Assembly: GCF_004349055.1 (NCBI RefSeq)
Contig: NZ_SMKX01000023.1
Span: 1 to 64,000 of the forward strand
Length of the DNA: 64,000 nucleotides
Origin: Kribbella antibiotica
GTDB taxonomy: Bacteria; Actinomycetota; Actinomycetes; Propionibacteriales; Kribbellaceae
Direction: 5' to 3'
The translations under genes and the position numbers were made by a program. Every line of letters begins with the position of its first letter. The stretch's first letter is position 1. Under the pieces are notes generated by a model. That model saw only the letters and a program-made list of their open reading frames with translations. It ran no database searches and was not told the DNA's origin. This document shows positions 1 through 64,000 of this stretch, in pieces.

Positions 1-14
1 CCCCACCCTTGTGC

Positions 15-297
15 GCCGACCCCAACTTTGAGCACCCACCAACCGTTTCCGCGCCGCCAGAACGGTTGGTGGATACCCAAAGATGCGCCCCGCGCCCAAA
101 GATGCGCCCCGCGCCCAAAGATGCGCCCCGCGCCCAAAGATGCGCCCTGCGCCCAAGGGTGCGGCGACCCACCTTTGGACACCAGCCGCGACTTTGTGGG
201 CCGACCCCAACTTTGAGTACCCACCAACCGTTTCCGCGCCGCCAGAACGGTTGGTAGATACCCAAAGATGCGCTTCGCGCTCAAAGGTGCGGCGACC
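15..297. repeat. Duplicated palindromic repeat with internal 19-bp tandem array
   Basis: Two direct copies start at 15 and 200. Each carries an inverted repeat, CCACCAACCGTT pairing with AACGGTTGGTGG (36-47 with 61-72, perfect; 221-232 with 246-257, one mismatch), followed by CCCAAAGATGCGCCCCGCG units. Copy 1 has four 19-bp units at 76-151 plus a partial one to 168. Copy 2 has one unit (261-279) and the same closing segment. The short open frames across it are by-products of the repeat. There are no spacers between units, so it is not a CRISPR array. I see no gene in 1-388. Confidence 0.85.
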
Positions 298-342
298 TAC
301 CTTGGGTGCGGGGCTGTTAGACCCAGCCTGAATGTGTTGTTG

Positions 343-383
343 CTCCCTCGGAGCGGTGCTCGAATGAGGCCGACCCGAGGGAG
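343..383 (+). promoter_or_regulatory. 5' leader stem that pairs with the GH20 ribosome binding site
   Basis: CTCCCTCGG (343-351) is perfectly complementary to CCGAGGGAG (375-383). The 3' arm contains the GAGGGAG Shine-Dalgarno sequence lying 5 nt before the ATG at 389. A small GAGC/GCTC hairpin sits in the loop. Folding would hide the ribosome binding site, so translational control is plausible but unproven. Confidence 0.5.
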
Positions 384-388
384 TTGTC

Positions 389-2686
389 ATGTTCACCCGC
401 CCTGAGCGCATCCTGTTCGGCTTACTCGTTGTCGCCTGTATGGCGGCGCCCGTTCCAACGCAAGCGGTCGCGGGAGCTGCGGCCGCTCAAGCCGCGAATC
501 CAGCTCCGATGGTGATTCCGGCGTTGCGGGAGTGGACCGGTGGGGAGGGGACTGCCCGCCTCACTGGTCGGATCGTGCGGGACGCGGGTGACGCGGCGGC
601 GCTGGCCACGACCAGTGCGGTGTTCGCGGACGACCTGCGGGCGCTGACCGGACAGGCGGTCGAGCAGGTCGTCGGACAGGCGAGTGAGCTGCAGGCAGGG
701 GACGTGTACCTGGACCTGGCCGTTAGCCAGGTGGGTGCCGAGGGGTACAACCTGGCGATCACCGACCGGGTGCAGATCAGTGCACCTGCCGATGCGGGTG
801 TCTTCTACGGGACCCGGACAGTCCTCCAACTGCTCAAGCAGAAGGCCGACCTGCCGCGGGGGAGCGCGAAGGACTGGCCGACCAAGCCCGAGCGCGGTCT
901 CATGGTGGACGCCGGCCGGAAGTACTTCACTCCGGACTTCTTCGCCCGGCAGATCCAGGATCTCGCCTACCTCAAGATGAACACCCTGCACCTGCACCTC
1001 ACGGACGATCTCGGCTTCCGGATCGAGAGCACCCGGCACCCCGAGGTCGTGTCGGCCGAGCACCTGACGAAGCGCCAGCTCGCTGACCTGATTGCGCTCG
1101 CCGGCCGGTACCACATCACCGTGGTCCCCGAGATCGACATGCCTGGGCACCTGCGCCCGGTCATCAACGCGCACCCGGAGCTGGAGCTGCGCGCCCCGGG
1201 TCAGCCGAGCGGTGGCGGCATCGTGGATGTGTCGAAGCCTGAGGTCTACGCGTTCATGAAGGACCTGCTGGACGAATACCTCCCGCTGTTCCCCGGTCCG
1301 TACTGGCACATCGGCGGCGACGAGTACGTCCAGAACACCCAGGACTTCCCGCAACTGCTCCAGTACGCCAGAGCCCGGTACGGCGCCTCTGCGAACGCGA
1401 AGGACAGCTACCTCGGTTTCCTCAACTGGGCCAACCAGATCGTCCGTGCGGCCGGTAAGACCACCCGGGCCTGGAGCGACGGCGTGGGCGGCGGAGGCGC
1501 GGTCACCGTCTCGCCCGACATCGCGCTGGAGTTCTGGATGAACCACGGTCTCACCGCACAGCAGCACGTGACGAACGGGCACGCACTGTCCAACCAGAGC
1601 TGGGACCCGACGTACTACATCCTTGGCCACGGCCGGCCGGACCTGACCTGGACGTACGAGACCTGGGACCCGGACTGGTTCCAGGGCGGCCAGCGCATCA
1701 GCGACCCGACCCGCAACCGCGGTTCCAACCTGCATGTGTGGTGCGACTTCCCCAACACCGAGACTGAGGACCAGGTCGCGGCCGGGATCAAGCAGCCGCT
1801 GCGCGTGCTGTCGCAGCAGCTCTGGGGCTCGCCCAAGCTGGTGCCGACCTGGGAGCAGTTCCGCTCAGTGATCGGTGCGGTCGGCCGGAACCCGCAGTGG
1901 GCGCCGCGTCAGGTTGGAAACCTCGCTGCGGGTCGGCCGGTGACGGTGTCGAGTGTGGAGACACCGGACCTGGTTGGGCCGTATGCGGTCGACAGTGATC
2001 CGACCAGCCGGTGGGCCAGCGGGCTGAGCGACAACCAGTGGATCCAGGTCGATCTCGGGTCGGTGCGCTCGGTGAGCGGCGTACGGCTGAGTTGGGACCC
2101 CGCCTACGGCAAGGCGTACGAGATCCAGCTCTCGAACGACGGGACCACCTGGCGGAAGATCTACGCGACCAGCTCGAGTGACGGCGGGATCGACGACCTC
2201 ACCGGCCTGACCGGCGCCGGCCGGTACGTGCGCATGCAGGGCATCGCGCGGGCCAATCAGTGGGGCTATTCGCTGTGGGAGTTCGAGGTGTACGGCGGTA
2301 CTGACCTCGCGCTCGGCAAGCCGACCACCGCGTCCTCCGTCGAGCCCACCACGACGTGGGAGGGCCGCTTCGCGACGGATGGCGACGGGGCGACCCGGTG
2401 GTCCAGCGGGTACGACGACACCGGCTGGCTGCAGGTGGACCTCGGCTCGGTGCAGCCGGTCAACCGGGTGCGGCTGGCCTGGGAGCTGAGCTATGCCCGT
2501 GCGTACCAGGTCCAGGTGTCGAACGACGGGACCAACTGGACCAGCCTGTACTCGAACTCGGCGGCCGATGGTGGTCTGGACGATCTCACTGGTCTGGCTG
2601 GCTCCGGCCGGTATGTCCGCATGCTCGGGACCGCCCGCGCCACCCAGTGGGGCTACTCGCTGTGGTCCTTCGAGGTGTATTCGTGA
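389..2686 (+). CDS. Secreted beta-N-acetylhexosaminidase, GH20 with two C-terminal discoidin-type (CBM32) domains
   Basis: A 765-residue exported glycosidase that should release terminal N-acetylhexosamines (GlcNAc/GalNAc) from chito-oligosaccharides or glycans. The N-terminus is a signal peptide with a hydrophobic stretch and Ala-rich cleavage region (about residues 1-36). A GH20 N-terminal domain follows, then the catalytic barrel with the motif HIGGDEY, where D311-E312 is the substrate-assisted catalytic pair. From about residue 500 there are two similar 130-residue F5/8-type modules (repeated VDLGS and SNDGT motifs, each ending in FEVY), which usually bind galactose- or GlcNAc-containing glycans. 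The ATG at 389 is chosen because GAGGGAG lies 5 nt upstream. That site can be paired by a leader stem. Function is confident at family level; the true substrate is not. Confidence 0.93.
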   Translation: MFTRPERILFGLLVVACMAAPVPTQAVAGAAAAQAANPAPMVIPALREWTGGEGTARLTGRIVRDAGDAAALATTSAVFADDLRALTGQAVEQVVGQASELQAGDVYLDLAVSQVGAEGYNLAITDRVQISAPADAGVFYGTRTVLQLLKQKADLPRGSAKDWPTKPERGLMVDAGRKYFTPDFFARQIQDLAYLKMNTLHLHLTDDLGFRIESTRHPEVVSAEHLTKRQLADLIALAGRYHITVVPEIDMPGHLRPVINAHPELELRAPGQPSGGGIVDVSKPEVYAFMKDLLDEYLPLFPGPYWHIGGDEYVQNTQDFPQLLQYARARYGASANAKDSYLGFLNWANQIVRAAGKTTRAWSDGVGGGGAVTVSPDIALEFWMNHGLTAQQHVTNGHALSNQSWDPTYYILGHGRPDLTWTYETWDPDWFQGGQRISDPTRNRGSNLHVWCDFPNTETEDQVAAGIKQPLRVLSQQLWGSPKLVPTWEQFRSVIGAVGRNPQWAPRQVGNLAAGRPVTVSSVETPDLVGPYAVDSDPTSRWASGLSDNQWIQVDLGSVRSVSGVRLSWDPAYGKAYEIQLSNDGTTWRKIYATSSSDGGIDDLTGLTGAGRYVRMQGIARANQWGYSLWEFEVYGGTDLALGKPTTASSVEPTTTWEGRFATDGDGATRWSSGYDDTGWLQVDLGSVQPVNRVRLAWELSYARAYQVQVSNDGTNWTSLYSNSAADGGLDDLTGLAGSGRYVRMLGTARATQWGYSLWSFEVYS

Positions 2687-2721
2687 GATCTGTCCTACTG
2701 ACTGATTGATCAACAGCGGCC

Positions 2722-2727
2722 TACTGT
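2722..2727 (+). promoter_or_regulatory. -10 hexamer of probable leaderless promoter
   Basis: TACTGT lies 7 nt before the ATG at 2735 and no Shine-Dalgarno sequence is visible, so the oxidoreductase mRNA probably begins at or next to its start codon. Confidence 0.45.
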
Positions 2728-2734
2728 GGTTCGC

Positions 2735-3703
2735 ATGCTTGCTGCTTACGCTGCACGGTTCGATGCGGAGGATCCGGTCGGCGCTCTCGAGGTGGGGGAG
2801 CGGCCGGAGCCGGCGGCGCGGGACGGGTGGGTGACGATCGACGTGAAGGCGTCGGCGCTGAACCACCACGACCTGTGGTCGCTGAAAGGCATCGGCCTGG
2901 CTGAGGCGAACCTGCCGATGATCCTCGGGTGCGATGCCGCCGGGGTCGATCCGGACGGCAACGAGGTGGTCGTGCACGGGGTGATCTCGGATCCGGAGTG
3001 GCGGGGCGACGAGACGATGGACCCGAAGCGGTCGCTGCTCAGCGAGGTGTACGACGGGACGCTGGCCGAGAAAATCTCGGTACCGGTGCGGAACGTCGTA
3101 CCGAAACCTGCTGGGTTGAGCTTCGAGCAGGCGGCGTGCCTGCCGACGGCTTGGCTGACGGCGTACCGGATGTTGTTCACGCAGTCCCCGCTGAAGCCGG
3201 GCGACACCGTGCTGGTGCAGGGCGCTGGCGGCGGGGTAGCGAGCTCACTGATCACGCTGGCGCGGGCGGCCGGGATTCGCGTCTGGGCGACCAGCCGGGA
3301 CGAGGGGAAGCGGGCGAAGGCGCTGGAGATCGGGGCGCATGAAGTGTTCGAGCCCGGGGCGCGGTTGCCGGAGCGGGTGGACGCGGTCATGGAGACGGTC
3401 GGACAGGCCACCTGGTCGCATTCGATGAAGTCGCTCAAGCAGGGCGGCACGCTGGTGATCTCGGGCGCGACGAGCGGTCAGGCGCCGAAGTCGGCGGAGC
3501 TCAACCGGATCTTCTTCCTGCAGTTGCGGGTGCAGGGCTCGACGATGGGCACCCGGGCCGAGCTGGCCCAGGTGGTGCAGTTCATGGCGAACGCGGGGAT
3601 CTCGCCGCACATCGACACCGTGCTGCCACTGGCCTCGGCGCGCGAGGGGTTCGCGAAGCTGAATGCAGGTGACGTGTTCGGAAAGATCGTCTTCACTGTC
3701 TGA
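2735..3703 (+). CDS. Zinc-independent medium-chain dehydrogenase/reductase (quinone oxidoreductase-like)
   Basis: A 322-residue MDR-superfamily NAD(P)H-dependent oxidoreductase. The N-terminal GroES-like fold (SALNHHDLWSLKG) is followed by a Rossmann domain with the dinucleotide motif VQGAGGGVASS. The structural-zinc cysteine cluster of alcohol dehydrogenases is absent, which points to a quinone or enoyl reductase type. The physiological substrate cannot be read from sequence. The ATG at 2735 is preferred over the GTG at 2726 because the -10-like TACTGT overlaps the latter. The next gene starts one base after this stop, so the two are probably co-transcribed. Confidence 0.85.
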   Translation: MLAAYAARFDAEDPVGALEVGERPEPAARDGWVTIDVKASALNHHDLWSLKGIGLAEANLPMILGCDAAGVDPDGNEVVVHGVISDPEWRGDETMDPKRSLLSEVYDGTLAEKISVPVRNVVPKPAGLSFEQAACLPTAWLTAYRMLFTQSPLKPGDTVLVQGAGGGVASSLITLARAAGIRVWATSRDEGKRAKALEIGAHEVFEPGARLPERVDAVMETVGQATWSHSMKSLKQGGTLVISGATSGQAPKSAELNRIFFLQLRVQGSTMGTRAELAQVVQFMANAGISPHIDTVLPLASAREGFAKLNAGDVFGKIVFTV

Positions 3704-3704
3704 C

Positions 3705-4208
3705 ATGACTCCGGAGATCCGCCCAGCGACAGTCGAGGACGCCGAAGCCGCCGCCTGGTGCCACATCCAGTGCTGGCACGAGGCGTACGACGGTCTGGCG
3801 CCGGCCGACCTGCTGGCCCGGCGAACCGCCAATGTGGAGCAGCGCATCGAGCGCTGGGCGGACGCCGTACGGGCCGGTCGGACGCGCTGGCTCGCGATCA
3901 ACCCCGATCCGGCGGCGCCGGTCGCCGACCGGGTCATCGGGATCGCCGGAGCCGGCAGCGGCCGTGACGAGGACGACCCGGCGCCGGTGGAGCTGGAGAT
4001 GATCTACGCCCGGGCCGCCTGGTGGGGAACCGGGCTGGGCCGGCGCCTGCTGGAGGTTGCCGTGGGCAAGGACCCGGCGTACCTGTGGGTGTTCGAGGAC
4101 AACCAGCGGGCGCTCGGGTTCTACGACCGGCACGGCTTCGTGGCGGACGGTAAGCGGCTGCACGACGAGTTCTTCGATCTGTGGGAGATCCGCCTCGTCC
4201 GGACGTGA
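3705..4208 (+). CDS. GNAT-family N-acetyltransferase
   Basis: A 167-residue cytosolic acetyl-CoA-dependent acyltransferase. The family pattern is visible: an N-terminal strand (EIRPATVEDAEAAAWCH), the acetyl-CoA pyrophosphate loop around AAWWGTGLGRRLLE, and a C-terminal strand with NQRALGFYDRHGF typical of GCN5-like enzymes. The acceptor (amino acid, peptide, antibiotic or protein) is not predictable. The ATG at 3705 follows the upstream stop by one base, so translational coupling to the MDR oxidoreductase is likely. Confidence 0.88.
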   Translation: MTPEIRPATVEDAEAAAWCHIQCWHEAYDGLAPADLLARRTANVEQRIERWADAVRAGRTRWLAINPDPAAPVADRVIGIAGAGSGRDEDDPAPVELEMIYARAAWWGTGLGRRLLEVAVGKDPAYLWVFEDNQRALGFYDRHGFVADGKRLHDEFFDLWEIRLVRT

Positions 4209-4329
4209 CGTTTCCTGCCGGAAACATTCGCGTCGCACCGAGGCAACGCACGTGACGCACGCTGTTCCTACCGCTTGGAAACCCCAAACGGTTTCGATCC
4301 GCCCGATCGATGAGGAAGCAGGAGTGCCC

Positions 4330-4629
4330 ATGAGGCCGCTTTTGACGGTGATCGTCGACCCAGCCGACAACTGGATGAGCCGGGCTGCGTGCGTCGGCCA
4401 GGCCCCGTCGTACGACGAGAGCGCCAGCCAGTGGGAGCAGCGCAAGGCGCAGGCGATCTGCCTGACCTCCTGCCCGGTGCTCGAGGAGTGCCGCGAGTGG
4501 GCCCGCCGGACCAAGTTCACCGGCACCGCCGCCGGCGAGAAGTTCCTCTCCGGCCGCCGCCGCGGCCGCCCCGGCCCCCAAGAACGCCGCAACCGCATCG
4601 TCACCGTCGAAGAACAGCAAGCCAGCTAA
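4330..4629 (+). CDS. WhiB-like iron-sulfur protein, atypical variant
   Basis: A 99-residue WhiB-family protein. These normally hold a 4Fe-4S cluster and act with sigma factors in transcription. Four cysteines are in the expected order, C21, C44, C48 and C54, but the second pair is spaced CX3C rather than the canonical CX2C. The usual G(V/I)WGG turn is replaced by FTGTAAGE (about 64-71). A basic tail (GRRRGRPGPQERR) could contact DNA. The ATG at 4330 is chosen for the CAGGAG site 5 nt upstream; upstream in-frame codons do not look coding. An inverted repeat GAAACC-N6-GGTTTC lies about 40 nt upstream. Family membership is solid, but cluster binding by this variant is uncertain. Confidence 0.85.
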   Translation: MRPLLTVIVDPADNWMSRAACVGQAPSYDESASQWEQRKAQAICLTSCPVLEECREWARRTKFTGTAAGEKFLSGRRRGRPGPQERRNRIVTVEEQQAS

Positions 4630-4666
4630 CCCCGCCCCCGCCCCCCGTTCGGTGGGTGCAGACGTG

Positions 4667-4945
4667 CCCCATTTGGTGGGCTGACCCACCTGGTTGTGGG
4701 AGGGCCCACCGCATGCGGTTAGCCCACCCGCAACGGGATGGGCTGGCCCACGAAATGCCACCCGAGCCGATCCGCCGGTGAATCGCCCCGGCTGGTTGAG
4801 CCGCGTTCGTCCCCATTTGGTGGGCTGACCCACGGGAGTGTGGGTCAGCCCACCGCATGCGGTTAGCCCACCCGCAACGGGATGGGCTGGCCCACGAAAT
4901 GACGGCGGGACTTGGCCGGTACGGGATGGGCTGGCCCACGAAATG
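4667..4945. repeat. Palindromic intergenic repeat, two full copies and one half copy
   Basis: Copies of about 91 bp at 4667-4757 and 4811-4901, then a right-half copy at 4917-4945. Each full copy has imperfect inverted ends (CATTTGGTGGGCTGACCCAC against GATGGGCTGGCCCACGAAATG) and a perfect central palindrome CCGCATGCGG (4709-4718 and 4853-4862). It fills the gap of about 320 bp between the WhiB-like gene and the converging exchanger gene. No gene is supported here. Confidence 0.85.
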
Positions 4946-4950
4946 GGCGG

Positions 4951-6180
4951 TTAGGCGTCGACTAGCTCGCGCTGGGGCTCGGCCGGTACGGCGGGTTTGC
5001 GGAAGGGGGCTCGCAGGGTGGCGGCCAGGTGGTGGCGGTTTTGGATGGCCGCGATGACGGCCAGGACCAGGTAGATGGCGCTCAGGATGTAGCGGCCAGT
5101 TTGGCCCGGTACGGCGAATTGGATCGCGAACAGGCCGAGTAGGGTCCAGGCCGCCCAGCGGGGGAAGCGCAGGCTGAGGAGAATCGCGATACCGAGCAGG
5201 GTCTGCGTGGCGGTGAGCAGGAACTCTTCGATCTGCCGGCCGTCGAGGTGCAGGGCGGACGGGCCGCCGCCGAGGCCGTAGGCGATCGGGAGGCTGCCGA
5301 TCAGCAGGGTCCACTGGTTCACCTTGGCCGAGATCAGCAGGCCGAGCGCCGCGGCGCCCTTGCCGCGCCAGGCGAACAGGATCGCGATGATGAACTCCGG
5401 CGCCTCGGACGCCAGCGGCGCCAGCCACTGGACGAGCAGGAACTGGTCGATCCCGAGCGTGCGACCGCCCTGGACGAGCGAGTCGGCGAACGGCTCGGCC
5501 GACGCGAGGATCACCGCGGCCGAGACCGCGAACATCCCGATCACCACGATCCGCCGCGACCTGGTCGGCAGGCCGCCGATCCGAGCGGCCGGGCCGATCA
5601 GCTCCGGCTCCTCGTCGTGGCCGGAGAGGGCAGCGCGATACAGGTAGAAGGCGAAGAACGCGAGCAGCGCGATCCCGAGAATCAGGTGGATCTCGCCGGT
5701 CACCGGGATCACGAACGCGACCACACCGGCGATGGCGAGGAAACCGAGCTCGCGACGGTAGCCCGACTCGAGGACGAGCTCCTTCACCGTACGACGGCTG
5801 CGCCGGGAGGCGACGTACAGGCTGACCAGCACGACGCTCGACCAGCCGAGGCCGAGGAGTAACCGGTTCGACCCGGTCATGTTGGCGGCCGCGTACTGCA
5901 CGTAGTCGGGGTTGGAGCCGGCGGTGTGCGCGAAGTAGAGATCCACCGCGTACTCCGGGAGAACGGCGATCACGGCGAGCAGGGCGATCGCCAGACCACC
6001 GGAGATATCCATCTCCGCAGCCTCGGCCGCCCAGGCCAGCACGAACGACGCAGCCACGACCGCGACGCCGAAAATCAGGATCGAGACGAGGGCCGGCGGG
6101 TGGATGCCGGCCAGCCGCAGCGTGACGGCGGGAACCGCCACGAGCAGCAGCATCAGCACTGGGCGAAGCGCTCTGACCAT
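4951..6180 (-). CDS. Calcium/cation antiporter (CaCA superfamily), Na+/Ca2+ exchanger-like
   Basis: A 409-residue integral membrane protein with about ten hydrophobic segments in two homologous halves. The alpha-1 region reads LPEYAVDLYF then ANMTGSNRLLLG, and the alpha-2 region reads PLASEAPEFIIAILF then SAKVNQWTLLIGS. The acidic residues in each PE motif are the expected cation ligands. It should exchange Ca2+ or another divalent cation against H+ or Na+ across the cytoplasmic membrane. It is divergent from an ArsR-type regulator, with a 20-bp palindrome 26-45 nt upstream of this ATG. Ion specificity is inference only. Confidence 0.9.
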   Translation of the reverse strand: MVRALRPVLMLLLVAVPAVTLRLAGIHPPALVSILIFGVAVVAASFVLAWAAEAAEMDISGGLAIALLAVIAVLPEYAVDLYFAHTAGSNPDYVQYAAANMTGSNRLLLGLGWSSVVLVSLYVASRRSRRTVKELVLESGYRRELGFLAIAGVVAFVIPVTGEIHLILGIALLAFFAFYLYRAALSGHDEEPELIGPAARIGGLPTRSRRIVVIGMFAVSAAVILASAEPFADSLVQGGRTLGIDQFLLVQWLAPLASEAPEFIIAILFAWRGKGAAALGLLISAKVNQWTLLIGSLPIAYGLGGGPSALHLDGRQIEEFLLTATQTLLGIAILLSLRFPRWAAWTLLGLFAIQFAVPGQTGRYILSAIYLVLAVIAAIQNRHHLAATLRAPFRKPAVPAEPQRELVDA

Positions 6181-6205
6181 GCCTCCAGCGTGCCACCGTT
6201 TTGAT

Positions 6206-6225
6206 ACTTTCGCAATTGCGAAAGT
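6206..6225. promoter_or_regulatory. Perfect 20-bp palindromic operator (ArsR-type)
   Basis: ACTTTCGCAATTGCGAAAGT is a perfect inverted repeat in the 114-bp space between the exchanger and the ArsR gene. Its length and central AT match operators of winged-helix ArsR/SmtB repressors. A -10-like TATCAA for the exchanger overlaps the palindrome edge on the minus strand. Confidence 0.75.
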
Positions 6226-6294
6226 GTGAGACCGTCCTCACCTCGGCCCGGCGGCCTACTGTGCGGCCCGTTCAGCGGTCACAATGACTGCGCG

Positions 6295-6648
6295 ATGACG
6301 ACGTATCCCGAACCCACGAAGGCGCAGCTGGAATCCGCCGCCGGCACCTTCGCGATGCTGTCCGCCCCGGTGCGGCTGCATCTCGTGGCCCTGGCGGCCC
6401 AAGGCGAGTACGACGTCGGCACCCTGGCTGACCGCGTCGGCGTCAGTATCGCCACCGCCAGCCAGCACCTCGGCAAACTCCGCCTGGCCGGTGTCATCAC
6501 CGCCCGCCGCGAAGGCCGCCGGCACATCTACACCGTCGACGACCCGCACGTGCTCAACCTGGTCGACCAGATCTTCGAGCACATCGCCCCGGACGGCTCA
6601 CTCGCGCCCGACCCACCGCGTCGTACGAGGCCTCCGCACACCGACTAG
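6295..6648 (+). CDS. ArsR/SmtB-family transcriptional regulator, alpha-5-type metal site
   Basis: A 117-residue winged-helix repressor. The recognition region reads DVGTLADRVGVSIATASQHLGKLRLAGV, followed by the wing REGRRHIYT. There are no cysteines, so it is not an alpha-3 (ELCxCD) arsenic sensor. In the C-terminal helix D83, H85 and H96 match three of the four alpha-5 zinc/nickel/cobalt ligands of CzrA/NmtR-type sensors, and the fourth position is proline. The ATG at 6295 follows the family N-terminus; an upstream in-frame start would add unrelated sequence. Divergence from the exchanger across a perfect palindrome suggests it represses both genes until an effector, probably a metal, binds. 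Confidence 0.87.
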   Translation: MTTYPEPTKAQLESAAGTFAMLSAPVRLHLVALAAQGEYDVGTLADRVGVSIATASQHLGKLRLAGVITARREGRRHIYTVDDPHVLNLVDQIFEHIAPDGSLAPDPPRRTRPPHTD

Positions 6649-6662
6649 AGGCTCTGCACCTG

Positions 6663-7385
6663 CTAAAGGACGTGCCGCAGGTAGCGCTCGGGCGCTTCCA
6701 GGTACGCCTTCCAGTTCTGGACGAGCTGGAGGTCTGCCCACGCCGTACGGCGGATGCCCCACTCACCGACCTCCAGAATCGTCGCGCCGGGCAGGGCAGC
6801 GATGACGGGGGAGTGGGTCGCGCAGAGGACCTGCGAGCCGGCCTTGGCCAGCTGGTCGAGAACGCCGACGACCGCGAGGCTGCTGGAGAACGAGAGCGCC
6901 GACTCGGGTTCGTCGAGGCAGTAGAAGCCGTGCCGGGTGAAGCGGTCCTCGATCAGCGTGAGGAAGCTTTCGCCGTGGCTCATCTCGTGGAAGCGCGGGT
7001 CCTCGCGATACGGGCTCGGGTTCTTTTCCAGGTAGGTGTAGAAGCCGTGCATGGTCTCGGCGCGCAGGAAGAAGCCCGCGCGTTTGCCGCCGACGCCGCG
7101 CGTGAGCCGCAGCTCGTCGGACAGCGGTGACTCGGTCGCCCGAGTGGTCAGGCGAGCGCCGGTGGAGCCGCCCTCGGGGGACATGCCGAACGCGACGGCG
7201 ATCGCCTCGACCAGGGTGGACTTGCCTGCACCGTTCTCGCCGACGAGGAACGTCACACCGGGATCGAGGTCCAGGCCGTCGGTGAGCAACTGCCGGACGG
7301 CGGGGATGGTGTGCGGCCAGGACCCGGAGACACAAACGCCCTCCGCGGCGGCGATCCGGCGTACCGGGTGCGTGGCGAAGGGCAT
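6663..7385 (-). CDS. AAA-type ATPase with ABC-like nucleotide-binding domain
   Basis: A 240-residue soluble ATPase of the AAA_15/AAA_21 kind. Motifs in order are Walker A GENGAGKST, the signature-like MSHGESFL, Walker B FYCLDEPESALS and the switch histidine in ATHSP. The protein is only a nucleotide-binding head, with no membrane segments or long coiled coil, so it resembles stand-alone RecF/SMC-like ATPases rather than a transporter subunit. The substrate is unknown. On the minus strand TAGCTT lies 6 nt before the ATG with no Shine-Dalgarno sequence, suggesting a leaderless mRNA. Confidence 0.82.
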   Translation of the reverse strand: MPFATHPVRRIAAAEGVCVSGSWPHTIPAVRQLLTDGLDLDPGVTFLVGENGAGKSTLVEAIAVAFGMSPEGGSTGARLTTRATESPLSDELRLTRGVGGKRAGFFLRAETMHGFYTYLEKNPSPYREDPRFHEMSHGESFLTLIEDRFTRHGFYCLDEPESALSFSSSLAVVGVLDQLAKAGSQVLCATHSPVIAALPGATILEVGEWGIRRTAWADLQLVQNWKAYLEAPERYLRHVL

Positions 7386-7418
7386 TCGGTCAAGCTAGCA
7401 ACGGGCTCCGACAGAAAA

Positions 7419-7595
7419 CTAGTCGTCTTCGTCGTCCAGGCGCGCCAGCCAGGTGGCGAAGCGCTCGATCGGGGTCTCGAACTCTGGGTTCAGATCGACG
7501 AACTCCCGCAGCCGTTCGGCCACCCAGGCCAGCGAGACGTCTTCCTCGCCTCGCCGGCCCTCGAGTTCCTCGATCCCTCGGTCGGTGAAGTACAC
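7419..7595 (-). CDS. Small acidic protein, DUF6104-like, coupled to kgd
   Basis: A 58-residue protein starting VYFTDRGIEELEGRRGEEDV and ending RLDDEDD. It contains the helical stretch VSLAWVAERLREFVDLNPEF and is strongly acidic. The GTG start at 7595 lies one base after the kgd stop codon, so translation is very probably coupled to kgd. It resembles a short conserved actinobacterial protein that I recall as DUF6104 and as a usual kgd neighbour. A role in 2-oxoglutarate metabolism is inference from position only. Confidence 0.8.
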   Translation of the reverse strand: MYFTDRGIEELEGRRGEEDVSLAWVAERLREFVDLNPEFETPIERFATWLARLDDEDD

Positions 7596-7596
7596 G

Positions 7597-10500
7597 TCAG
7601 CTGAAGGCCTGCTTCAGCAGCGTCTGCTGCTCCGCCTGGTGCGCACCCATCGAACCGACCGAGGTCGCCGACATCGCCGGCCGGGAGACCCGGTAGAACG
7701 GCTTGCCGCCGAGGTGCTCGGTCAGGTTCAGCGCCATGAACGGCCACGGGCCCTGGTTCGCCGGCTCGTCCTGGACCCAGCGGATCTCAGTGACGTTCGG
7801 GTACTTCGCGATCTCGGCGGCGATCTCGGCGGCGGGCAGCGGGTAGAGCTGCTCGACCCGGATGATCGCCGTACTGATCTTGTCCGGCTCGACCTTCTTG
7901 CGCTCGGCGAGCAGGTCGTAGCTGATCCGGCCCGACGCCAGGATGACGCGCTCGACCGTTGCGGTGGTCGCCTCGGCCTCCTCGTCGTTGAGGACCGGCC
8001 GGAAGGTGCCGTGGGTGAGCTCCTCCGGCTGCGACACCGCCTCCTTGCGCCGCAGCAGCTGCTTCGGCGTGAAGACGATCATCGGGTTGTGCTCCTCGCC
8101 CAGCGTGTGCCGGCGCAGGAGGTGGAAGTACGACGCCGGTGTCGACGGCTGGGCCACGGTCATCGCGTCCTCGGCGCAGAGCGCCAGGAACCGCTCGATC
8201 CGCGCGGACGAGTGGTCCGGGCCCTGGCCCTCGTAGCCGTGCGGCAGCAGCAGCACGACGCCCGACTTCTGGCCCCACTTCGCCTCACCGGCCGAGATGT
8301 ACTCGTCGATGATCGACTGGGCGCCGTTCACGAAGTCACCGAACTGCGCCTCCCACAGGGTGAGCGCGTCCGGCCGGGCCACCGAGTAGCCGTACTCGAA
8401 GCCGAGGGCGGCGTACTCGCTGAGCAGCGAGTCGTAGACGTAGAAGTTCGCCTGGTTCTCGTCCAGGTTCTGCAGCGGGACGTAGTCCTGCCCGTTGACC
8501 CGGTCGATGATCGCGGCGAACCGCTGGACGAACGTGCCGCGGCGGCTGTCCTGGCCGGCGAGCCGGACCGGACGACCGGCGAGCAGCAGCGAACCGAGCG
8601 CCGTCATCTCCGCCGAGGCCCAGTCGATCGGGCCCTGGGTGATCGCGGCGGCCCGGCGCTGCAGCTGCGGCAGCACCTTCGGGTGCACGGTGAAGCCCTC
8701 CGGCAGCGTGGTGTACGCGTCGGCGATCTTCTTCAGCACCTCGGGCGTGGTCGCGGTCGCGTCCGGACCCTGCGGCTTGTCCGGGTAGTCCGGGACGGTG
8801 ATGTACGGCGCCGGGGTGTCCGGCTGGCTCTTCGCCTCGCGAACCTCGGTGAAGACCCGCTCGAGGCGCTGCTGGAAGTCCCGCATCGCCTGCTCGGCCT
8901 CTTCGACCGTGATGTCGCCACGGCCGATCAGGGCCTCGGTGTAGAGCTTGCGGACCGAGCGCTTCTGCTCGATCAGGTCGTACATCAGCGGCTGGGTGAA
9001 CGACGGGTCGTCACCCTCGTTGTGACCGCGGCGGCGGTAGCAGACCAGGTCGATGACGACGTCCTTGTTGAACGCCTGGCGGTACTCGAAGGCCAGGTCG
9101 GCGACCCGGACACACGCCTCGGGGTCGTCGCCGTTCACGTGGAAGATCGGTGCCTGGACCATCCGCGCGACGTCGGTGCAGTACATCGACGAGCGCGACG
9201 AGGCCGGCGAGGTGGTGAAACCGACCTGGTTGTTGACGATCACGTGCACGGTGCCACCGGTGCGGTAGCCGCGCAGCTGGGACAGGTTCAGCGTCTCGGC
9301 CACCACGCCCTGACCGGCGAAGGCCGCGTCACCGTGGACCAGGATCGGCAGCACCGGGAAGGCTGCGCCGCGGTCCAGGATGTCCTGCTTGGCCCGGACG
9401 ATGCCCTCGAGGACCGGGTCGACGGTCTCCAGGTGCGACGGGTTGGCCGCGACCGACACCTTGATCTTGTCGCCGAACTCGGAGACGAACTCGCCCTCCG
9501 CGCCCAGGTGGTACTTGACGTCGCCGGAGCCCTGCACGGTCCGCGGGTCGATGTTGCCGTCGAACTCACGGAAGATCTGCCCGTAGGACTTGCCGACGAT
9601 GTTGGCCAGCACGTTCAGGCGGCCACGGTGCGCCATACCGATGACGACCTCGTCCAGACCGGCGCCGGCCGCCTCCTCGCAGAGCTCGTCGAGCAGCGGG
9701 ATGGTGGTCTCGCCACCCTCGAGCGAGAAGCGCTTCTGGCCGACGTACTTGGTCTGCAGGAAGGTCTCGAACGCCTCGGCCTCGTTCAGCTTGGCCAGGA
9801 TCCGGAGCTGCTCCTCGCGCGGCGGCTTGGTGTGCGGCCGCTCGACCCGGGTCTGCAGCCACTTGCGCTGCTCGGGGTCCTGGATGTGCATGTACTCGAT
9901 ACCGGTGGTCCGGCAGTACGAGTCGCGCAGGATGCCGAGGATCTCGCGCAGCTTCATGAACCGGCGGTCGCCACCGAAGGAGCCGGTCGCGAACTCGCGG
10001 TCCAGGTCCCACAGCGTCAGGCCGTGGGTCGCGACGTCGAGGTCGGGGTGACTGCGCTGCTTGTACTCCAGCGGGTCGGTGTCGGCCATGATGTGGCCGC
10101 GCACCCGGAAGGCGTGGATCAGCTCGAGGATCCGGGCCTGCTTGTTGATGTCCTCTTCGTGGCTGTGCGGGAGGTCCGTGGCCCAGCGGATCGGCTCGTA
10201 CGGGATCCGCAGGCTCTGGAAGATCTCGTCGTAGAAACCCTCCTGGCCGAGCAGCAGCTGGTGGATCCGGCGCAGGAACTCACCCGACTGGGCGCCCTGG
10301 ATGATCCGGTGGTCGTACGTCGAGGTGAGCGTCATGACCTTGCTCACCGCGAGCTTGGCCATCGTCTCCTCGGCCGCACCCTGGTACTCGGTCGGGTACT
10401 CCATCGCGCCGACGCCGATGATGCAGCCCTGGCCGGTCATCAGCCGCGGCACCGAGTGCTGCGTACCGATGGTGCCCGGGTTGGTCAGGCTGATCGTGGT

Positions 10501-11376
10501 GCCCTGGAAGTCCGGCAGCGCGAGCTTGTTGTCGCGGGCCCGCCGGACGATGTCCTCGTAGGCCATCCAGAAGTCCGCGAACGTCATGTCCTCGGTCGCC
10601 TTGATGGAAGGCACCAGCAGCTGCCGGGTGCCGTCCGGCTTCGACATGTCGATGGCCAGACCCAGGTTGATGTGGGCCGGCTGGACATGCGTCGGCTTGC
10701 CCTCGGTCTCGTCGTACGACGCGTTCATCTCGGGCAGCGTCTTCAGGGCCTTCACCAGCGCCCACCCGATCAGGTGGGTGAACGAGATCTTGCCGCCACG
10801 GGCGCGCTTGAGGTGGTTGTTGATGACGATGCGGTTGTCGATCAGCAGCTTGACCGGCACCTGGCGGACGCTGGTCGCAGTGGGGACCGTGAGGCTGGTC
10901 TCCATGTTCTGCGCGGTCCGGGCCGGCGCACCACGGAGGATCTTCCGCTCGGTGTCGGCGATGGTGGCGGGCGCAGGCTTGATCGGCGCCTTCTGCGGCT
11001 GGTTCACCGTTCCTCCGGTGGGGGCGGCCGGCGCGGCCGCTGCCGGCACGGGCTGCTTGGCGGGCTGATCGGCCGGCGCAGAGGCCTGAGAAGCGGCCAC
11101 AGCAGGCTGGTTCGAGGCGGGCACGGTCGGCGCACTGCCGCGGCTCGGAGCCTCTGGAGTCTTGTTGTCCGACACGGCATCGGGTCGGGGCGCGTCGGCC
11201 GGGGCGGTCGTCACCGGCTTCGCGTCTGCCTCAGGCGTGTACGTCTTGAAGAATTCAAGCCACGCGGGATCCACCGACTTCGGGTCCTGCAAGTACTTCT
11301 CGTACAGCTCGTCGACCAGCCATTCGTTCGCACCGAAGGCTGCAAGGGGATTTGAGTCTGATGGCTCGGTGGCCAC
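7597..11376 (-). CDS. kgd: Multifunctional 2-oxoglutarate decarboxylase/dehydrogenase (E1 fused to E2-type acyltransferase)
   Basis: A 1259-residue TCA-cycle enzyme, full length for actinobacterial Kgd/OdhA. Residues 1-45 are the E1-type N-terminal segment ([17 protein letters not shown]). An Ala/Pro-rich linker to about 120 is followed by an E2-like acyltransferase domain ([27 protein letters not shown]) lacking a lipoyl domain. The thiamine-diphosphate E1 core then occupies the remainder ([39 protein letters not shown] and the transketolase-like C-terminus). It decarboxylates 2-oxoglutarate and works with separate E2/E3 components. The GTG start at 11376 fits the family N-terminus and has GGAAGAGG upstream. 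It is followed directly by the coupled 58-residue gene. Confidence 0.96.
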
Positions 11377-11549
11377 TGGGCAGTTCGCCTCTTCCGATCT
11401 CGGGTCAGATATACCGCGCGTTATGACTCGTGCAGTTATGGGTTGGTTCCCGAGGCAAGGCTAATCGCACGGCGGTAAGTTCCACAGCCCGGGATCACCG
11501 GACCAGTGTGCCGAGTGGTCAGGAGTCGCGGCTGCCATCGCCGGATGGC

Positions 11550-11584
11550 TGAAACACCGCGCTGACAGGTGTTTCAGCGCGGTG
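11550..11584. repeat. Two mutually exclusive stem-loops
   Basis: TGAAACACC (11550-11558) pairs perfectly with GGTGTTTCA (11568-11576). The overlapping CACCGCGCTGA (11555-11565) pairs perfectly with TCAGCGCGGTG (11574-11584). Both loops are 8-9 nt. Only one stem can form at a time, resembling a switch or a tight double operator. Confidence 0.6.
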
Positions 11585-11734
11585 GTCGCCGCGGTGTCTC
11601 TGGACGGCTGAGGTGAACGTGTGGTCAACTGCCGGACGCGTTGTACAGGGGGGATTCCGGCCGCCTGGACGGTCACTTCGGGTGACGTCACTGAGCGTGG
11701 ATGGCCACTGTATGCAACTGCCGCGCTGCCGTGG

Positions 11735-11767
11735 GTGAAGTGTGAACAATTGTGAAGATGTGGTGAA
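11735..11767 (-). promoter_or_regulatory. Spaced TTCAC direct repeats, PHO-box-like
   Basis: On the minus strand TTCAC occurs four times, with start-to-start spacings of 11, 10 and 7 nt. Actinobacterial PhoP boxes are built from 11-nt direct repeats containing TTCAC. The site lies about 360 nt upstream of kgd. The last spacing does not fit, so this is a weak candidate. Confidence 0.3.
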
Positions 11768-11806
11768 GCTCACCCTCCGGATCAGTCCAGTTCCCCCCTC
11801 CTGGTC

Positions 11807-11848
11807 TTAGTGACGCTGCCTTAATGACGCTGCCTTAGTGACGCTGCT
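11807..11848. repeat. 14-bp tandem repeat, three units, spanning a stop codon
   Basis: Units at 11807-11820, 11821-11834 and 11835-11848 follow TTA(G/A)TGACGCTGCC. The rightmost unit contains the TAA stop and last codons (QRH) of the minus-strand gene 11835-12128; the other two are downstream copies. Confidence 0.85.
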
Positions 11849-12128
11849 CCTCCAGGACCTCGCGAAGCTCCGGTACGGCGTGCGCGGCCGAAGCAGCGTG
11901 CGACAGCGGGGTTTGCCAGATCTTCTCCAGGAGCCGGCCGAAGGCGGCGGCGTCGGTCCGGGTCGCGAAATCCAGGTCGATGAAGACCTTGGTGGTGGTG
12001 TCGTCGGCCGGCCGGGTGATCCGGTGCGCCAGGACGTTGTGGTCGCGCCGGGCCCGCTCGTAGCGGTCGAAGGCGGCCTTCCAGGTGGCGTAGTCGTCGA
12101 TGGTGTTCTCGATGTGCAGAGTGATCAT
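11835..12128 (-). CDS. Small ferredoxin-like alpha-beta barrel protein (ABM/stress-response dimer type), function unknown
   Basis: A 97-residue soluble protein. It begins with a beta strand and helix pattern (MITLHIENTIDDYATWKAAFDRYE) typical of antibiotic-biosynthesis-monooxygenase and cyclase-like dimeric barrels, followed by VFIDLDFATRTDAAAFGRLLE. No catalytic residue can be assigned. The ATG at 12128 is the first plausible start; longer frames run into the divergent regulator region. It is divergent from a LuxR-type regulator with a short inverted repeat between them, which suggests that regulator may control it. Confidence 0.72.
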   Translation of the reverse strand: MITLHIENTIDDYATWKAAFDRYERARRDHNVLAHRITRPADDTTTKVFIDLDFATRTDAAAFGRLLEKIWQTPLSHAASAAHAVPELREVLEEQRH

Positions 12129-12162
12129 GGGTTGAGCGTGCGCGTCTGCGTCATGCGTTCCC

Positions 12163-12180
12163 ATCCCCCAAGTTGGGGAT
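12163..12180. promoter_or_regulatory. Inverted repeat in divergent promoter region
   Basis: ATCCCC-N6-GGGGAT lies between the ABM-like gene and the LuxR-type regulator, directly upstream of the regulator's -10-like TACGCT (12182-12187). It could be an autoregulatory site. Confidence 0.45.
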
Positions 12181-12193
12181 CTACGCTCGGGAC

Positions 12194-13150
12194 GTGCTGG
12201 ACCGGGTGGAGCGGCTGTGTTCCGGCGCGCTCGATGCGAAAGCGCTGCGGGAGCAGGTCCTGACCGCGGTGCGCCCGGTGGTGCCGTTCGACGGATACGT
12301 CTGGGTGCTGACCGACCCGGTGACCTGCGTCGGTACGGCGCCACTGGCCGCCGTACCGGGGTTGGCGTGGCCGGAGCTGCCCGGGCTGGTGCGGTGGCGC
12401 TACCTGGAGCACGGGACGCGGTGGACTGACCTGCGAGCCGCCGGTACGGCGGTCAATTCGTTCCGGGGCCGGTCGGCGCACATCCTGACTGTCGCGTGCT
12501 GGGACCGGTTCGGCTGCTGGGCGTGGCTGGACCTGTGGCGCTCCACGCCGTTCACTCGGGCAGAGCAGAACCAGCTGGGCGCACTGGCGGCCGTACTGAC
12601 CACCGGCCTGCGACGGGCGCAAGCGCGAACCTTCACGGCCGCTCCGCAGGAAACGCCGGGCGGCCCGGCGATCGTCGTACTGGATGCTGATCTGAGGGTC
12701 CGGATCCGGACGCCGGCAGCTGTGGAGGCGCTCGAACAGCTGAATCCATCGGAGGAGGTAATCCCGGCGGCGGCGTACAACCTGGCGGCCGCACTGATCG
12801 CGGCTGAGCAAGGGATGCCCGTGGGGCCGGCGTGGTCCCGGGTGCACCTCGGCTCCGGGCGCTGGATCACACTGCGCGCAGCTCGGGCCTCTGGTGAGTC
12901 CGACATCGTCGTGAGCATCGAGGACTCGACTCCGGCGGAGCGGCTTGAGGTGTTCGGGCTGGCGCACGGTCTGAGCCCGCGGGAGCGGGAGGTGCTCACC
13001 GAGCTGGCCACTGGGATCGACTCACGCGGTCTGGCCGAGCGACTGGTGCTGTCCCGGCACACCGTTGACGATCACGTGAAAGCGGTGCTCGCCAAGACCG
13101 GTTCGGCGACCCGGGGCGCCCTGCTGGCCCGGATCGCTGGGACGGGCTGA
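12194..13150 (+). CDS. LuxR-type (GerE HTH) transcriptional regulator
   Basis: A 318-residue DNA-binding protein. The C-terminal 65 residues are a GerE/LuxR helix-turn-helix (LSPREREVLTELATGIDSRGLAERL, then LSRHTVDDHVKAVLAKTG). The N-terminal two thirds resembles GAF/PAS-type sensor regions of orphan actinobacterial LuxR proteins (VRPVVPFDGYVWVLTDP) and has no receiver aspartate. The GTG at 12194 is chosen because TACGCT sits 6 nt upstream in leaderless fashion; a TTG at 12173 would extend the frame by seven residues. The target is unknown; the divergent small gene is the first candidate. Confidence 0.85.
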   Translation: MLDRVERLCSGALDAKALREQVLTAVRPVVPFDGYVWVLTDPVTCVGTAPLAAVPGLAWPELPGLVRWRYLEHGTRWTDLRAAGTAVNSFRGRSAHILTVACWDRFGCWAWLDLWRSTPFTRAEQNQLGALAAVLTTGLRRAQARTFTAAPQETPGGPAIVVLDADLRVRIRTPAAVEALEQLNPSEEVIPAAAYNLAAALIAAEQGMPVGPAWSRVHLGSGRWITLRAARASGESDIVVSIEDSTPAERLEVFGLAHGLSPREREVLTELATGIDSRGLAERLVLSRHTVDDHVKAVLAKTGSATRGALLARIAGTG

Positions 13151-13174
13151 GCGCTTGGGCGGCATACTGACGCA

Positions 13175-13846
13175 ATGGCATTGACGGACGAGGCGATCGT
13201 CAAGATCAAAGGGATGATCACCTCGGGGGAGCTCGGGCCGGGTGACCGGTTGCCGAAAGAGGCGGATCTGGCCGCGCGGCTGGGGTTGTCGAGGAACTCG
13301 CTGCGCGAGGCGGTCAAGGCGCTGACGCTGGTGAACGTGCTCGACGTGCGGCACGGCGACGGCACGTATGTGACCAGCCTGGACAGTGCGCATCTGCTGG
13401 ACGCCCTGAATTTCATGGTCGACCTGCACCGCGACGACTCGATCCTCCAGTTCTTCGAGGTACGGCGCCTCCTGGAGCCCGGCGTGGCCGCGCTGGCGGC
13501 AGCGCGGATCGGGGCTGACCAACTGTCGGCTCTGCGGCAGCTGTGTGCCGACTTGCCGACGGATGCGGGCGTCGAGGAGCTGGTCGCGAACGACCTGCGC
13601 TTCCACCGTGGCATCGCCGAGGCGACCGGCAACCAGGTCGTCTGCTCGCTGCTCGACGGCATCTCCGGTGCGACCCAGCGAGCCCGCATCTGGCGCGGCG
13701 TCACCCAGGCCGGCGCGGTCGAGCGGACGCTCGCCGAGCACACCGCGATCCTGGACGCCATCCAGTCCGGCGACGCCGAAGCCGCCCGCGCCTGGATGAC
13801 CGTGCATGTCGCCGGCGTCGAGACCTGGCTGCGACAGGCCCCCTGA
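13175..13846 (+). CDS. FadR-type GntR regulator with FCD effector domain
   Basis: A 223-residue repressor-type protein. The N-terminal GntR winged helix has PGDRLPKEADLAARLGLSRN followed by SLREAVKALTLVNVLDVRHGDGTYV. The C-terminal all-helical FCD domain has conserved acidic and histidine residues (NDLRFHRGIAEATGN, LAEHTAILDAIQSGDAEAAR) that bind a metal and a carboxylate or sugar-acid ligand in relatives. CATACT lies 6 nt before the ATG, suggesting a leaderless mRNA. No metabolic genes are adjacent. The fucose operon operator at 22278 has a plausible FCD-GntR shape, but a link is only speculation. Confidence 0.87.
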   Translation: MALTDEAIVKIKGMITSGELGPGDRLPKEADLAARLGLSRNSLREAVKALTLVNVLDVRHGDGTYVTSLDSAHLLDALNFMVDLHRDDSILQFFEVRRLLEPGVAALAAARIGADQLSALRQLCADLPTDAGVEELVANDLRFHRGIAEATGNQVVCSLLDGISGATQRARIWRGVTQAGAVERTLAEHTAILDAIQSGDAEAARAWMTVHVAGVETWLRQAP

Positions 13847-13876
13847 AAACAACTGGCTCGGGCCGGTAGCGCGTCG

Positions 13877-14011
13877 TACAGTGGTGAAGTCACATTCCCG
13901 ACGACAGGGGTGCAGGTTGCGCAACTGAGATCTTCCTTCAACTAGTTGATGACCGCTGCCCGGTTCCCGGGATCTGTGCGGTCTCCTTGAAGATCTCTCT
14001 TGGAGCACCTG
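13877..14011 (+). promoter_or_regulatory. Structured leader of ABC-F gene, attenuator-like
   Basis: A -10-like TACAGT (13877-13882) precedes a leader containing a perfect palindrome TCAACTAGTTGA (13938-13949), nested stems GACCGC/GCGGTC (13951-13956 with 13978-13983) and CCCGG/CCGGG, and an outer stem GAGATCTTC/GAAGATCTC (13927-13935 with 13989-13997). A 13-codon open frame (13949-13990) runs through the structure and ends 22 nt before the ABC-F ATG. This arrangement resembles ribosome-mediated attenuation known for antibiotic-resistance ABC-F genes. Confidence 0.45.
13949..13990 (+). CDS. Possible 13-residue leader peptide
   Basis: The ATG at 13949 opens MTAARFPGSVRSP and stops at 13990, entirely inside the nested hairpins upstream of the ABC-F gene. 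No clear Shine-Dalgarno sequence is present. It is listed because stalling or translation here would change which stems form. Its expression is unproven and a chance open frame is quite possible. Confidence 0.3.
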   Translation: MTAARFPGSVRSP

Positions 14012-15592
14012 ATGAGTCATTCCCTGTCGTGTACTGACCTCTTTTTCGCCTGGCCCGACGGCGACGTGCTGTTCGACGGGCTCAGCTTCGTCGCGGGACC
14101 GGTTCGCTCCGGCCTGGTCGGACGCAACGGCACCGGCAAGTCCACCCTGCTCCGGCTGATCGCCGGCCGGCTCAAGCCGCAGCGCGGCACGGTCCGGGTG
14201 CAGGGCGAGCTTGGCTACCTGCCGCAAGACCTCACGCTGGACACGTCGCTGCGCGTCGACCAGGCGCTCGGCATCGATGCGATCCGCCGTGCCATCACGG
14301 CGATCGAGTCCGGCGATGCATCGGAGGAGAACTTCGCCATCGTCGGCGACGAGTGGGATGCCGACGAGCGCGCCGAGGCATTGCTCGGCAAGCTCGGGCT
14401 CGGTTCGATCGGCCTGGACCGGTCGGTCGGCGAACTGTCCGGCGGCGAAACGATCCTGCTCGGCCTAGCCGCTGAGCTGCTCCGACGCCCCGACGTACTG
14501 CTGCTCGACGAACCGACCAACAACCTTGACCTACGAGCGCGACAACACCTGTACGACGCCGTCGACCAGTTCCGTGGTGCGCTGCTGATCGTGAGCCACG
14601 ACCGCGAATTGCTCGACCGGGTCGACCAGATCGGCGACCTGCGCAAGGGCGGAATCACCTGGTACGGCGGCAACCTGTCGGCGTACGAGGAGGCTGTCGC
14701 GATCGAGCAGGAGGCGGCCGAGCGGATGGTGCGCGCGGCCGAGTCGGATCTGCGCAAACAGAAGAAGGACCTGATCGAGGCCCGGATGAAGTCCGACCAG
14801 CGTCAAGCGCGGGGTCAGCGTGCGTTCGAGAAGGGCGGTATCCCGAAGATCGTTGCCGGCAATCTGAAACGCAATGCTCAGGTGTCGGCGGCCAAGCATG
14901 TCGGTATGCACTCCGACCGGCTGGAATCGGCGCAGGATGCACTGACCGATGCGGAGGCGAAGGTCCACGACGACGAGACAATCCGAGTCGACCTGCCGAA
15001 GACCGCAGTACCGGCTGGGCGCGTCGTACTGCGCCTCGAAGAGCACCCGCTGCGGACGGGCGCGCTCGTGGATCTGGAGATCCGCGGGCCGGAGCGAATC
15101 GCGCTGACCGGGCCGAACGGTGCCGGCAAGACAACGCTGCTGCAATCGATCACGAGTGATTCGCTGCCGCTGGTTCCCTTCCGCTATTTGCCTCAGCGAC
15201 TCGACCTTCTTCGCGACGACCTCTCCATCGTGGACAACGTCGGTCTCCTGGCGCCCGCCATCGAGAACCAGGATCGGCGTTCACGCCTGGCCCGCTTCCT
15301 CTTCCGAGGTCGCTCCGCAGACCAGTTGGTAAGCACCCTGTCCGGCGGCGAACGCTTCCGAGCGACCCTCGCCGCACTCCTCCTGGCCGAGCCCCCACCC
15401 CAACTCCTCATGCTCGACGAACCAACCAACAACCTCGACCTGGCCAGCGTCGCCCAACTGAAAGGCGCCCTCGCCTCCTACCAAGGCGCCCTCGTCGTGG
15501 CCAGCCACGACCTGCCGTTCCTCCGCGACATCGGCATCACCCGCTGGCTGGAGCAAACCCCCGAGTCCCTGGAAACCATCGACCCGCTGTAG
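14012..15592 (+). CDS. ABC-F family ATPase (ribosomal translation factor or antibiotic target protection)
   Basis: A 526-residue soluble protein with two ABC domains and no membrane segments. Domain 1 has Walker A GRNGTGKST, signature LSGGET and Walker B LLLDEPTNNLD. An inter-domain linker rich in charged helices (ERMVRAAESDLRKQKKDLIE) follows. Domain 2 has GPNGAGKTT, LSGGER and LMLDEPTNNLDL. ABC-F proteins bind the ribosomal E site; some protect against macrolides, lincosamides or pleuromutilins. The ATG at 14012 has GGAG 6 nt upstream and is preferred over the TTG at 14000. A structured leader precedes it and a strong terminator follows. Whether it is a housekeeping (EttA-like) or resistance type is undecided; the leader favours resistance. 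Confidence 0.9.
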   Translation: MSHSLSCTDLFFAWPDGDVLFDGLSFVAGPVRSGLVGRNGTGKSTLLRLIAGRLKPQRGTVRVQGELGYLPQDLTLDTSLRVDQALGIDAIRRAITAIESGDASEENFAIVGDEWDADERAEALLGKLGLGSIGLDRSVGELSGGETILLGLAAELLRRPDVLLLDEPTNNLDLRARQHLYDAVDQFRGALLIVSHDRELLDRVDQIGDLRKGGITWYGGNLSAYEEAVAIEQEAAERMVRAAESDLRKQKKDLIEARMKSDQRQARGQRAFEKGGIPKIVAGNLKRNAQVSAAKHVGMHSDRLESAQDALTDAEAKVHDDETIRVDLPKTAVPAGRVVLRLEEHPLRTGALVDLEIRGPERIALTGPNGAGKTTLLQSITSDSLPLVPFRYLPQRLDLLRDDLSIVDNVGLLAPAIENQDRRSRLARFLFRGRSADQLVSTLSGGERFRATLAALLLAEPPPQLLMLDEPTNNLDLASVAQLKGALASYQGALVVASHDLPFLRDIGITRWLEQTPESLETIDPL

Positions 15593-15602
15593 CCGGTCTC
15601 AC

Positions 15603-15640
15603 CGCAAAGCCCCTTGGCCCGCTGGCCAGGGGGCTTTGCG
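15603..15640 (+). terminator. Rho-independent terminator-like hairpin after ABC-F gene
   Basis: CGCAAAGCCCCTTGGC (15603-15618) pairs with GCCAGGGGGCTTTGCG (15625-15640) over 16 positions with one G-U pair and a 6-nt loop, followed by TTGTG. It begins 11 nt after the ABC-F stop codon. Confidence 0.8.
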
Positions 15641-15662
15641 TTGTGGGTCACGTTGGCTTTCG

Positions 15663-15679
15663 ATACCCCTTGGGGGTAT
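15663..15679 (+). promoter_or_regulatory. CsoR-type copper operator overlapping the copB promoter
   Basis: ATACCCCTTGGGGGTAT contains the inverted ATACCCC/GGGGTAT arms typical of CsoR sites. TATGTT (15677-15682), overlapping its end, is a -10 hexamer placed 6 nt before the ATPase ATG, so CsoR binding would block a leaderless promoter. No csoR gene is in the window. Confidence 0.75.
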
Positions 15680-15688
15680 GTTGCAGGT

Positions 15689-17719
15689 ATGGATGAGCAC
15701 GCGGGGCATTCGATGGATCACTCGGGGCATGGTGGGCACGGGGATCATGCGGCGCAGTTCAAGGACCGGTTCTGGGTCAGCTTGGGGCTGTCGGTGCCGG
15801 TGGTGTTCTTCAGCGAGATGTTCGCCGACCTGCTGGGATATACGCGGCCCGACTTTCCGGGGGCGAGCTGGATCGCGCCGGTTCTCGGCACCGCGATCTT
15901 CCTGTACGGCGGACGCCCGTTCCTGACCGGTGGTTGGGCCGAACTGCGGTCGCGGCGGCCGGGCATGATGCTCCTCATCTCGATGGCGATCACGGTCGCG
16001 TTCGTCGCGTCATGGGTCACCACCCTCAAGATCGGTAGCTTCGACCTTGACTTCTGGTGGGAGCTCGCGCTGCTGATCGTGATCATGCTGCTCGGGCACT
16101 GGCTGGAGATGCGAGCACTCGGGGCCGCCTCCGGAGCGCTCGATGCGCTGGCCGCGTTGCTACCGGATGAGGCTGAGAAGGTCACGCCCGATGGGGTCAC
16201 CCCAGTGCCACTCCACATGCTCGCAGCGGGCGACGTCGTACTGGTGCGGTCGGGCGGCCGGGTCCCCGCGGACGGGACGGTTGTCGACGGGCAGGCCGAG
16301 GTTGACGAGTCGATGATCACCGGGGAGTCGAGGCCGGTTTCGCGGGCAGTCGGTGACTCGGTGGTCGCCGGAACTGTTGCCACCGACAACGCCCTTCGCG
16401 TCGAGATCACCGCGGTCGGCGACGACACTGCGCTGGCCGGGATCCAGCGGCTGGTCGCGGAGGCGCAGGCGTCGTCGTCCCGCGCGCAGGCACTGGCCGA
16501 TCGGGCCGCCGCGTTCCTCTTCTACTTCGCGTCGGGTGCCGGGGTGATCACCTTCATCGTGTGGTCGCTGCTGGGCGAGCTCGACCAGGCCGTCACCCGC
16601 ACCGTCACTGTCCTCGTGATCGCCTGCCCGCACGCTCTCGGCCTCGCGATCCCGCTGGTGATCGCGATCTCCACCGAGCGGGCCGCGAAGGCCGGCGTAC
16701 TGGTGAAGGACCGGCTGGCGCTGGAGCGGATGCGCACCATCGACGTCGTCCTGTTCGACAAGACCGGCACGCTGACGAAGGGCGAGCCCGCCGTACTCGG
16801 CGTCGCGCCGACCGCCGGTGTAACGGAAGACGAACTGCTCGCACTCGCAGCAGCCGTCGAGGCGGACAGTGAACACCCGCTGGCGAAGGCGATCGTCCGC
16901 GCGCATGCGGACAGCGCCAGCCGCGGACAGCTCGTGGCGACCGGATTCACCTCGCTCACCGGGCGCGGCGTACAGGCTGTTGTCAATGGCAACGAAGTTG
17001 CTGTCGGTGGACCGGCGTTACTGCGCGAGTACGGCGTCGCTGAGCCGGCCGAGCTCGAGGCGCGCATCGCGGAGTGGAAGTCGCAGGGCGCGGCAGTGCT
17101 GCAGGTGCTGAAGGACCGGCAGGTCGTCGGTGCGATCGCCCTCGCGGATGCCGTGCGTGAGGAGTCCCGACAAGCCGTGGATGCCTTGCACCAAAGGGGT
17201 GTCCGGGTGGCGATGATCACCGGCGACGCCCACCAGGTGGCCGACGCGGTGGCGAGCGAGCTGGGGATCGACGAGGTCTTCGCCGAGGTCTTGCCGGGCG
17301 ACAAAGACGCCAAGGTCAGCGAACTGCAGGCCCGCGGACTGAAGGTCGCCATGGTCGGCGACGGCGTGAACGACGCCCCCGCCCTGGCACGTGCCGAGGT
17401 CGGCATCGCGATCGGCGCCGGCACCGACGTAGCGATCGAATCCGCCGGAGTCGTACTCGCCGCCGACGACCCGAGAGCCGTCCTGTCGGTGATCGACCTG
17501 TCCCGGGCCAGCTACCGCAAGATGTGGCAGAACCTCGTTTGGGCGACCGGCTACAACGTCATCACCGTCCCGCTGGCAGCCGGCGTACTGGCGTTCGCAG
17601 GTATCCTCGTCTCACCCGCCGTCGGCGCCCTGCTGATGTCGATCTCCACCATCGTCGTCGCCCTCAACGCCCAGCTGCTAAGACGACTGGACCTAAGGCC
17701 CGACCGCCTTACCCGCTGA
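15689..17719 (+). CDS. copB: P1B-type copper-transporting ATPase, CopB-like (CPH motif)
   Basis: A 676-residue membrane ATPase. The N-terminus is a histidine-rich tail (HAGHSMDHSGHGGHGDH) instead of a heavy-metal-associated CXXC domain. The core has the actuator loop TGES, the ion-path motif CPH in ACPHALGLA, the phosphorylation site DKTGTLTKG, and the hinge GDGVNDAPAL. CPH plus a His-rich tail is typical of CopB-type pumps, often assigned to Cu+/Cu2+ or Ag+ export. The ATG at 15689 is chosen from the CsoR-like operator and -10 directly upstream; a longer frame exists but would run through the operator. Expression should be induced by copper. Confidence 0.92.
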   Translation: MDEHAGHSMDHSGHGGHGDHAAQFKDRFWVSLGLSVPVVFFSEMFADLLGYTRPDFPGASWIAPVLGTAIFLYGGRPFLTGGWAELRSRRPGMMLLISMAITVAFVASWVTTLKIGSFDLDFWWELALLIVIMLLGHWLEMRALGAASGALDALAALLPDEAEKVTPDGVTPVPLHMLAAGDVVLVRSGGRVPADGTVVDGQAEVDESMITGESRPVSRAVGDSVVAGTVATDNALRVEITAVGDDTALAGIQRLVAEAQASSSRAQALADRAAAFLFYFASGAGVITFIVWSLLGELDQAVTRTVTVLVIACPHALGLAIPLVIAISTERAAKAGVLVKDRLALERMRTIDVVLFDKTGTLTKGEPAVLGVAPTAGVTEDELLALAAAVEADSEHPLAKAIVRAHADSASRGQLVATGFTSLTGRGVQAVVNGNEVAVGGPALLREYGVAEPAELEARIAEWKSQGAAVLQVLKDRQVVGAIALADAVREESRQAVDALHQRGVRVAMITGDAHQVADAVASELGIDEVFAEVLPGDKDAKVSELQARGLKVAMVGDGVNDAPALARAEVGIAIGAGTDVAIESAGVVLAADDPRAVLSVIDLSRASYRKMWQNLVWATGYNVITVPLAAGVLAFAGILVSPAVGALLMSISTIVVALNAQLLRRLDLRPDRLTR

Positions 17720-17720
17720 C

Positions 17721-17826
17721 AGCGGACCGCCCCCGCTGTCTAACCCGGCCCGCCCAACCGAGTTCACGCTCAGCCGGGCGGCGCGGCCGGCCCATTCGGG
17801 AGGTTGGTCAGTGGTAGCGGTCCGCC
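17721..17826. repeat. 106-bp palindromic element, copy 1
   Basis: The ends are imperfect inverted repeats (GCGGACCGC at the left, GCGGTCCGC at the right) with a central CACGCTCAGC (17765-17774). The right 19 bp lie inside the 3' end of the minus-strand MBL-fold gene. Copies 2 and 3 are at 22312 and 62834. Confidence 0.8.
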
Positions 17827-18578
17827 TCGGCCAGTGCCTCGAACTGCACCGGGTCGTGGGCACAGAAAACGGTCGTGCCGGAGCCTGCTTGGTGGAGCTC
17901 GGCTAGGCGGGCGTGGTTGGAGCGGACGCGCGCGGCGTCGAAGGCGACTGCTCGCTCGTTGAGCCGCAGCGACCATGGGATCGGCTTTCTCTCCAACGTT
18001 CCGCGATGGAAGAACGAGTCACCGGCATGCAGCAAACGGCCGTTGTCAACGGCAACGGCCGCGTGGCCGCGAGTGTGGCCTGGCAAGGGGATGAGTACGA
18101 CGCCTGGCAGGATCTCGTGCGCGCCGGTGAAGCCGTTCCAGGTATCGCCGCCGACCGGATGTTCAACCAACCGAGGCCCATGCGCCCACTGCGCCGACTG
18201 ATACCGCTGCCGCTCCTGCCACGACGGCGAATGCACCGCAGCGCGGGCCTCAGTCGCCGTCACATGCACTGCGGCCGACGGGAAGTCCGCCAGCCCACCA
18301 ATGTGGTCGAGATCGAAGTGCGTCACCACAACATCCCGTACGTCGCTCGCCGCGAACCCCAACTTCTCGACCTGCCGAATCGCGGTCTCGGCCGGATCAA
18401 GCACCGGCCGCACCAACCGCCGAGCCGGCCCCAACCGGGACGGATCCGCGATATCAGCCAGCCCGAACCCCGTGTCGACCAGAACCAACCCATCTGAAGA
18501 CTCGATCAGCAGCACATGACAGACCAGCGGCGCCCCCGGAAACCGGAGCGAACCGCAGTTGAGGTGGTGGACCCGCAT
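17808..18578 (-). CDS. MBL-fold metallo-hydrolase, lactonase-like
   Basis: A 256-residue soluble metallo-beta-lactamase-fold enzyme. The metal motif is THFDLDHIGG, a variant of HXHXDH in which the second position is Asp, as in some quorum-quenching lactonases and related hydrolases. Further metal ligands are in PGHTRGH, AGDSFFH and the C-terminal CAHDP. A hydrolytic role on a lactone or ester is likely, but the substrate is unknown. The start at 18578 overlaps the upstream stop as TGATG, so it is coupled to the SnoaL-like gene. The last six residues (EADRYH) and stop are encoded within or beside the 106-bp repeat, so the C-terminus may have been reshaped by the element. Confidence 0.85.
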   Translation of the reverse strand: MRVHHLNCGSLRFPGAPLVCHVLLIESSDGLVLVDTGFGLADIADPSRLGPARRLVRPVLDPAETAIRQVEKLGFAASDVRDVVVTHFDLDHIGGLADFPSAAVHVTATEARAAVHSPSWQERQRYQSAQWAHGPRLVEHPVGGDTWNGFTGAHEILPGVVLIPLPGHTRGHAAVAVDNGRLLHAGDSFFHRGTLERKPIPWSLRLNERAVAFDAARVRSNHARLAELHQAGSGTTVFCAHDPVQFEALAEADRYH

Positions 18579-19030
18579 CAACGCGGCGCAGTCAGCAACT
18601 CGGGCCGGCCGATCTGCATCACCAGCGACGCCGTGTCGAAGTACACGCGCTCCAGCGTGATCCGGTCGCCGGTGAAGAAGAACACCGCGATCACCGGCAC
18701 CCGGTAGGCCTTGCCGGTCGGCGGGAATCCGTAGAACTCGCCGAGGTTCGTCCCGAGCAGGTCGAACTCGACGATCACCGAGTCGGCGGCCGCGTGGAAT
18801 CGCACGTTGTCGTGCCGCTGGTCGGGGAAGGCGGTCCGGGTCAGCGTGTAGTACGCCATCACCTGCTCGGCGCCCTCGAAGGTCTGCCCGGTCGGCACGA
18901 TCTCGTACAGCGGATGCCCGTCGAAGGTCGCCAGCGTGAGATCGAACTCCTGCGTGACCTCGGTGTCCATGTGCTCCTGGATCACTGCGATCCGCCGCGC
19001 GGCCAGGTCTGCGTCAACACTCAGTTCCAT
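18578..19030 (-). CDS. SnoaL-like / NTF2-fold protein
   Basis: A 150-residue protein with the cone-shaped NTF2-like fold. The sequence (VTQEFDLTLATFDGHPLYEIVPTG, GFPPTGKAYRVPVIAVFFF, ITLERVYFDTASLVMQIG) follows the pattern of SnoaL-type ester cyclases and steroid isomerase-like proteins. These bind small hydrophobic ligands and may have no catalysis. The start at ATG 19030 is preferred over a longer frame because the family begins near here. It is translationally coupled to the MBL-fold hydrolase, suggesting action on a common small molecule. Confidence 0.75.
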   Translation of the reverse strand: MELSVDADLAARRIAVIQEHMDTEVTQEFDLTLATFDGHPLYEIVPTGQTFEGAEQVMAYYTLTRTAFPDQRHDNVRFHAAADSVIVEFDLLGTNLGEFYGFPPTGKAYRVPVIAVFFFTGDRITLERVYFDTASLVMQIGRPELLTAPR

Positions 19031-19143
19031 GCTGCGAAACCCTAGGGGATCTTTCCGGTCCACCGGCCCCCTACGGCGGGTCCCTGTGGTGCGCCCTACG
19101 GAGAACTGTCCGATTGCGGCCGCGACACGCCACGCCGAAGCGA

Positions 19144-19179
19144 CGCCGTACGGGGGTCTTGGGACGGATCCGTACGGCG
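19144..19179 (-). terminator. Hairpin downstream of the fucose operon
   Basis: CGCCGTACGG (19144-19153) and CCGTACGGCG (19170-19179) form a perfect 10-bp stem with a 16-nt loop, starting 8 nt after the stop of the aldo/keto reductase gene on the minus strand. There is no U-tract, so it may act as a 3' end stabiliser or a weak terminator. Confidence 0.45.
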
Positions 19180-19187
19180 CTTCGTCG

Positions 19188-20159
19188 TCAGGCGGTCGGT
19201 GCGTCCGCGCGGAGCAAGCCGGTCGACTTCAGGTCGGACCACAGGCCGGAAGGGATTTCGGCCTGATCCAGCGCCGCATTGGTCTGGACCTCCGCCGCGT
19301 TTCGGCAGCCGACCGCAATACCGGCAACAGCCTCGTGGAACCGCGGGAAGGCGAGAGCGGCCGCAGGCAGCGTGACGCCATGCGACTCGCACACATCGGC
19401 CAGCTGGTTGGCCTTCGCGATCAACGCCGCATCGGCCGGCGCGTAGTTGAAGGTCGTGTCCACGGCCGGCCGCGGCTGCGACAACAGACCGGAGTTGAAG
19501 ACCCCCACAGCAACAACCTGTACGTCGTTCGCCAGGCACGCCGGCAGGATGTCGTCGAGCCCGGCGGGGTCGATCAGCGAATAGCGGCCGGCCAGCATGA
19601 TCACGTCGACATCGACCTCGGTGACGAACCGGGTGAGCATCGCGGTCTGGTTCATCCCGGACCCGATCGCCCCGATCACACCCTGATCCCGCAGCTCGAT
19701 CAGCGCCGGAAACGCGGTCGCGATGGCCTCGTCGCCGTGGTCGTCGGGGTCGTGCACGAAGACGATGTCGAGGCGGTCGGTGCCGATCCTGCGCAGCGAG
19801 TCCTCGATGCTGCGCAGGACGCCGTCCCGGCTGAAGTCCCAGCGGCGGCGACGCTTGGTGGTAACCGCGAAGCCCTGGTCGTCCGGTGCCTCGGTGTCGG
19901 CCTCGTAGATGATCCGGCCGACCTTCGAGGACAGCACGTACTCATCCCGCGGCTTCCCGGCGAGCCCCCGGCCAAGCCGCTCTTCGGCCAGTCCGAGCCC
20001 GTAGTGCGGCGCGGTGTCGAAGTACCGCCAGCCCGCGTCCCAGGCCGCATTCACCGTGGCGAGGGCATCATCCTCGGAGACCTTTGTCCGCAGACCGGCC
20101 AGCGGCGCTCCGCCCAGTCCGATCTTGAAACGGTCGCCGAAGATGTTCAGACCGCTCAT
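19188..20159 (-). CDS. Aldo/keto reductase, probable L-fucose dehydrogenase
   Basis: A 323-residue TIM-barrel NAD(P)-dependent oxidoreductase. AKR features visible are WRYFDTAPHYGLGLAEERLG (catalytic Asp and Tyr), the Lys in VLSSKVGR and the His in IVFVHDPDD. The sequence matches the D-threo-aldose/L-fucose 1-dehydrogenase branch. As the last gene of a three-gene operon with L-fuconate dehydratase it should oxidise L-fucose to L-fucono-lactone, the first step of the non-phosphorylating pathway. The ATG at 20159 overlaps the SDR stop by 4 nt. Assignment to this step rather than another aldose relies on context. Confidence 0.87.
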   Translation of the reverse strand: MSGLNIFGDRFKIGLGGAPLAGLRTKVSEDDALATVNAAWDAGWRYFDTAPHYGLGLAEERLGRGLAGKPRDEYVLSSKVGRIIYEADTEAPDDQGFAVTTKRRRRWDFSRDGVLRSIEDSLRRIGTDRLDIVFVHDPDDHGDEAIATAFPALIELRDQGVIGAIGSGMNQTAMLTRFVTEVDVDVIMLAGRYSLIDPAGLDDILPACLANDVQVVAVGVFNSGLLSQPRPAVDTTFNYAPADAALIAKANQLADVCESHGVTLPAAALAFPRFHEAVAGIAVGCRNAAEVQTNAALDQAEIPSGLWSDLKSTGLLRADAPTA

Positions 20160-20923
20160 GACCGCGCCGCTGGGAGTCGCAGACCCTGCATTCCGCCGTC
20201 GACAGCAAGCGCCGTACCGGTGGTTGAGCCGGACAGCGGGCTGGCCAGGTACGCGATGGCGTGGGCGACCTCCTCGGCCGACACCAGACGACCCATCGGC
20301 TGCCGGGCTTCAAGCGATGCGCGCTCCGCCTCCGGGTCGGCGGCGCTGTCGAGCAAACGGCCGACCCACGGGGTGTCCGCCGTACCGGGGTTCACGCAGT
20401 TGACCCGGATGCCTTCGCGAACGTGGTCAGCGGCCATCGCCATCGTCAAGGCCAGTACGGCGCCCTTGCTGGCGGAGTACACGGCGCGGTTCGGCAGGCC
20501 GGCAGTGGCAGCGATCGAGCAGGTGTTGACGATCGCGGCCGCGGACGACTTGCGCAGATACGGCAGAGCGGCGCGGGTGACGCGGGCGATCCCGACCACG
20601 TTGACGTCGAGAACGCGGTGCCACTCGTCGTCGTCGTTCGCCGCGACGTTGCCCTGGGCCCCGATCCCGGCGTTGTTCACCACGATGTCGATCCCGCCGA
20701 GCTGCAGCGCGGCCGCGGCGATGGCGGACCGCACGGAGGCGTCATCGGTGACATCGGCCGCGATGCCGGTCAGCGGCTCGGCGACGTCGGGTTTGAGGTC
20801 GAACACGACCACCTGCGCGCCACGAGCGGCCAGCAGGGTGGCGGCCGCGAGGCCCAGGCCCGACGCGCCGCCGGTGACCACAGCTCGCAGGCCGGTGAAA
20901 GTGTTGTCTTGCGGGCTAGTCAC
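20156..20923 (-). CDS. Short-chain dehydrogenase, probable 2-keto-3-deoxy-L-fuconate dehydrogenase
   Basis: A 255-residue classical SDR. It has the cofactor motif [12 protein letters not shown], the NNAG motif, a catalytic Ser ([11 protein letters not shown]) and YSASKGA with the YXXXK pair. An acidic residue after the second strand (VVFDLKPD) predicts NAD+ preference. Placed between L-fuconate dehydratase and an AKR, the likely role is oxidation of 2-keto-3-deoxy-L-fuconate. An alternative is L-fucose dehydrogenase, with the AKR serving another step. The GTG start at 20923 overlaps the upstream stop by 4 nt. Confidence 0.85.
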
Positions 20924-22236
20924 TGGTTCTCCTTAGTGAGGTCGTTCCAGATCTTGCCACCCGGGAAGCGGAAGTCGGTCAGCGTCTCGGCGTCCATCTC
21001 GGCGCCGAAGCCCGGCTTCACCGGTGCCACGTAGTGCCCGGCCCGGATCACGACCGGGTCCAGGAAGTGCTCGTGCAGGTGGTCGACGAACTCGATCACC
21101 CGGTCCTCGACCGTCCCGCTGACCGCAACGTAGTCGAACATCGACAGGTGCTGGACCAGCTCACACAGTCCTACCCCGCCTGCATGCGGACACACCGGTA
21201 CGCCGAACTTCGCGGCCAGCAGCAGGATCGCGATGTTCTCGTTCACTCCGGCGACCCGGGCGCTGTCGAGCTGGAGCACGGATAGCGATCCGGCTTGCAG
21301 CATCTGCTTGAACACAACGCGGTTCTGCACGTGCTCGCCGGTCGCGACGCGGGTCGGCGCAATCGCCTTCGCGATGGTCGCGTGGCCGAGGATGTCGTCG
21401 GGGCTGGTCGGCTCCTCGATCCACCAGACGTCGTACGGCGCCAGCGCCTTGACCCACTCGATGGCGTCGGCGACGTCCCAGCGCTGGTTGGCGTCGATGG
21501 CGATCCGGATGTCGGGGCCGACGGCCTCGCGGGCCAGCCGCATCCGGCGGATGTCGTCGTCGAGGTTCGCGCCGACCTTCAGCTTGATCTGCGTGAACCC
21601 CTCGGCGACGGCCTCGTGACACAGCCGGATCAGCTTGGCGTCGTCGTACCCGAGCCAGCCGGGCGTCGTCGTGTACGCCGGGTAGCCGTTCTCCCGCAGC
21701 AGCGCCTCACGCTCGCCGCGGCCGGTCTGACCCTTGCGCAGGATCTCGAGCGCCTCGTCCGGAGTGAGCGCATCGGTCAGGTAGCGGAAGTCGACCAGGT
21801 CGACGATCTGCTCAGGCGTCAGATCGGACAGCAACTTCCAGAGCGGGACACCGGCGCGTTTGGCCGCCAGATCCCAGACTGCGTTGACGACTGCGCCGAT
21901 CGCCATGTGCATGACGCCCTTCTCCGGGCCCAGCCAGCGCAGCTGCGAGTCGTGCACGAGCGACTTCCAGAAGCCGCCGAGATCGTTCAGCGTCGCGTCC
22001 AGGTCGAGCCCGACGACGTGGTCGCGCAGCGCGTGGATGGCGGCGGTCTGCACGTCGTTCCCACGACCGATCGTGAACGCGAAACCGTGCCCTTCGAGCC
22101 CGTCGCCGGCATCGGTGCGCAGGATCAGGTACGCCGCCGAGTAGTCCGGGTCGGGGTTCATCGCGTCGGAGCCGTCCAGGTCCAGCGACGTGGGGAAGCG
22201 GACGTCATACGTCTCTAACTCGGTGAAACGTGCCAT
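20920..22236 (-). CDS. L-fuconate dehydratase (enolase superfamily)
   Basis: A 438-residue enzyme converting L-fuconate to 2-keto-3-deoxy-L-fuconate. Numbering from the ATG at 22236 puts the catalytic lysines in IKLK at K218 and K220, the Mg2+ ligands at D248 (IAIDAN), E274 (WWIEEP) and E301 (TGEH), and the general base H351 (CPHAGG). As I recall them, these are the positions described for the Xanthomonas enzyme, so both start and function are well supported. First gene of the operon. A perfect palindromic operator lies 42 nt upstream. A longer in-frame start at 22359 would run through the operator and a repeat element and is rejected. Confidence 0.95.
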
Positions 22237-22277
22237 GGAGTGACCCGATCTGGTGCGGAGGGCGGTCTGTTCGACGA

Positions 22278-22289
22278 ATCCTATAGGAT
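22278..22289 (-). promoter_or_regulatory. Palindromic operator of the fucose operon
   Basis: ATCCTATAGGAT is a perfect 12-bp palindrome in an otherwise GC-rich stretch, 42 nt upstream of the L-fuconate dehydratase ATG. Its form resembles sites of FCD-type GntR regulators of sugar-acid operons. No regulator gene is adjacent. Confidence 0.6.
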
Positions 22290-22311
22290 ATGTGGCAGCT
22301 TCGGCAGGGGG

Positions 22312-22417
22312 TTTGGACCGCCACCACTGACTAACTGGGCCGCCCACCGCCACCTGCACGCTCAGCGCCTCCTCGCGGGGCCCGTCGGCGGGAGGTTGGA
22401 CAGTGCTGGAAGTCCGC
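22312..22417. repeat. 106-bp palindromic element, copy 2
   Basis: GACCGCCACCACTGACTAAC at the left (22317-22336), central CACGCTCAGC (22358-22367), and GGGAGGTTGGACAGTG plus TCCGCC at the right. It is the same length and orientation as copy 1. It fills the space between the divergent fucose and dihydropteroate synthase operons. Confidence 0.8.
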
Positions 22418-22421
22418 CGGA

Positions 22422-22427
22422 TACAGT
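22422..22427 (+). promoter_or_regulatory. -10 hexamer of probable leaderless promoter
   Basis: TACAGT lies 6 nt before the ATG of the dihydropteroate synthase gene, just outside the right arm of repeat copy 2. No Shine-Dalgarno sequence is present. Confidence 0.45.
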
Positions 22428-22433
22428 CGCCTC

Positions 22434-23300
22434 ATGACTGCGCTGCGCCTGGGCCAACGCACTTTCGGGGTCGGCGAGTTCGCCGTGATGGCGATCGTGA
22501 ACCGGACTCCGGACTCGTTCTACGACCGGGGCGCGACCTACGCGGCCGATGCGGCATACGCGGCGATCGATCAGGCGGTCGCGGACGGTGCCGATCTGGT
22601 CGACATCGGTGGCGTGAAGGCCGGGTACGGCGAGCCGGTCAGCGAGGACGAGGAGCTACGGCGGACGGTCGACTTCGTGGCCGGGATCCGAGAGCGGCAC
22701 CCCTCGCTGGTGATCAGCGTGGACACCTACCGCAGCGGCGTCGCCCGGCGCGTGGTCGAGGCCGGTGCCGACCTGCTGAACGACACCTGGTCCGGTTCCG
22801 ACCCTGACCTCGTCTACGCCGCCGCCGAGTTCGGCGCCGGGCTCGTCTGCAGTCACGTCGGCGGACTCTCCCCGCGCACCGACCCGCACCGGATGGCGTA
22901 CGACGACGTGGTCGAAGACGTCATCCGTACGACGACCGGTCTCGCCGAGCGCGCAGTCGCGGCCGGGGTGCGGCGGGACGGGATCCTCATCGATCCGACC
23001 CACGACTTCGGCAAGAACACCCTGCAGTCGCTCGAACTGACCCGCCGGCTGGATGAGCTGGCGGCAACCGGCTGGCCGGTGCTCGTGGCCGTGTCCAACA
23101 AGGACTTCATCGGCGAGACGCTGGAGCTCCCACCTGGTCAGCGCGGCAACGGCACACTGGCCGCACTGAGCATCTCGGCGTGGCTTGGGGCTCGGGTGTT
23201 CCGGGTACACGACGTACCGGCTGCACGCCAGGCGCTCGACCTGATCGCCGTACTGCGTGGCACTGCCCAGCCCGCCGGAACCCGAAGGAGCCTGGCCTGA
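22434..23300 (+). CDS. folP: Dihydropteroate synthase (FolP-type)
   Basis: A 288-residue TIM-barrel enzyme that joins p-aminobenzoate to the pterin diphosphate in folate synthesis. Motifs are VMAIVNRTPDSFYDRG (the sulfonamide-site loop), DLVDIGGVKAGYG with V-D-I-G-G in place of the commoner DIGGESTRP, ISVDTYRSGVAR, LLNDTWSG and ILIDPTHDFGKN. The altered loop (GGVKAGYGEPV instead of GGESTRPG) is typical of actinobacterial FolP2-like paralogues, some of which I recall as lacking synthase activity, so function is probable but not certain. The following reductase gene overlaps by one base. Confidence 0.82.
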   Translation: MTALRLGQRTFGVGEFAVMAIVNRTPDSFYDRGATYAADAAYAAIDQAVADGADLVDIGGVKAGYGEPVSEDEELRRTVDFVAGIRERHPSLVISVDTYRSGVARRVVEAGADLLNDTWSGSDPDLVYAAAEFGAGLVCSHVGGLSPRTDPHRMAYDDVVEDVIRTTTGLAERAVAAGVRRDGILIDPTHDFGKNTLQSLELTRRLDELAATGWPVLVAVSNKDFIGETLELPPGQRGNGTLAALSISAWLGARVFRVHDVPAARQALDLIAVLRGTAQPAGTRRSLA

Positions 23301-24022
23301 TGCGCCAATTGGACGAGCTGACGGACGACGACCTGATCGAGGTCTACCAGGTCGCCGACCGCACGGTGCCGCACCTGCGCGCCAACTTCGTCAGCAGCCT
23401 GGACGGTGCGGTCGAGATCGACGGCAAGTCGAAGGCGCTGTCGAGTGACTCCGACAGTCGGGTCTTCAGCATGATCCGGCGGCTGGCCGACGTCGTACTG
23501 GTCGGTGCCGGCACCATCCGCGACGAGGGCTACACGCCTCTGAGGCTGTCCGCCGCCAGCCGTTCCTGGCGCCAGGCGCAAGGCCTCGCCGAGAACCCCA
23601 CGCTCGCGGTCGTCTCCGGTCGCCTCGAACTCAGCCCCGACAACCCGATCTTCCAGTCGGCCGTGCGCCCACTCGTCATCACGCATGAAGCCTCCCCGCC
23701 GGACCGCCGTGCGGCCCTCGCCAAGGTCGCCGATGTGCTCGTCCTCGGCGGCACCGAGGTCGAGCTGCCCGCGCTGGTCAAGACGCTGGCCGAGCGCGGC
23801 CAGCCGCAGATCCTCTGCGAAGGCGGTCCGAGCCTCCTGGGCGCACTCACCGCCGCTGACCTCGTCGACGAACTCTGTCTGTCCCTGGCGCCCGTCTTGG
23901 CGGGTCCAGGCTCCGGCCGCATCACAGCCGGCGCTCCCACTGCTGCCCGTCAGCTAAAGCTGGCCACGACGGTGGCTGGCGCCGACGACTACCTCTTCTT
24001 CCGCTACCTCCGGGAGTCCTGA
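23300..24022 (+). CDS. RibD C-terminal / DHFR-fold pyrimidine reductase family protein
   Basis: A 240-residue stand-alone RibD_C domain. The motif RANFVSSLDGAVEIDGKS, the loop LADVVLVGAGTIRDEGY, the cofactor motif ILCEGGPSLLG and the C-terminal DELCLSLAPVLAG match riboflavin-pathway reductases of dihydrofolate-reductase fold. There is no deaminase domain. The closest relative I recall is mycobacterial Rv2671, reported to show dihydrofolate reductase activity. Translational coupling to a dihydropteroate synthase (TGATG at 23298-23302, GAAGGAG upstream) makes a folate-reduction role attractive. Confidence 0.83.
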   Translation: MRQLDELTDDDLIEVYQVADRTVPHLRANFVSSLDGAVEIDGKSKALSSDSDSRVFSMIRRLADVVLVGAGTIRDEGYTPLRLSAASRSWRQAQGLAENPTLAVVSGRLELSPDNPIFQSAVRPLVITHEASPPDRRAALAKVADVLVLGGTEVELPALVKTLAERGQPQILCEGGPSLLGALTAADLVDELCLSLAPVLAGPGSGRITAGAPTAARQLKLATTVAGADDYLFFRYLRES

Positions 24023-24023
24023 C

Positions 24024-24704
24024 ATGCCCGTTGTGGCCGCCGCAGTCTGCCCCCACCCACCTCTACTGGTCCCCGAAGTCGCCTCCGGCGCTGCCGCGGA
24101 GCTGGACGAGCTACGCGCCGCCTGCCTCGCCGCTGTCGACCTGCTCGCAACTGCCGACCAGGTGCTGGTGATCGGCTCGGCAGCCGGTGACGCGAGCTAT
24201 GGCTCGACCGCTGGCGGCTCCTTCGGCCCGTACGGCGCTCCATCCGTCCGCCTAGGCATCGGCGAACCGGTGCTGCCGCTCTCGTTGGCAATCGGCGGCT
24301 GGCTCCTCGAACAGTCCAAGGCTGTCCACATGCCCCGGAGCTACCGCGCCGTACCGGTGGATGCCGCACCGGCCGACTGCGTGCAGCTTGGCAAGGAGAT
24401 TGCTCAGGGCAACGACCGTATCGGGCTGCTGGTGATGGGGGATGGGGCTCCGCGGCGGAGCGAGCATTCGCCGGTGCACCTGCATCCGCTGGCAGAGGCG
24501 TTCGACAGCACGGTGGCTAACGCGTTCGCTGCGGCAGATGCCGACGTACTGGCTGCTCTTGACCCGGAGCTCGCGGCTGAGCTCCAGGCGGCAGGGCGGG
24601 CGCCTTGGCAGGTGCTGGCCGGAGCGCTGGGCCGGCTGCAGGGTGAGCTCTTGTACGACGCGGCGCCGTACGGGGTCGGCTACTTCGTCGCCAGCTTTAG
24701 CTGA
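24024..24704 (+). CDS. LigB-like class III extradiol dioxygenase superfamily protein
   Basis: A 226-residue protein of the fold used by the catalytic subunit of class III ring-cleaving dioxygenases. The N-terminus VAAAVCPHPPLLVPEV carries the metal-binding His/Pro pattern, and DQVLVIGSAAGD and LLVMGDGAPRRSEHSPVHLHPL are the remaining conserved blocks. Actinobacterial members are conserved but have no established substrate. It follows the RibD-like gene by one base, so all three genes form an operon. The 3' end overlaps the convergent gene by 8 nt. Confidence 0.75.
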   Translation: MPVVAAAVCPHPPLLVPEVASGAAAELDELRAACLAAVDLLATADQVLVIGSAAGDASYGSTAGGSFGPYGAPSVRLGIGEPVLPLSLAIGGWLLEQSKAVHMPRSYRAVPVDAAPADCVQLGKEIAQGNDRIGLLVMGDGAPRRSEHSPVHLHPLAEAFDSTVANAFAAADADVLAALDPELAAELQAAGRAPWQVLAGALGRLQGELLYDAAPYGVGYFVASFS

Positions 24705-25314
24705 CCGGCACGTCCGGCCAGCGCGGTGCGGTCGCAGCGAGGTCGTCTCGACCCAGTGCGCGCAGTTGCGAGACCAGGTCACCCCGAGCAGCCTGTACGG
24801 CGCTCACCGCTGCCGCCGCCGTGTCATGCGGACCCGACCAGTTGCAGACGGCATCTCCGGCGTACCAGCCTGGCCGCACATGGGAGGCGGCGAGCCGGGC
24901 TGCCGGGAGCGGAGCGTCGGCCAGCTGGATCACAGCGTCGACAGCGACGACCGGTGCGGTCAGGTCGAGGAGAGGTCGTAGCTCAACGGCGTCCGTACGG
25001 ACGAACTCGTAGCCGGCCGGTGCGCGCTCCGCTAGCCAGGCCAGGGCCTCAGCAGCGGTCTGCTGCAGTAGCGAAGGGTCCGCGAGAGTGCGCACACCGC
25101 ACTGGCGGGTGTGGGTCGGTCGGAGCTCGTTCTGCCACAACCTGACCTGCAGCTCCTCGCGGCCGGACAGCCGCCGGCCGAGGATGCGGGCGAGACCGAC
25201 GACGTCGAAGTTCAGCTCGTCCGGGGTGCGCTTCCGCCCTGGCTCGAGTGGCATGCCCGGCAGTGTCCCCCGAGCGGTCCACGGCCCGACATGCCACCGA
25301 GTCAGAACAGTCAC
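24697..25314 (-). CDS. Protein of unknown function downstream of the siderophore-binding protein
   Basis: A 205-residue soluble protein that I do not recognise. It has no signal peptide, no membrane segment and no clear catalytic motif. Conserved-looking stretches include ELNFDVVGLARILGRRLSG, YEFVRTDAVELRPLLDLTAP and RPGWYAGDAVCNWSGPHDT, the last containing the only two Trp-Cys features. It starts with GTG 9 nt after the stop of the binding-protein gene, so it probably belongs to that transcription unit. An iron-linked function is inference from position only. Confidence 0.6.
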   Translation of the reverse strand: MTVLTRWHVGPWTARGTLPGMPLEPGRKRTPDELNFDVVGLARILGRRLSGREELQVRLWQNELRPTHTRQCGVRTLADPSLLQQTAAEALAWLAERAPAGYEFVRTDAVELRPLLDLTAPVVAVDAVIQLADAPLPAARLAASHVRPGWYAGDAVCNWSGPHDTAAAAVSAVQAARGDLVSQLRALGRDDLAATAPRWPDVPVS

Positions 25315-25323
25315 ACCAACACC

Positions 25324-26301
25324 CTATGGCTTGACGGGTGCGTCCACACCGAAGGTCTTGGCGAGGTCACCCAGGATGACCCAGGCGCCCTGCAGACCGA
25401 CAGCGGTCATCCAGGTCAGGTCCGGGACCTCGTGCACCTTCGGGGCGAGCGGCTTCCAGAGCGGGTTGGCCTTGAACTCGGCCGCGGTCTTGGCGCCGAC
25501 ACCCTTGTCGTCGGCGAACGTGGTGACGAAGATCGCGTCGGCGTCGGCGTCCTTGATCCGCTCCGGGCTGATCTCCAGGGCGAACCCGTCGACGTCCTGC
25601 GACTTCGGCCGGGCCAGGCCGGCGTCCTTCAGCACGATGCCGGAGAAGGTGGCCTTCTGGTAGAGCCGGGTCGGGCCGTCGAGGAAGCGGACCACCGAGA
25701 CGGTCGGGTTCTTCGCCTTGGTGTTGATGGCGGCACCGACGGTCCGGGCGGCCGTCTTGTACGCCGAGAGTTCCTGGTCGGCCAGCTGCTCCTGGCCGAG
25801 CGCCTTCGCCTCGAGCCGGATGTTGTCCTGCCAGGTCGGTCCAGTGGTCTCCGACATGATCGTCGGGGCGATCTTGGACAGCTGCTCGTAGAGCTTCTCG
25901 TGCCGGACCTTGGCGGTGATGATCAGGTCCGGCTGGAGGTCGGCGATCTTCTCCAGGTTCGGCTCGGCCAGCGTGCCGACCGGCTGGGCGTCCTTACCGA
26001 GCGTGTCCCGGTCGGCGCCCAGATACTCCGGCAGCTTGTCCTTGATGCTGCGGTAGTCGGTGTAGCCGACGACCGGGGTGTCCAGGATCAGCGTCGCGTC
26101 GACGAAGCTGGCGTCCAGGGCGACGACCCGCTTGGGCTTGGCGGGGATCTCGGTCTTGCCCATCGCGTGCTCGATGGTGCGCGGGAAGCCGGTGGACGAC
26201 GAGCCGGGCGCCTCCGGGGACTTCCCGTCGTCCGACGAGCCACAGCCGGTCAGGGCCAAGGCGGTGACGGCGAGCAGGGCGGTAATGCGGTGCAGGCGCA
26301 C
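25324..26301 (-). CDS. Iron-siderophore ABC transporter substrate-binding lipoprotein
   Basis: A 325-residue extracytoplasmic lipoprotein of the FecB/BtuF (TroA-like) class. The N-terminus has a lipobox ALTGC with acylated Cys at residue 20. Characteristic segments are RVVALDASFVDATLIL, VGYTDYRSIKDKLPEYLG and LIITAKVRHEKLYEQLSKIAPTI. It delivers ferric siderophore to the divergent permease/ATPase genes at 26372-29170. The GTG start at 26301 has AGGAGAG upstream. Expression is expected to be iron-repressed through the iron box at 26355. Confidence 0.9.
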   Translation of the reverse strand: MRLHRITALLAVTALALTGCGSSDDGKSPEAPGSSSTGFPRTIEHAMGKTEIPAKPKRVVALDASFVDATLILDTPVVGYTDYRSIKDKLPEYLGADRDTLGKDAQPVGTLAEPNLEKIADLQPDLIITAKVRHEKLYEQLSKIAPTIMSETTGPTWQDNIRLEAKALGQEQLADQELSAYKTAARTVGAAINTKAKNPTVSVVRFLDGPTRLYQKATFSGIVLKDAGLARPKSQDVDGFALEISPERIKDADADAIFVTTFADDKGVGAKTAAEFKANPLWKPLAPKVHEVPDLTWMTAVGLQGAWVILGDLAKTFGVDAPVKP

Positions 26302-26354
26302 GGGTCTCTCCTGGGGACACGGGTCGCGTAAGGTGACTCACGACCTCTGACAAG

Positions 26355-26373
26355 TAAGGCAACGCTAACCTAT
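26355..26373. promoter_or_regulatory. Iron box (IdeR/DmdR-type) in the divergent siderophore promoter
   Basis: Read on the minus strand, ATAGGTTAGCGTTGCCTTA matches 13 of 19 positions of TTAGGTTAGGCTAACCTAA. It lies 54 bp from the binding-protein start and touches the permease ATG (26372), so the permease mRNA would be leaderless or nearly so. Confidence 0.7.
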
Positions 26374-27367
26374 GTCGTCCCCTGCTCGGCGCACAGTGTT
26401 CCTGGTAGTGCTGATCGTCATACTCGCGCTGGTCTTCGTTGCCAGCTTGGCTTTCGGGTCGCGCTGGCTCGGTCCGGGCGCGCTGTGGCACGCCATGACC
26501 GCCAACAACGGCTCTGACGCCGATGTGATCGTCCGCAGCCTGCGGGCGCCGCGCACGATCGTTGCCGTCCTCATCGGTCTCTGCCTCGGCGTGGCCGGAG
26601 CCCTGATGCAAGGCCACACCCGCAATGCGCTCGCTGAGCCCGGCATCTTCGGTGTGAGCGCGGGCGCTGCCTTCGCTGTAGTTCTAGGGCTACAGACCGG
26701 AGTCGTCGAGTCAGTCGGCGCCACAGTGTGGGTAGCGCTCGCGGGTGCACTGATAGCCACGTACGGCGTACAGCGGCTGGCGTCGCGGGGGAGTGGCGCG
26801 ACTCCAGTCGGGCTGGCGTTAACAGGGGCTGCTGTGGCCGCACTGCTCGGTGCGATGACCTCCGCAGTTGTCTTGCTCGACAGCACCACTCTGGACAGCT
26901 ATCGCTTCTGGGCGGTCGGATCGGTGGCTGGTCGCGGTCTCGACGTCGCCGGTCAGGTGCTGCCGTTCGCGGTGATCGGTCTGGTCCTCGCCGCCATCAA
27001 TGCGCGCGATCTCGACCTGCTGGCGCTCGGTGATGATGTGGCTGCAGGACTCGGACTGTCGATTCCCCGCGCCCGCCTGATCGGGCTAGGCGCGATCGGC
27101 CTGCTCACCGCGGCCGGAGTGGCTGCCTGCGGCCCGATCGGCTTCCTGGGCTTGCTGTCTGGTCATGTGGCTCGGCAGCTCTTCGGCTCCCGCAACACCT
27201 GGCTGATCCCGGGCGCCGGACTGGTCGGTGCGAGCGCCATGGTGCTCGCGGACCTTGTCGGCCGGTTGATCGGCGGTGCGGGCGAGGTGCAGGCCGGTGT
27301 GGTGCTGGGCATCGTCGGTGCGCCGCTGTTCGTGCTGGTGGTTCGCCGCCGGGCGGTGGTGCTGTGA
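26372..27367 (+). CDS. Iron-siderophore ABC transporter permease (FecCD family), first subunit
   Basis: A 331-residue polytopic permease. It has the family LRAPRTIVAVLIGLCLGVAGALMQG segment, NALAEPGIFGVSAGAAFAVVLG, and the cytoplasmic coupling region LGDDVAAGLGLSIPRAR. The C-terminal GPIGFLGLLSGHVARQLFG and the final PLFVLVVRR also match BtuC/FecCD proteins. The ATG at 26372 gives a normal N-terminal transmembrane helix but overlaps the iron box, implying a leaderless mRNA. The next permease starts inside its stop codon (GTGA). Confidence 0.92.
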   Translation: MSSPARRTVFLVVLIVILALVFVASLAFGSRWLGPGALWHAMTANNGSDADVIVRSLRAPRTIVAVLIGLCLGVAGALMQGHTRNALAEPGIFGVSAGAAFAVVLGLQTGVVESVGATVWVALAGALIATYGVQRLASRGSGATPVGLALTGAAVAALLGAMTSAVVLLDSTTLDSYRFWAVGSVAGRGLDVAGQVLPFAVIGLVLAAINARDLDLLALGDDVAAGLGLSIPRARLIGLGAIGLLTAAGVAACGPIGFLGLLSGHVARQLFGSRNTWLIPGAGLVGASAMVLADLVGRLIGGAGEVQAGVVLGIVGAPLFVLVVRRRAVVL

Positions 27368-28392
27368 AATCCCGCACTGTCGTGCTGAGCCTGCTCTTCG
27401 CAGTCCTGGCGATCGCCGTCGCCCTGCTGTCACTAAGCATCGGTACGTCGAAAGTCCCGGTCGCGGATGTGATCGACGTACTGCTCGGTGGTGGGCGCCG
27501 TGGGCAACGACTGATCGTGCTCGACCTGCGATTGCCACGAGTCGCCACCGGACTGCTCGTGGGAATCGCCTTCGCCGTGTCCGGTGCGCTCCTGCAAACC
27601 CTGTCCCGCAACGCGTTGGCCAGCCCGGACATCGTCGGTGTGAACTCGGGAGCGTCGGCCGGAGCGGTCGCAGTGATCGTGCTGGCCGGAAGCGGTGGCG
27701 GCAACATCTCGGGGTTCGCGGGTCAAGTGGGGATCCCGTTGGCCGCCGTCGTTGGCGGGCTGCTGGCCACACTCACTGTCGGCATCCTGTCCATCCAGCG
27801 TGGGCAGGTCGACGGTGGCCGGATAGTGCTGATCGGTGTCGGTGTAGCGGCCGCCGCGAACTCCTTGGTCGCTTGGATGCTGGTGATCGGCGATGTGAAC
27901 GACGCTGGCCGTGCCGCGGCCTGGCTGGCCGGTTCGCTCAACTCGCGCGAGTGGAGCGACGCCCTCCCGGTGCTGATCGCACTAGCCGTGCTGTTGCCGG
28001 TAGCAATCATGTTCAACCGGGACCTATCCGCCATGGTGCTCGGCGACGACGTGGCGTCCTCGCTAGGCGTGCGGGTGGCGCGTATCCGGCTACTCCTGCT
28101 GATCGTGGCGACAGTCCTGGCCGCTATGGCGACTGCCGGAGCCGGTCCGATTGCCTTCGTCGCTCTGGTGGCTCCACAGGTCGCACTGCGGCTGACCCGG
28201 ATGGAGCGGCCGCCGTTGGTGACATCCGCGTTGCTGGGCGCACTGTTCGTCGTACTGGCTGATCTGATTGCACGCAACGGCCTGGGCTGGCTCCACTTCG
28301 GCCCGTATGAGCTTCCTGTCGGTGTGATCACCGCCGCGGCCGGAGCGCCGTATCTGCTTCACCTAATCGGCCGTCAGCAGAAGGGGCGTTGA
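27364..28392 (+). CDS. Iron-siderophore ABC transporter permease (FecCD family), second subunit
   Basis: A 342-residue partner permease. Family motifs are LRLPRVATGLLVGIAFAVSGALLQT, NALASPDIVGVNSGASAGAV, LGDDVASSLGVRVARIR and GPIAFVALVAPQVALRLT. It pairs with the preceding subunit to form a heterodimeric channel, a common arrangement in actinobacterial catecholate or hydroxamate uptake. The GTG start overlaps the upstream TGA by 4 nt. Confidence 0.92.
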   Translation: MKSRTVVLSLLFAVLAIAVALLSLSIGTSKVPVADVIDVLLGGGRRGQRLIVLDLRLPRVATGLLVGIAFAVSGALLQTLSRNALASPDIVGVNSGASAGAVAVIVLAGSGGGNISGFAGQVGIPLAAVVGGLLATLTVGILSIQRGQVDGGRIVLIGVGVAAAANSLVAWMLVIGDVNDAGRAAAWLAGSLNSREWSDALPVLIALAVLLPVAIMFNRDLSAMVLGDDVASSLGVRVARIRLLLLIVATVLAAMATAGAGPIAFVALVAPQVALRLTRMERPPLVTSALLGALFVVLADLIARNGLGWLHFGPYELPVGVITAAAGAPYLLHLIGRQQKGR

Positions 28393-28393
28393 T

Positions 28394-29170
28394 ATGCACG
28401 TCGAGAACCTCACCCTCGCGTACGGCGCCGATGCGCCGGTGGTCTCCGGCCTGACGCTGGAGATTCCAGCTGGGCGGTTGACGGCGATCGTCGGGCCGAA
28501 CGGCTCCGGCAAATCCACGCTGCTGCGCGGGATGAGCAGACTGCTCCCGCCGCAGAGTGGTCAGGTGTTGCTGGATGGCGACGACATCCACAAGTTGCCG
28601 GCGCGTGAGCTCGCCCGGCGACTCGGTGTGCTGCCGCAGGGACCGGTCACACCGGAGGGCATCACCGCTGCCGAGCTGGTGTCGCGTGGTCGGCATCCGC
28701 ACCGCGGGCTGTTCGGGCGGTTGACCTCCGAGGACGACGCAGCGATTGAGCAGGCGTTGGCCGCAGTGGAGCTGACTGAACTGCGGGACCGACCGGTCGA
28801 CCAGCTGTCCGGTGGCCAGCGGCAGCGCGTGTGGATCGCCATGGTGTTGGCACAGGGCACAGCGCATCTGCTGCTGGACGAGCCCACGACATACCTCGAC
28901 CTGGCGCACGCAGTGGACGTGATGAACGTCGTCCACGCCGCAGCGCACACCTCTGGTCGGACGGTGGTGGTCGTACTGCACGATCTGACGCTGGCTGCGC
29001 AGTACGCCGATCATCTGGTGGTGATGGGCGCTGGTGCGATCGCCGCGCAGGGGCGACCGGCCGACGTACTGACTGCGGAGCGGTTAGACGAGGTGTTCGG
29101 GCTCAAGGCCACCGTGGTGGAGGTGGATGGCGCACCGGTCGTGGTGCCGGATCGTAGGCTTGCTGGGTGA
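28394..29170 (+). CDS. Iron-siderophore ABC transporter ATP-binding protein (FecE/FhuC type)
   Basis: A 258-residue ATPase. Walker A is GPNGSGKST, signature LSGGQRQRVWIAMVLAQGT, Walker B LLLDEPTTYLD and the switch histidine is in VLHDLT. The LDLAHAVDV segment after Walker B is typical of siderophore/B12 importers. It begins one base after the second permease and its stop overlaps the start of the FhuF-like gene, so permeases, ATPase and reductase form one operon. Confidence 0.93.
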   Translation: MHVENLTLAYGADAPVVSGLTLEIPAGRLTAIVGPNGSGKSTLLRGMSRLLPPQSGQVLLDGDDIHKLPARELARRLGVLPQGPVTPEGITAAELVSRGRHPHRGLFGRLTSEDDAAIEQALAAVELTELRDRPVDQLSGGQRQRVWIAMVLAQGTAHLLLDEPTTYLDLAHAVDVMNVVHAAAHTSGRTVVVVLHDLTLAAQYADHLVVMGAGAIAAQGRPADVLTAERLDEVFGLKATVVEVDGAPVVVPDRRLAG

Positions 29171-29865
29171 CCCACTCCGTTGGCTCCCTCGTGGACACCC
29201 TGGCCGACTCGGTCGACTGGTTGTCCGTGCGGACGGCGGACGCCGTACCGGGGCCGGAGTGGGTGTCGTGTGCGCAGGTCGTCGCAGAGCAGCAAGCCGG
29301 CGGTGATCCGACCGGGGCTTGGCGTGCGCAGGTCGCAGCGGACTATGCGCGGGAGTACGCGATTGATCCGCCGGTCCAGGTCGCGGCCATGTTCACGCTG
29401 ATGTGGTACGTCCAAGTGCCGGCGCTGGTGGCCGGGGTGCTCGGTGCGGCCACCGGCGTCTCGCCTGAGGTCTCACCGGACGCGCTGGCGTTCCGCGTGC
29501 ACCCGACCGCGCACTACCCGATCGAGGTCGCGCTGCTGTCCGACCGCGTCGTACCGGTGCAGGAAGCGGCGGCGCAATTGCAGGAGCACGCCAACGCGTT
29601 CCTGGACTCGTTCCGGCCCGGTGTGAAGCTCAGCTCCCTGCAGCGGTTCGGAGCGGTCGACGACGAGGTTCGGTCCGCCATCCGCCTCGCCGGGCCTGCG
29701 CCGCACGCCGAGGAAGCGGCCACAGCGTTCGGAGTCACGCTGGAACAGAAGCTGCGGACGTCGTGCTGCTACTTCTACGTGTTGCCGAACGTCAAGGCCT
29801 GCACCACCTGTCCTAGGTTCCGCCCGAGCCGGAGCTCTTTGAAGCGCTTCGACCTGGGAAGTTAG
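29167..29865 (+). CDS. FhuF-like [2Fe-2S] ferric-siderophore reductase
   Basis: A 232-residue cytosolic protein. The C-terminus carries the FhuF cluster motif CC-X10-C-X2-C (C200, C201, C212 and C215 in CCYFYVLPNVKACTTC). The N-terminal two thirds matches the siderophore-interacting part (VAAMFTLMWYVQVPALVAGVLG). It should reduce and release iron from imported ferric siderophore. The GTG start overlaps the ATPase stop by 4 nt, supporting direct functional coupling. Confidence 0.88.
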   Translation: MTHSVGSLVDTLADSVDWLSVRTADAVPGPEWVSCAQVVAEQQAGGDPTGAWRAQVAADYAREYAIDPPVQVAAMFTLMWYVQVPALVAGVLGAATGVSPEVSPDALAFRVHPTAHYPIEVALLSDRVVPVQEAAAQLQEHANAFLDSFRPGVKLSSLQRFGAVDDEVRSAIRLAGPAPHAEEAATAFGVTLEQKLRTSCCYFYVLPNVKACTTCPRFRPSRSSLKRFDLGS

Positions 29866-29891
29866 TCCTGTAAGGGAAAACTGTCGGTGGT

Positions 29892-29930
29892 CGCCTGCAG
29901 GATGTAGGCATGAGATCCGCACTGCAGGCG
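29892..29930 (+). other. Inverted repeat between the FhuF-like gene and egtA
   Basis: CGCCTGCAG (29892-29900) is perfectly complementary to CTGCAGGCG (29922-29930), with a 21-nt loop, 27 nt after the FhuF-like stop. There is no U-tract. It may act as a weak terminator separating the iron and ergothioneine units, or as a protein site. Confidence 0.4.
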
Positions 29931-29978
29931 TCATCGATGAGTAATCCGGTCTTGGTTGTCCAGGCCCGGCGCGAGAGC

Positions 29979-29984
29979 TACGGT
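29979..29984 (+). promoter_or_regulatory. -10 hexamer of probable leaderless egtA promoter
   Basis: TACGGT lies 7 nt before the GTG at 29992. No Shine-Dalgarno sequence is visible. Confidence 0.45.
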
Positions 29985-29991
29985 CGCTGAC

Positions 29992-31218
29992 GTGACCTCG
30001 TCCGGTGGTGCTCCGGCGACAACCCCGATCGGCTCCCGGGCCGAGGCTGAGGGCTACGTCGCGATGGTCTGTTTCAAGCACGGCCCTCCGCAGTTGCACG
30101 GTGTCGAGCTGGAGTGGACCGTGCATCACGCGGAGGATCCGCGCCGGCCGCTCGACGCCGATCGACTCCGCAAAGCTCTGGGCGTGTACGCGCCCCCCAC
30201 CCTGGTCCCCGGCAGCCCACAGCTGCCGCTGGGCCGGGGTGCTCTGGTCACGGTGGAGCCGGGTGGCCAGGTGGAGGTCTCCGGCCCCGCCATGGCGTCG
30301 GTCCAGCAGTTGGTCGACGACACTCTCGCCGATGCGGCCGAGCTGGCCGCGCTGCTGCAGGCTGAGGGTCTGGTCCTCGGCGACCATGGGCTGGACGCCT
30401 TCCGGGCGCCCCGCCGCATTCTCACGGTCCCGCGTTACGCGGCGCTGGAGCGCACCTTCGCTCGGCTCGGTCCGCATGGCCCGCGGATGATGTGCAGCAG
30501 CGCGGGATTCCAGGTCTGTCTGGACGCCGGTGAGGCAGACCAGACCGCGCTGCGTTGGCGCGCTGTGCACGACATCGGCCCAGCCATGGTCGCGCTCTTC
30601 GCGAATTCGCGGCGCCGAGGGGGCGCCGACACCGGCTGGGCCTCGGCGCGGACCGAGGCGACCTTCGGCACCTGTCCGCCGTTCACGGAGCCACCGCCGG
30701 TGGACGGTGACCCGGCGGCGACCTGGGCCCGGACGGCGATGGACGCGCCGGTGCTGTGCCTGCGGCGTGGTGACAGCTGGGAGGCACCGGACGGGCTGAC
30801 GTTCGGCGATTGGGCCGATGGCCGGTTGCCCGGCGACAGACCGACGTACGACGACCTTGACTACCACCTGTCCACGCTGTTCCCGCCGGTGCGCCCGCGT
30901 GGGTATCTGGAGATTCGCTACCTCGACACTCAGCAGGGCGACGGGTGGATCACCCCGACGCTGCTGATCTCGGCGCTGATGTCCGACCCGGCCCGCCTCG
31001 ACGACGTGCTGGCCGCGGCCGAGCCTGCTGCCGGGCGCTGGTACCCGGCAGCCCGCGACGGGCTCGACGACAAGCCGGTCGCCAAGGCGGCCCGCGACCT
31101 CGTGGACCTCGGCATCGACCTGCTGGAGCGCACCGGCGTCACCCCTGAGCTTCGCGCTGCGACCGCGACCCGGTTGCAGCGCATCGTCGACGACACCCAC
31201 GGAAGGCGAGCCTCATGA
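29992..31218 (+). CDS. egtA: Glutamate-cysteine ligase EgtA (ergothioneine pathway)
   Basis: A 408-residue ATP-dependent ligase forming gamma-glutamylcysteine, the sulfur donor used by EgtB. The GCS2-like pattern is visible: HGVELEWTVHH, RGALVTVEPGGQVEVSGP, RMMCSSAGFQVCLD, ANSRRRGG and RPRGYLEIRYLDTQQGDGW. The length is similar to mycobacterial EgtA. The GTG at 29992 is chosen on the leaderless -10 and the family N-terminus; a TTG at 29956 would add 12 unrelated residues. It overlaps egtB by 4 nt, heading a tightly coupled four-gene operon. Confidence 0.92.
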   Translation: MTSSGGAPATTPIGSRAEAEGYVAMVCFKHGPPQLHGVELEWTVHHAEDPRRPLDADRLRKALGVYAPPTLVPGSPQLPLGRGALVTVEPGGQVEVSGPAMASVQQLVDDTLADAAELAALLQAEGLVLGDHGLDAFRAPRRILTVPRYAALERTFARLGPHGPRMMCSSAGFQVCLDAGEADQTALRWRAVHDIGPAMVALFANSRRRGGADTGWASARTEATFGTCPPFTEPPPVDGDPAATWARTAMDAPVLCLRRGDSWEAPDGLTFGDWADGRLPGDRPTYDDLDYHLSTLFPPVRPRGYLEIRYLDTQQGDGWITPTLLISALMSDPARLDDVLAAAEPAAGRWYPAARDGLDDKPVAKAARDLVDLGIDLLERTGVTPELRAATATRLQRIVDDTHGRRAS

Positions 31219-32552
31219 AGCACCAATTGTCAGACCTGAATGAGGAGGGCCTGCGAGCCTTCATCGGCGAGCAGCTGGATCGGTCCCGGCGGCGGACTGT
31301 GCACCTGGCCGACGCGGTGGATGTCGACGACCTGGTCAAACAGCACTCGAAGCTGATGTCGCCGCTGGTCTGGGACTACGCGCACATCGGCAACCAGGAA
31401 GAGCTCTGGCTGGTCCGGGATGTCGGCGGCCGTGAGCCGGTGCGCCAGGACATCGACGAGCTGTACGACGCGTTCATGCACCCGCGGTCGGATCGGCCGG
31501 CGCTCCCGTTGCTCAGCCCGGTGGAGACGCGTGGGTATGTCGAAGAGGTGCGGGACAAGGTGCTCGACGTCCTCGACCATGTGAAGTTCGATGGCGGCCG
31601 GGAGCTGGTCGACAACGGGTTCGCGTTCGGGATGATCGTGCAGCACGAGCAGCAGCACGACGAGACCATGCTCGCGACCCACCAGTTGCGCCGCGGTGTG
31701 CCGGTGCTGGATGCGCCACCGCCGCCACCTGGCCGGCGGGTGGCCGCTCCGGAGGTGCTGGTGCCCGGCGGGGTCTTCGAGATGGGGACATCGGTCGAGC
31801 CGTGGGCGCTCGACAACGAGCGGCCGGCGCACGCCGTGCGGGTTGCGCCTTATGTGATCGACACGGTGCCGGTGAGCAATGGGGACTACCTGCAGTTCGT
31901 GACCGGTGGTGGATATCAGGACCCGCAGTGGTGGTCGGAGGCCGGCTGGGCGCACGTCCAGAAGGGCTCACTGACCGGACCGCGGTTCTGGGAGGTTGTG
32001 GACGGCGAGTACTGGCAGCTGCGGTTCGGCAGGCTCGAAGCGCTGCCTCTGGACGAGCCGGTGATGCACGTCTGCTTCTACGAGGCCGAGGCCTACGCGA
32101 AGTGGGCGGGGAAGCGGCTGCCGACCGAGGAGGAGTGGGAGTTCGCAGCGCGGTTCGACCCGGCGACCGGGCGGACGCGTCGCTTCCCGTGGGGTGACGA
32201 GACACCTGGCCCGCAGCACGCGAACCTTGGTCAGCGACACCTCGGTCCGGCGCCGGTCGGTGCCTATCCGGCGGGCGCATCACCGCTGGGCGTCGAGCAG
32301 CTGATCGGCGATCTCTGGGAGTGGACGTCGAGCGAGTTCACGCCGTACCCGGAGTTCCGTGCGTTCCCGTACGACGAGTATTCGCTGGTCTTCTTCAGCC
32401 CTGACTACAAGATCCTCCGCGGTGGTTCGTTCGCCACCGACGAGGTGGTTGCCCGCAGCACCTTCCGGAACTGGGACTACCCGATCCGCCGGCAGATCTT
32501 CGCCGGCTTCCGTTGTGCCCGCGACCCTCGTCCTGAGGAGCTGCGCGCCTGA
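31215..32552 (+). CDS. egtB: Ergothioneine synthase EgtB, iron-dependent sulfoxide synthase
   Basis: A 445-residue non-heme iron enzyme that oxidatively joins gamma-glutamylcysteine to hercynine. The N-terminal DinB-like bundle supplies the iron ligands: H57 in DYAHIGNQEE, then H144 and H148 in QHEQQHDE. The C-terminal FGE-sulfatase-like domain has VPGGVFEMGT, RLPTEEEWEFAAR and RGGSFATDEVVARSTFRNWD. All three iron ligands are present, so it should be active. The start overlaps the egtA stop and the end overlaps the egtC start. Confidence 0.96.
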   Translation: MKHQLSDLNEEGLRAFIGEQLDRSRRRTVHLADAVDVDDLVKQHSKLMSPLVWDYAHIGNQEELWLVRDVGGREPVRQDIDELYDAFMHPRSDRPALPLLSPVETRGYVEEVRDKVLDVLDHVKFDGGRELVDNGFAFGMIVQHEQQHDETMLATHQLRRGVPVLDAPPPPPGRRVAAPEVLVPGGVFEMGTSVEPWALDNERPAHAVRVAPYVIDTVPVSNGDYLQFVTGGGYQDPQWWSEAGWAHVQKGSLTGPRFWEVVDGEYWQLRFGRLEALPLDEPVMHVCFYEAEAYAKWAGKRLPTEEEWEFAARFDPATGRTRRFPWGDETPGPQHANLGQRHLGPAPVGAYPAGASPLGVEQLIGDLWEWTSSEFTPYPEFRAFPYDEYSLVFFSPDYKILRGGSFATDEVVARSTFRNWDYPIRRQIFAGFRCARDPRPEELRA

Positions 32553-48608: not shown

Positions 48609-49109
48609 CTACTTGTACTCCGCGTCGATTTCCGCGTCGAGCTCGGCCTTGCGGGCTACCCAGCGTTCGCTGAGGCCTTTGACCTCGCCGCTGATGAAGT
48701 CGATGAAGGCCAGGGAGATCCGCACTCGGTAGTGGGCGGGGGTGCCTTCGCCGGAGGCGTCGAGGACCTTGCGCAGCGATGCCGACCAGCGGAGCAGCGA
48801 CTGGTCCTCGGTCATCATGGTCTGGTACCAGGCGTCGTCCTGGACGACGTAGACGTCGCGGCGGCTGCCGGGCTCGCGTTCGCGGGTGGCCAGGCGGAGC
48901 TGGAGCAGGTAGTTGACCGCGCCGGAGACGGCGGCGGGGCTGGCCTGGAGCTGGTCGGACAGCTCGGCGGCGGTCAGCCGGCCGTCCTCGCTGGACAGGA
49001 TGGCGGAGAAGGCCCGGCCGGCCATCCGGGGCCAGCCCGTGTCGGCCAGCAGGTTGCCGAACTGCTCGGCGTACCGCTTGACGGCCTCGTCGTCGCGTTG
49101 TGCACTCAC
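48609..49109 (-). CDS. GbsR/MarR-type transcriptional regulator
   Basis: A 166-residue winged-helix protein. The MarR-like DNA-binding part reads GRLTAAELSDQLQASPAAVSGAVNYLLQLRLATREREPGSRRD (helix-turn-helix and wing); the C-terminus is helical. It is divergent from a two-gene ABC exporter, which it probably represses. GTG at 49109 or 49133 are possible starts; the shorter is chosen conservatively. The short gap contains an inverted repeat. Confidence 0.85.
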   Translation of the reverse strand: MSAQRDDEAVKRYAEQFGNLLADTGWPRMAGRAFSAILSSEDGRLTAAELSDQLQASPAAVSGAVNYLLQLRLATREREPGSRRDVYVVQDDAWYQTMMTEDQSLLRWSASLRKVLDASGEGTPAHYRVRISLAFIDFISGEVKGLSERWVARKAELDAEIDAEYK

Positions 49110-49146
49110 CGGCCCATCATCCCTTCCCGGCACGCTCGTTTCGAAG

Positions 49147-49164
49147 ATTCACAAACTTCTGAAT
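49147..49164. promoter_or_regulatory. Operator candidate between regulator and exporter
   Basis: ATTCA-N8-TGAAT lies 38-55 nt from the GbsR/MarR start and 20-37 nt from the exporter ATG, in the only AT-rich stretch of the gap. Confidence 0.45.
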
Positions 49165-49183
49165 GAAGTGTACGTTATGAAAC

Positions 49184-50083
49184 ATGACATCAGCCATCGT
49201 GGTCTCCGGACTGCACAAGTCCTATGGCGCAACGCACGCTCTCGACGGTCTCGACCTGGAGGTCACCACCGGCGAGGTGCACGGATTCCTGGGCCCGAAC
49301 GGCGCCGGGAAGTCCACCACCATCCGGGTGCTGCTCGGACTGCTGCGCGGTGACGAGGGCGACGTGTCGCTGCTCGGCGGCGACCCGTGGCGCGACGCGG
49401 CCCAGCTGCATCGCCGGCTGGCCTACGTCCCCGGTGACGTCAACCTCTGGCCGAACCTGACCGGCGGCGAGGTGATTGACCTGCTCGGCCGGCTGCGCGG
49501 CGGGCTGGACCCGAAGAAGCGCGACGACCTGCTGCGCCGCTTCGACCTGGATCCGACCAAGAAGGGCCGCACCTACTCCAAGGGCAACCGTCAGAAGGTC
49601 GCACTGGTCGCGGCACTCGCCTCCGACGTCGAGCTGCTCATCCTGGACGAGCCAACCTCCGGACTGGATCCCCTGATGGAGGAGGTGTTCCGCCAGTGCA
49701 TCGAGGAGGAGCGACAGCGCGACCGTACCGTCCTGCTGTCCAGCCACATCCTCTCCGAGGTCGAGGCGCTCTGCGACCGGATCAGCATCATCCGCCGCGG
49801 CAAGGTGGTCGAGACCGGCACGATGTCCGACCTGCGCCACCTGACGCGCACCTCCATCCAGGCCGAGCTATCTGCCGCCCCAAACGGCCTTGCGTCGTTG
49901 CCAGGCGTGCACTCACTGGATGTCGAGGGCAACCGAGTCCACTGCGAGGTGGACACCGCCCAGCTCGACGCAGTGATGCGAGAGCTCGCGGCCAGTGGCA
50001 TCAAGAGTCTGGTGGCACAGCCCCCGACGCTGGAGGAGCTGTTCCTGCGCCACTACGAGGACGACTCGGTGGCCGCCTCATGA
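49184..50083 (+). CDS. ABC exporter ATP-binding protein (drug-resistance/CcmA type)
   Basis: A 299-residue ATPase. Walker A is GPNGAGKST, the signature is degenerate ([15 protein letters not shown], with K in place of the second G of LSGGQ), Walker B is [12 protein letters not shown] and the switch His is in SSHILSE. A C-terminal DrrA-like extension follows ([16 protein letters not shown]). YSKGNRQK-type signatures are common in actinobacterial ABC-2 exporters. It overlaps the permease by 4 nt. Confidence 0.92.
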
Positions 50084-51678
50084 GCGACTTCGTAGGTACT
50101 GGGACGCTGGTCCGCCTCGCTCTGCGACGTGACCGCGTTCTGATCCCCACCTGGATCGCAGTGTTCGTCGTGATGGCCGCAGGCTCGGCCCAGGCCACTA
50201 TGGATCTCTACACCGATGTCGCATCCCGCGTAGAAGCAGCCCGTACGACGAACGCGTCGCCGGCCCTGGTGTCGCTCTACGGCCGCATTTTCGACGAGAC
50301 CTCGCTCGGGGAGCTCTCGCTGTTCAAGCTGACCGCATTCGGCGCTGCACTGGTCGGACTGCTCGCATCGATCCTCGTGGTCCGCCATACCCGCGCCGAA
50401 GAGGAGTCCGGTCGCCTAGAGCTTCTGAGCGCCGGAGTGCTCGGCCGGTACGCCGCTCTGACCGCAGCCCTGCTCGTATCGACCGGAACCGTTGTAGTGC
50501 TGGGTTTGCTGACCGCACTGGCCCTCATCGGCCTAGGCCTACCAGCAGCCGGCTCTTTCGCGTTCGGACTCATCTGGATCACCGCCGGCCTCTCCTTCGC
50601 CGGCGTCGGCGCACTAGTCGCCCAGCTCACCGAGGGCGCCCGTACCGCCAACGGCTTCACCGCCATTGTCCTAGGCGTCTCCTACGTCCTGCGCGCAATC
50701 GGTGACTCCTCATCCGACGGCAAGTCCGAGTGGGTCTCCTGGCTGTCACCCATCGGCTGGTCCCAACAGATCCGAGCCTTCGCCGGAGACCGGTACGTCG
50801 TAGTCCTCCTGCCCCTGGCATTCCTGGCTTTGTTAGTCACCGGAGCACTGGCCCTCATCCGCCGCCGCGATGTCGGTGCAGGCCTGGTCCGCCCTCGCCC
50901 CGGCCCCGCTGTCGGCGCACCGTCACTGCGCTCACCCCTGGCCCTGGCCTGGCGACTACACCGAGGCTCCTTGTACGGCTGGGGTTTCGCCTTCCTCCTC
51001 CTTGGCCTCCTGGTCGGCAACATCGCCAGCAACGTCGACGGCTTTGTCACCAGCGACAGCGCCCGCGAGATGGTCCAGAAGCTAGGCGGCGTCCAAGCCA
51101 TCACCGACGCCTTCCTCTCCACCGAGATGGGCATGGTCGGCCTGCTGGCCTCGGCGTACGGCATCCAAGCCGCCCTCCGCCTCCGCTCCGAAGAGACAGC
51201 CCTAAGAGCCGAACCCCTCCTGGCCACCGGCGTCACCCGCACTCGATGGCTAGCCAGCCACGTCCTGATGGCCCTCCTAGGCACCGGAGCCCTCATCATG
51301 ATCGCCGGACTAGGCTCCGGCCTCTCCAGCGGCGCATCCCTGGGCAACGTAGGCCACCAAGTCCCCCGCATGCTCGCCGCAGCCGCAGTCCAACTCCCAG
51401 CCATCTGGCTGGTAACAGCCCTAGTAGTAGCCCTCTTCGGCCTGGCCCCCAAGCTGGTAACCGCCTCCTGGGCCCTCTACGGCCTCTTCCTCCTCATAGG
51501 CCAGTTCGGCGCCCTCTTCAACCTCCCCCAAGCCGTCATCAACCTGAGCCCCTACGGCCACACCCCCCGCCTCCCCGGCGGCACCTTCACCCTCACTCCC
51601 GTCCTAGCCCTAACAGCCATAGCCGCAGCCCTCCTAGCCGCCGGCCTAACCACCTTCCGCCGCCGAGACATCGGCTAA
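50080..51678 (+). CDS. ABC-2 type exporter permease, two-half fusion
   Basis: A 532-residue membrane protein with about twelve transmembrane segments in two homologous halves, as in polyketide or antibiotic exporter permeases. The first half has [25 protein letters not shown] and the second the related [25 protein letters not shown]. Substrate unknown. The last 300 bases are markedly C-rich and use CTA and ATA codons rare elsewhere in the window. Starts ATGA-overlapped with the ATPase. Confidence 0.9.
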
Positions 51679-51701
51679 CCCATTGCAACAAAGTGCAAAA
51701 C

Positions 51702-51766
51702 AGTCCTCCCCAGTCCCCACCCCCTGTTAGGCTCCCGCCGCTCGGGGTGAGCACCAGGGGAGGACT
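51702..51766 (+). promoter_or_regulatory. Perfect 10-bp stem pairing with the Shine-Dalgarno of the next gene
   Basis: AGTCCTCCCC (51702-51711) is perfectly complementary to GGGGAGGACT (51757-51766), which contains the GGGAGGA ribosome binding site 8 nt before the ATG at 51773. A -10-like TAGGCT (51728-51733) inside the loop means the 5' arm may be transcribed only from promoters farther upstream. Confidence 0.5.
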
Positions 51767-51772
51767 TTCCAG

Positions 51773-54700
51773 ATGAGTACGCAACGCCGCCGCATGCCAT
51801 TCCGCAAGGCGGTCACGGCACTATTGACCGCCGTACTGGCGGTGTCCCTCCTGCAAGCTCCAGAAGCCACCGCAGCCAAGCCGACACCACCACCAACGGC
51901 CACAACGAAGCCGGTACCTTCGAGCAAGACCAAGGCTGCCAAGGCGACCGAGGCCGACTGCGGTGGCGCGGTGGCCTTCGGCACGATCACTACGTGCGAG
52001 GCGATCGAGGTCGACACGACCGACACCTTCACGATCACCACCACGGCGGCGAACGAGTCGCTGCTGCTCCGAGCCGATATGCCGTCGAGGTCGTACGTCA
52101 ACGTCACGGTGAACGGCGACAACACCAGCTGTTACGTCTCCGGCCGGAGACGCTGTGATCTGGGTGCAGCCGGTGAGTACACGCTGACGGCACGGAACTA
52201 TGGCTCCGAAGTCGCCTCCTACACGCTGTTCGTGGTCTCGATCTTCCACGGCGCCTGCACAACCCTGACCGACTCGGACCTCTCGCCGGCTGCGGCTCCT
52301 CGACCCACGGAGGGCGCACGTGGGCTGGTCTCGACCTGCTTCACCTTCTCCGGCGCTCCCGGCGACGTTATGGGCGTCGGTGACGCCACCGGCGGGGTCA
52401 TCTACAACGCAGAGGGCGGCGAACCTTGCCACCTGCACAGTGGCGCCCGGACCTGTGAGCTGAGCGGACCTGGGCCCTACCGGGCCTGGATGACCGGCGT
52501 GAACGGATCCGACAGCTCCGTCACAACGATCTTTCCGTTCATGTTGTTCCGGTTGACCAACCCCACCGCATGCCCCGCGCTGCCGTTGGCTCCGTTCGGA
52601 GACGCCACCGGCTCGGTCGCGACCGGCCAACTGCGGACCGGCACGACCACCTGCCGCTCGATCACGACCACCTCGCCCGGGCTGCTCTCTCTCCGGCTCG
52701 GCGTCGAGGACGACAGCAGCAACATCGTCAACCAGCGGGAGCTGTACACACAGGCCGGCCAACGCGTCTGGTGCGACGAGTCGTGCTCGGTCCCGGCGGG
52801 CAGCTACACGGTCCTGCTGACGAGCCTGGCCGGTATCAAGACCTATGACTTCGCGCTGGCGGTCAACGACCTCGCGGCAACGGCCGGTTGCGCACCGGAG
52901 ATCGAGCCGCGGTGGGACACGCCGGCTCCGACCAGGACTCTCCAATCGCCGGTTCAGCTCGACTGTCAACCGATCGCAGGCAAGTCGGGCGATCGAATCC
53001 TGGTGCGGCTGCAAGGGCCGGATGTGGAAGGCACGAGCCGGATTGTCGGCCCGAGCGGAGCGACAGTCTGCAACCAGGACTCACAGCACGATGGGTGTGT
53101 TCTGCAGGGTACTGGGCCGTTCCGTGTGCTGAGCACGCGAAACTACTACTTCAAGGGTTCCTACGTCCTCGACATCGGGCGGCTGAACGCTCCGGTCGGC
53201 TGTGCGCCGGTCGCCGTGACCAGCTTCGGTGCTCCCGCGCCGGCCGCGGGTGGCCGATGCCGCGAGCTCACGGTGACCGCTGCCGGTCGCTACCGGGTCG
53301 ACGCGTCGACGGCGTACAGCTATGGAAACGGCGGCCGCGGTGCCTACAAGACCGACGGTCTTGAGGGCTGCACCAGCCTCTTCTCCTGCCAGCTCCAGCC
53401 TGGCAAGTACAGCCTGCTCGCCCAGGCGAACGAGCGGGTCGCGGTCTTCCCCTTCTCCAGTACGGCGGGTTGTGTCGCCCAGCCGGCCGACACCTACGCC
53501 GCGAAGACCGGGACGTTGCCCGTCGGTACGCAGTTCGACTGCTTGAGTCTGCGCGCAGCGGCCGGAAGCCGCGTTGTCGTCGCCGAACCGCTCGGAAAGA
53601 CGGTCACCACCGGCTGGGTCGTGGATGCGGCCGGCGCCGAGATGTGTGCCTGGGGACCGAACTTCAGCGGCGGTTCCGATGCGCCGAGACTCTGCAGACT
53701 GACCGGGAAGGCGCCGTTCCGCGCGGTCCTGCACCGGGGCCCTTGGAAGGGTGCGGACAACTACCAGCTCGCTGTGGTGGCTGCCGATCCGAACCCAGGC
53801 TGCAAGGCCTTCCCGCAGAGCACCTTCTCCGCGCCGGGTGGCACGGTTGTGGCCCTGCGGCCGGATCGGTTTATGGAATGCCTTGCGGTACCTGCCAACG
53901 GTCACTCGGCGGCCGAGACGGTCGAGCACAGCCGCACGGGGGCCATCGGCACGGCTACCACGCTGGCGCTGTCGGTCGGCTCGGAAGAGTGGTGTGAGGG
54001 GAGCGCGGCGGCGGCGTCGTTCGTGACCTGCTCGTACCCCGCCGGTAAGGCCGCTGTTGTGCTGGTGCTCGGGTCTTCCGACACAGCAAGCCACCGGATC
54101 GCCCGGCGCGACGTTACCGCCACCGCTCCCGGCTGTACGCCGGTGAGCTCGACTGTGGTCGGGAGTGTTTCCGGATCCGGAACAATCCCGGACGCCGCGA
54201 CCGTCCGTTGTTTCAAGGTGACGGGAGCGGCGACCGACCAGTTCGTCGCCAACGTCCGCAACGCCGACGACAGCATCCGCCTCGATGTGCACAACACGGC
54301 CGGTGAGCTGATCTGCCGGTCGACCTACGAGGAGCGCTGCTCGTTGCGCGGTTCGGCCGGCTACCAGGTGCTGGCGTGGAACGACCCCACGATCGGGGCC
54401 GGTGGGCCCTTCACCGTGGAGACGTACCGGGTCGCCACCGCCGCGGGTCCTGCGGCCGAGTGCACGAAGGTCAACTCGGCGTACGGGTTCGGGCCGATCA
54501 CCGGAGAGCTCACGAAGAGCAAGCCGAGCAGTTGCGTGACGTTCCCGATGGCGAAGGACACGACGCTTCGTGGACACGCCCGCAACCAGACGGCCGGTGG
54601 AACGAACCCGACCATCACCTCCTTCGGCCCGACGCCGTCCGACACCTGTGAGTCGTTCTCGGGCGACGACGGCGACTTTGGCTGCGATGGACGCGAGACG

Positions 54701-55633
54701 CAGTCCTGGAATGCCGTTGTGCTGCTGAACGTCCCCGAGCAGCCGGACCCGGCGGCGCTGAAGTACACCATGGATGCGTCTTGTGAGACGCCGCTGTGTG
54801 GTGGAGCGACCTTCGGGGTCAGCAGCGTTGCTCCTGCCAGTGCTGCAACCGGCGCGTCGGCCACAGTGACTGTCAAGGGGAAGTCGCTGCATCTGAAGGA
54901 CGTGGTGACGTTCAAGGCAGCCGGAAAGCCGGATCTGGTCGGTGTGGTGAAGTCGGTTTCGGCGGACCGGACTGCGGCCACGGTGACAGTCGACTTGAAG
55001 GGTGCTGCGGCTGGTGCTCGGAACCTGACGGTCGATTCGTTCGCCGGTGGGTCGGCGACGTTGGCGAGTGCGTTCACGGTGACCCCGCCGGCGTTGGCGA
55101 ACACCAAGGCGCCGGCTCTGGTTGCGCCGGTGCAGGTGGGGGCTGCCGTGAAGGTCGCGGTCGGGACCTGGTCGCCGGCGGCCACGTCCTACACGTATCA
55201 GTGGCGGGACAACGGGGCAGCGATTCGTGGTGCCGGCGCGGCTACCTATACGCCTGCTGCGGCGATGTTGGAGCACAAGCTCAGCGTCACGGTGACAGCT
55301 GCGCGCGCCGGATCGACCAGTACTGCCGTGACGACGGCTGCGGTCGTGGTGGCGGCTGGGGTGGCGCCTAAGGCTTCCAAAGGCCCGGTGGTGACGGGGA
55401 CCGTCAAGGTGGGCAAAACCGTGACGGCCTCGGCTGGGACTTGGGCACCGACCTGTACGGCGGTGAAGTTCCAGTGGTACTCGGCTGGCAAGGCGGTTGC
55501 CGGTGGGACCAAGGCGTCGCTGGTGTTGACCACCGCAATGGGCAAGAAGGCGCTGTACGTCGCTGCGACGTGTGTGCGGACTGGGCATGCGTCGGGGGTG
55601 GCGTCGACCAAGGCAGTGACTGTGGCTGCTTGA
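51773..55633 (+). CDS. Large secreted cysteine-rich repeat protein with C-terminal Ig-like domains
   Basis: A 1286-residue exported protein of unknown function. Signal peptide about 1-35 (ATAA). After a Pro/Thr/Lys linker come about nine modules of 90-115 residues (residues about 62-1010), each with four Cys in the order C-x(12-25)-C-x(30-45)-C-x(4-14)-C and a following G-x-Y/F strand. Modules begin at CGGAVAFG, CTTLTDSD, CPALPLAP, CAPEIEPR, CAPVAVTS, CVAQPADT, CKAFPQST, CTPVSSTV and CTKVNSAY. The C-terminus has an IPT/TIG-like domain (VSSVAPASAATGASATVTVKG) and two Ig-like repeats (APVQVGAAVKVAVGTWSP, GTVKVGKTVTASAGTWAP). There is no sortase motif or membrane anchor, so it is probably released or bound non-covalently. 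Confidence 0.85.
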   Translation: MSTQRRRMPFRKAVTALLTAVLAVSLLQAPEATAAKPTPPPTATTKPVPSSKTKAAKATEADCGGAVAFGTITTCEAIEVDTTDTFTITTTAANESLLLRADMPSRSYVNVTVNGDNTSCYVSGRRRCDLGAAGEYTLTARNYGSEVASYTLFVVSIFHGACTTLTDSDLSPAAAPRPTEGARGLVSTCFTFSGAPGDVMGVGDATGGVIYNAEGGEPCHLHSGARTCELSGPGPYRAWMTGVNGSDSSVTTIFPFMLFRLTNPTACPALPLAPFGDATGSVATGQLRTGTTTCRSITTTSPGLLSLRLGVEDDSSNIVNQRELYTQAGQRVWCDESCSVPAGSYTVLLTSLAGIKTYDFALAVNDLAATAGCAPEIEPRWDTPAPTRTLQSPVQLDCQPIAGKSGDRILVRLQGPDVEGTSRIVGPSGATVCNQDSQHDGCVLQGTGPFRVLSTRNYYFKGSYVLDIGRLNAPVGCAPVAVTSFGAPAPAAGGRCRELTVTAAGRYRVDASTAYSYGNGGRGAYKTDGLEGCTSLFSCQLQPGKYSLLAQANERVAVFPFSSTAGCVAQPADTYAAKTGTLPVGTQFDCLSLRAAAGSRVVVAEPLGKTVTTGWVVDAAGAEMCAWGPNFSGGSDAPRLCRLTGKAPFRAVLHRGPWKGADNYQLAVVAADPNPGCKAFPQSTFSAPGGTVVALRPDRFMECLAVPANGHSAAETVEHSRTGAIGTATTLALSVGSEEWCEGSAAAASFVTCSYPAGKAAVVLVLGSSDTASHRIARRDVTATAPGCTPVSSTVVGSVSGSGTIPDAATVRCFKVTGAATDQFVANVRNADDSIRLDVHNTAGELICRSTYEERCSLRGSAGYQVLAWNDPTIGAGGPFTVETYRVATAAGPAAECTKVNSAYGFGPITGELTKSKPSSCVTFPMAKDTTLRGHARNQTAGGTNPTITSFGPTPSDTCESFSGDDGDFGCDGRETQSWNAVVLLNVPEQPDPAALKYTMDASCETPLCGGATFGVSSVAPASAATGASATVTVKGKSLHLKDVVTFKAAGKPDLVGVVKSVSADRTAATVTVDLKGAAAGARNLTVDSFAGGSATLASAFTVTPPALANTKAPALVAPVQVGAAVKVAVGTWSPAATSYTYQWRDNGAAIRGAGAATYTPAAAMLEHKLSVTVTAARAGSTSTAVTTAAVVVAAGVAPKASKGPVVTGTVKVGKTVTASAGTWAPTCTAVKFQWYSAGKAVAGGTKASLVLTTAMGKKALYVAATCVRTGHASGVASTKAVTVAA

Positions 55634-55648
55634 AGTAGTGCGTAGGTG

Positions 55649-55675
55649 AGGCCCGCCCGGTTGCCGGGCGGGCCT
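55649..55675 (+). terminator. Rho-independent terminator
   Basis: AGGCCCGCCCGG (55649-55660) and CCGGGCGGGCCT (55664-55675) form a perfect 12-bp stem with a TTG loop, followed by TGCTGTTT. It lies 15 nt after the stop of the repeat protein. Confidence 0.87.
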
Positions 55676-55682
55676 TGCTGTT

Positions 55683-55688
55683 TACGAT
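55683..55688 (+). promoter_or_regulatory. -10 hexamer of probable leaderless promoter of the PPOX-cob operon
   Basis: TACGAT lies 6 nt before the GTG at 55695 and directly after the terminator; no Shine-Dalgarno sequence is present. Confidence 0.45.
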
Positions 55689-55694
55689 CGCTGG

Positions 55695-56078
55695 GTGTTG
55701 TGGACTGAGCGGTTGGTGGAGTTCTGGAGTGAGCGGCACCTGGCGGTGCTGAGCACGGTCCGGGGGGATGGGTCGGTCCATGCGACGCCGGTGGGGGTGA
55801 CTATCGACCCGGAGTCGGGGCTGGCTCGGGTGATCTGCTCGGGGACCTCGTACAAGGCTCGGGCGATTCGGCGGCTGGGGACTGCGGCGGTTGCGGTGAC
55901 GCAGGTGGACGGGCGGCGGTGGAGCACGCTTGAGGGGCTTGCGGTGGTGGTGGACGAGCCGGAGCGGGTGCGGGACGCGGAGCAGCGGTATGCGCGGCGG
56001 TACAAGGAGCCGCGGGTGAATCCGCAGCGGGTCGTTCTGGAGATCACTGTGACGAAGGTGCTCGGCAATGGGGGCTGA
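55695..56078 (+). CDS. PPOX-class F420- or flavin-binding protein (split barrel)
   Basis: A 127-residue split-barrel protein of the pyridoxamine-phosphate-oxidase-like family that binds F420 or FMN in actinobacteria. The core is HLAVLSTVRGDGSVHATPVGVTID, SGTSYKARAIRRLG and VVVDEPERVRDAEQRYARRY. Substrate unknown. Its 3' end overlaps cobL by 11 nt, so it is transcribed with cobalamin genes and may supply a reductase-type function there; that link is inference. Confidence 0.82.
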   Translation: MLWTERLVEFWSERHLAVLSTVRGDGSVHATPVGVTIDPESGLARVICSGTSYKARAIRRLGTAAVAVTQVDGRRWSTLEGLAVVVDEPERVRDAEQRYARRYKEPRVNPQRVVLEITVTKVLGNGG

Positions 56079-57300
56079 GGTCGTAGTCGTCGGCATCGGT
56101 GCGGACGGGTACGACGGTCTGGCGCCGGCTGCGCGCGAGGCGATCGCAGCGGCTGATGTGCTGATGGGAAGCACCAGGCAGCTCGGTCTGGTCCCGGCCG
56201 GTACGGCGGAACGCCGGGCTTGGCCGTCGCCACTGTCGGAGGCTTTGCCGGGGTTGCTGGCTGAGTACCGCGGTCGGCGGGTGTGTGTGCTGGCCAGCGG
56301 GGATCCGACGTTCCATGGGATCGGTACGACGTTGGTGCGGTTGCTGGGGGCAAGTGCTGTCCGGGTGATCCCGCATCCGTCGAGTGTTTCGCTCGCATGT
56401 GCGCGGCTGGGGTGGGCGCAGGAGCAGGTGCAGGTCGTCAGCCTGGTGGGGCGCCCGACTTCACTGGTGCACCCGCACGTCCAGCCGGGGTCGCGGTTCC
56501 TGGTTCTGAGCTGGGGTGCGCGGACTCCGGGCGAGGTGGCCGACCTGCTGGTTGCCCGGGGCTACGGTGCGAGTGAGTTCATCGTGCTGGAGCAGCTGGG
56601 CGGTCCGGCGGAACGCGTGACCCGTACGACGGCTGCTGAGTGGACTGGTGAGGTAGACCCCCTCAACGTCATCGCGGTGCGCTGTGCGGACGGACCGGTG
56701 CTGTCGACTGCGCCCGGATTGCCGGATGCGGCGTACGAGAGTGATGGGCAACTGACGAAGCGTGAGGTGCGCGCAGTGACGTTGTCACGGCTCGCACCGG
56801 TGCCAGGGCAACTGCTGTGGGACATCGGCGGGGGAGCGGGCAGCATCGGGATCGAGTGGTCGCGGCACCACCCGACCTGTCGCGCTATCGCGATCGAACG
56901 CGACGAAGAGCGAGTACGACGGCTCGAGCGGAACGTGGCCGCGCTTGGGGCGAACGTGACAGTGGTGCACGGCGCGGCCCCTGAGGTGCTGGAGTCGTTC
57001 AAGCCACAGACGCAAGAGTCGCCCGGGTTGCCGGGGTGGGCTGACGAACCGGACGCGATCTTCATCGGCGGCGGTGCGACGGCCGAGGGAATGGTTGAGG
57101 CGTGCTGGGCAGCGCTGCGGCCCGGCGGGCGCCTGGTGATGAACGGCGTGACGCTGGAGACCGAGGTGCTGATTGCGCGTTGGTACCAGGAGCTAGGCGG
57201 CGACTTGGTGCGGATGGATGTGCAGCGGGCCTCAGCGGTTGGTGGGATGACCGGATGGCGTCCTGCGATGCCGGTGACGATTTGGAGCGTGACGAAGTGA
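56068..57300 (+). CDS. cobL: Precorrin-6Y C5,15-methyltransferase (decarboxylating) CobL
   Basis: A 410-residue fusion of CbiE- and CbiT-type domains, full length for CobL. The N-terminal CbiE half has [27 protein letters not shown] and [14 protein letters not shown]. The C-terminal CbiT half has the SAM motif [16 protein letters not shown] and [16 protein letters not shown]. It methylates C5 and C15 and removes the acetate side-chain carboxyl in aerobic cobalamin synthesis. It precedes cobM with a 4-nt overlap. Confidence 0.95.
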
Positions 57301-58037
57301 CCGTGCATTTCATCGGCGCTGGACCGGGTGCTGCCGACCTGATCACCGTGCGCGGGCGTGACCTGATCACGGCGTCGCCGGTCTGCCTGTACGCCGGTGC
57401 GCTGGTGCCGGTTGAGCTCCTTGAGCACTGCCCGGTCGGGGCGCACAAGGTGGACACGGCCAACCTCGACCTCGACCAGATCATCGCTGAGCTGTCCGCT
57501 GCGCACGCTGCTGGTCTCGACGTTGCGCGACTGCACTCCGGCGACCCGTCAGTCTTCAGCGCGATGGCTGAGCAGATGCGCCGGCTCGACGCGCTCAACA
57601 TCCCGTACGACGTCACACCCGGCGTACCGGCGTATGCCGCGGCCGCAGCGTCCCTCAACCGGGAGCTGACCGTGCCGGAGGTAGGGCAGACCGTCATCCT
57701 GACCCGCATCGGCGGCCGGGCGTCAGCCATGCCGGCCAGTGAGGACCTGGCGACCCTCGGTGCGAGCCAGGCGACGCTGGTGCTGCATCTGGCCGTGCAG
57801 CAGATCGATCGCGTGGTCAGCGAGCTCCTGCCGAGCTATGGCGCGGACTGTCCGGTCGCAGTGGTGGCACGTGCTTCACGGGACGACGAGGAGGTGCTGC
57901 GCGGGACACTGGCCGACATTGCGGAGCAGGTGCAGGCGGCGGGCATTCGCCGTACGGCGGTCATTGTGGTCGGGAAGGTGCTGGCGGCAACCGAGTTCCG
58001 CGACAGCCACTTGTACTCGACTACTCGGGAACGATGA
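57297..58037 (+). CDS. cobM: Precorrin-4 C11-methyltransferase CobM
   Basis: A 246-residue SAM-dependent tetrapyrrole methyltransferase. It has the N-terminal [48 protein letters not shown] and [15 protein letters not shown] signatures. The GTG at 57297 (GTGA overlap with cobL) is chosen because the VHFIGAGPG strand must be near the N-terminus; longer in-frame starts read cobL sequence. Confidence 0.95.
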
Positions 58038-58753
58038 AGGTCCTGCTGCTCGGCGGTACGGGCGAGGCCCGCGAGCTGGCCGGACAGTTGGCTGACTTCG
58101 AGGTGGTGTCGTCGCTGGCCGGTCGGACGCGGGAGCTGCGGCTGCCTGATGGTGAGGTCCGTGTTGGCGGTTTCGGTGGCGCATCCGGTCTGGCGCAGTG
58201 GCTGACTGAGAACCAGGTGGATGCCGTGGTCGACGCTACCCATCCGTTTGCCGCGACGATGACCGAGCACGCGGTGGCGGCCACCCGCGCGGTCGGAGTA
58301 CCGCTGCTGGTGCTGCGCCGACCGGGCTGGGGCGCGGGGCCGGGAGACGACTGGCACTGGGTAGAGAGTGCGGATCAGGCGGCTTCCCTTCTCCCGATGC
58401 TGGGGCGGCGCGTGTTTCTCACGATCGGCAGGCAGGGGCTGGACGCGTTCGCCGGCACTGGTCTGTGGACGCTGGCGCGCTGCGTGGACCCGCCCGAGCC
58501 AACGCCGGCCTGGTGCACGCTGCTGCTCGACCGCGGCCCGTACGTCGTCGATGCCGAACTCGAACTGTTCCGCGAGCATCACATCGATGTGCTCGTCACC
58601 AAGGACAGCGGTGGTCCGCAGACTGCGGCGAAGCTCACCGCTGCTCGCGAACTTCACGTCCCGGTTGTCCTCATCCGGAGACCGCCCGCACCCAACGGCG
58701 TAGCCATCGTTGAGTCGGTGGCCGCTGCGGCCAACTGGCTGCGTAGCTACTGA
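58034..58753 (+). CDS. cobK: Precorrin-6A reductase CobK
   Basis: A 239-residue NADPH-dependent reductase acting between CobM/CobF and CobL. Typical features are [14 protein letters not shown], the [16 protein letters not shown] motif and the C-terminal [15 protein letters not shown]. It overlaps cobM by 4 nt. Other cobalamin genes are not in the window, so the pathway must be completed elsewhere. The 3' end overlaps the convergent TetR gene by 7 nt. Confidence 0.93.
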
Positions 58754-59457
58754 GTGGTGATGCGGGTGAGCCACTCGTCGAGGACGTGACGCTCGCCTGG
58801 GGTCAGTGCGTTGAGGTCGCTTAGCTGAGCGCGGAGCGCGTTGGCTGCGGGCACTGGGCCGTCGAGGGGCGGGGTGATGTCGTCGGTGGTGATGGCGGCG
58901 ACCAGTGCACTGAACATGGCGTCGGACAGCAGCGGATCACGCTGGTCCGCGGGGATGGCGAGCATCGCCAGCACGAGGCCTGAGCCGGCTGCGTGGATCA
59001 TCTGGACGGCCAAATCCTCGGACACGGCGAGGCGGCCGGCGGCGGCCAGAGCGCGGACACGATCGCGGAGGATCGCAATGCCGGCTTCGGCTGCAGCGGG
59101 CCGGGGGCTCGAGCGCGGTTCGCCGTACATGAGGGCGAACAGGGCTGGGTTGGTCAGCCCGAAGTCGAGGTGCAGGTCCCAGCCGTCGCGGAGATCGGCG
59201 AGCGGGTCGGCGTCGGGGTCGACCGGCGGTTTGGCCTCCAGGTACGTGGTGAATCCGTGGTCGAGCAGCGCCGCCAGCAGACCGTCCTTGTCGCCGAAGA
59301 GGCGATAGATGGTGGGTGCCTGCGTCCCGGCCGCGGTCGCGACCGCGCGGGTCGACACGGCGTCACGCCCGCCCACGGCAAGCAGTTTCGTCGCTTCTCC
59401 GACGATCTTTTCCCGCATCCGGTCGCGGGTGTCCTCGTCCTGCTGGCGTCGATCCAC
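58747..59457 (-). CDS. TetR-family transcriptional regulator
   Basis: A 236-residue repressor. The N-terminal helix-turn-helix (ATKLLAVGGRDAVSTRAVATAAGTQAPTIYRLFGDKDGLL) is followed by a ligand-binding helical domain. The GTG start is used. It is divergent from an NmrA-like oxidoreductase; similar pairs are common, the regulator controlling the enzyme gene and itself. Confidence 0.9.
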   Translation of the reverse strand: MDRRQQDEDTRDRMREKIVGEATKLLAVGGRDAVSTRAVATAAGTQAPTIYRLFGDKDGLLAALLDHGFTTYLEAKPPVDPDADPLADLRDGWDLHLDFGLTNPALFALMYGEPRSSPRPAAAEAGIAILRDRVRALAAAGRLAVSEDLAVQMIHAAGSGLVLAMLAIPADQRDPLLSDAMFSALVAAITTDDITPPLDGPVPAANALRAQLSDLNALTPGERHVLDEWLTRITTQ

Positions 59458-59487
59458 GGGGCCAACGGTAGCGGTTGGAGAATCGTG

Positions 59488-59523
59488 TTAACAGTGATAG
59501 CTTGAAATTGTTAGCGACGATAA
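59488..59523. promoter_or_regulatory. TetR operator region with repeated GTTA-N5-GATA boxes
   Basis: GTTAACAGTGATAG (59487-59500) and GTTAGCGACGATAA (59510-59523) are direct repeats with start-to-start spacing of 23 bp. The second is also a partial palindrome (TTA-N-CG-N-CG-N-TAA). The region lies between the divergent TetR and NmrA-like genes. Confidence 0.55.
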
Positions 59524-59535
59524 CGGAGGTGGCAG

Positions 59536-60384
59536 ATGATCATCGTGACCGGAGCGACCGGGCGGTTGGGCAAGGCAGTGGTGGGGCGGCTGGTGGAGCG
59601 AATGCCCGCGGCGGAGCTGGGCGTCAGCGTGCGAGACCCCGAACAGGCCGCGGAGTTCGCGGCGCGGGGGATTCGGGTGAGACGCGCCGACTTCGATGAT
59701 CCGAGTGCGCTGGAGCACGCCTTCGAAGGGGCGAGTCAGGTGCTGATCGTCTCCGGGCCGGCTGATCCGGCGCCCCATCAGGCAGCGATCGAGGCGGCGC
59801 AGAAGGCTGGCGCTGAGCGCATTCTCTACACGAGCCACATGGGCGCGAATCTGGACTCCTTGTTCCTCGCGACCCGAGGACATGCGGCCACCGAGCAACA
59901 CCTTGCCGAGTCGGGAGTCCCTTTCACCGCGCTCCGCAACGGTTTCTACGCCAGTACGACGGCCTGGCACCTGCGGACGGCGCTTGCGACAGGCGAGCTG
60001 CGGGTGCCCGCGGATGGTCCGGTGTCCTGGACTGCCCACCCAGATCTTGCCGATGCGGCGGTGATCGCGTTGACCGACCCAGACCGCTTGCAGGGCACAA
60101 CTCCCGCGCTCACGGGGCCAGAGGCGCTGGACCTCGCCGATGCGGCGGCCATTGCGTCCGAGCTGACCGGGAAGAAGATCGTCCGCGTGGTGATCGACGA
60201 CGAGGACTGGAGACAGCAGGCGCTGGCACGAGGACTGCCGTCGTTCGTCGTCGACCTGACCCTCGGGATCTTCCAGGCCAGCCGCCGTGGCGAGTTTGCC
60301 GCGGTCGATCCGGCCCTGGGCGAGATCCTGGGGCGTCGTCCGACCGATCTGCGGGCTGTCCTGAAATCCGAACTGGCCAGCTGA
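59536..60384 (+). CDS. NmrA-like NAD(P)-binding oxidoreductase (atypical SDR)
   Basis: A 282-residue protein with the N-terminal dinucleotide motif IIVTGATGRLGKAVVGRL and no YXXXK catalytic pair, as in NmrA/quinone-oxidoreductase-2-like atypical SDRs. Segments GAERILYTSHMGAN and FTALRNGFYAST are typical. GGAGG lies 6 nt before the ATG. Likely a redox-responsive reductase or sensor; the substrate is unknown. Confidence 0.87.
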   Translation: MIIVTGATGRLGKAVVGRLVERMPAAELGVSVRDPEQAAEFAARGIRVRRADFDDPSALEHAFEGASQVLIVSGPADPAPHQAAIEAAQKAGAERILYTSHMGANLDSLFLATRGHAATEQHLAESGVPFTALRNGFYASTTAWHLRTALATGELRVPADGPVSWTAHPDLADAAVIALTDPDRLQGTTPALTGPEALDLADAAAIASELTGKKIVRVVIDDEDWRQQALARGLPSFVVDLTLGIFQASRRGEFAAVDPALGEILGRRPTDLRAVLKSELAS

Positions 60385-60423
60385 CCGGGGGCACCGATGG
60401 CGGCGTTCGGGAGGTGGGCTGGA

Positions 60424-60429
60424 TAGATT
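60424..60429 (+). promoter_or_regulatory. -10 hexamer of probable leaderless rpe promoter
   Basis: TAGATT lies 6 nt before the rpe ATG at 60436. Just upstream (about 60400-60423) TTCGGGAGGTGGGCTGG resembles the right end of the 106-bp repeat, perhaps a remnant. Confidence 0.4.
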
Positions 60430-60435
60430 GGGTTC

Positions 60436-61098
60436 ATGGGGATTCAGATCGCGCCGAGCATTCTGTCCGCGGACTTTGCGCGGCTGGCGGATGAGGCGGC
60501 GGCCGTGTCGAACGCGGACTGGCTGCATGTCGATGTGATGGACAACCACTTCGTGCCGAACCTGACACTGGGGTTGCCGATCGTGGAGTCGCTGGCGAAG
60601 GCCACCGACACGCCGCTGGACCTGCATCTGATGATCGAAGACCCAGATCGCTGGGCGCCTGGGTATGTCGAGGCGGGCGCGTCGAGCGTGACGTTCCATG
60701 TCGAGGCGTGCCGGGCGCCGATCCGGACGGCGCGGGAGATTCGGGCCAAGGGAGCGCGGGCGGCGATGGCGCTGAAGCCGGCGACGCCGATCGAGCCGTA
60801 CGAGGACATGCTGTCCGAGCTGGACATGATCCTGATCATGACCGTGGAGCCGGGGTTCGGCGGGCAGAAGTTCCTGGACATCTGCTTGCCGAAGATTCGC
60901 CGGGCGAAGGCGCTGCTGGACAAGCACGGGCTCGACCTGTGGATCGAGATCGACGGCGGGGTGTCGGCCGAGACGATCGAGCGGTGCGCGGAGGCCGGTG
61001 CCGACGTGTTCGTGGCCGGTTCGGCGGTGTATGCCGCGGACGACCCGAACGCAATGATCGAGAAGCTTCGTGGGCTCGCCGAAGGAGCAGCGCAATGA
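60436..61098 (+). CDS. rpe: Ribulose-phosphate 3-epimerase
   Basis: A 220-residue TIM-barrel enzyme interconverting ribulose-5-phosphate and xylulose-5-phosphate in the pentose phosphate pathway. Conserved blocks are [28 protein letters not shown] (metal His and Asp), [21 protein letters not shown] and EIDGGV. The ATG has a leaderless-type -10. It overlaps the HAD-phosphatase gene by 4 nt. Confidence 0.96.
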
Positions 61099-61886
61099 CT
61101 GATCACAAGCCGGTCGAGAGCTGGCTGACCGACATGGACGGCGTGCTCGTGCACGAGGAGCGCGCGATTCCCGGCGCTGCCGAGTTCATCGCGACGTTGC
61201 AGAAGTCGGGCAAGAAGTTCCTGGTGCTGACCAACAACTCGATCTTCACCCCGCGTGATCTGCGCGCCCGGTTGCTTGCCGCGGGCATCGATATTCCCGA
61301 GGAGGCGATCTGGACGAGTGCGCTGGCCACGGCGCAGTTCCTGGACGATCAGCGCCCCGGCGGGACGGCGTACGTGATCGGCGAGGCGGGGTTGACCACC
61401 GCTCTGCACGAGATCGGGTACGTGCTGACCGAGCGCGCGCCGGACTACGTCGTACTGGGAGAGACGCGGACGTATTCGTTCGAGGCGATCACCCGGGCGA
61501 TCCGGCTGATCGCCGACGGGGCGCGGTTCCTGGCGACCAACCCGGATCCGACCGGGCCGTCGCAGGAAGGCCCGCTGCCGGCGACCGGTTCGGTGGCGGC
61601 GCTGATCACCCGCGCGACCGGCGTCGCGCCGTACTTCGTCGGCAAGCCGAACCCGTTGATGATGCGCAGCGCGCTGAACCGGATCGAGGCGCACTCCGAG
61701 ACGGCCGTGATGATCGGCGACCGGATGGATACCGACATCATCAGTGGGCTCGAGGCCGGGCTGCGCAGTGTGCTCGTGCTCTCCGGATCGACCGGTGAGC
61801 ACGAGGTCGACCGGTTCCCGTACCGCCCGACCCGGATCGTCGAGTCGATCGCCGACGTCGTGCCGCTGATCGACGCCCTGAGCTGA
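61095..61886 (+). CDS. HAD-IIA family phosphatase (NagD-like)
   Basis: A 263-residue phosphatase. The catalytic loop has [13 protein letters not shown] (nucleophile Asp and acid Asp two residues later), then VLTNNS, the lysine in GKPNP and the acidic loop IGDRMDTDI. NagD-like enzymes dephosphorylate sugar phosphates or nucleotides and often repair metabolites. GAAGGAG precedes the ATG inside rpe, so the two are coupled. The stop codon sits in the first unit of a 15-bp tandem repeat. Confidence 0.9.
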
Positions 61887-61955
61887 CCAAGCCACGCTGA
61901 CCAAGACCGAGCTGGCTGGGGCCGCGCTGACTGGGACCGCGCTGACTGGGACCGA
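61882..61955. repeat. 15-bp tandem repeat spanning the HAD gene stop codon
   Basis: Five units of the form GCTGAC(T/C)(G/A)(G/A)GACCG(A/C), at 61882-61895 (14 bp), 61896, 61911, 61926 and 61941-61955. The first contains the TGA of the HAD gene. The following units stay open in that gene's frame (repeating ADWDR). The array ends at the stop codon of the converging deacetylase gene. Confidence 0.85.
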
Positions 61956-61961
61956 GCTGAG

Positions 61962-62687
61962 CTAGCAGGACAGCGTACGGAAGCCGTAGCCCTGCGCCTT
62001 GAGCTTCTCCAGGATGCTCGGGAGCGCCTCGATGGTCTGACTACGATTCCCGCCGCCGTCGTGCAACAGGATCACCGAGCCGCTCTTCACCCCACCGAGC
62101 ACACGCGACTCGATCACCGCAGGGCCCGGCTTCGACCAGTCCCGCGAGTCGATCGTCCACATCACCAGTTCCTTGCCGAGCGCCTTCGCGCGCGCACGCA
62201 CAGTCGCACTGACCCCGCCGTACGGCGGCCGTAGGCAACCCGGCGTGACCCCAGCCGCTGACCGGATCGCCTGATCGGTGTCGCCGACCTGCTTCCGGAA
62301 CCCGGCTGCAGTCTGATGCCGCAGATCCGCGTGCGCCCACGTGTGGTTCTGCACGCTGTGCCCAGCGGCATGAATCGCCTTGGTCAGCTCCGGATGCTTC
62401 GCCACGTTCTTCCCCACCTCGAAGAACGTCGCCTTCGCTTCGTACTTGGCCAGCACCGCGAGGATCTTCGGCGTGTAGGCCGGATCCGGCCCATCGTCGA
62501 ACGTCAGTACGACGTACTTCGTCGGAGGCGGAGTCGCGGCCGGTGCTGCCGCAGGCGGGGGAGCGGGCGCAGGCTGTGTGTGCGGGCGCGCCGCGGCCAC
62601 CACGATCGTCCCGATCACCGCGCTGACGGCAACGATCATCGCCAGCCCGGTCAACCGCTGACCGGTCCGCGTCAGTCGAGTCTCCAT
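61962..62687 (-). CDS. Secreted or membrane-anchored polysaccharide deacetylase (NodB domain, CE4)
   Basis: A 241-residue exported enzyme with an uncleaved-type N-terminal hydrophobic anchor (about 14-33) and a Pro/Ala linker. The NodB motifs are TFDDGPD (catalytic base and metal Asp), HTWAHADL (HXXXH type, metal His), RPPYGG and the C-terminal ILLHDGGG. It should remove N-acetyl groups from peptidoglycan or a GlcNAc polymer. Confidence 0.92.
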   Translation of the reverse strand: METRLTRTGQRLTGLAMIVAVSAVIGTIVVAAARPHTQPAPAPPPAAAPAATPPPTKYVVLTFDDGPDPAYTPKILAVLAKYEAKATFFEVGKNVAKHPELTKAIHAAGHSVQNHTWAHADLRHQTAAGFRKQVGDTDQAIRSAAGVTPGCLRPPYGGVSATVRARAKALGKELVMWTIDSRDWSKPGPAVIESRVLGGVKSGSVILLHDGGGNRSQTIEALPSILEKLKAQGYGFRTLSC

Positions 62688-62833
62688 GCGTCCCCCAGGG
62701 CGGTGGGTTGCCTCACTCGACCCTCACCCTTCGGTAAACGCCCGCTAAAGCGCGGCCCCCACGCCGCTTCCCCGTCAACAACCCCGGATAGCGGACGGCG
62801 AGGGCGGGACGGCGAGGGTAGGGGGCGAGCCAA

Positions 62834-62939
62834 AGCGGACCGCCACCACTGAGCAACCGCACGAAATGGCGATCGGCGGGCTGGTGCTGAGCGTGAGGAG
62901 GGTGCTCAGCGCAGCGTTACACAGTGGTGGCGGTTCGCG
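62834..62939. repeat. 106-bp palindromic element, copy 3 (inverted orientation)
   Basis: GCGGACCGCCACCACTG (62835-62851) pairs with CAGTGGTGGCGGTTCGC (62922-62938) at 16 of 17 positions. The core GCTGAGCGTG is the reverse complement of the CACGCTCAGC core of copies 1 and 2, so this copy is inverted. It lies between the deacetylase promoter side and the glutamine-type ABC ATPase stop (62943). Confidence 0.82.
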
Positions 62940-62942
62940 ATG

Positions 62943-63686
62943 TCACAGCACTTGCGACAAGAACTGCTGCAATCGGGGCGACTCCGCAGCGGTGAAGATC
63001 TGGTCCGGTACGCCGGACTCGACCACCACCCCCTGATCCATGAACGCAACCTGGTCGGCGACCTCGCGCGCGAACCCCATTTCGTGGGTGACCACGACCA
63101 TCGTCATCCCGGACTGGGCGAGGTCGGCCATCAGCCCGAGGACGCCTTTGACAAGCTCCGGGTCGAGAGCCGAGGTCGCCTCGTCGAAGAGCATCACCTC
63201 AGGCTTCATGGCCAGCGCCCGCGCGATGGCGACCCGCTGCTGCTGACCGCCGGAGAGGTTGCCGGGGCGAGACTCAGCCTTCTCCGACAATCCGACGAGC
63301 TCCAACTGCTCGAGCGCCGCAGCTCGTGCTTCCTCAACGGAGAGCTTCTGGAGCTTGCGCAGCGGGAGCGTGATGTTGTCGATCACGCTCTTGTGCGGGA
63401 ACAGGTTGAAGTGCTGGAACACCATCCCGATCCGCCGCCGCAACACATCCGGGCTTCCGGCGAGCACCGACTCCCCGCCGAGCCGGACATCGCCCGCGTC
63501 CGGCTCGATCAGCCGGTTGATCGTTCGCAACAGTGTCGACTTCCCGGAACCCGACGGCCCGATCACGCATGCCGTCCGGCCGGCCGGTACGTCGAGGTCG
63601 ACGCCGCGCAGGACCTTGTTCGTACCGAAGGCGAGCTCGACGCCGCGGACCTCGAGGCTCGCAGCGAGCTCAACGGTTGTCGGCAT
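62943..63686 (-). CDS. Polar amino-acid ABC transporter ATP-binding protein (GlnQ/HisP type)
   Basis: A 247-residue ATPase. Walker A is GPSGSGKST, the Q-loop region [12 protein letters not shown] is diagnostic of polar amino-acid importers, signature [15 protein letters not shown], Walker [11 protein letters not shown] and the switch is THEM. It overlaps the upstream permease by 17 nt on the minus strand. Substrate not assignable. Confidence 0.94.
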
Positions 63687-64000
63687 AAGCCGGCTCCTTC
63701 AAGTCGACGGTGTCGGTCGGCCGACCCTCACGCAGGCGCTTGTCGATGTAGTTGACCAGGTGGGTGAGCGGGACCGTGATCACCAGGTAGAAGATTCCCG
63801 CCAGCAGCAACGGTGAGAGGTTGCCGTCGGTCGCCGCGGAGTCCTGCCCGATCCGGAACAACTCCCGCTGCGACGCGAGCAGGCCGAGGAAGTACACCAG
63901 GCTGGATTCCTTGATCAGCGCGATGAACTGGTTGACCAAGGCCGGCAGTACCCGCCGGACACCCTGCGGGATGACAACGAGCCGCATCCCGGAGGTGTAG
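63670..64000 (-). CDS. Polar amino-acid ABC transporter permease, partial at window edge
   Basis: The C-terminal 110 residues of a HisM/GlnP-type permease; the frame is open through 64000 and the start lies beyond the window. The visible part opens just after the EAA-loop region ([20 protein letters not shown]), followed by transmembrane segments ([31 protein letters not shown]) and a charged tail. It pairs with the ATPase downstream. Confidence 0.9.

Follow-up and report, generated by a model that had tools for sequence, protein, structure and literature searches.

Layout of the gene and its product

The window, a stretch of 64,000 nucleotides from Kribbella antibiotica, carries on its forward strand an open reading frame at 51773–55633 that encodes a protein of 1286 amino acids, with the same boundaries as in the first-pass annotation. 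The ATG at 51773 is preceded by GGGGAGG with a gap of 9 nt, and a promoter and terminator scan gave no signal exceeding shuffles. All features described here lie on the forward strand. Residues 1–35 (51773..51877) form a probable signal peptide with an Arg-rich start, a hydrophobic core and an Ala-rich end; the translation, read by eye, bears out the earlier description of a signal-peptide-like start, from which we infer secretion. A Pro/Thr/Lys-rich linker, evident from the sequence, follows at residues 36–58 (51878..51946), and the first block of the structural model described below, which starts at residue 55 in the end of this linker, has a pLDDT of 51.

The protein contains 40 Cys residues, 36 of them in nine C1-C2-C3-C4 sets, two in a hinge and two in the last Ig-like repeat. 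Cut at C1, the sets delimit nine modules of 90–111 residues each, in agreement with the roughly nine four-cysteine modules proposed at first. Module 1 (51947..52243; Cys 63, 75, 120 and 128, C1 being listed first here and below) and module 8 (54122..54448; Cys 788, 813, 848 and 856) were assigned by Cys pattern, homology and structure match, and module 2 (52244..52558; Cys 162, 189, 219 and 228) and module 6 (53459..53788; Cys 567, 590, 625 and 641) by Cys pattern and homology. Module 3 (52559..52876; Cys 267, 294, 334 and 338) occupies the position with the profile nearest to that of the PPC domain, and module 5 (53189..53458; Cys 477, 496, 533 and 539) rests on Cys pattern, homology and PPC profile comparison. 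Module 4 (52877..53188; Cys 373, 398, 433 and 442) was also modelled singly, with a pLDDT of 90.7. Module 7 (53789..54121; Cys 677, 703, 741 and 753) has a structure match and scores lowest in the leave-position-out test, and module 9 (54449..54769; Cys 897, 921, 959 and 971) is lowest when position profiles are compared with one another.

The order of modules followed by IPT- and Ig-like domains stands as first described. A two-Cys hinge (54770..54808), recognized by Cys conservation, precedes the IPT-like domain; its Cys 1004 and 1009 are C in 27/27 and 24/27 of the homologue rows having a letter. The IPT/TIG-like domain (54809..55087) was assigned from TIG matches in homologues (Pfam TIG in 9 of 42 rows at E ≤ 0.01, best 5.1e-5, the window row not among them) and for the remainder by position and reading. 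The gene ends with two Ig-like repeats and its stop codon (55088..55633), the second repeat holding Cys 1228 and 1267. These repeats were assigned from the sequence and by phmmer, which matched the tail to 'Decoration protein' chains (5lxk_A, residues 1118–1194, E 0.0018; 8zvi_a, E 0.0026), and the tail has numerous matches across actinomycete genomes. With NCBIfam, ZirU_fam matched 6 of the 42 homologue rows (best 1.2e-6) and the choice-of-anchor Z repeat two (best 1.5e-4); the ZirU match of the window protein is sub-threshold (E 1.5) and is located in its Ig-like tail. Pfam and NCBIfam scans found no catalytic domain in the window protein, and none was found in the 16 full-length relatives scanned.

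Module homology, cysteines and predicted fold

Identity among the nine modules is 9–28%. All nine nevertheless outscored 200 of 200 Cys-fixed shuffles (12.6–54.0 bits versus shuffle maxima of 8.7–16.4) when scored by profiles whose training took in only the other eight positions and no Kribbella row, module 7 being the lowest (12.6 bits, shuffle maximum 10.9). The modules are thus homologous beyond their cysteines alone, and the initial view of an old repeat that has diverged strongly and is maintained by its cysteines is upheld. In profile-profile comparison all 28 pairs of positions 1–8 reached a probability of at least 90, and position 9 scored 14–91.

The cysteines are also conserved in homologues, as the first-pass annotation had expected, so that its other refuting outcome, loss of the cysteines in homologues, did not arise: with Cys counted per half, both pairs are present in 361 of the 371 modules. 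Eight complete modules have C1-C2 and lack both C3 and C4, the rest are two truncated pieces of L074, and a lone partner Cys occurs in none of the 371. An earlier, stricter count gave CCCC in 333/371, with 24 others failing at C1 only; nearly all of these are module 1, whose C1-C2 spacing is shorter. The columns of the 42-row alignment agree. Those of modules 3–7 have C in 39–42 of 41–42 lettered rows, the exception being C334 (2/42), a residue that we take to be shifted; in modules 8 and 9 the figure is 26/26 or 27/27. The poorer columns of modules 1 and 2 (C128, 22/38; C189, 23/36; C219, 22/25; C228, 22/28) probably reflect the absence of these modules from many rows. Each module most likely holds two disulfides, C1-C2 and C3-C4.

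An AF2 model of residues 55–1015, built with 42 rows, has a mean pLDDT of 88.7 and a pTM of 0.76. The top entries of the structural aligner for this whole model were the ColG collagen-binding domain s3b (1nqj; Z 12.5, 2.0 Å over 95 residues), PliG (4dzg; Z 11.4, 3.1 Å over 101) and a PPC domain (5sv5; Z 11.2, 2.4 Å over 101). For module 4 alone, the best 11 matches were all collagen-binding/PPC or PliG entries (Z 8.1–9.6). The whole-model match covers modules 1, 7 and 8 well, and the highest matches there are of the same type; modules 2, 3, 5, 6 and 9 are assigned this fold because they are homologous to modules 1, 4, 7 and 8. Other jelly rolls scored as well, namely SIDT1/SIDT2 (up to Z 10.7), p24 GOLD and enterotoxin C-domains (about 8.5) with the whole model and GOLD (Z 7.8) with module 4. 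Structure matches were modest overall. Foldseek gave no match below E 0.001 for module 4, and its first match for a single module was PliG (E 3.7e-3); with the whole model it placed CUB chains on top. A search of a viral structure library gave E values down to 3.3e-10, yet with TM-scores of at most 0.19, the top row being annotated 'CUB domain' and coming from an uncultured phage.

The fold is tied to PPC by sequence profiles as well. Pfam PPC matched 6 of the 42 homologue rows at E ≤ 0.01, and two of the homologues, L128 (28.3 bits) and L125 (27.6 bits), exceed the Pfam cut-off of 25.9 bits with a stretch that passes alone and sits within a four-Cys module; L120, another of the six, is below the cut-off and has its best stretch on the IPT region. 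In hhalign comparisons with PPC, controlled by 60 column shuffles for positions 3–5 only, position 3 scored 29.7 (shuffle maximum 12.3), position 5 scored 27.4 (14.1) and position 4 scored 13.7 (12.0). The scores of positions 2, 4, 7, 8 and 9 (10.3–16.0) are uninformative alone because an IPT control compared with PPC reaches 16.3, and these positions are linked to PPC via other positions. The mixed alignment A3, holding 100 of 150 candidate modules, matched PPC weakly (probability 42). A scan of 100 single modules returned one PPC match (E 0.041) and 25 other families with one or two members each, which we read as chance, as we do the 12 matches of the profile to sequences of solved structures (best E 0.076; titin, beta-lactamase inhibitory protein and a ribosomal protein among them). 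The window protein has no PPC match in Pfam at E ≤ 10, in a search that filters out most matches with E above about 0.1, and is therefore classed as a PPC-type variant only, not as a member of PF04151.

Taken on predicted structure and sequence profiles, the module is a disulfide variant of the PPC/collagen-binding/PliG jelly roll. The first-pass annotation had not recognized the module, a claim that fails because of the match to a PPC-type family, the very result named beforehand as refuting it. A module of no known kind is ruled out by the structure matches and by the passage of L128 and L125 over the PPC cut-off.

Distribution, module order and gene neighbourhood

The protein belongs to an unnamed family, spread over five actinomycete families, whose members usually carry between seven and nine modules. 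Neither Pfam nor NCBIfam yielded a model covering the array of the window protein, and among the papers covered by a literature search, judged from titles and the starts of abstracts, none describes the family. Members on public plasmid records carry the unrelated names 'cell envelope integrity protein TolA' or 'Tat pathway signal protein', or lack a listed gene. In two genome groups, picked since a member had already been found there, the family occurs in 33/199 genomes of a large genus that is probably Streptomyces and in 47/200 genomes of another actinomycete family, so it is not rare where it occurs. Within the window's own genus, 4 of 37 genomes gave a match across the module region; in four more, G009, G021, G028 and G036, the match is limited to the hinge/IPT or Ig-like part. 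A tblastn search of phages with the window protein gave no match.

All nine window modules score highest with the profile of their own position, in profiles built without Kribbella. Judged by such profiles, the module order is fixed and common to distant actinomycetes, with the proviso that, for the 38 non-Kribbella rows of A2, position assignment is circular, as the profiles were trained on them; outside this training lie the four Kribbella proteins, L143, L149, L123, L126, L151, both L152 proteins, the 837-aa L148 protein, L065, L068 and the L074 pieces. The end blocks of the array are gained or lost mostly in pairs. Support for an alternation between odd and even modules is only moderate: counting the real one, 6 of the 126 ways of splitting the labels reach the observed contrast. 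The shared order suggests a conserved, uncharacterised surface or matrix protein. The unnamed family in five actinomycete families, its conserved module order, the paired changes at its ends and the lack of any catalytic domain found are new here.

Neighbouring genes, which the first-pass annotation had put forward as a check, yielded no conserved partner: no called gene type lies beside the family in more than 6 of 50 loci (L003 excluded). A looser count placed ABC ATPases at 12 loci, but these are common generally, and gene neighbourhood was dropped as evidence. The MarR/ABC-ATPase pair upstream of the Kribbella window gene also lies beside the gene in L069 (70% and 90%); it is absent from the K. 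sandramycini stretch compared (L002), with only a 30% ATPase match elsewhere. The window protein is 54% identical to its K. sandramycini counterpart, and three flanking genes are 78–82% identical.

Possible roles and relation to known systems

We favour, at a probability of roughly 60%, a secreted, non-enzymatic, multivalent binding scaffold of nine PPC-type modules in fixed order, probably associated with the envelope or matrix. The nine-module protein would be exported, each jelly roll would be locked by its two disulfides, the modules would display position-specific surfaces that together make a putative multivalent binder, and the IPT and Ig-like tail would space or anchor them outside the cell. 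Protein binding has been described for the PPC domains of protease E495 (PMC3327674), and collagen binding for a PPC-containing segment of a Grimontia collagenase (PMC6168687). We also count for this reading the relative L065 (1989 aa), which ends in SLH domains (39.6 bits versus a cut-off of 20.8) that point to the surface, and the divergence of the window protein (54%) relative to its flanking genes (78–82%). The adhesion, binding or inhibitory scaffold suggested at the outset stays the best guess. Going further, the family may comprise position-specialised secreted arrays that arose by an early two-module duplication, with nine positions each having its own surface and partner and an order fixed before several families diverged, as a bacterial counterpart of animal CUB arrays. 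We regard this extension as speculative and rather improbable; if true, one molecule would hold several different ligands.

The modules could instead be a passive stalk, a stiff, protease-resistant spacer that positions the C-terminal tail or an envelope layer. Numerous disulfide-locked modules with no catalytic domain found would suit such a role, as would the varied tails of relatives (SLH, DUF7619 or Ig-like repeats), but position-specific conservation across genera exceeds the demands on a spacer, and 16 f10 proteins stop at most 13 residues after module 7 with no tail to present, which leaves a mere spacer unlikely in our view. An array of PliG-like inhibitors that blocks the lysozymes, muramidases or proteases produced by competitors or predators, each position perhaps having its own target, draws on PliG, which ranks near the top by structural alignment for both models (Z 11.4 and 9.4) and heads the single-module Foldseek search. 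The same fold is common to collagen-binding and protease-associated domains, so inhibition is not singled out, and identity to PliG in structural alignments is 8–17%; we consider inhibition quite improbable.

Kinship with animal CUB proteins such as cubilin, making this a true bacterial CUB array, appears very improbable. CUB domains have two disulfides, C1-C2 and C3-C4, in about 110 residues, a pattern that the one proposed for the module resembles. The whole-model Foldseek search is headed by cubilin chain 3kq4_B (E 1.8e-8, with TM-scores of only 0.11/0.18) and has neuropilin, PCPE-1 and C1r/C1s entries within its first 50. The structural aligner, however, ranks collagen-binding, PPC and PliG entries highest, and no CUB entry is among the 50 matches listed for the whole model or for module 4, an absence that is not proof. 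Nor does a CUB chain occur among the 12 matches to solved-structure sequences, or CUB among the families shown in the single-module scan (25 of 26 shown) and the 42-row homologue scan. PF00431 was found in 0 of 118 genomes, that of the window included, in a search whose control was likewise silent everywhere.

The CUB arrays of cubilin and neuropilin consist of beta-sandwiches in tandem, each of about 110 residues and with disulfides, and the present array, with its predicted disulfides, resembles them in this; they differ in that no sequence link to them was seen in the lists obtained and PPC-type domains stand highest by structural alignment. PliG shares the predicted fold (4dy5 for module 4, 4dzg for the whole model), which is the only ground for the likeness; its solved entries are single chains of 107–114 residues, whereas the array is actinomycete and multi-module. 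The tandem jelly-roll N-terminal lobes of DeCLIC, which is present among our structural-aligner matches for the whole model and module 4, were placed with Tk-SP, a collagen-binding domain and PliG in a published Dali search; these lobes differ in belonging to an ion channel, with two of them per subunit, and the portion of the report consulted describes no multi-Cys array (PMC12664993).

The closest known relative is the PPC domain (PF04151): the predicted jelly roll is the same, the Pfam hits of L128 and L125 fall within a four-Cys module, and at positions 3 and 5 the profile scores exceed their shuffle controls. The array departs from it in its two conserved disulfides per module and its usual seven to nine modules. 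An acidic DxD-type motif, D.D[LVIFA], occurs in 34/371 modules versus 21/23 PPC domains (comparison set A5, 23 of 30 loci), and the stricter D.DL[YDFWA] in 3/371 versus 6/23. In E495 the motif includes residues required for protein binding (PMC3327674); as it is mostly missing, that binding mode is not transferable to the modules. The usual setting of PF04151 is C-terminal to a peptidase catalytic domain, and no peptidase was found in the array protein. A disulfide-locked PPC module with a fixed position code offers a handle on the putative ligands of these large secreted proteins, and takes PPC domains beyond their place as protease appendages, into stand-alone multi-module proteins.

Four-cysteine modules of the window protein

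The module-array ORF (51773-55633, + strand) encodes 1286 residues and carries a Shine-Dalgarno-like GGGGAGG nine bases 5' of its ATG; judged by eye, the N-terminus reads as a signal peptide. Thirty-six of its 40 cysteines form nine sets of four (C1-C4), in modules of 90-111 residues sharing 9-28% pairwise identity, with spacings of 19-27 (C1-C2), 30-45 (C2-C3) and 4-16 (C3-C4), module 1 being the outlier with a C1-C2 spacing of just 12. No direct DNA repeats of at least 30 bases were found within the gene. Using profiles from other positions that held no Kribbella row, all nine modules outscored 200 of 200 shuffles with fixed cysteines, module 7 by a narrow margin (12.6 vs 10.9 bits), therefore the modules are homologous beyond their cysteine pattern. 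This confirmed the nine-fold four-cysteine repeat described in the first-pass annotation.

Conservation of the cysteines in homologues, on which the same annotation depended, was also upheld. Across 42 aligned rows including the window protein, the cysteine columns of modules 3-7 are nearly invariant, with C334 as the sole exception, and those of modules 8-9 are cysteine wherever a row has a letter. Among 371 modules cut from 54 ORFs of the family, 361 have two cysteines in both halves (C1-C2 and C3-C4), eight complete modules lack both C3 and C4, and the remaining two are truncated pieces in locus L074; a lone partner cysteine was seen in none of the 371. All eight losses lie in three relatives from the window's own order, namely L071 and L065 (modules 1, 3 and 5 each) and L074 (two modules). 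As C3 and C4 are lost together while C1-C2 is retained, the pattern points to C1-C2 and C3-C4 disulfide pairing.

Fold of the module

An AlphaFold2 model of residues 55-1015, built from the 42 rows, is almost entirely beta (mean pLDDT 88.7, pTM 0.76). Its top structural-aligner match, in a list covering mostly modules 1, 7 and 8, was collagen-binding domain s3b of ColG (1nqj; Z 12.5 with 2.0 A over 95 residues). The lysozyme inhibitor PliG (4dzg, Z 11.4) and a pre-peptidase C-terminal (PPC) domain (5sv5, Z 11.2) came shortly after it, and the list also contained other jelly rolls (SIDT1/SIDT2, Z up to 10.7). Module 4 modelled alone (pLDDT 90.7) gave collagen-binding/PPC domains or PliG in all 11 best rows (Z 8.1-9.6), with a GOLD domain next (Z 7.8); for these predicted models the Z values are modest. 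Foldseek returned no match below E 0.001 for a single module, the best being PliG (3.7e-3), and its top match to the whole model was a cubilin (CUB) chain (1.8e-8). In the viral structure library, the whole model first matched BFVD A0A6J5NMN5, an uncultured-phage protein that carries the annotation 'CUB domain' (TM-score no higher than 0.16, E 3.3e-10).

No Pfam or NCBIfam family matched the modules of the window protein. Pfam PPC (PF04151) was matched at E <= 0.01 in 6 of the 42 rows and in five of ten homologues checked singly, two of them above the curated cut-off of 25.9 bits (L128, 28.3; L125, 27.6) with the matching stretch within the first four-cysteine module, and three under it (L118, L120 and L127; the best stretch in L120 is the IPT region). 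Against a profile of PPC domains gathered from related genomes, positions 3 and 5 scored 29.7 and 27.4, compared with 12.3 and 14.1 for the best of 60 column shuffles and 10.7 and 10.9 for an IPT control. Positions 1 and 6 reached 21.7 and 23.0, while positions 2, 4, 7, 8 and 9 (10.3-16.0) did not exceed PPC versus IPT (16.3) and are tied to PPC via the other positions, since the position profiles align mutually (28 of 28 pairs among positions 1-8 at probability of at least 90; position 9 at 14-91). Structure matches, PPC profile scores and inter-position alignments thus place the module, unrecognised in the first-pass annotation, among the PPC-type jelly rolls, here supplemented by disulfides.

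Module order, distribution and genomic context

Each of the nine window modules scored highest with its own-position profile built from other genera. Position assignment is partly circular; the result persists in rows outside training, such as the window protein, L003, L069, L143 and L149 with all nine, plus L123 and L126. Over the 54 ORFs, the string 123456789 occurs in three Kribbella and four family f10 proteins, 1234567 in 16 f10 proteins, 3456789 in 19 proteins of genus g39, one Kribbella and one f10 protein, 6789 in two g39 proteins, and 34567 and 5679 once each among f10 proteins; six f2/f3 ORFs (L065, L068, L071, L075 and two from L074) give irregular or incomplete strings. These strings suggest that blocks 1-2 and 8-9 were mostly gained or lost as pairs. 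The positions fall into an odd and an even group, a division that is moderately supported (6 of 126 splits do equally well). In L074 (10183-11479), whose gene is split across two ORFs, two duplicated stretches (300 nt at 99% and 116 nt at 92% identity) have their copies spaced by 681 and 677 nt, corresponding to about 227 residues or two modules, and the building block is likely a two-module unit.

In the nine-module form a two-cysteine hinge comes after the modules and leads into an IPT-like domain, matched by Pfam TIG in 9 of the 42 rows; beyond it the tails vary: Ig-like repeats are present in Kribbella, some f10 and g39 proteins and absent in others. The 16 f10 proteins of the 1234567 type stop at most 13 residues past module 7. 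DUF7619 occurs in L071, L065 and L074, and the 1989-aa L065 protein (2550-8516) ends in SLH domains above cut-off, suggesting surface anchoring. The tails of two relatives (L123, 8565-11162; L129, 6331-10935) consist of two and three LDTRDG/MDTREG-type repeats of about 125 residues, read from sequence, that had no convincing Pfam match.

A whole-protein query matched the module region in 4 of 37 Kribbella genomes (its own, G003, G008 and G024), the K. sandramycini protein being identical to that in G003; the Kribbella proteins form a single clade (support 99/97). Of 293 genomes from the order, 9 carried the family by the module profile (E <= 1e-5), as did 3 of the 396 drawn from across the phylum; both counts include the window's own genome. 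In two groups picked because a member was known there, it was found in 33 of 199 genomes (genus of G399) and 47 of 200 genomes in 14 of 44 genera (family of G496). All 23 plasmid records matching the G399 member are Streptomyces, therefore that genus is probably Streptomyces. Five families (f1, f2, f3, f6 and f10) have the array in total, and phage records gave no match to the window protein. Two f10 genomes carry two family genes adjacently on the same strand (L148, 8328-13347; L152, 7042-12853). Streptomyces megaplasmid members (L184, 7635-10964, S. clavuligerus pSCL4; L185, 7878-11114) are annotated 'cell envelope integrity protein TolA' and 'Tat pathway signal protein'; the TolA annotation looks wrong. 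The family, with its fixed order and disulfide pattern, appears to be without a name in the libraries searched.

Co-occurrence with neighbouring genes, proposed in the first-pass annotation, was examined, and no gene constantly adjoins the family loci. In K. sandramycini the same neighbours flank the gene (window 46652-57300 vs L002 5870-13342), but the array protein is 54% identical compared with 78%, 82% and 80% for hydrolase-, pyridoxamine-oxidase- and CobL-like genes (names read from ORFs), a fast divergence that fits an exposed protein, as one may expect. The upstream MarR/ABC-ATPase pair (48609-50083) is missing from the corresponding site in K. sandramycini but adjoins the gene in the Kribbella locus L069. 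Downstream ORFs (56068-58753) resemble cobalamin-biosynthesis genes (CobL, CobM and CobK types).

Putative function of the array

We favor a secreted, putative multivalent binding scaffold, at a probability of roughly 0.6. No catalytic domain was detected when 16 relatives were scanned over their full length. A passive stalk, with the modules as mere spacers, is unlikely. A true CUB array would agree with the cubilin match of the whole model; set against the PPC-type assignment, it is highly improbable. An array of inhibitors is a doubtful reading, prompted by PliG, which has the same fold and is a lysozyme inhibitor according to the titles of solved entries.

For the binding scaffold, parallels come from PPC domains: those of E495 bind protein substrates (PMC3327674) and that of Grimontia binds collagen (PMC6168687). 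The acidic E495-type motif is present in 34 of 371 modules versus 21 of 23 PPC domains, and because it is mostly absent from the modules, carry-over of the E495 binding site is not supported. Altogether, the array module shows a familiar fold in new guise.
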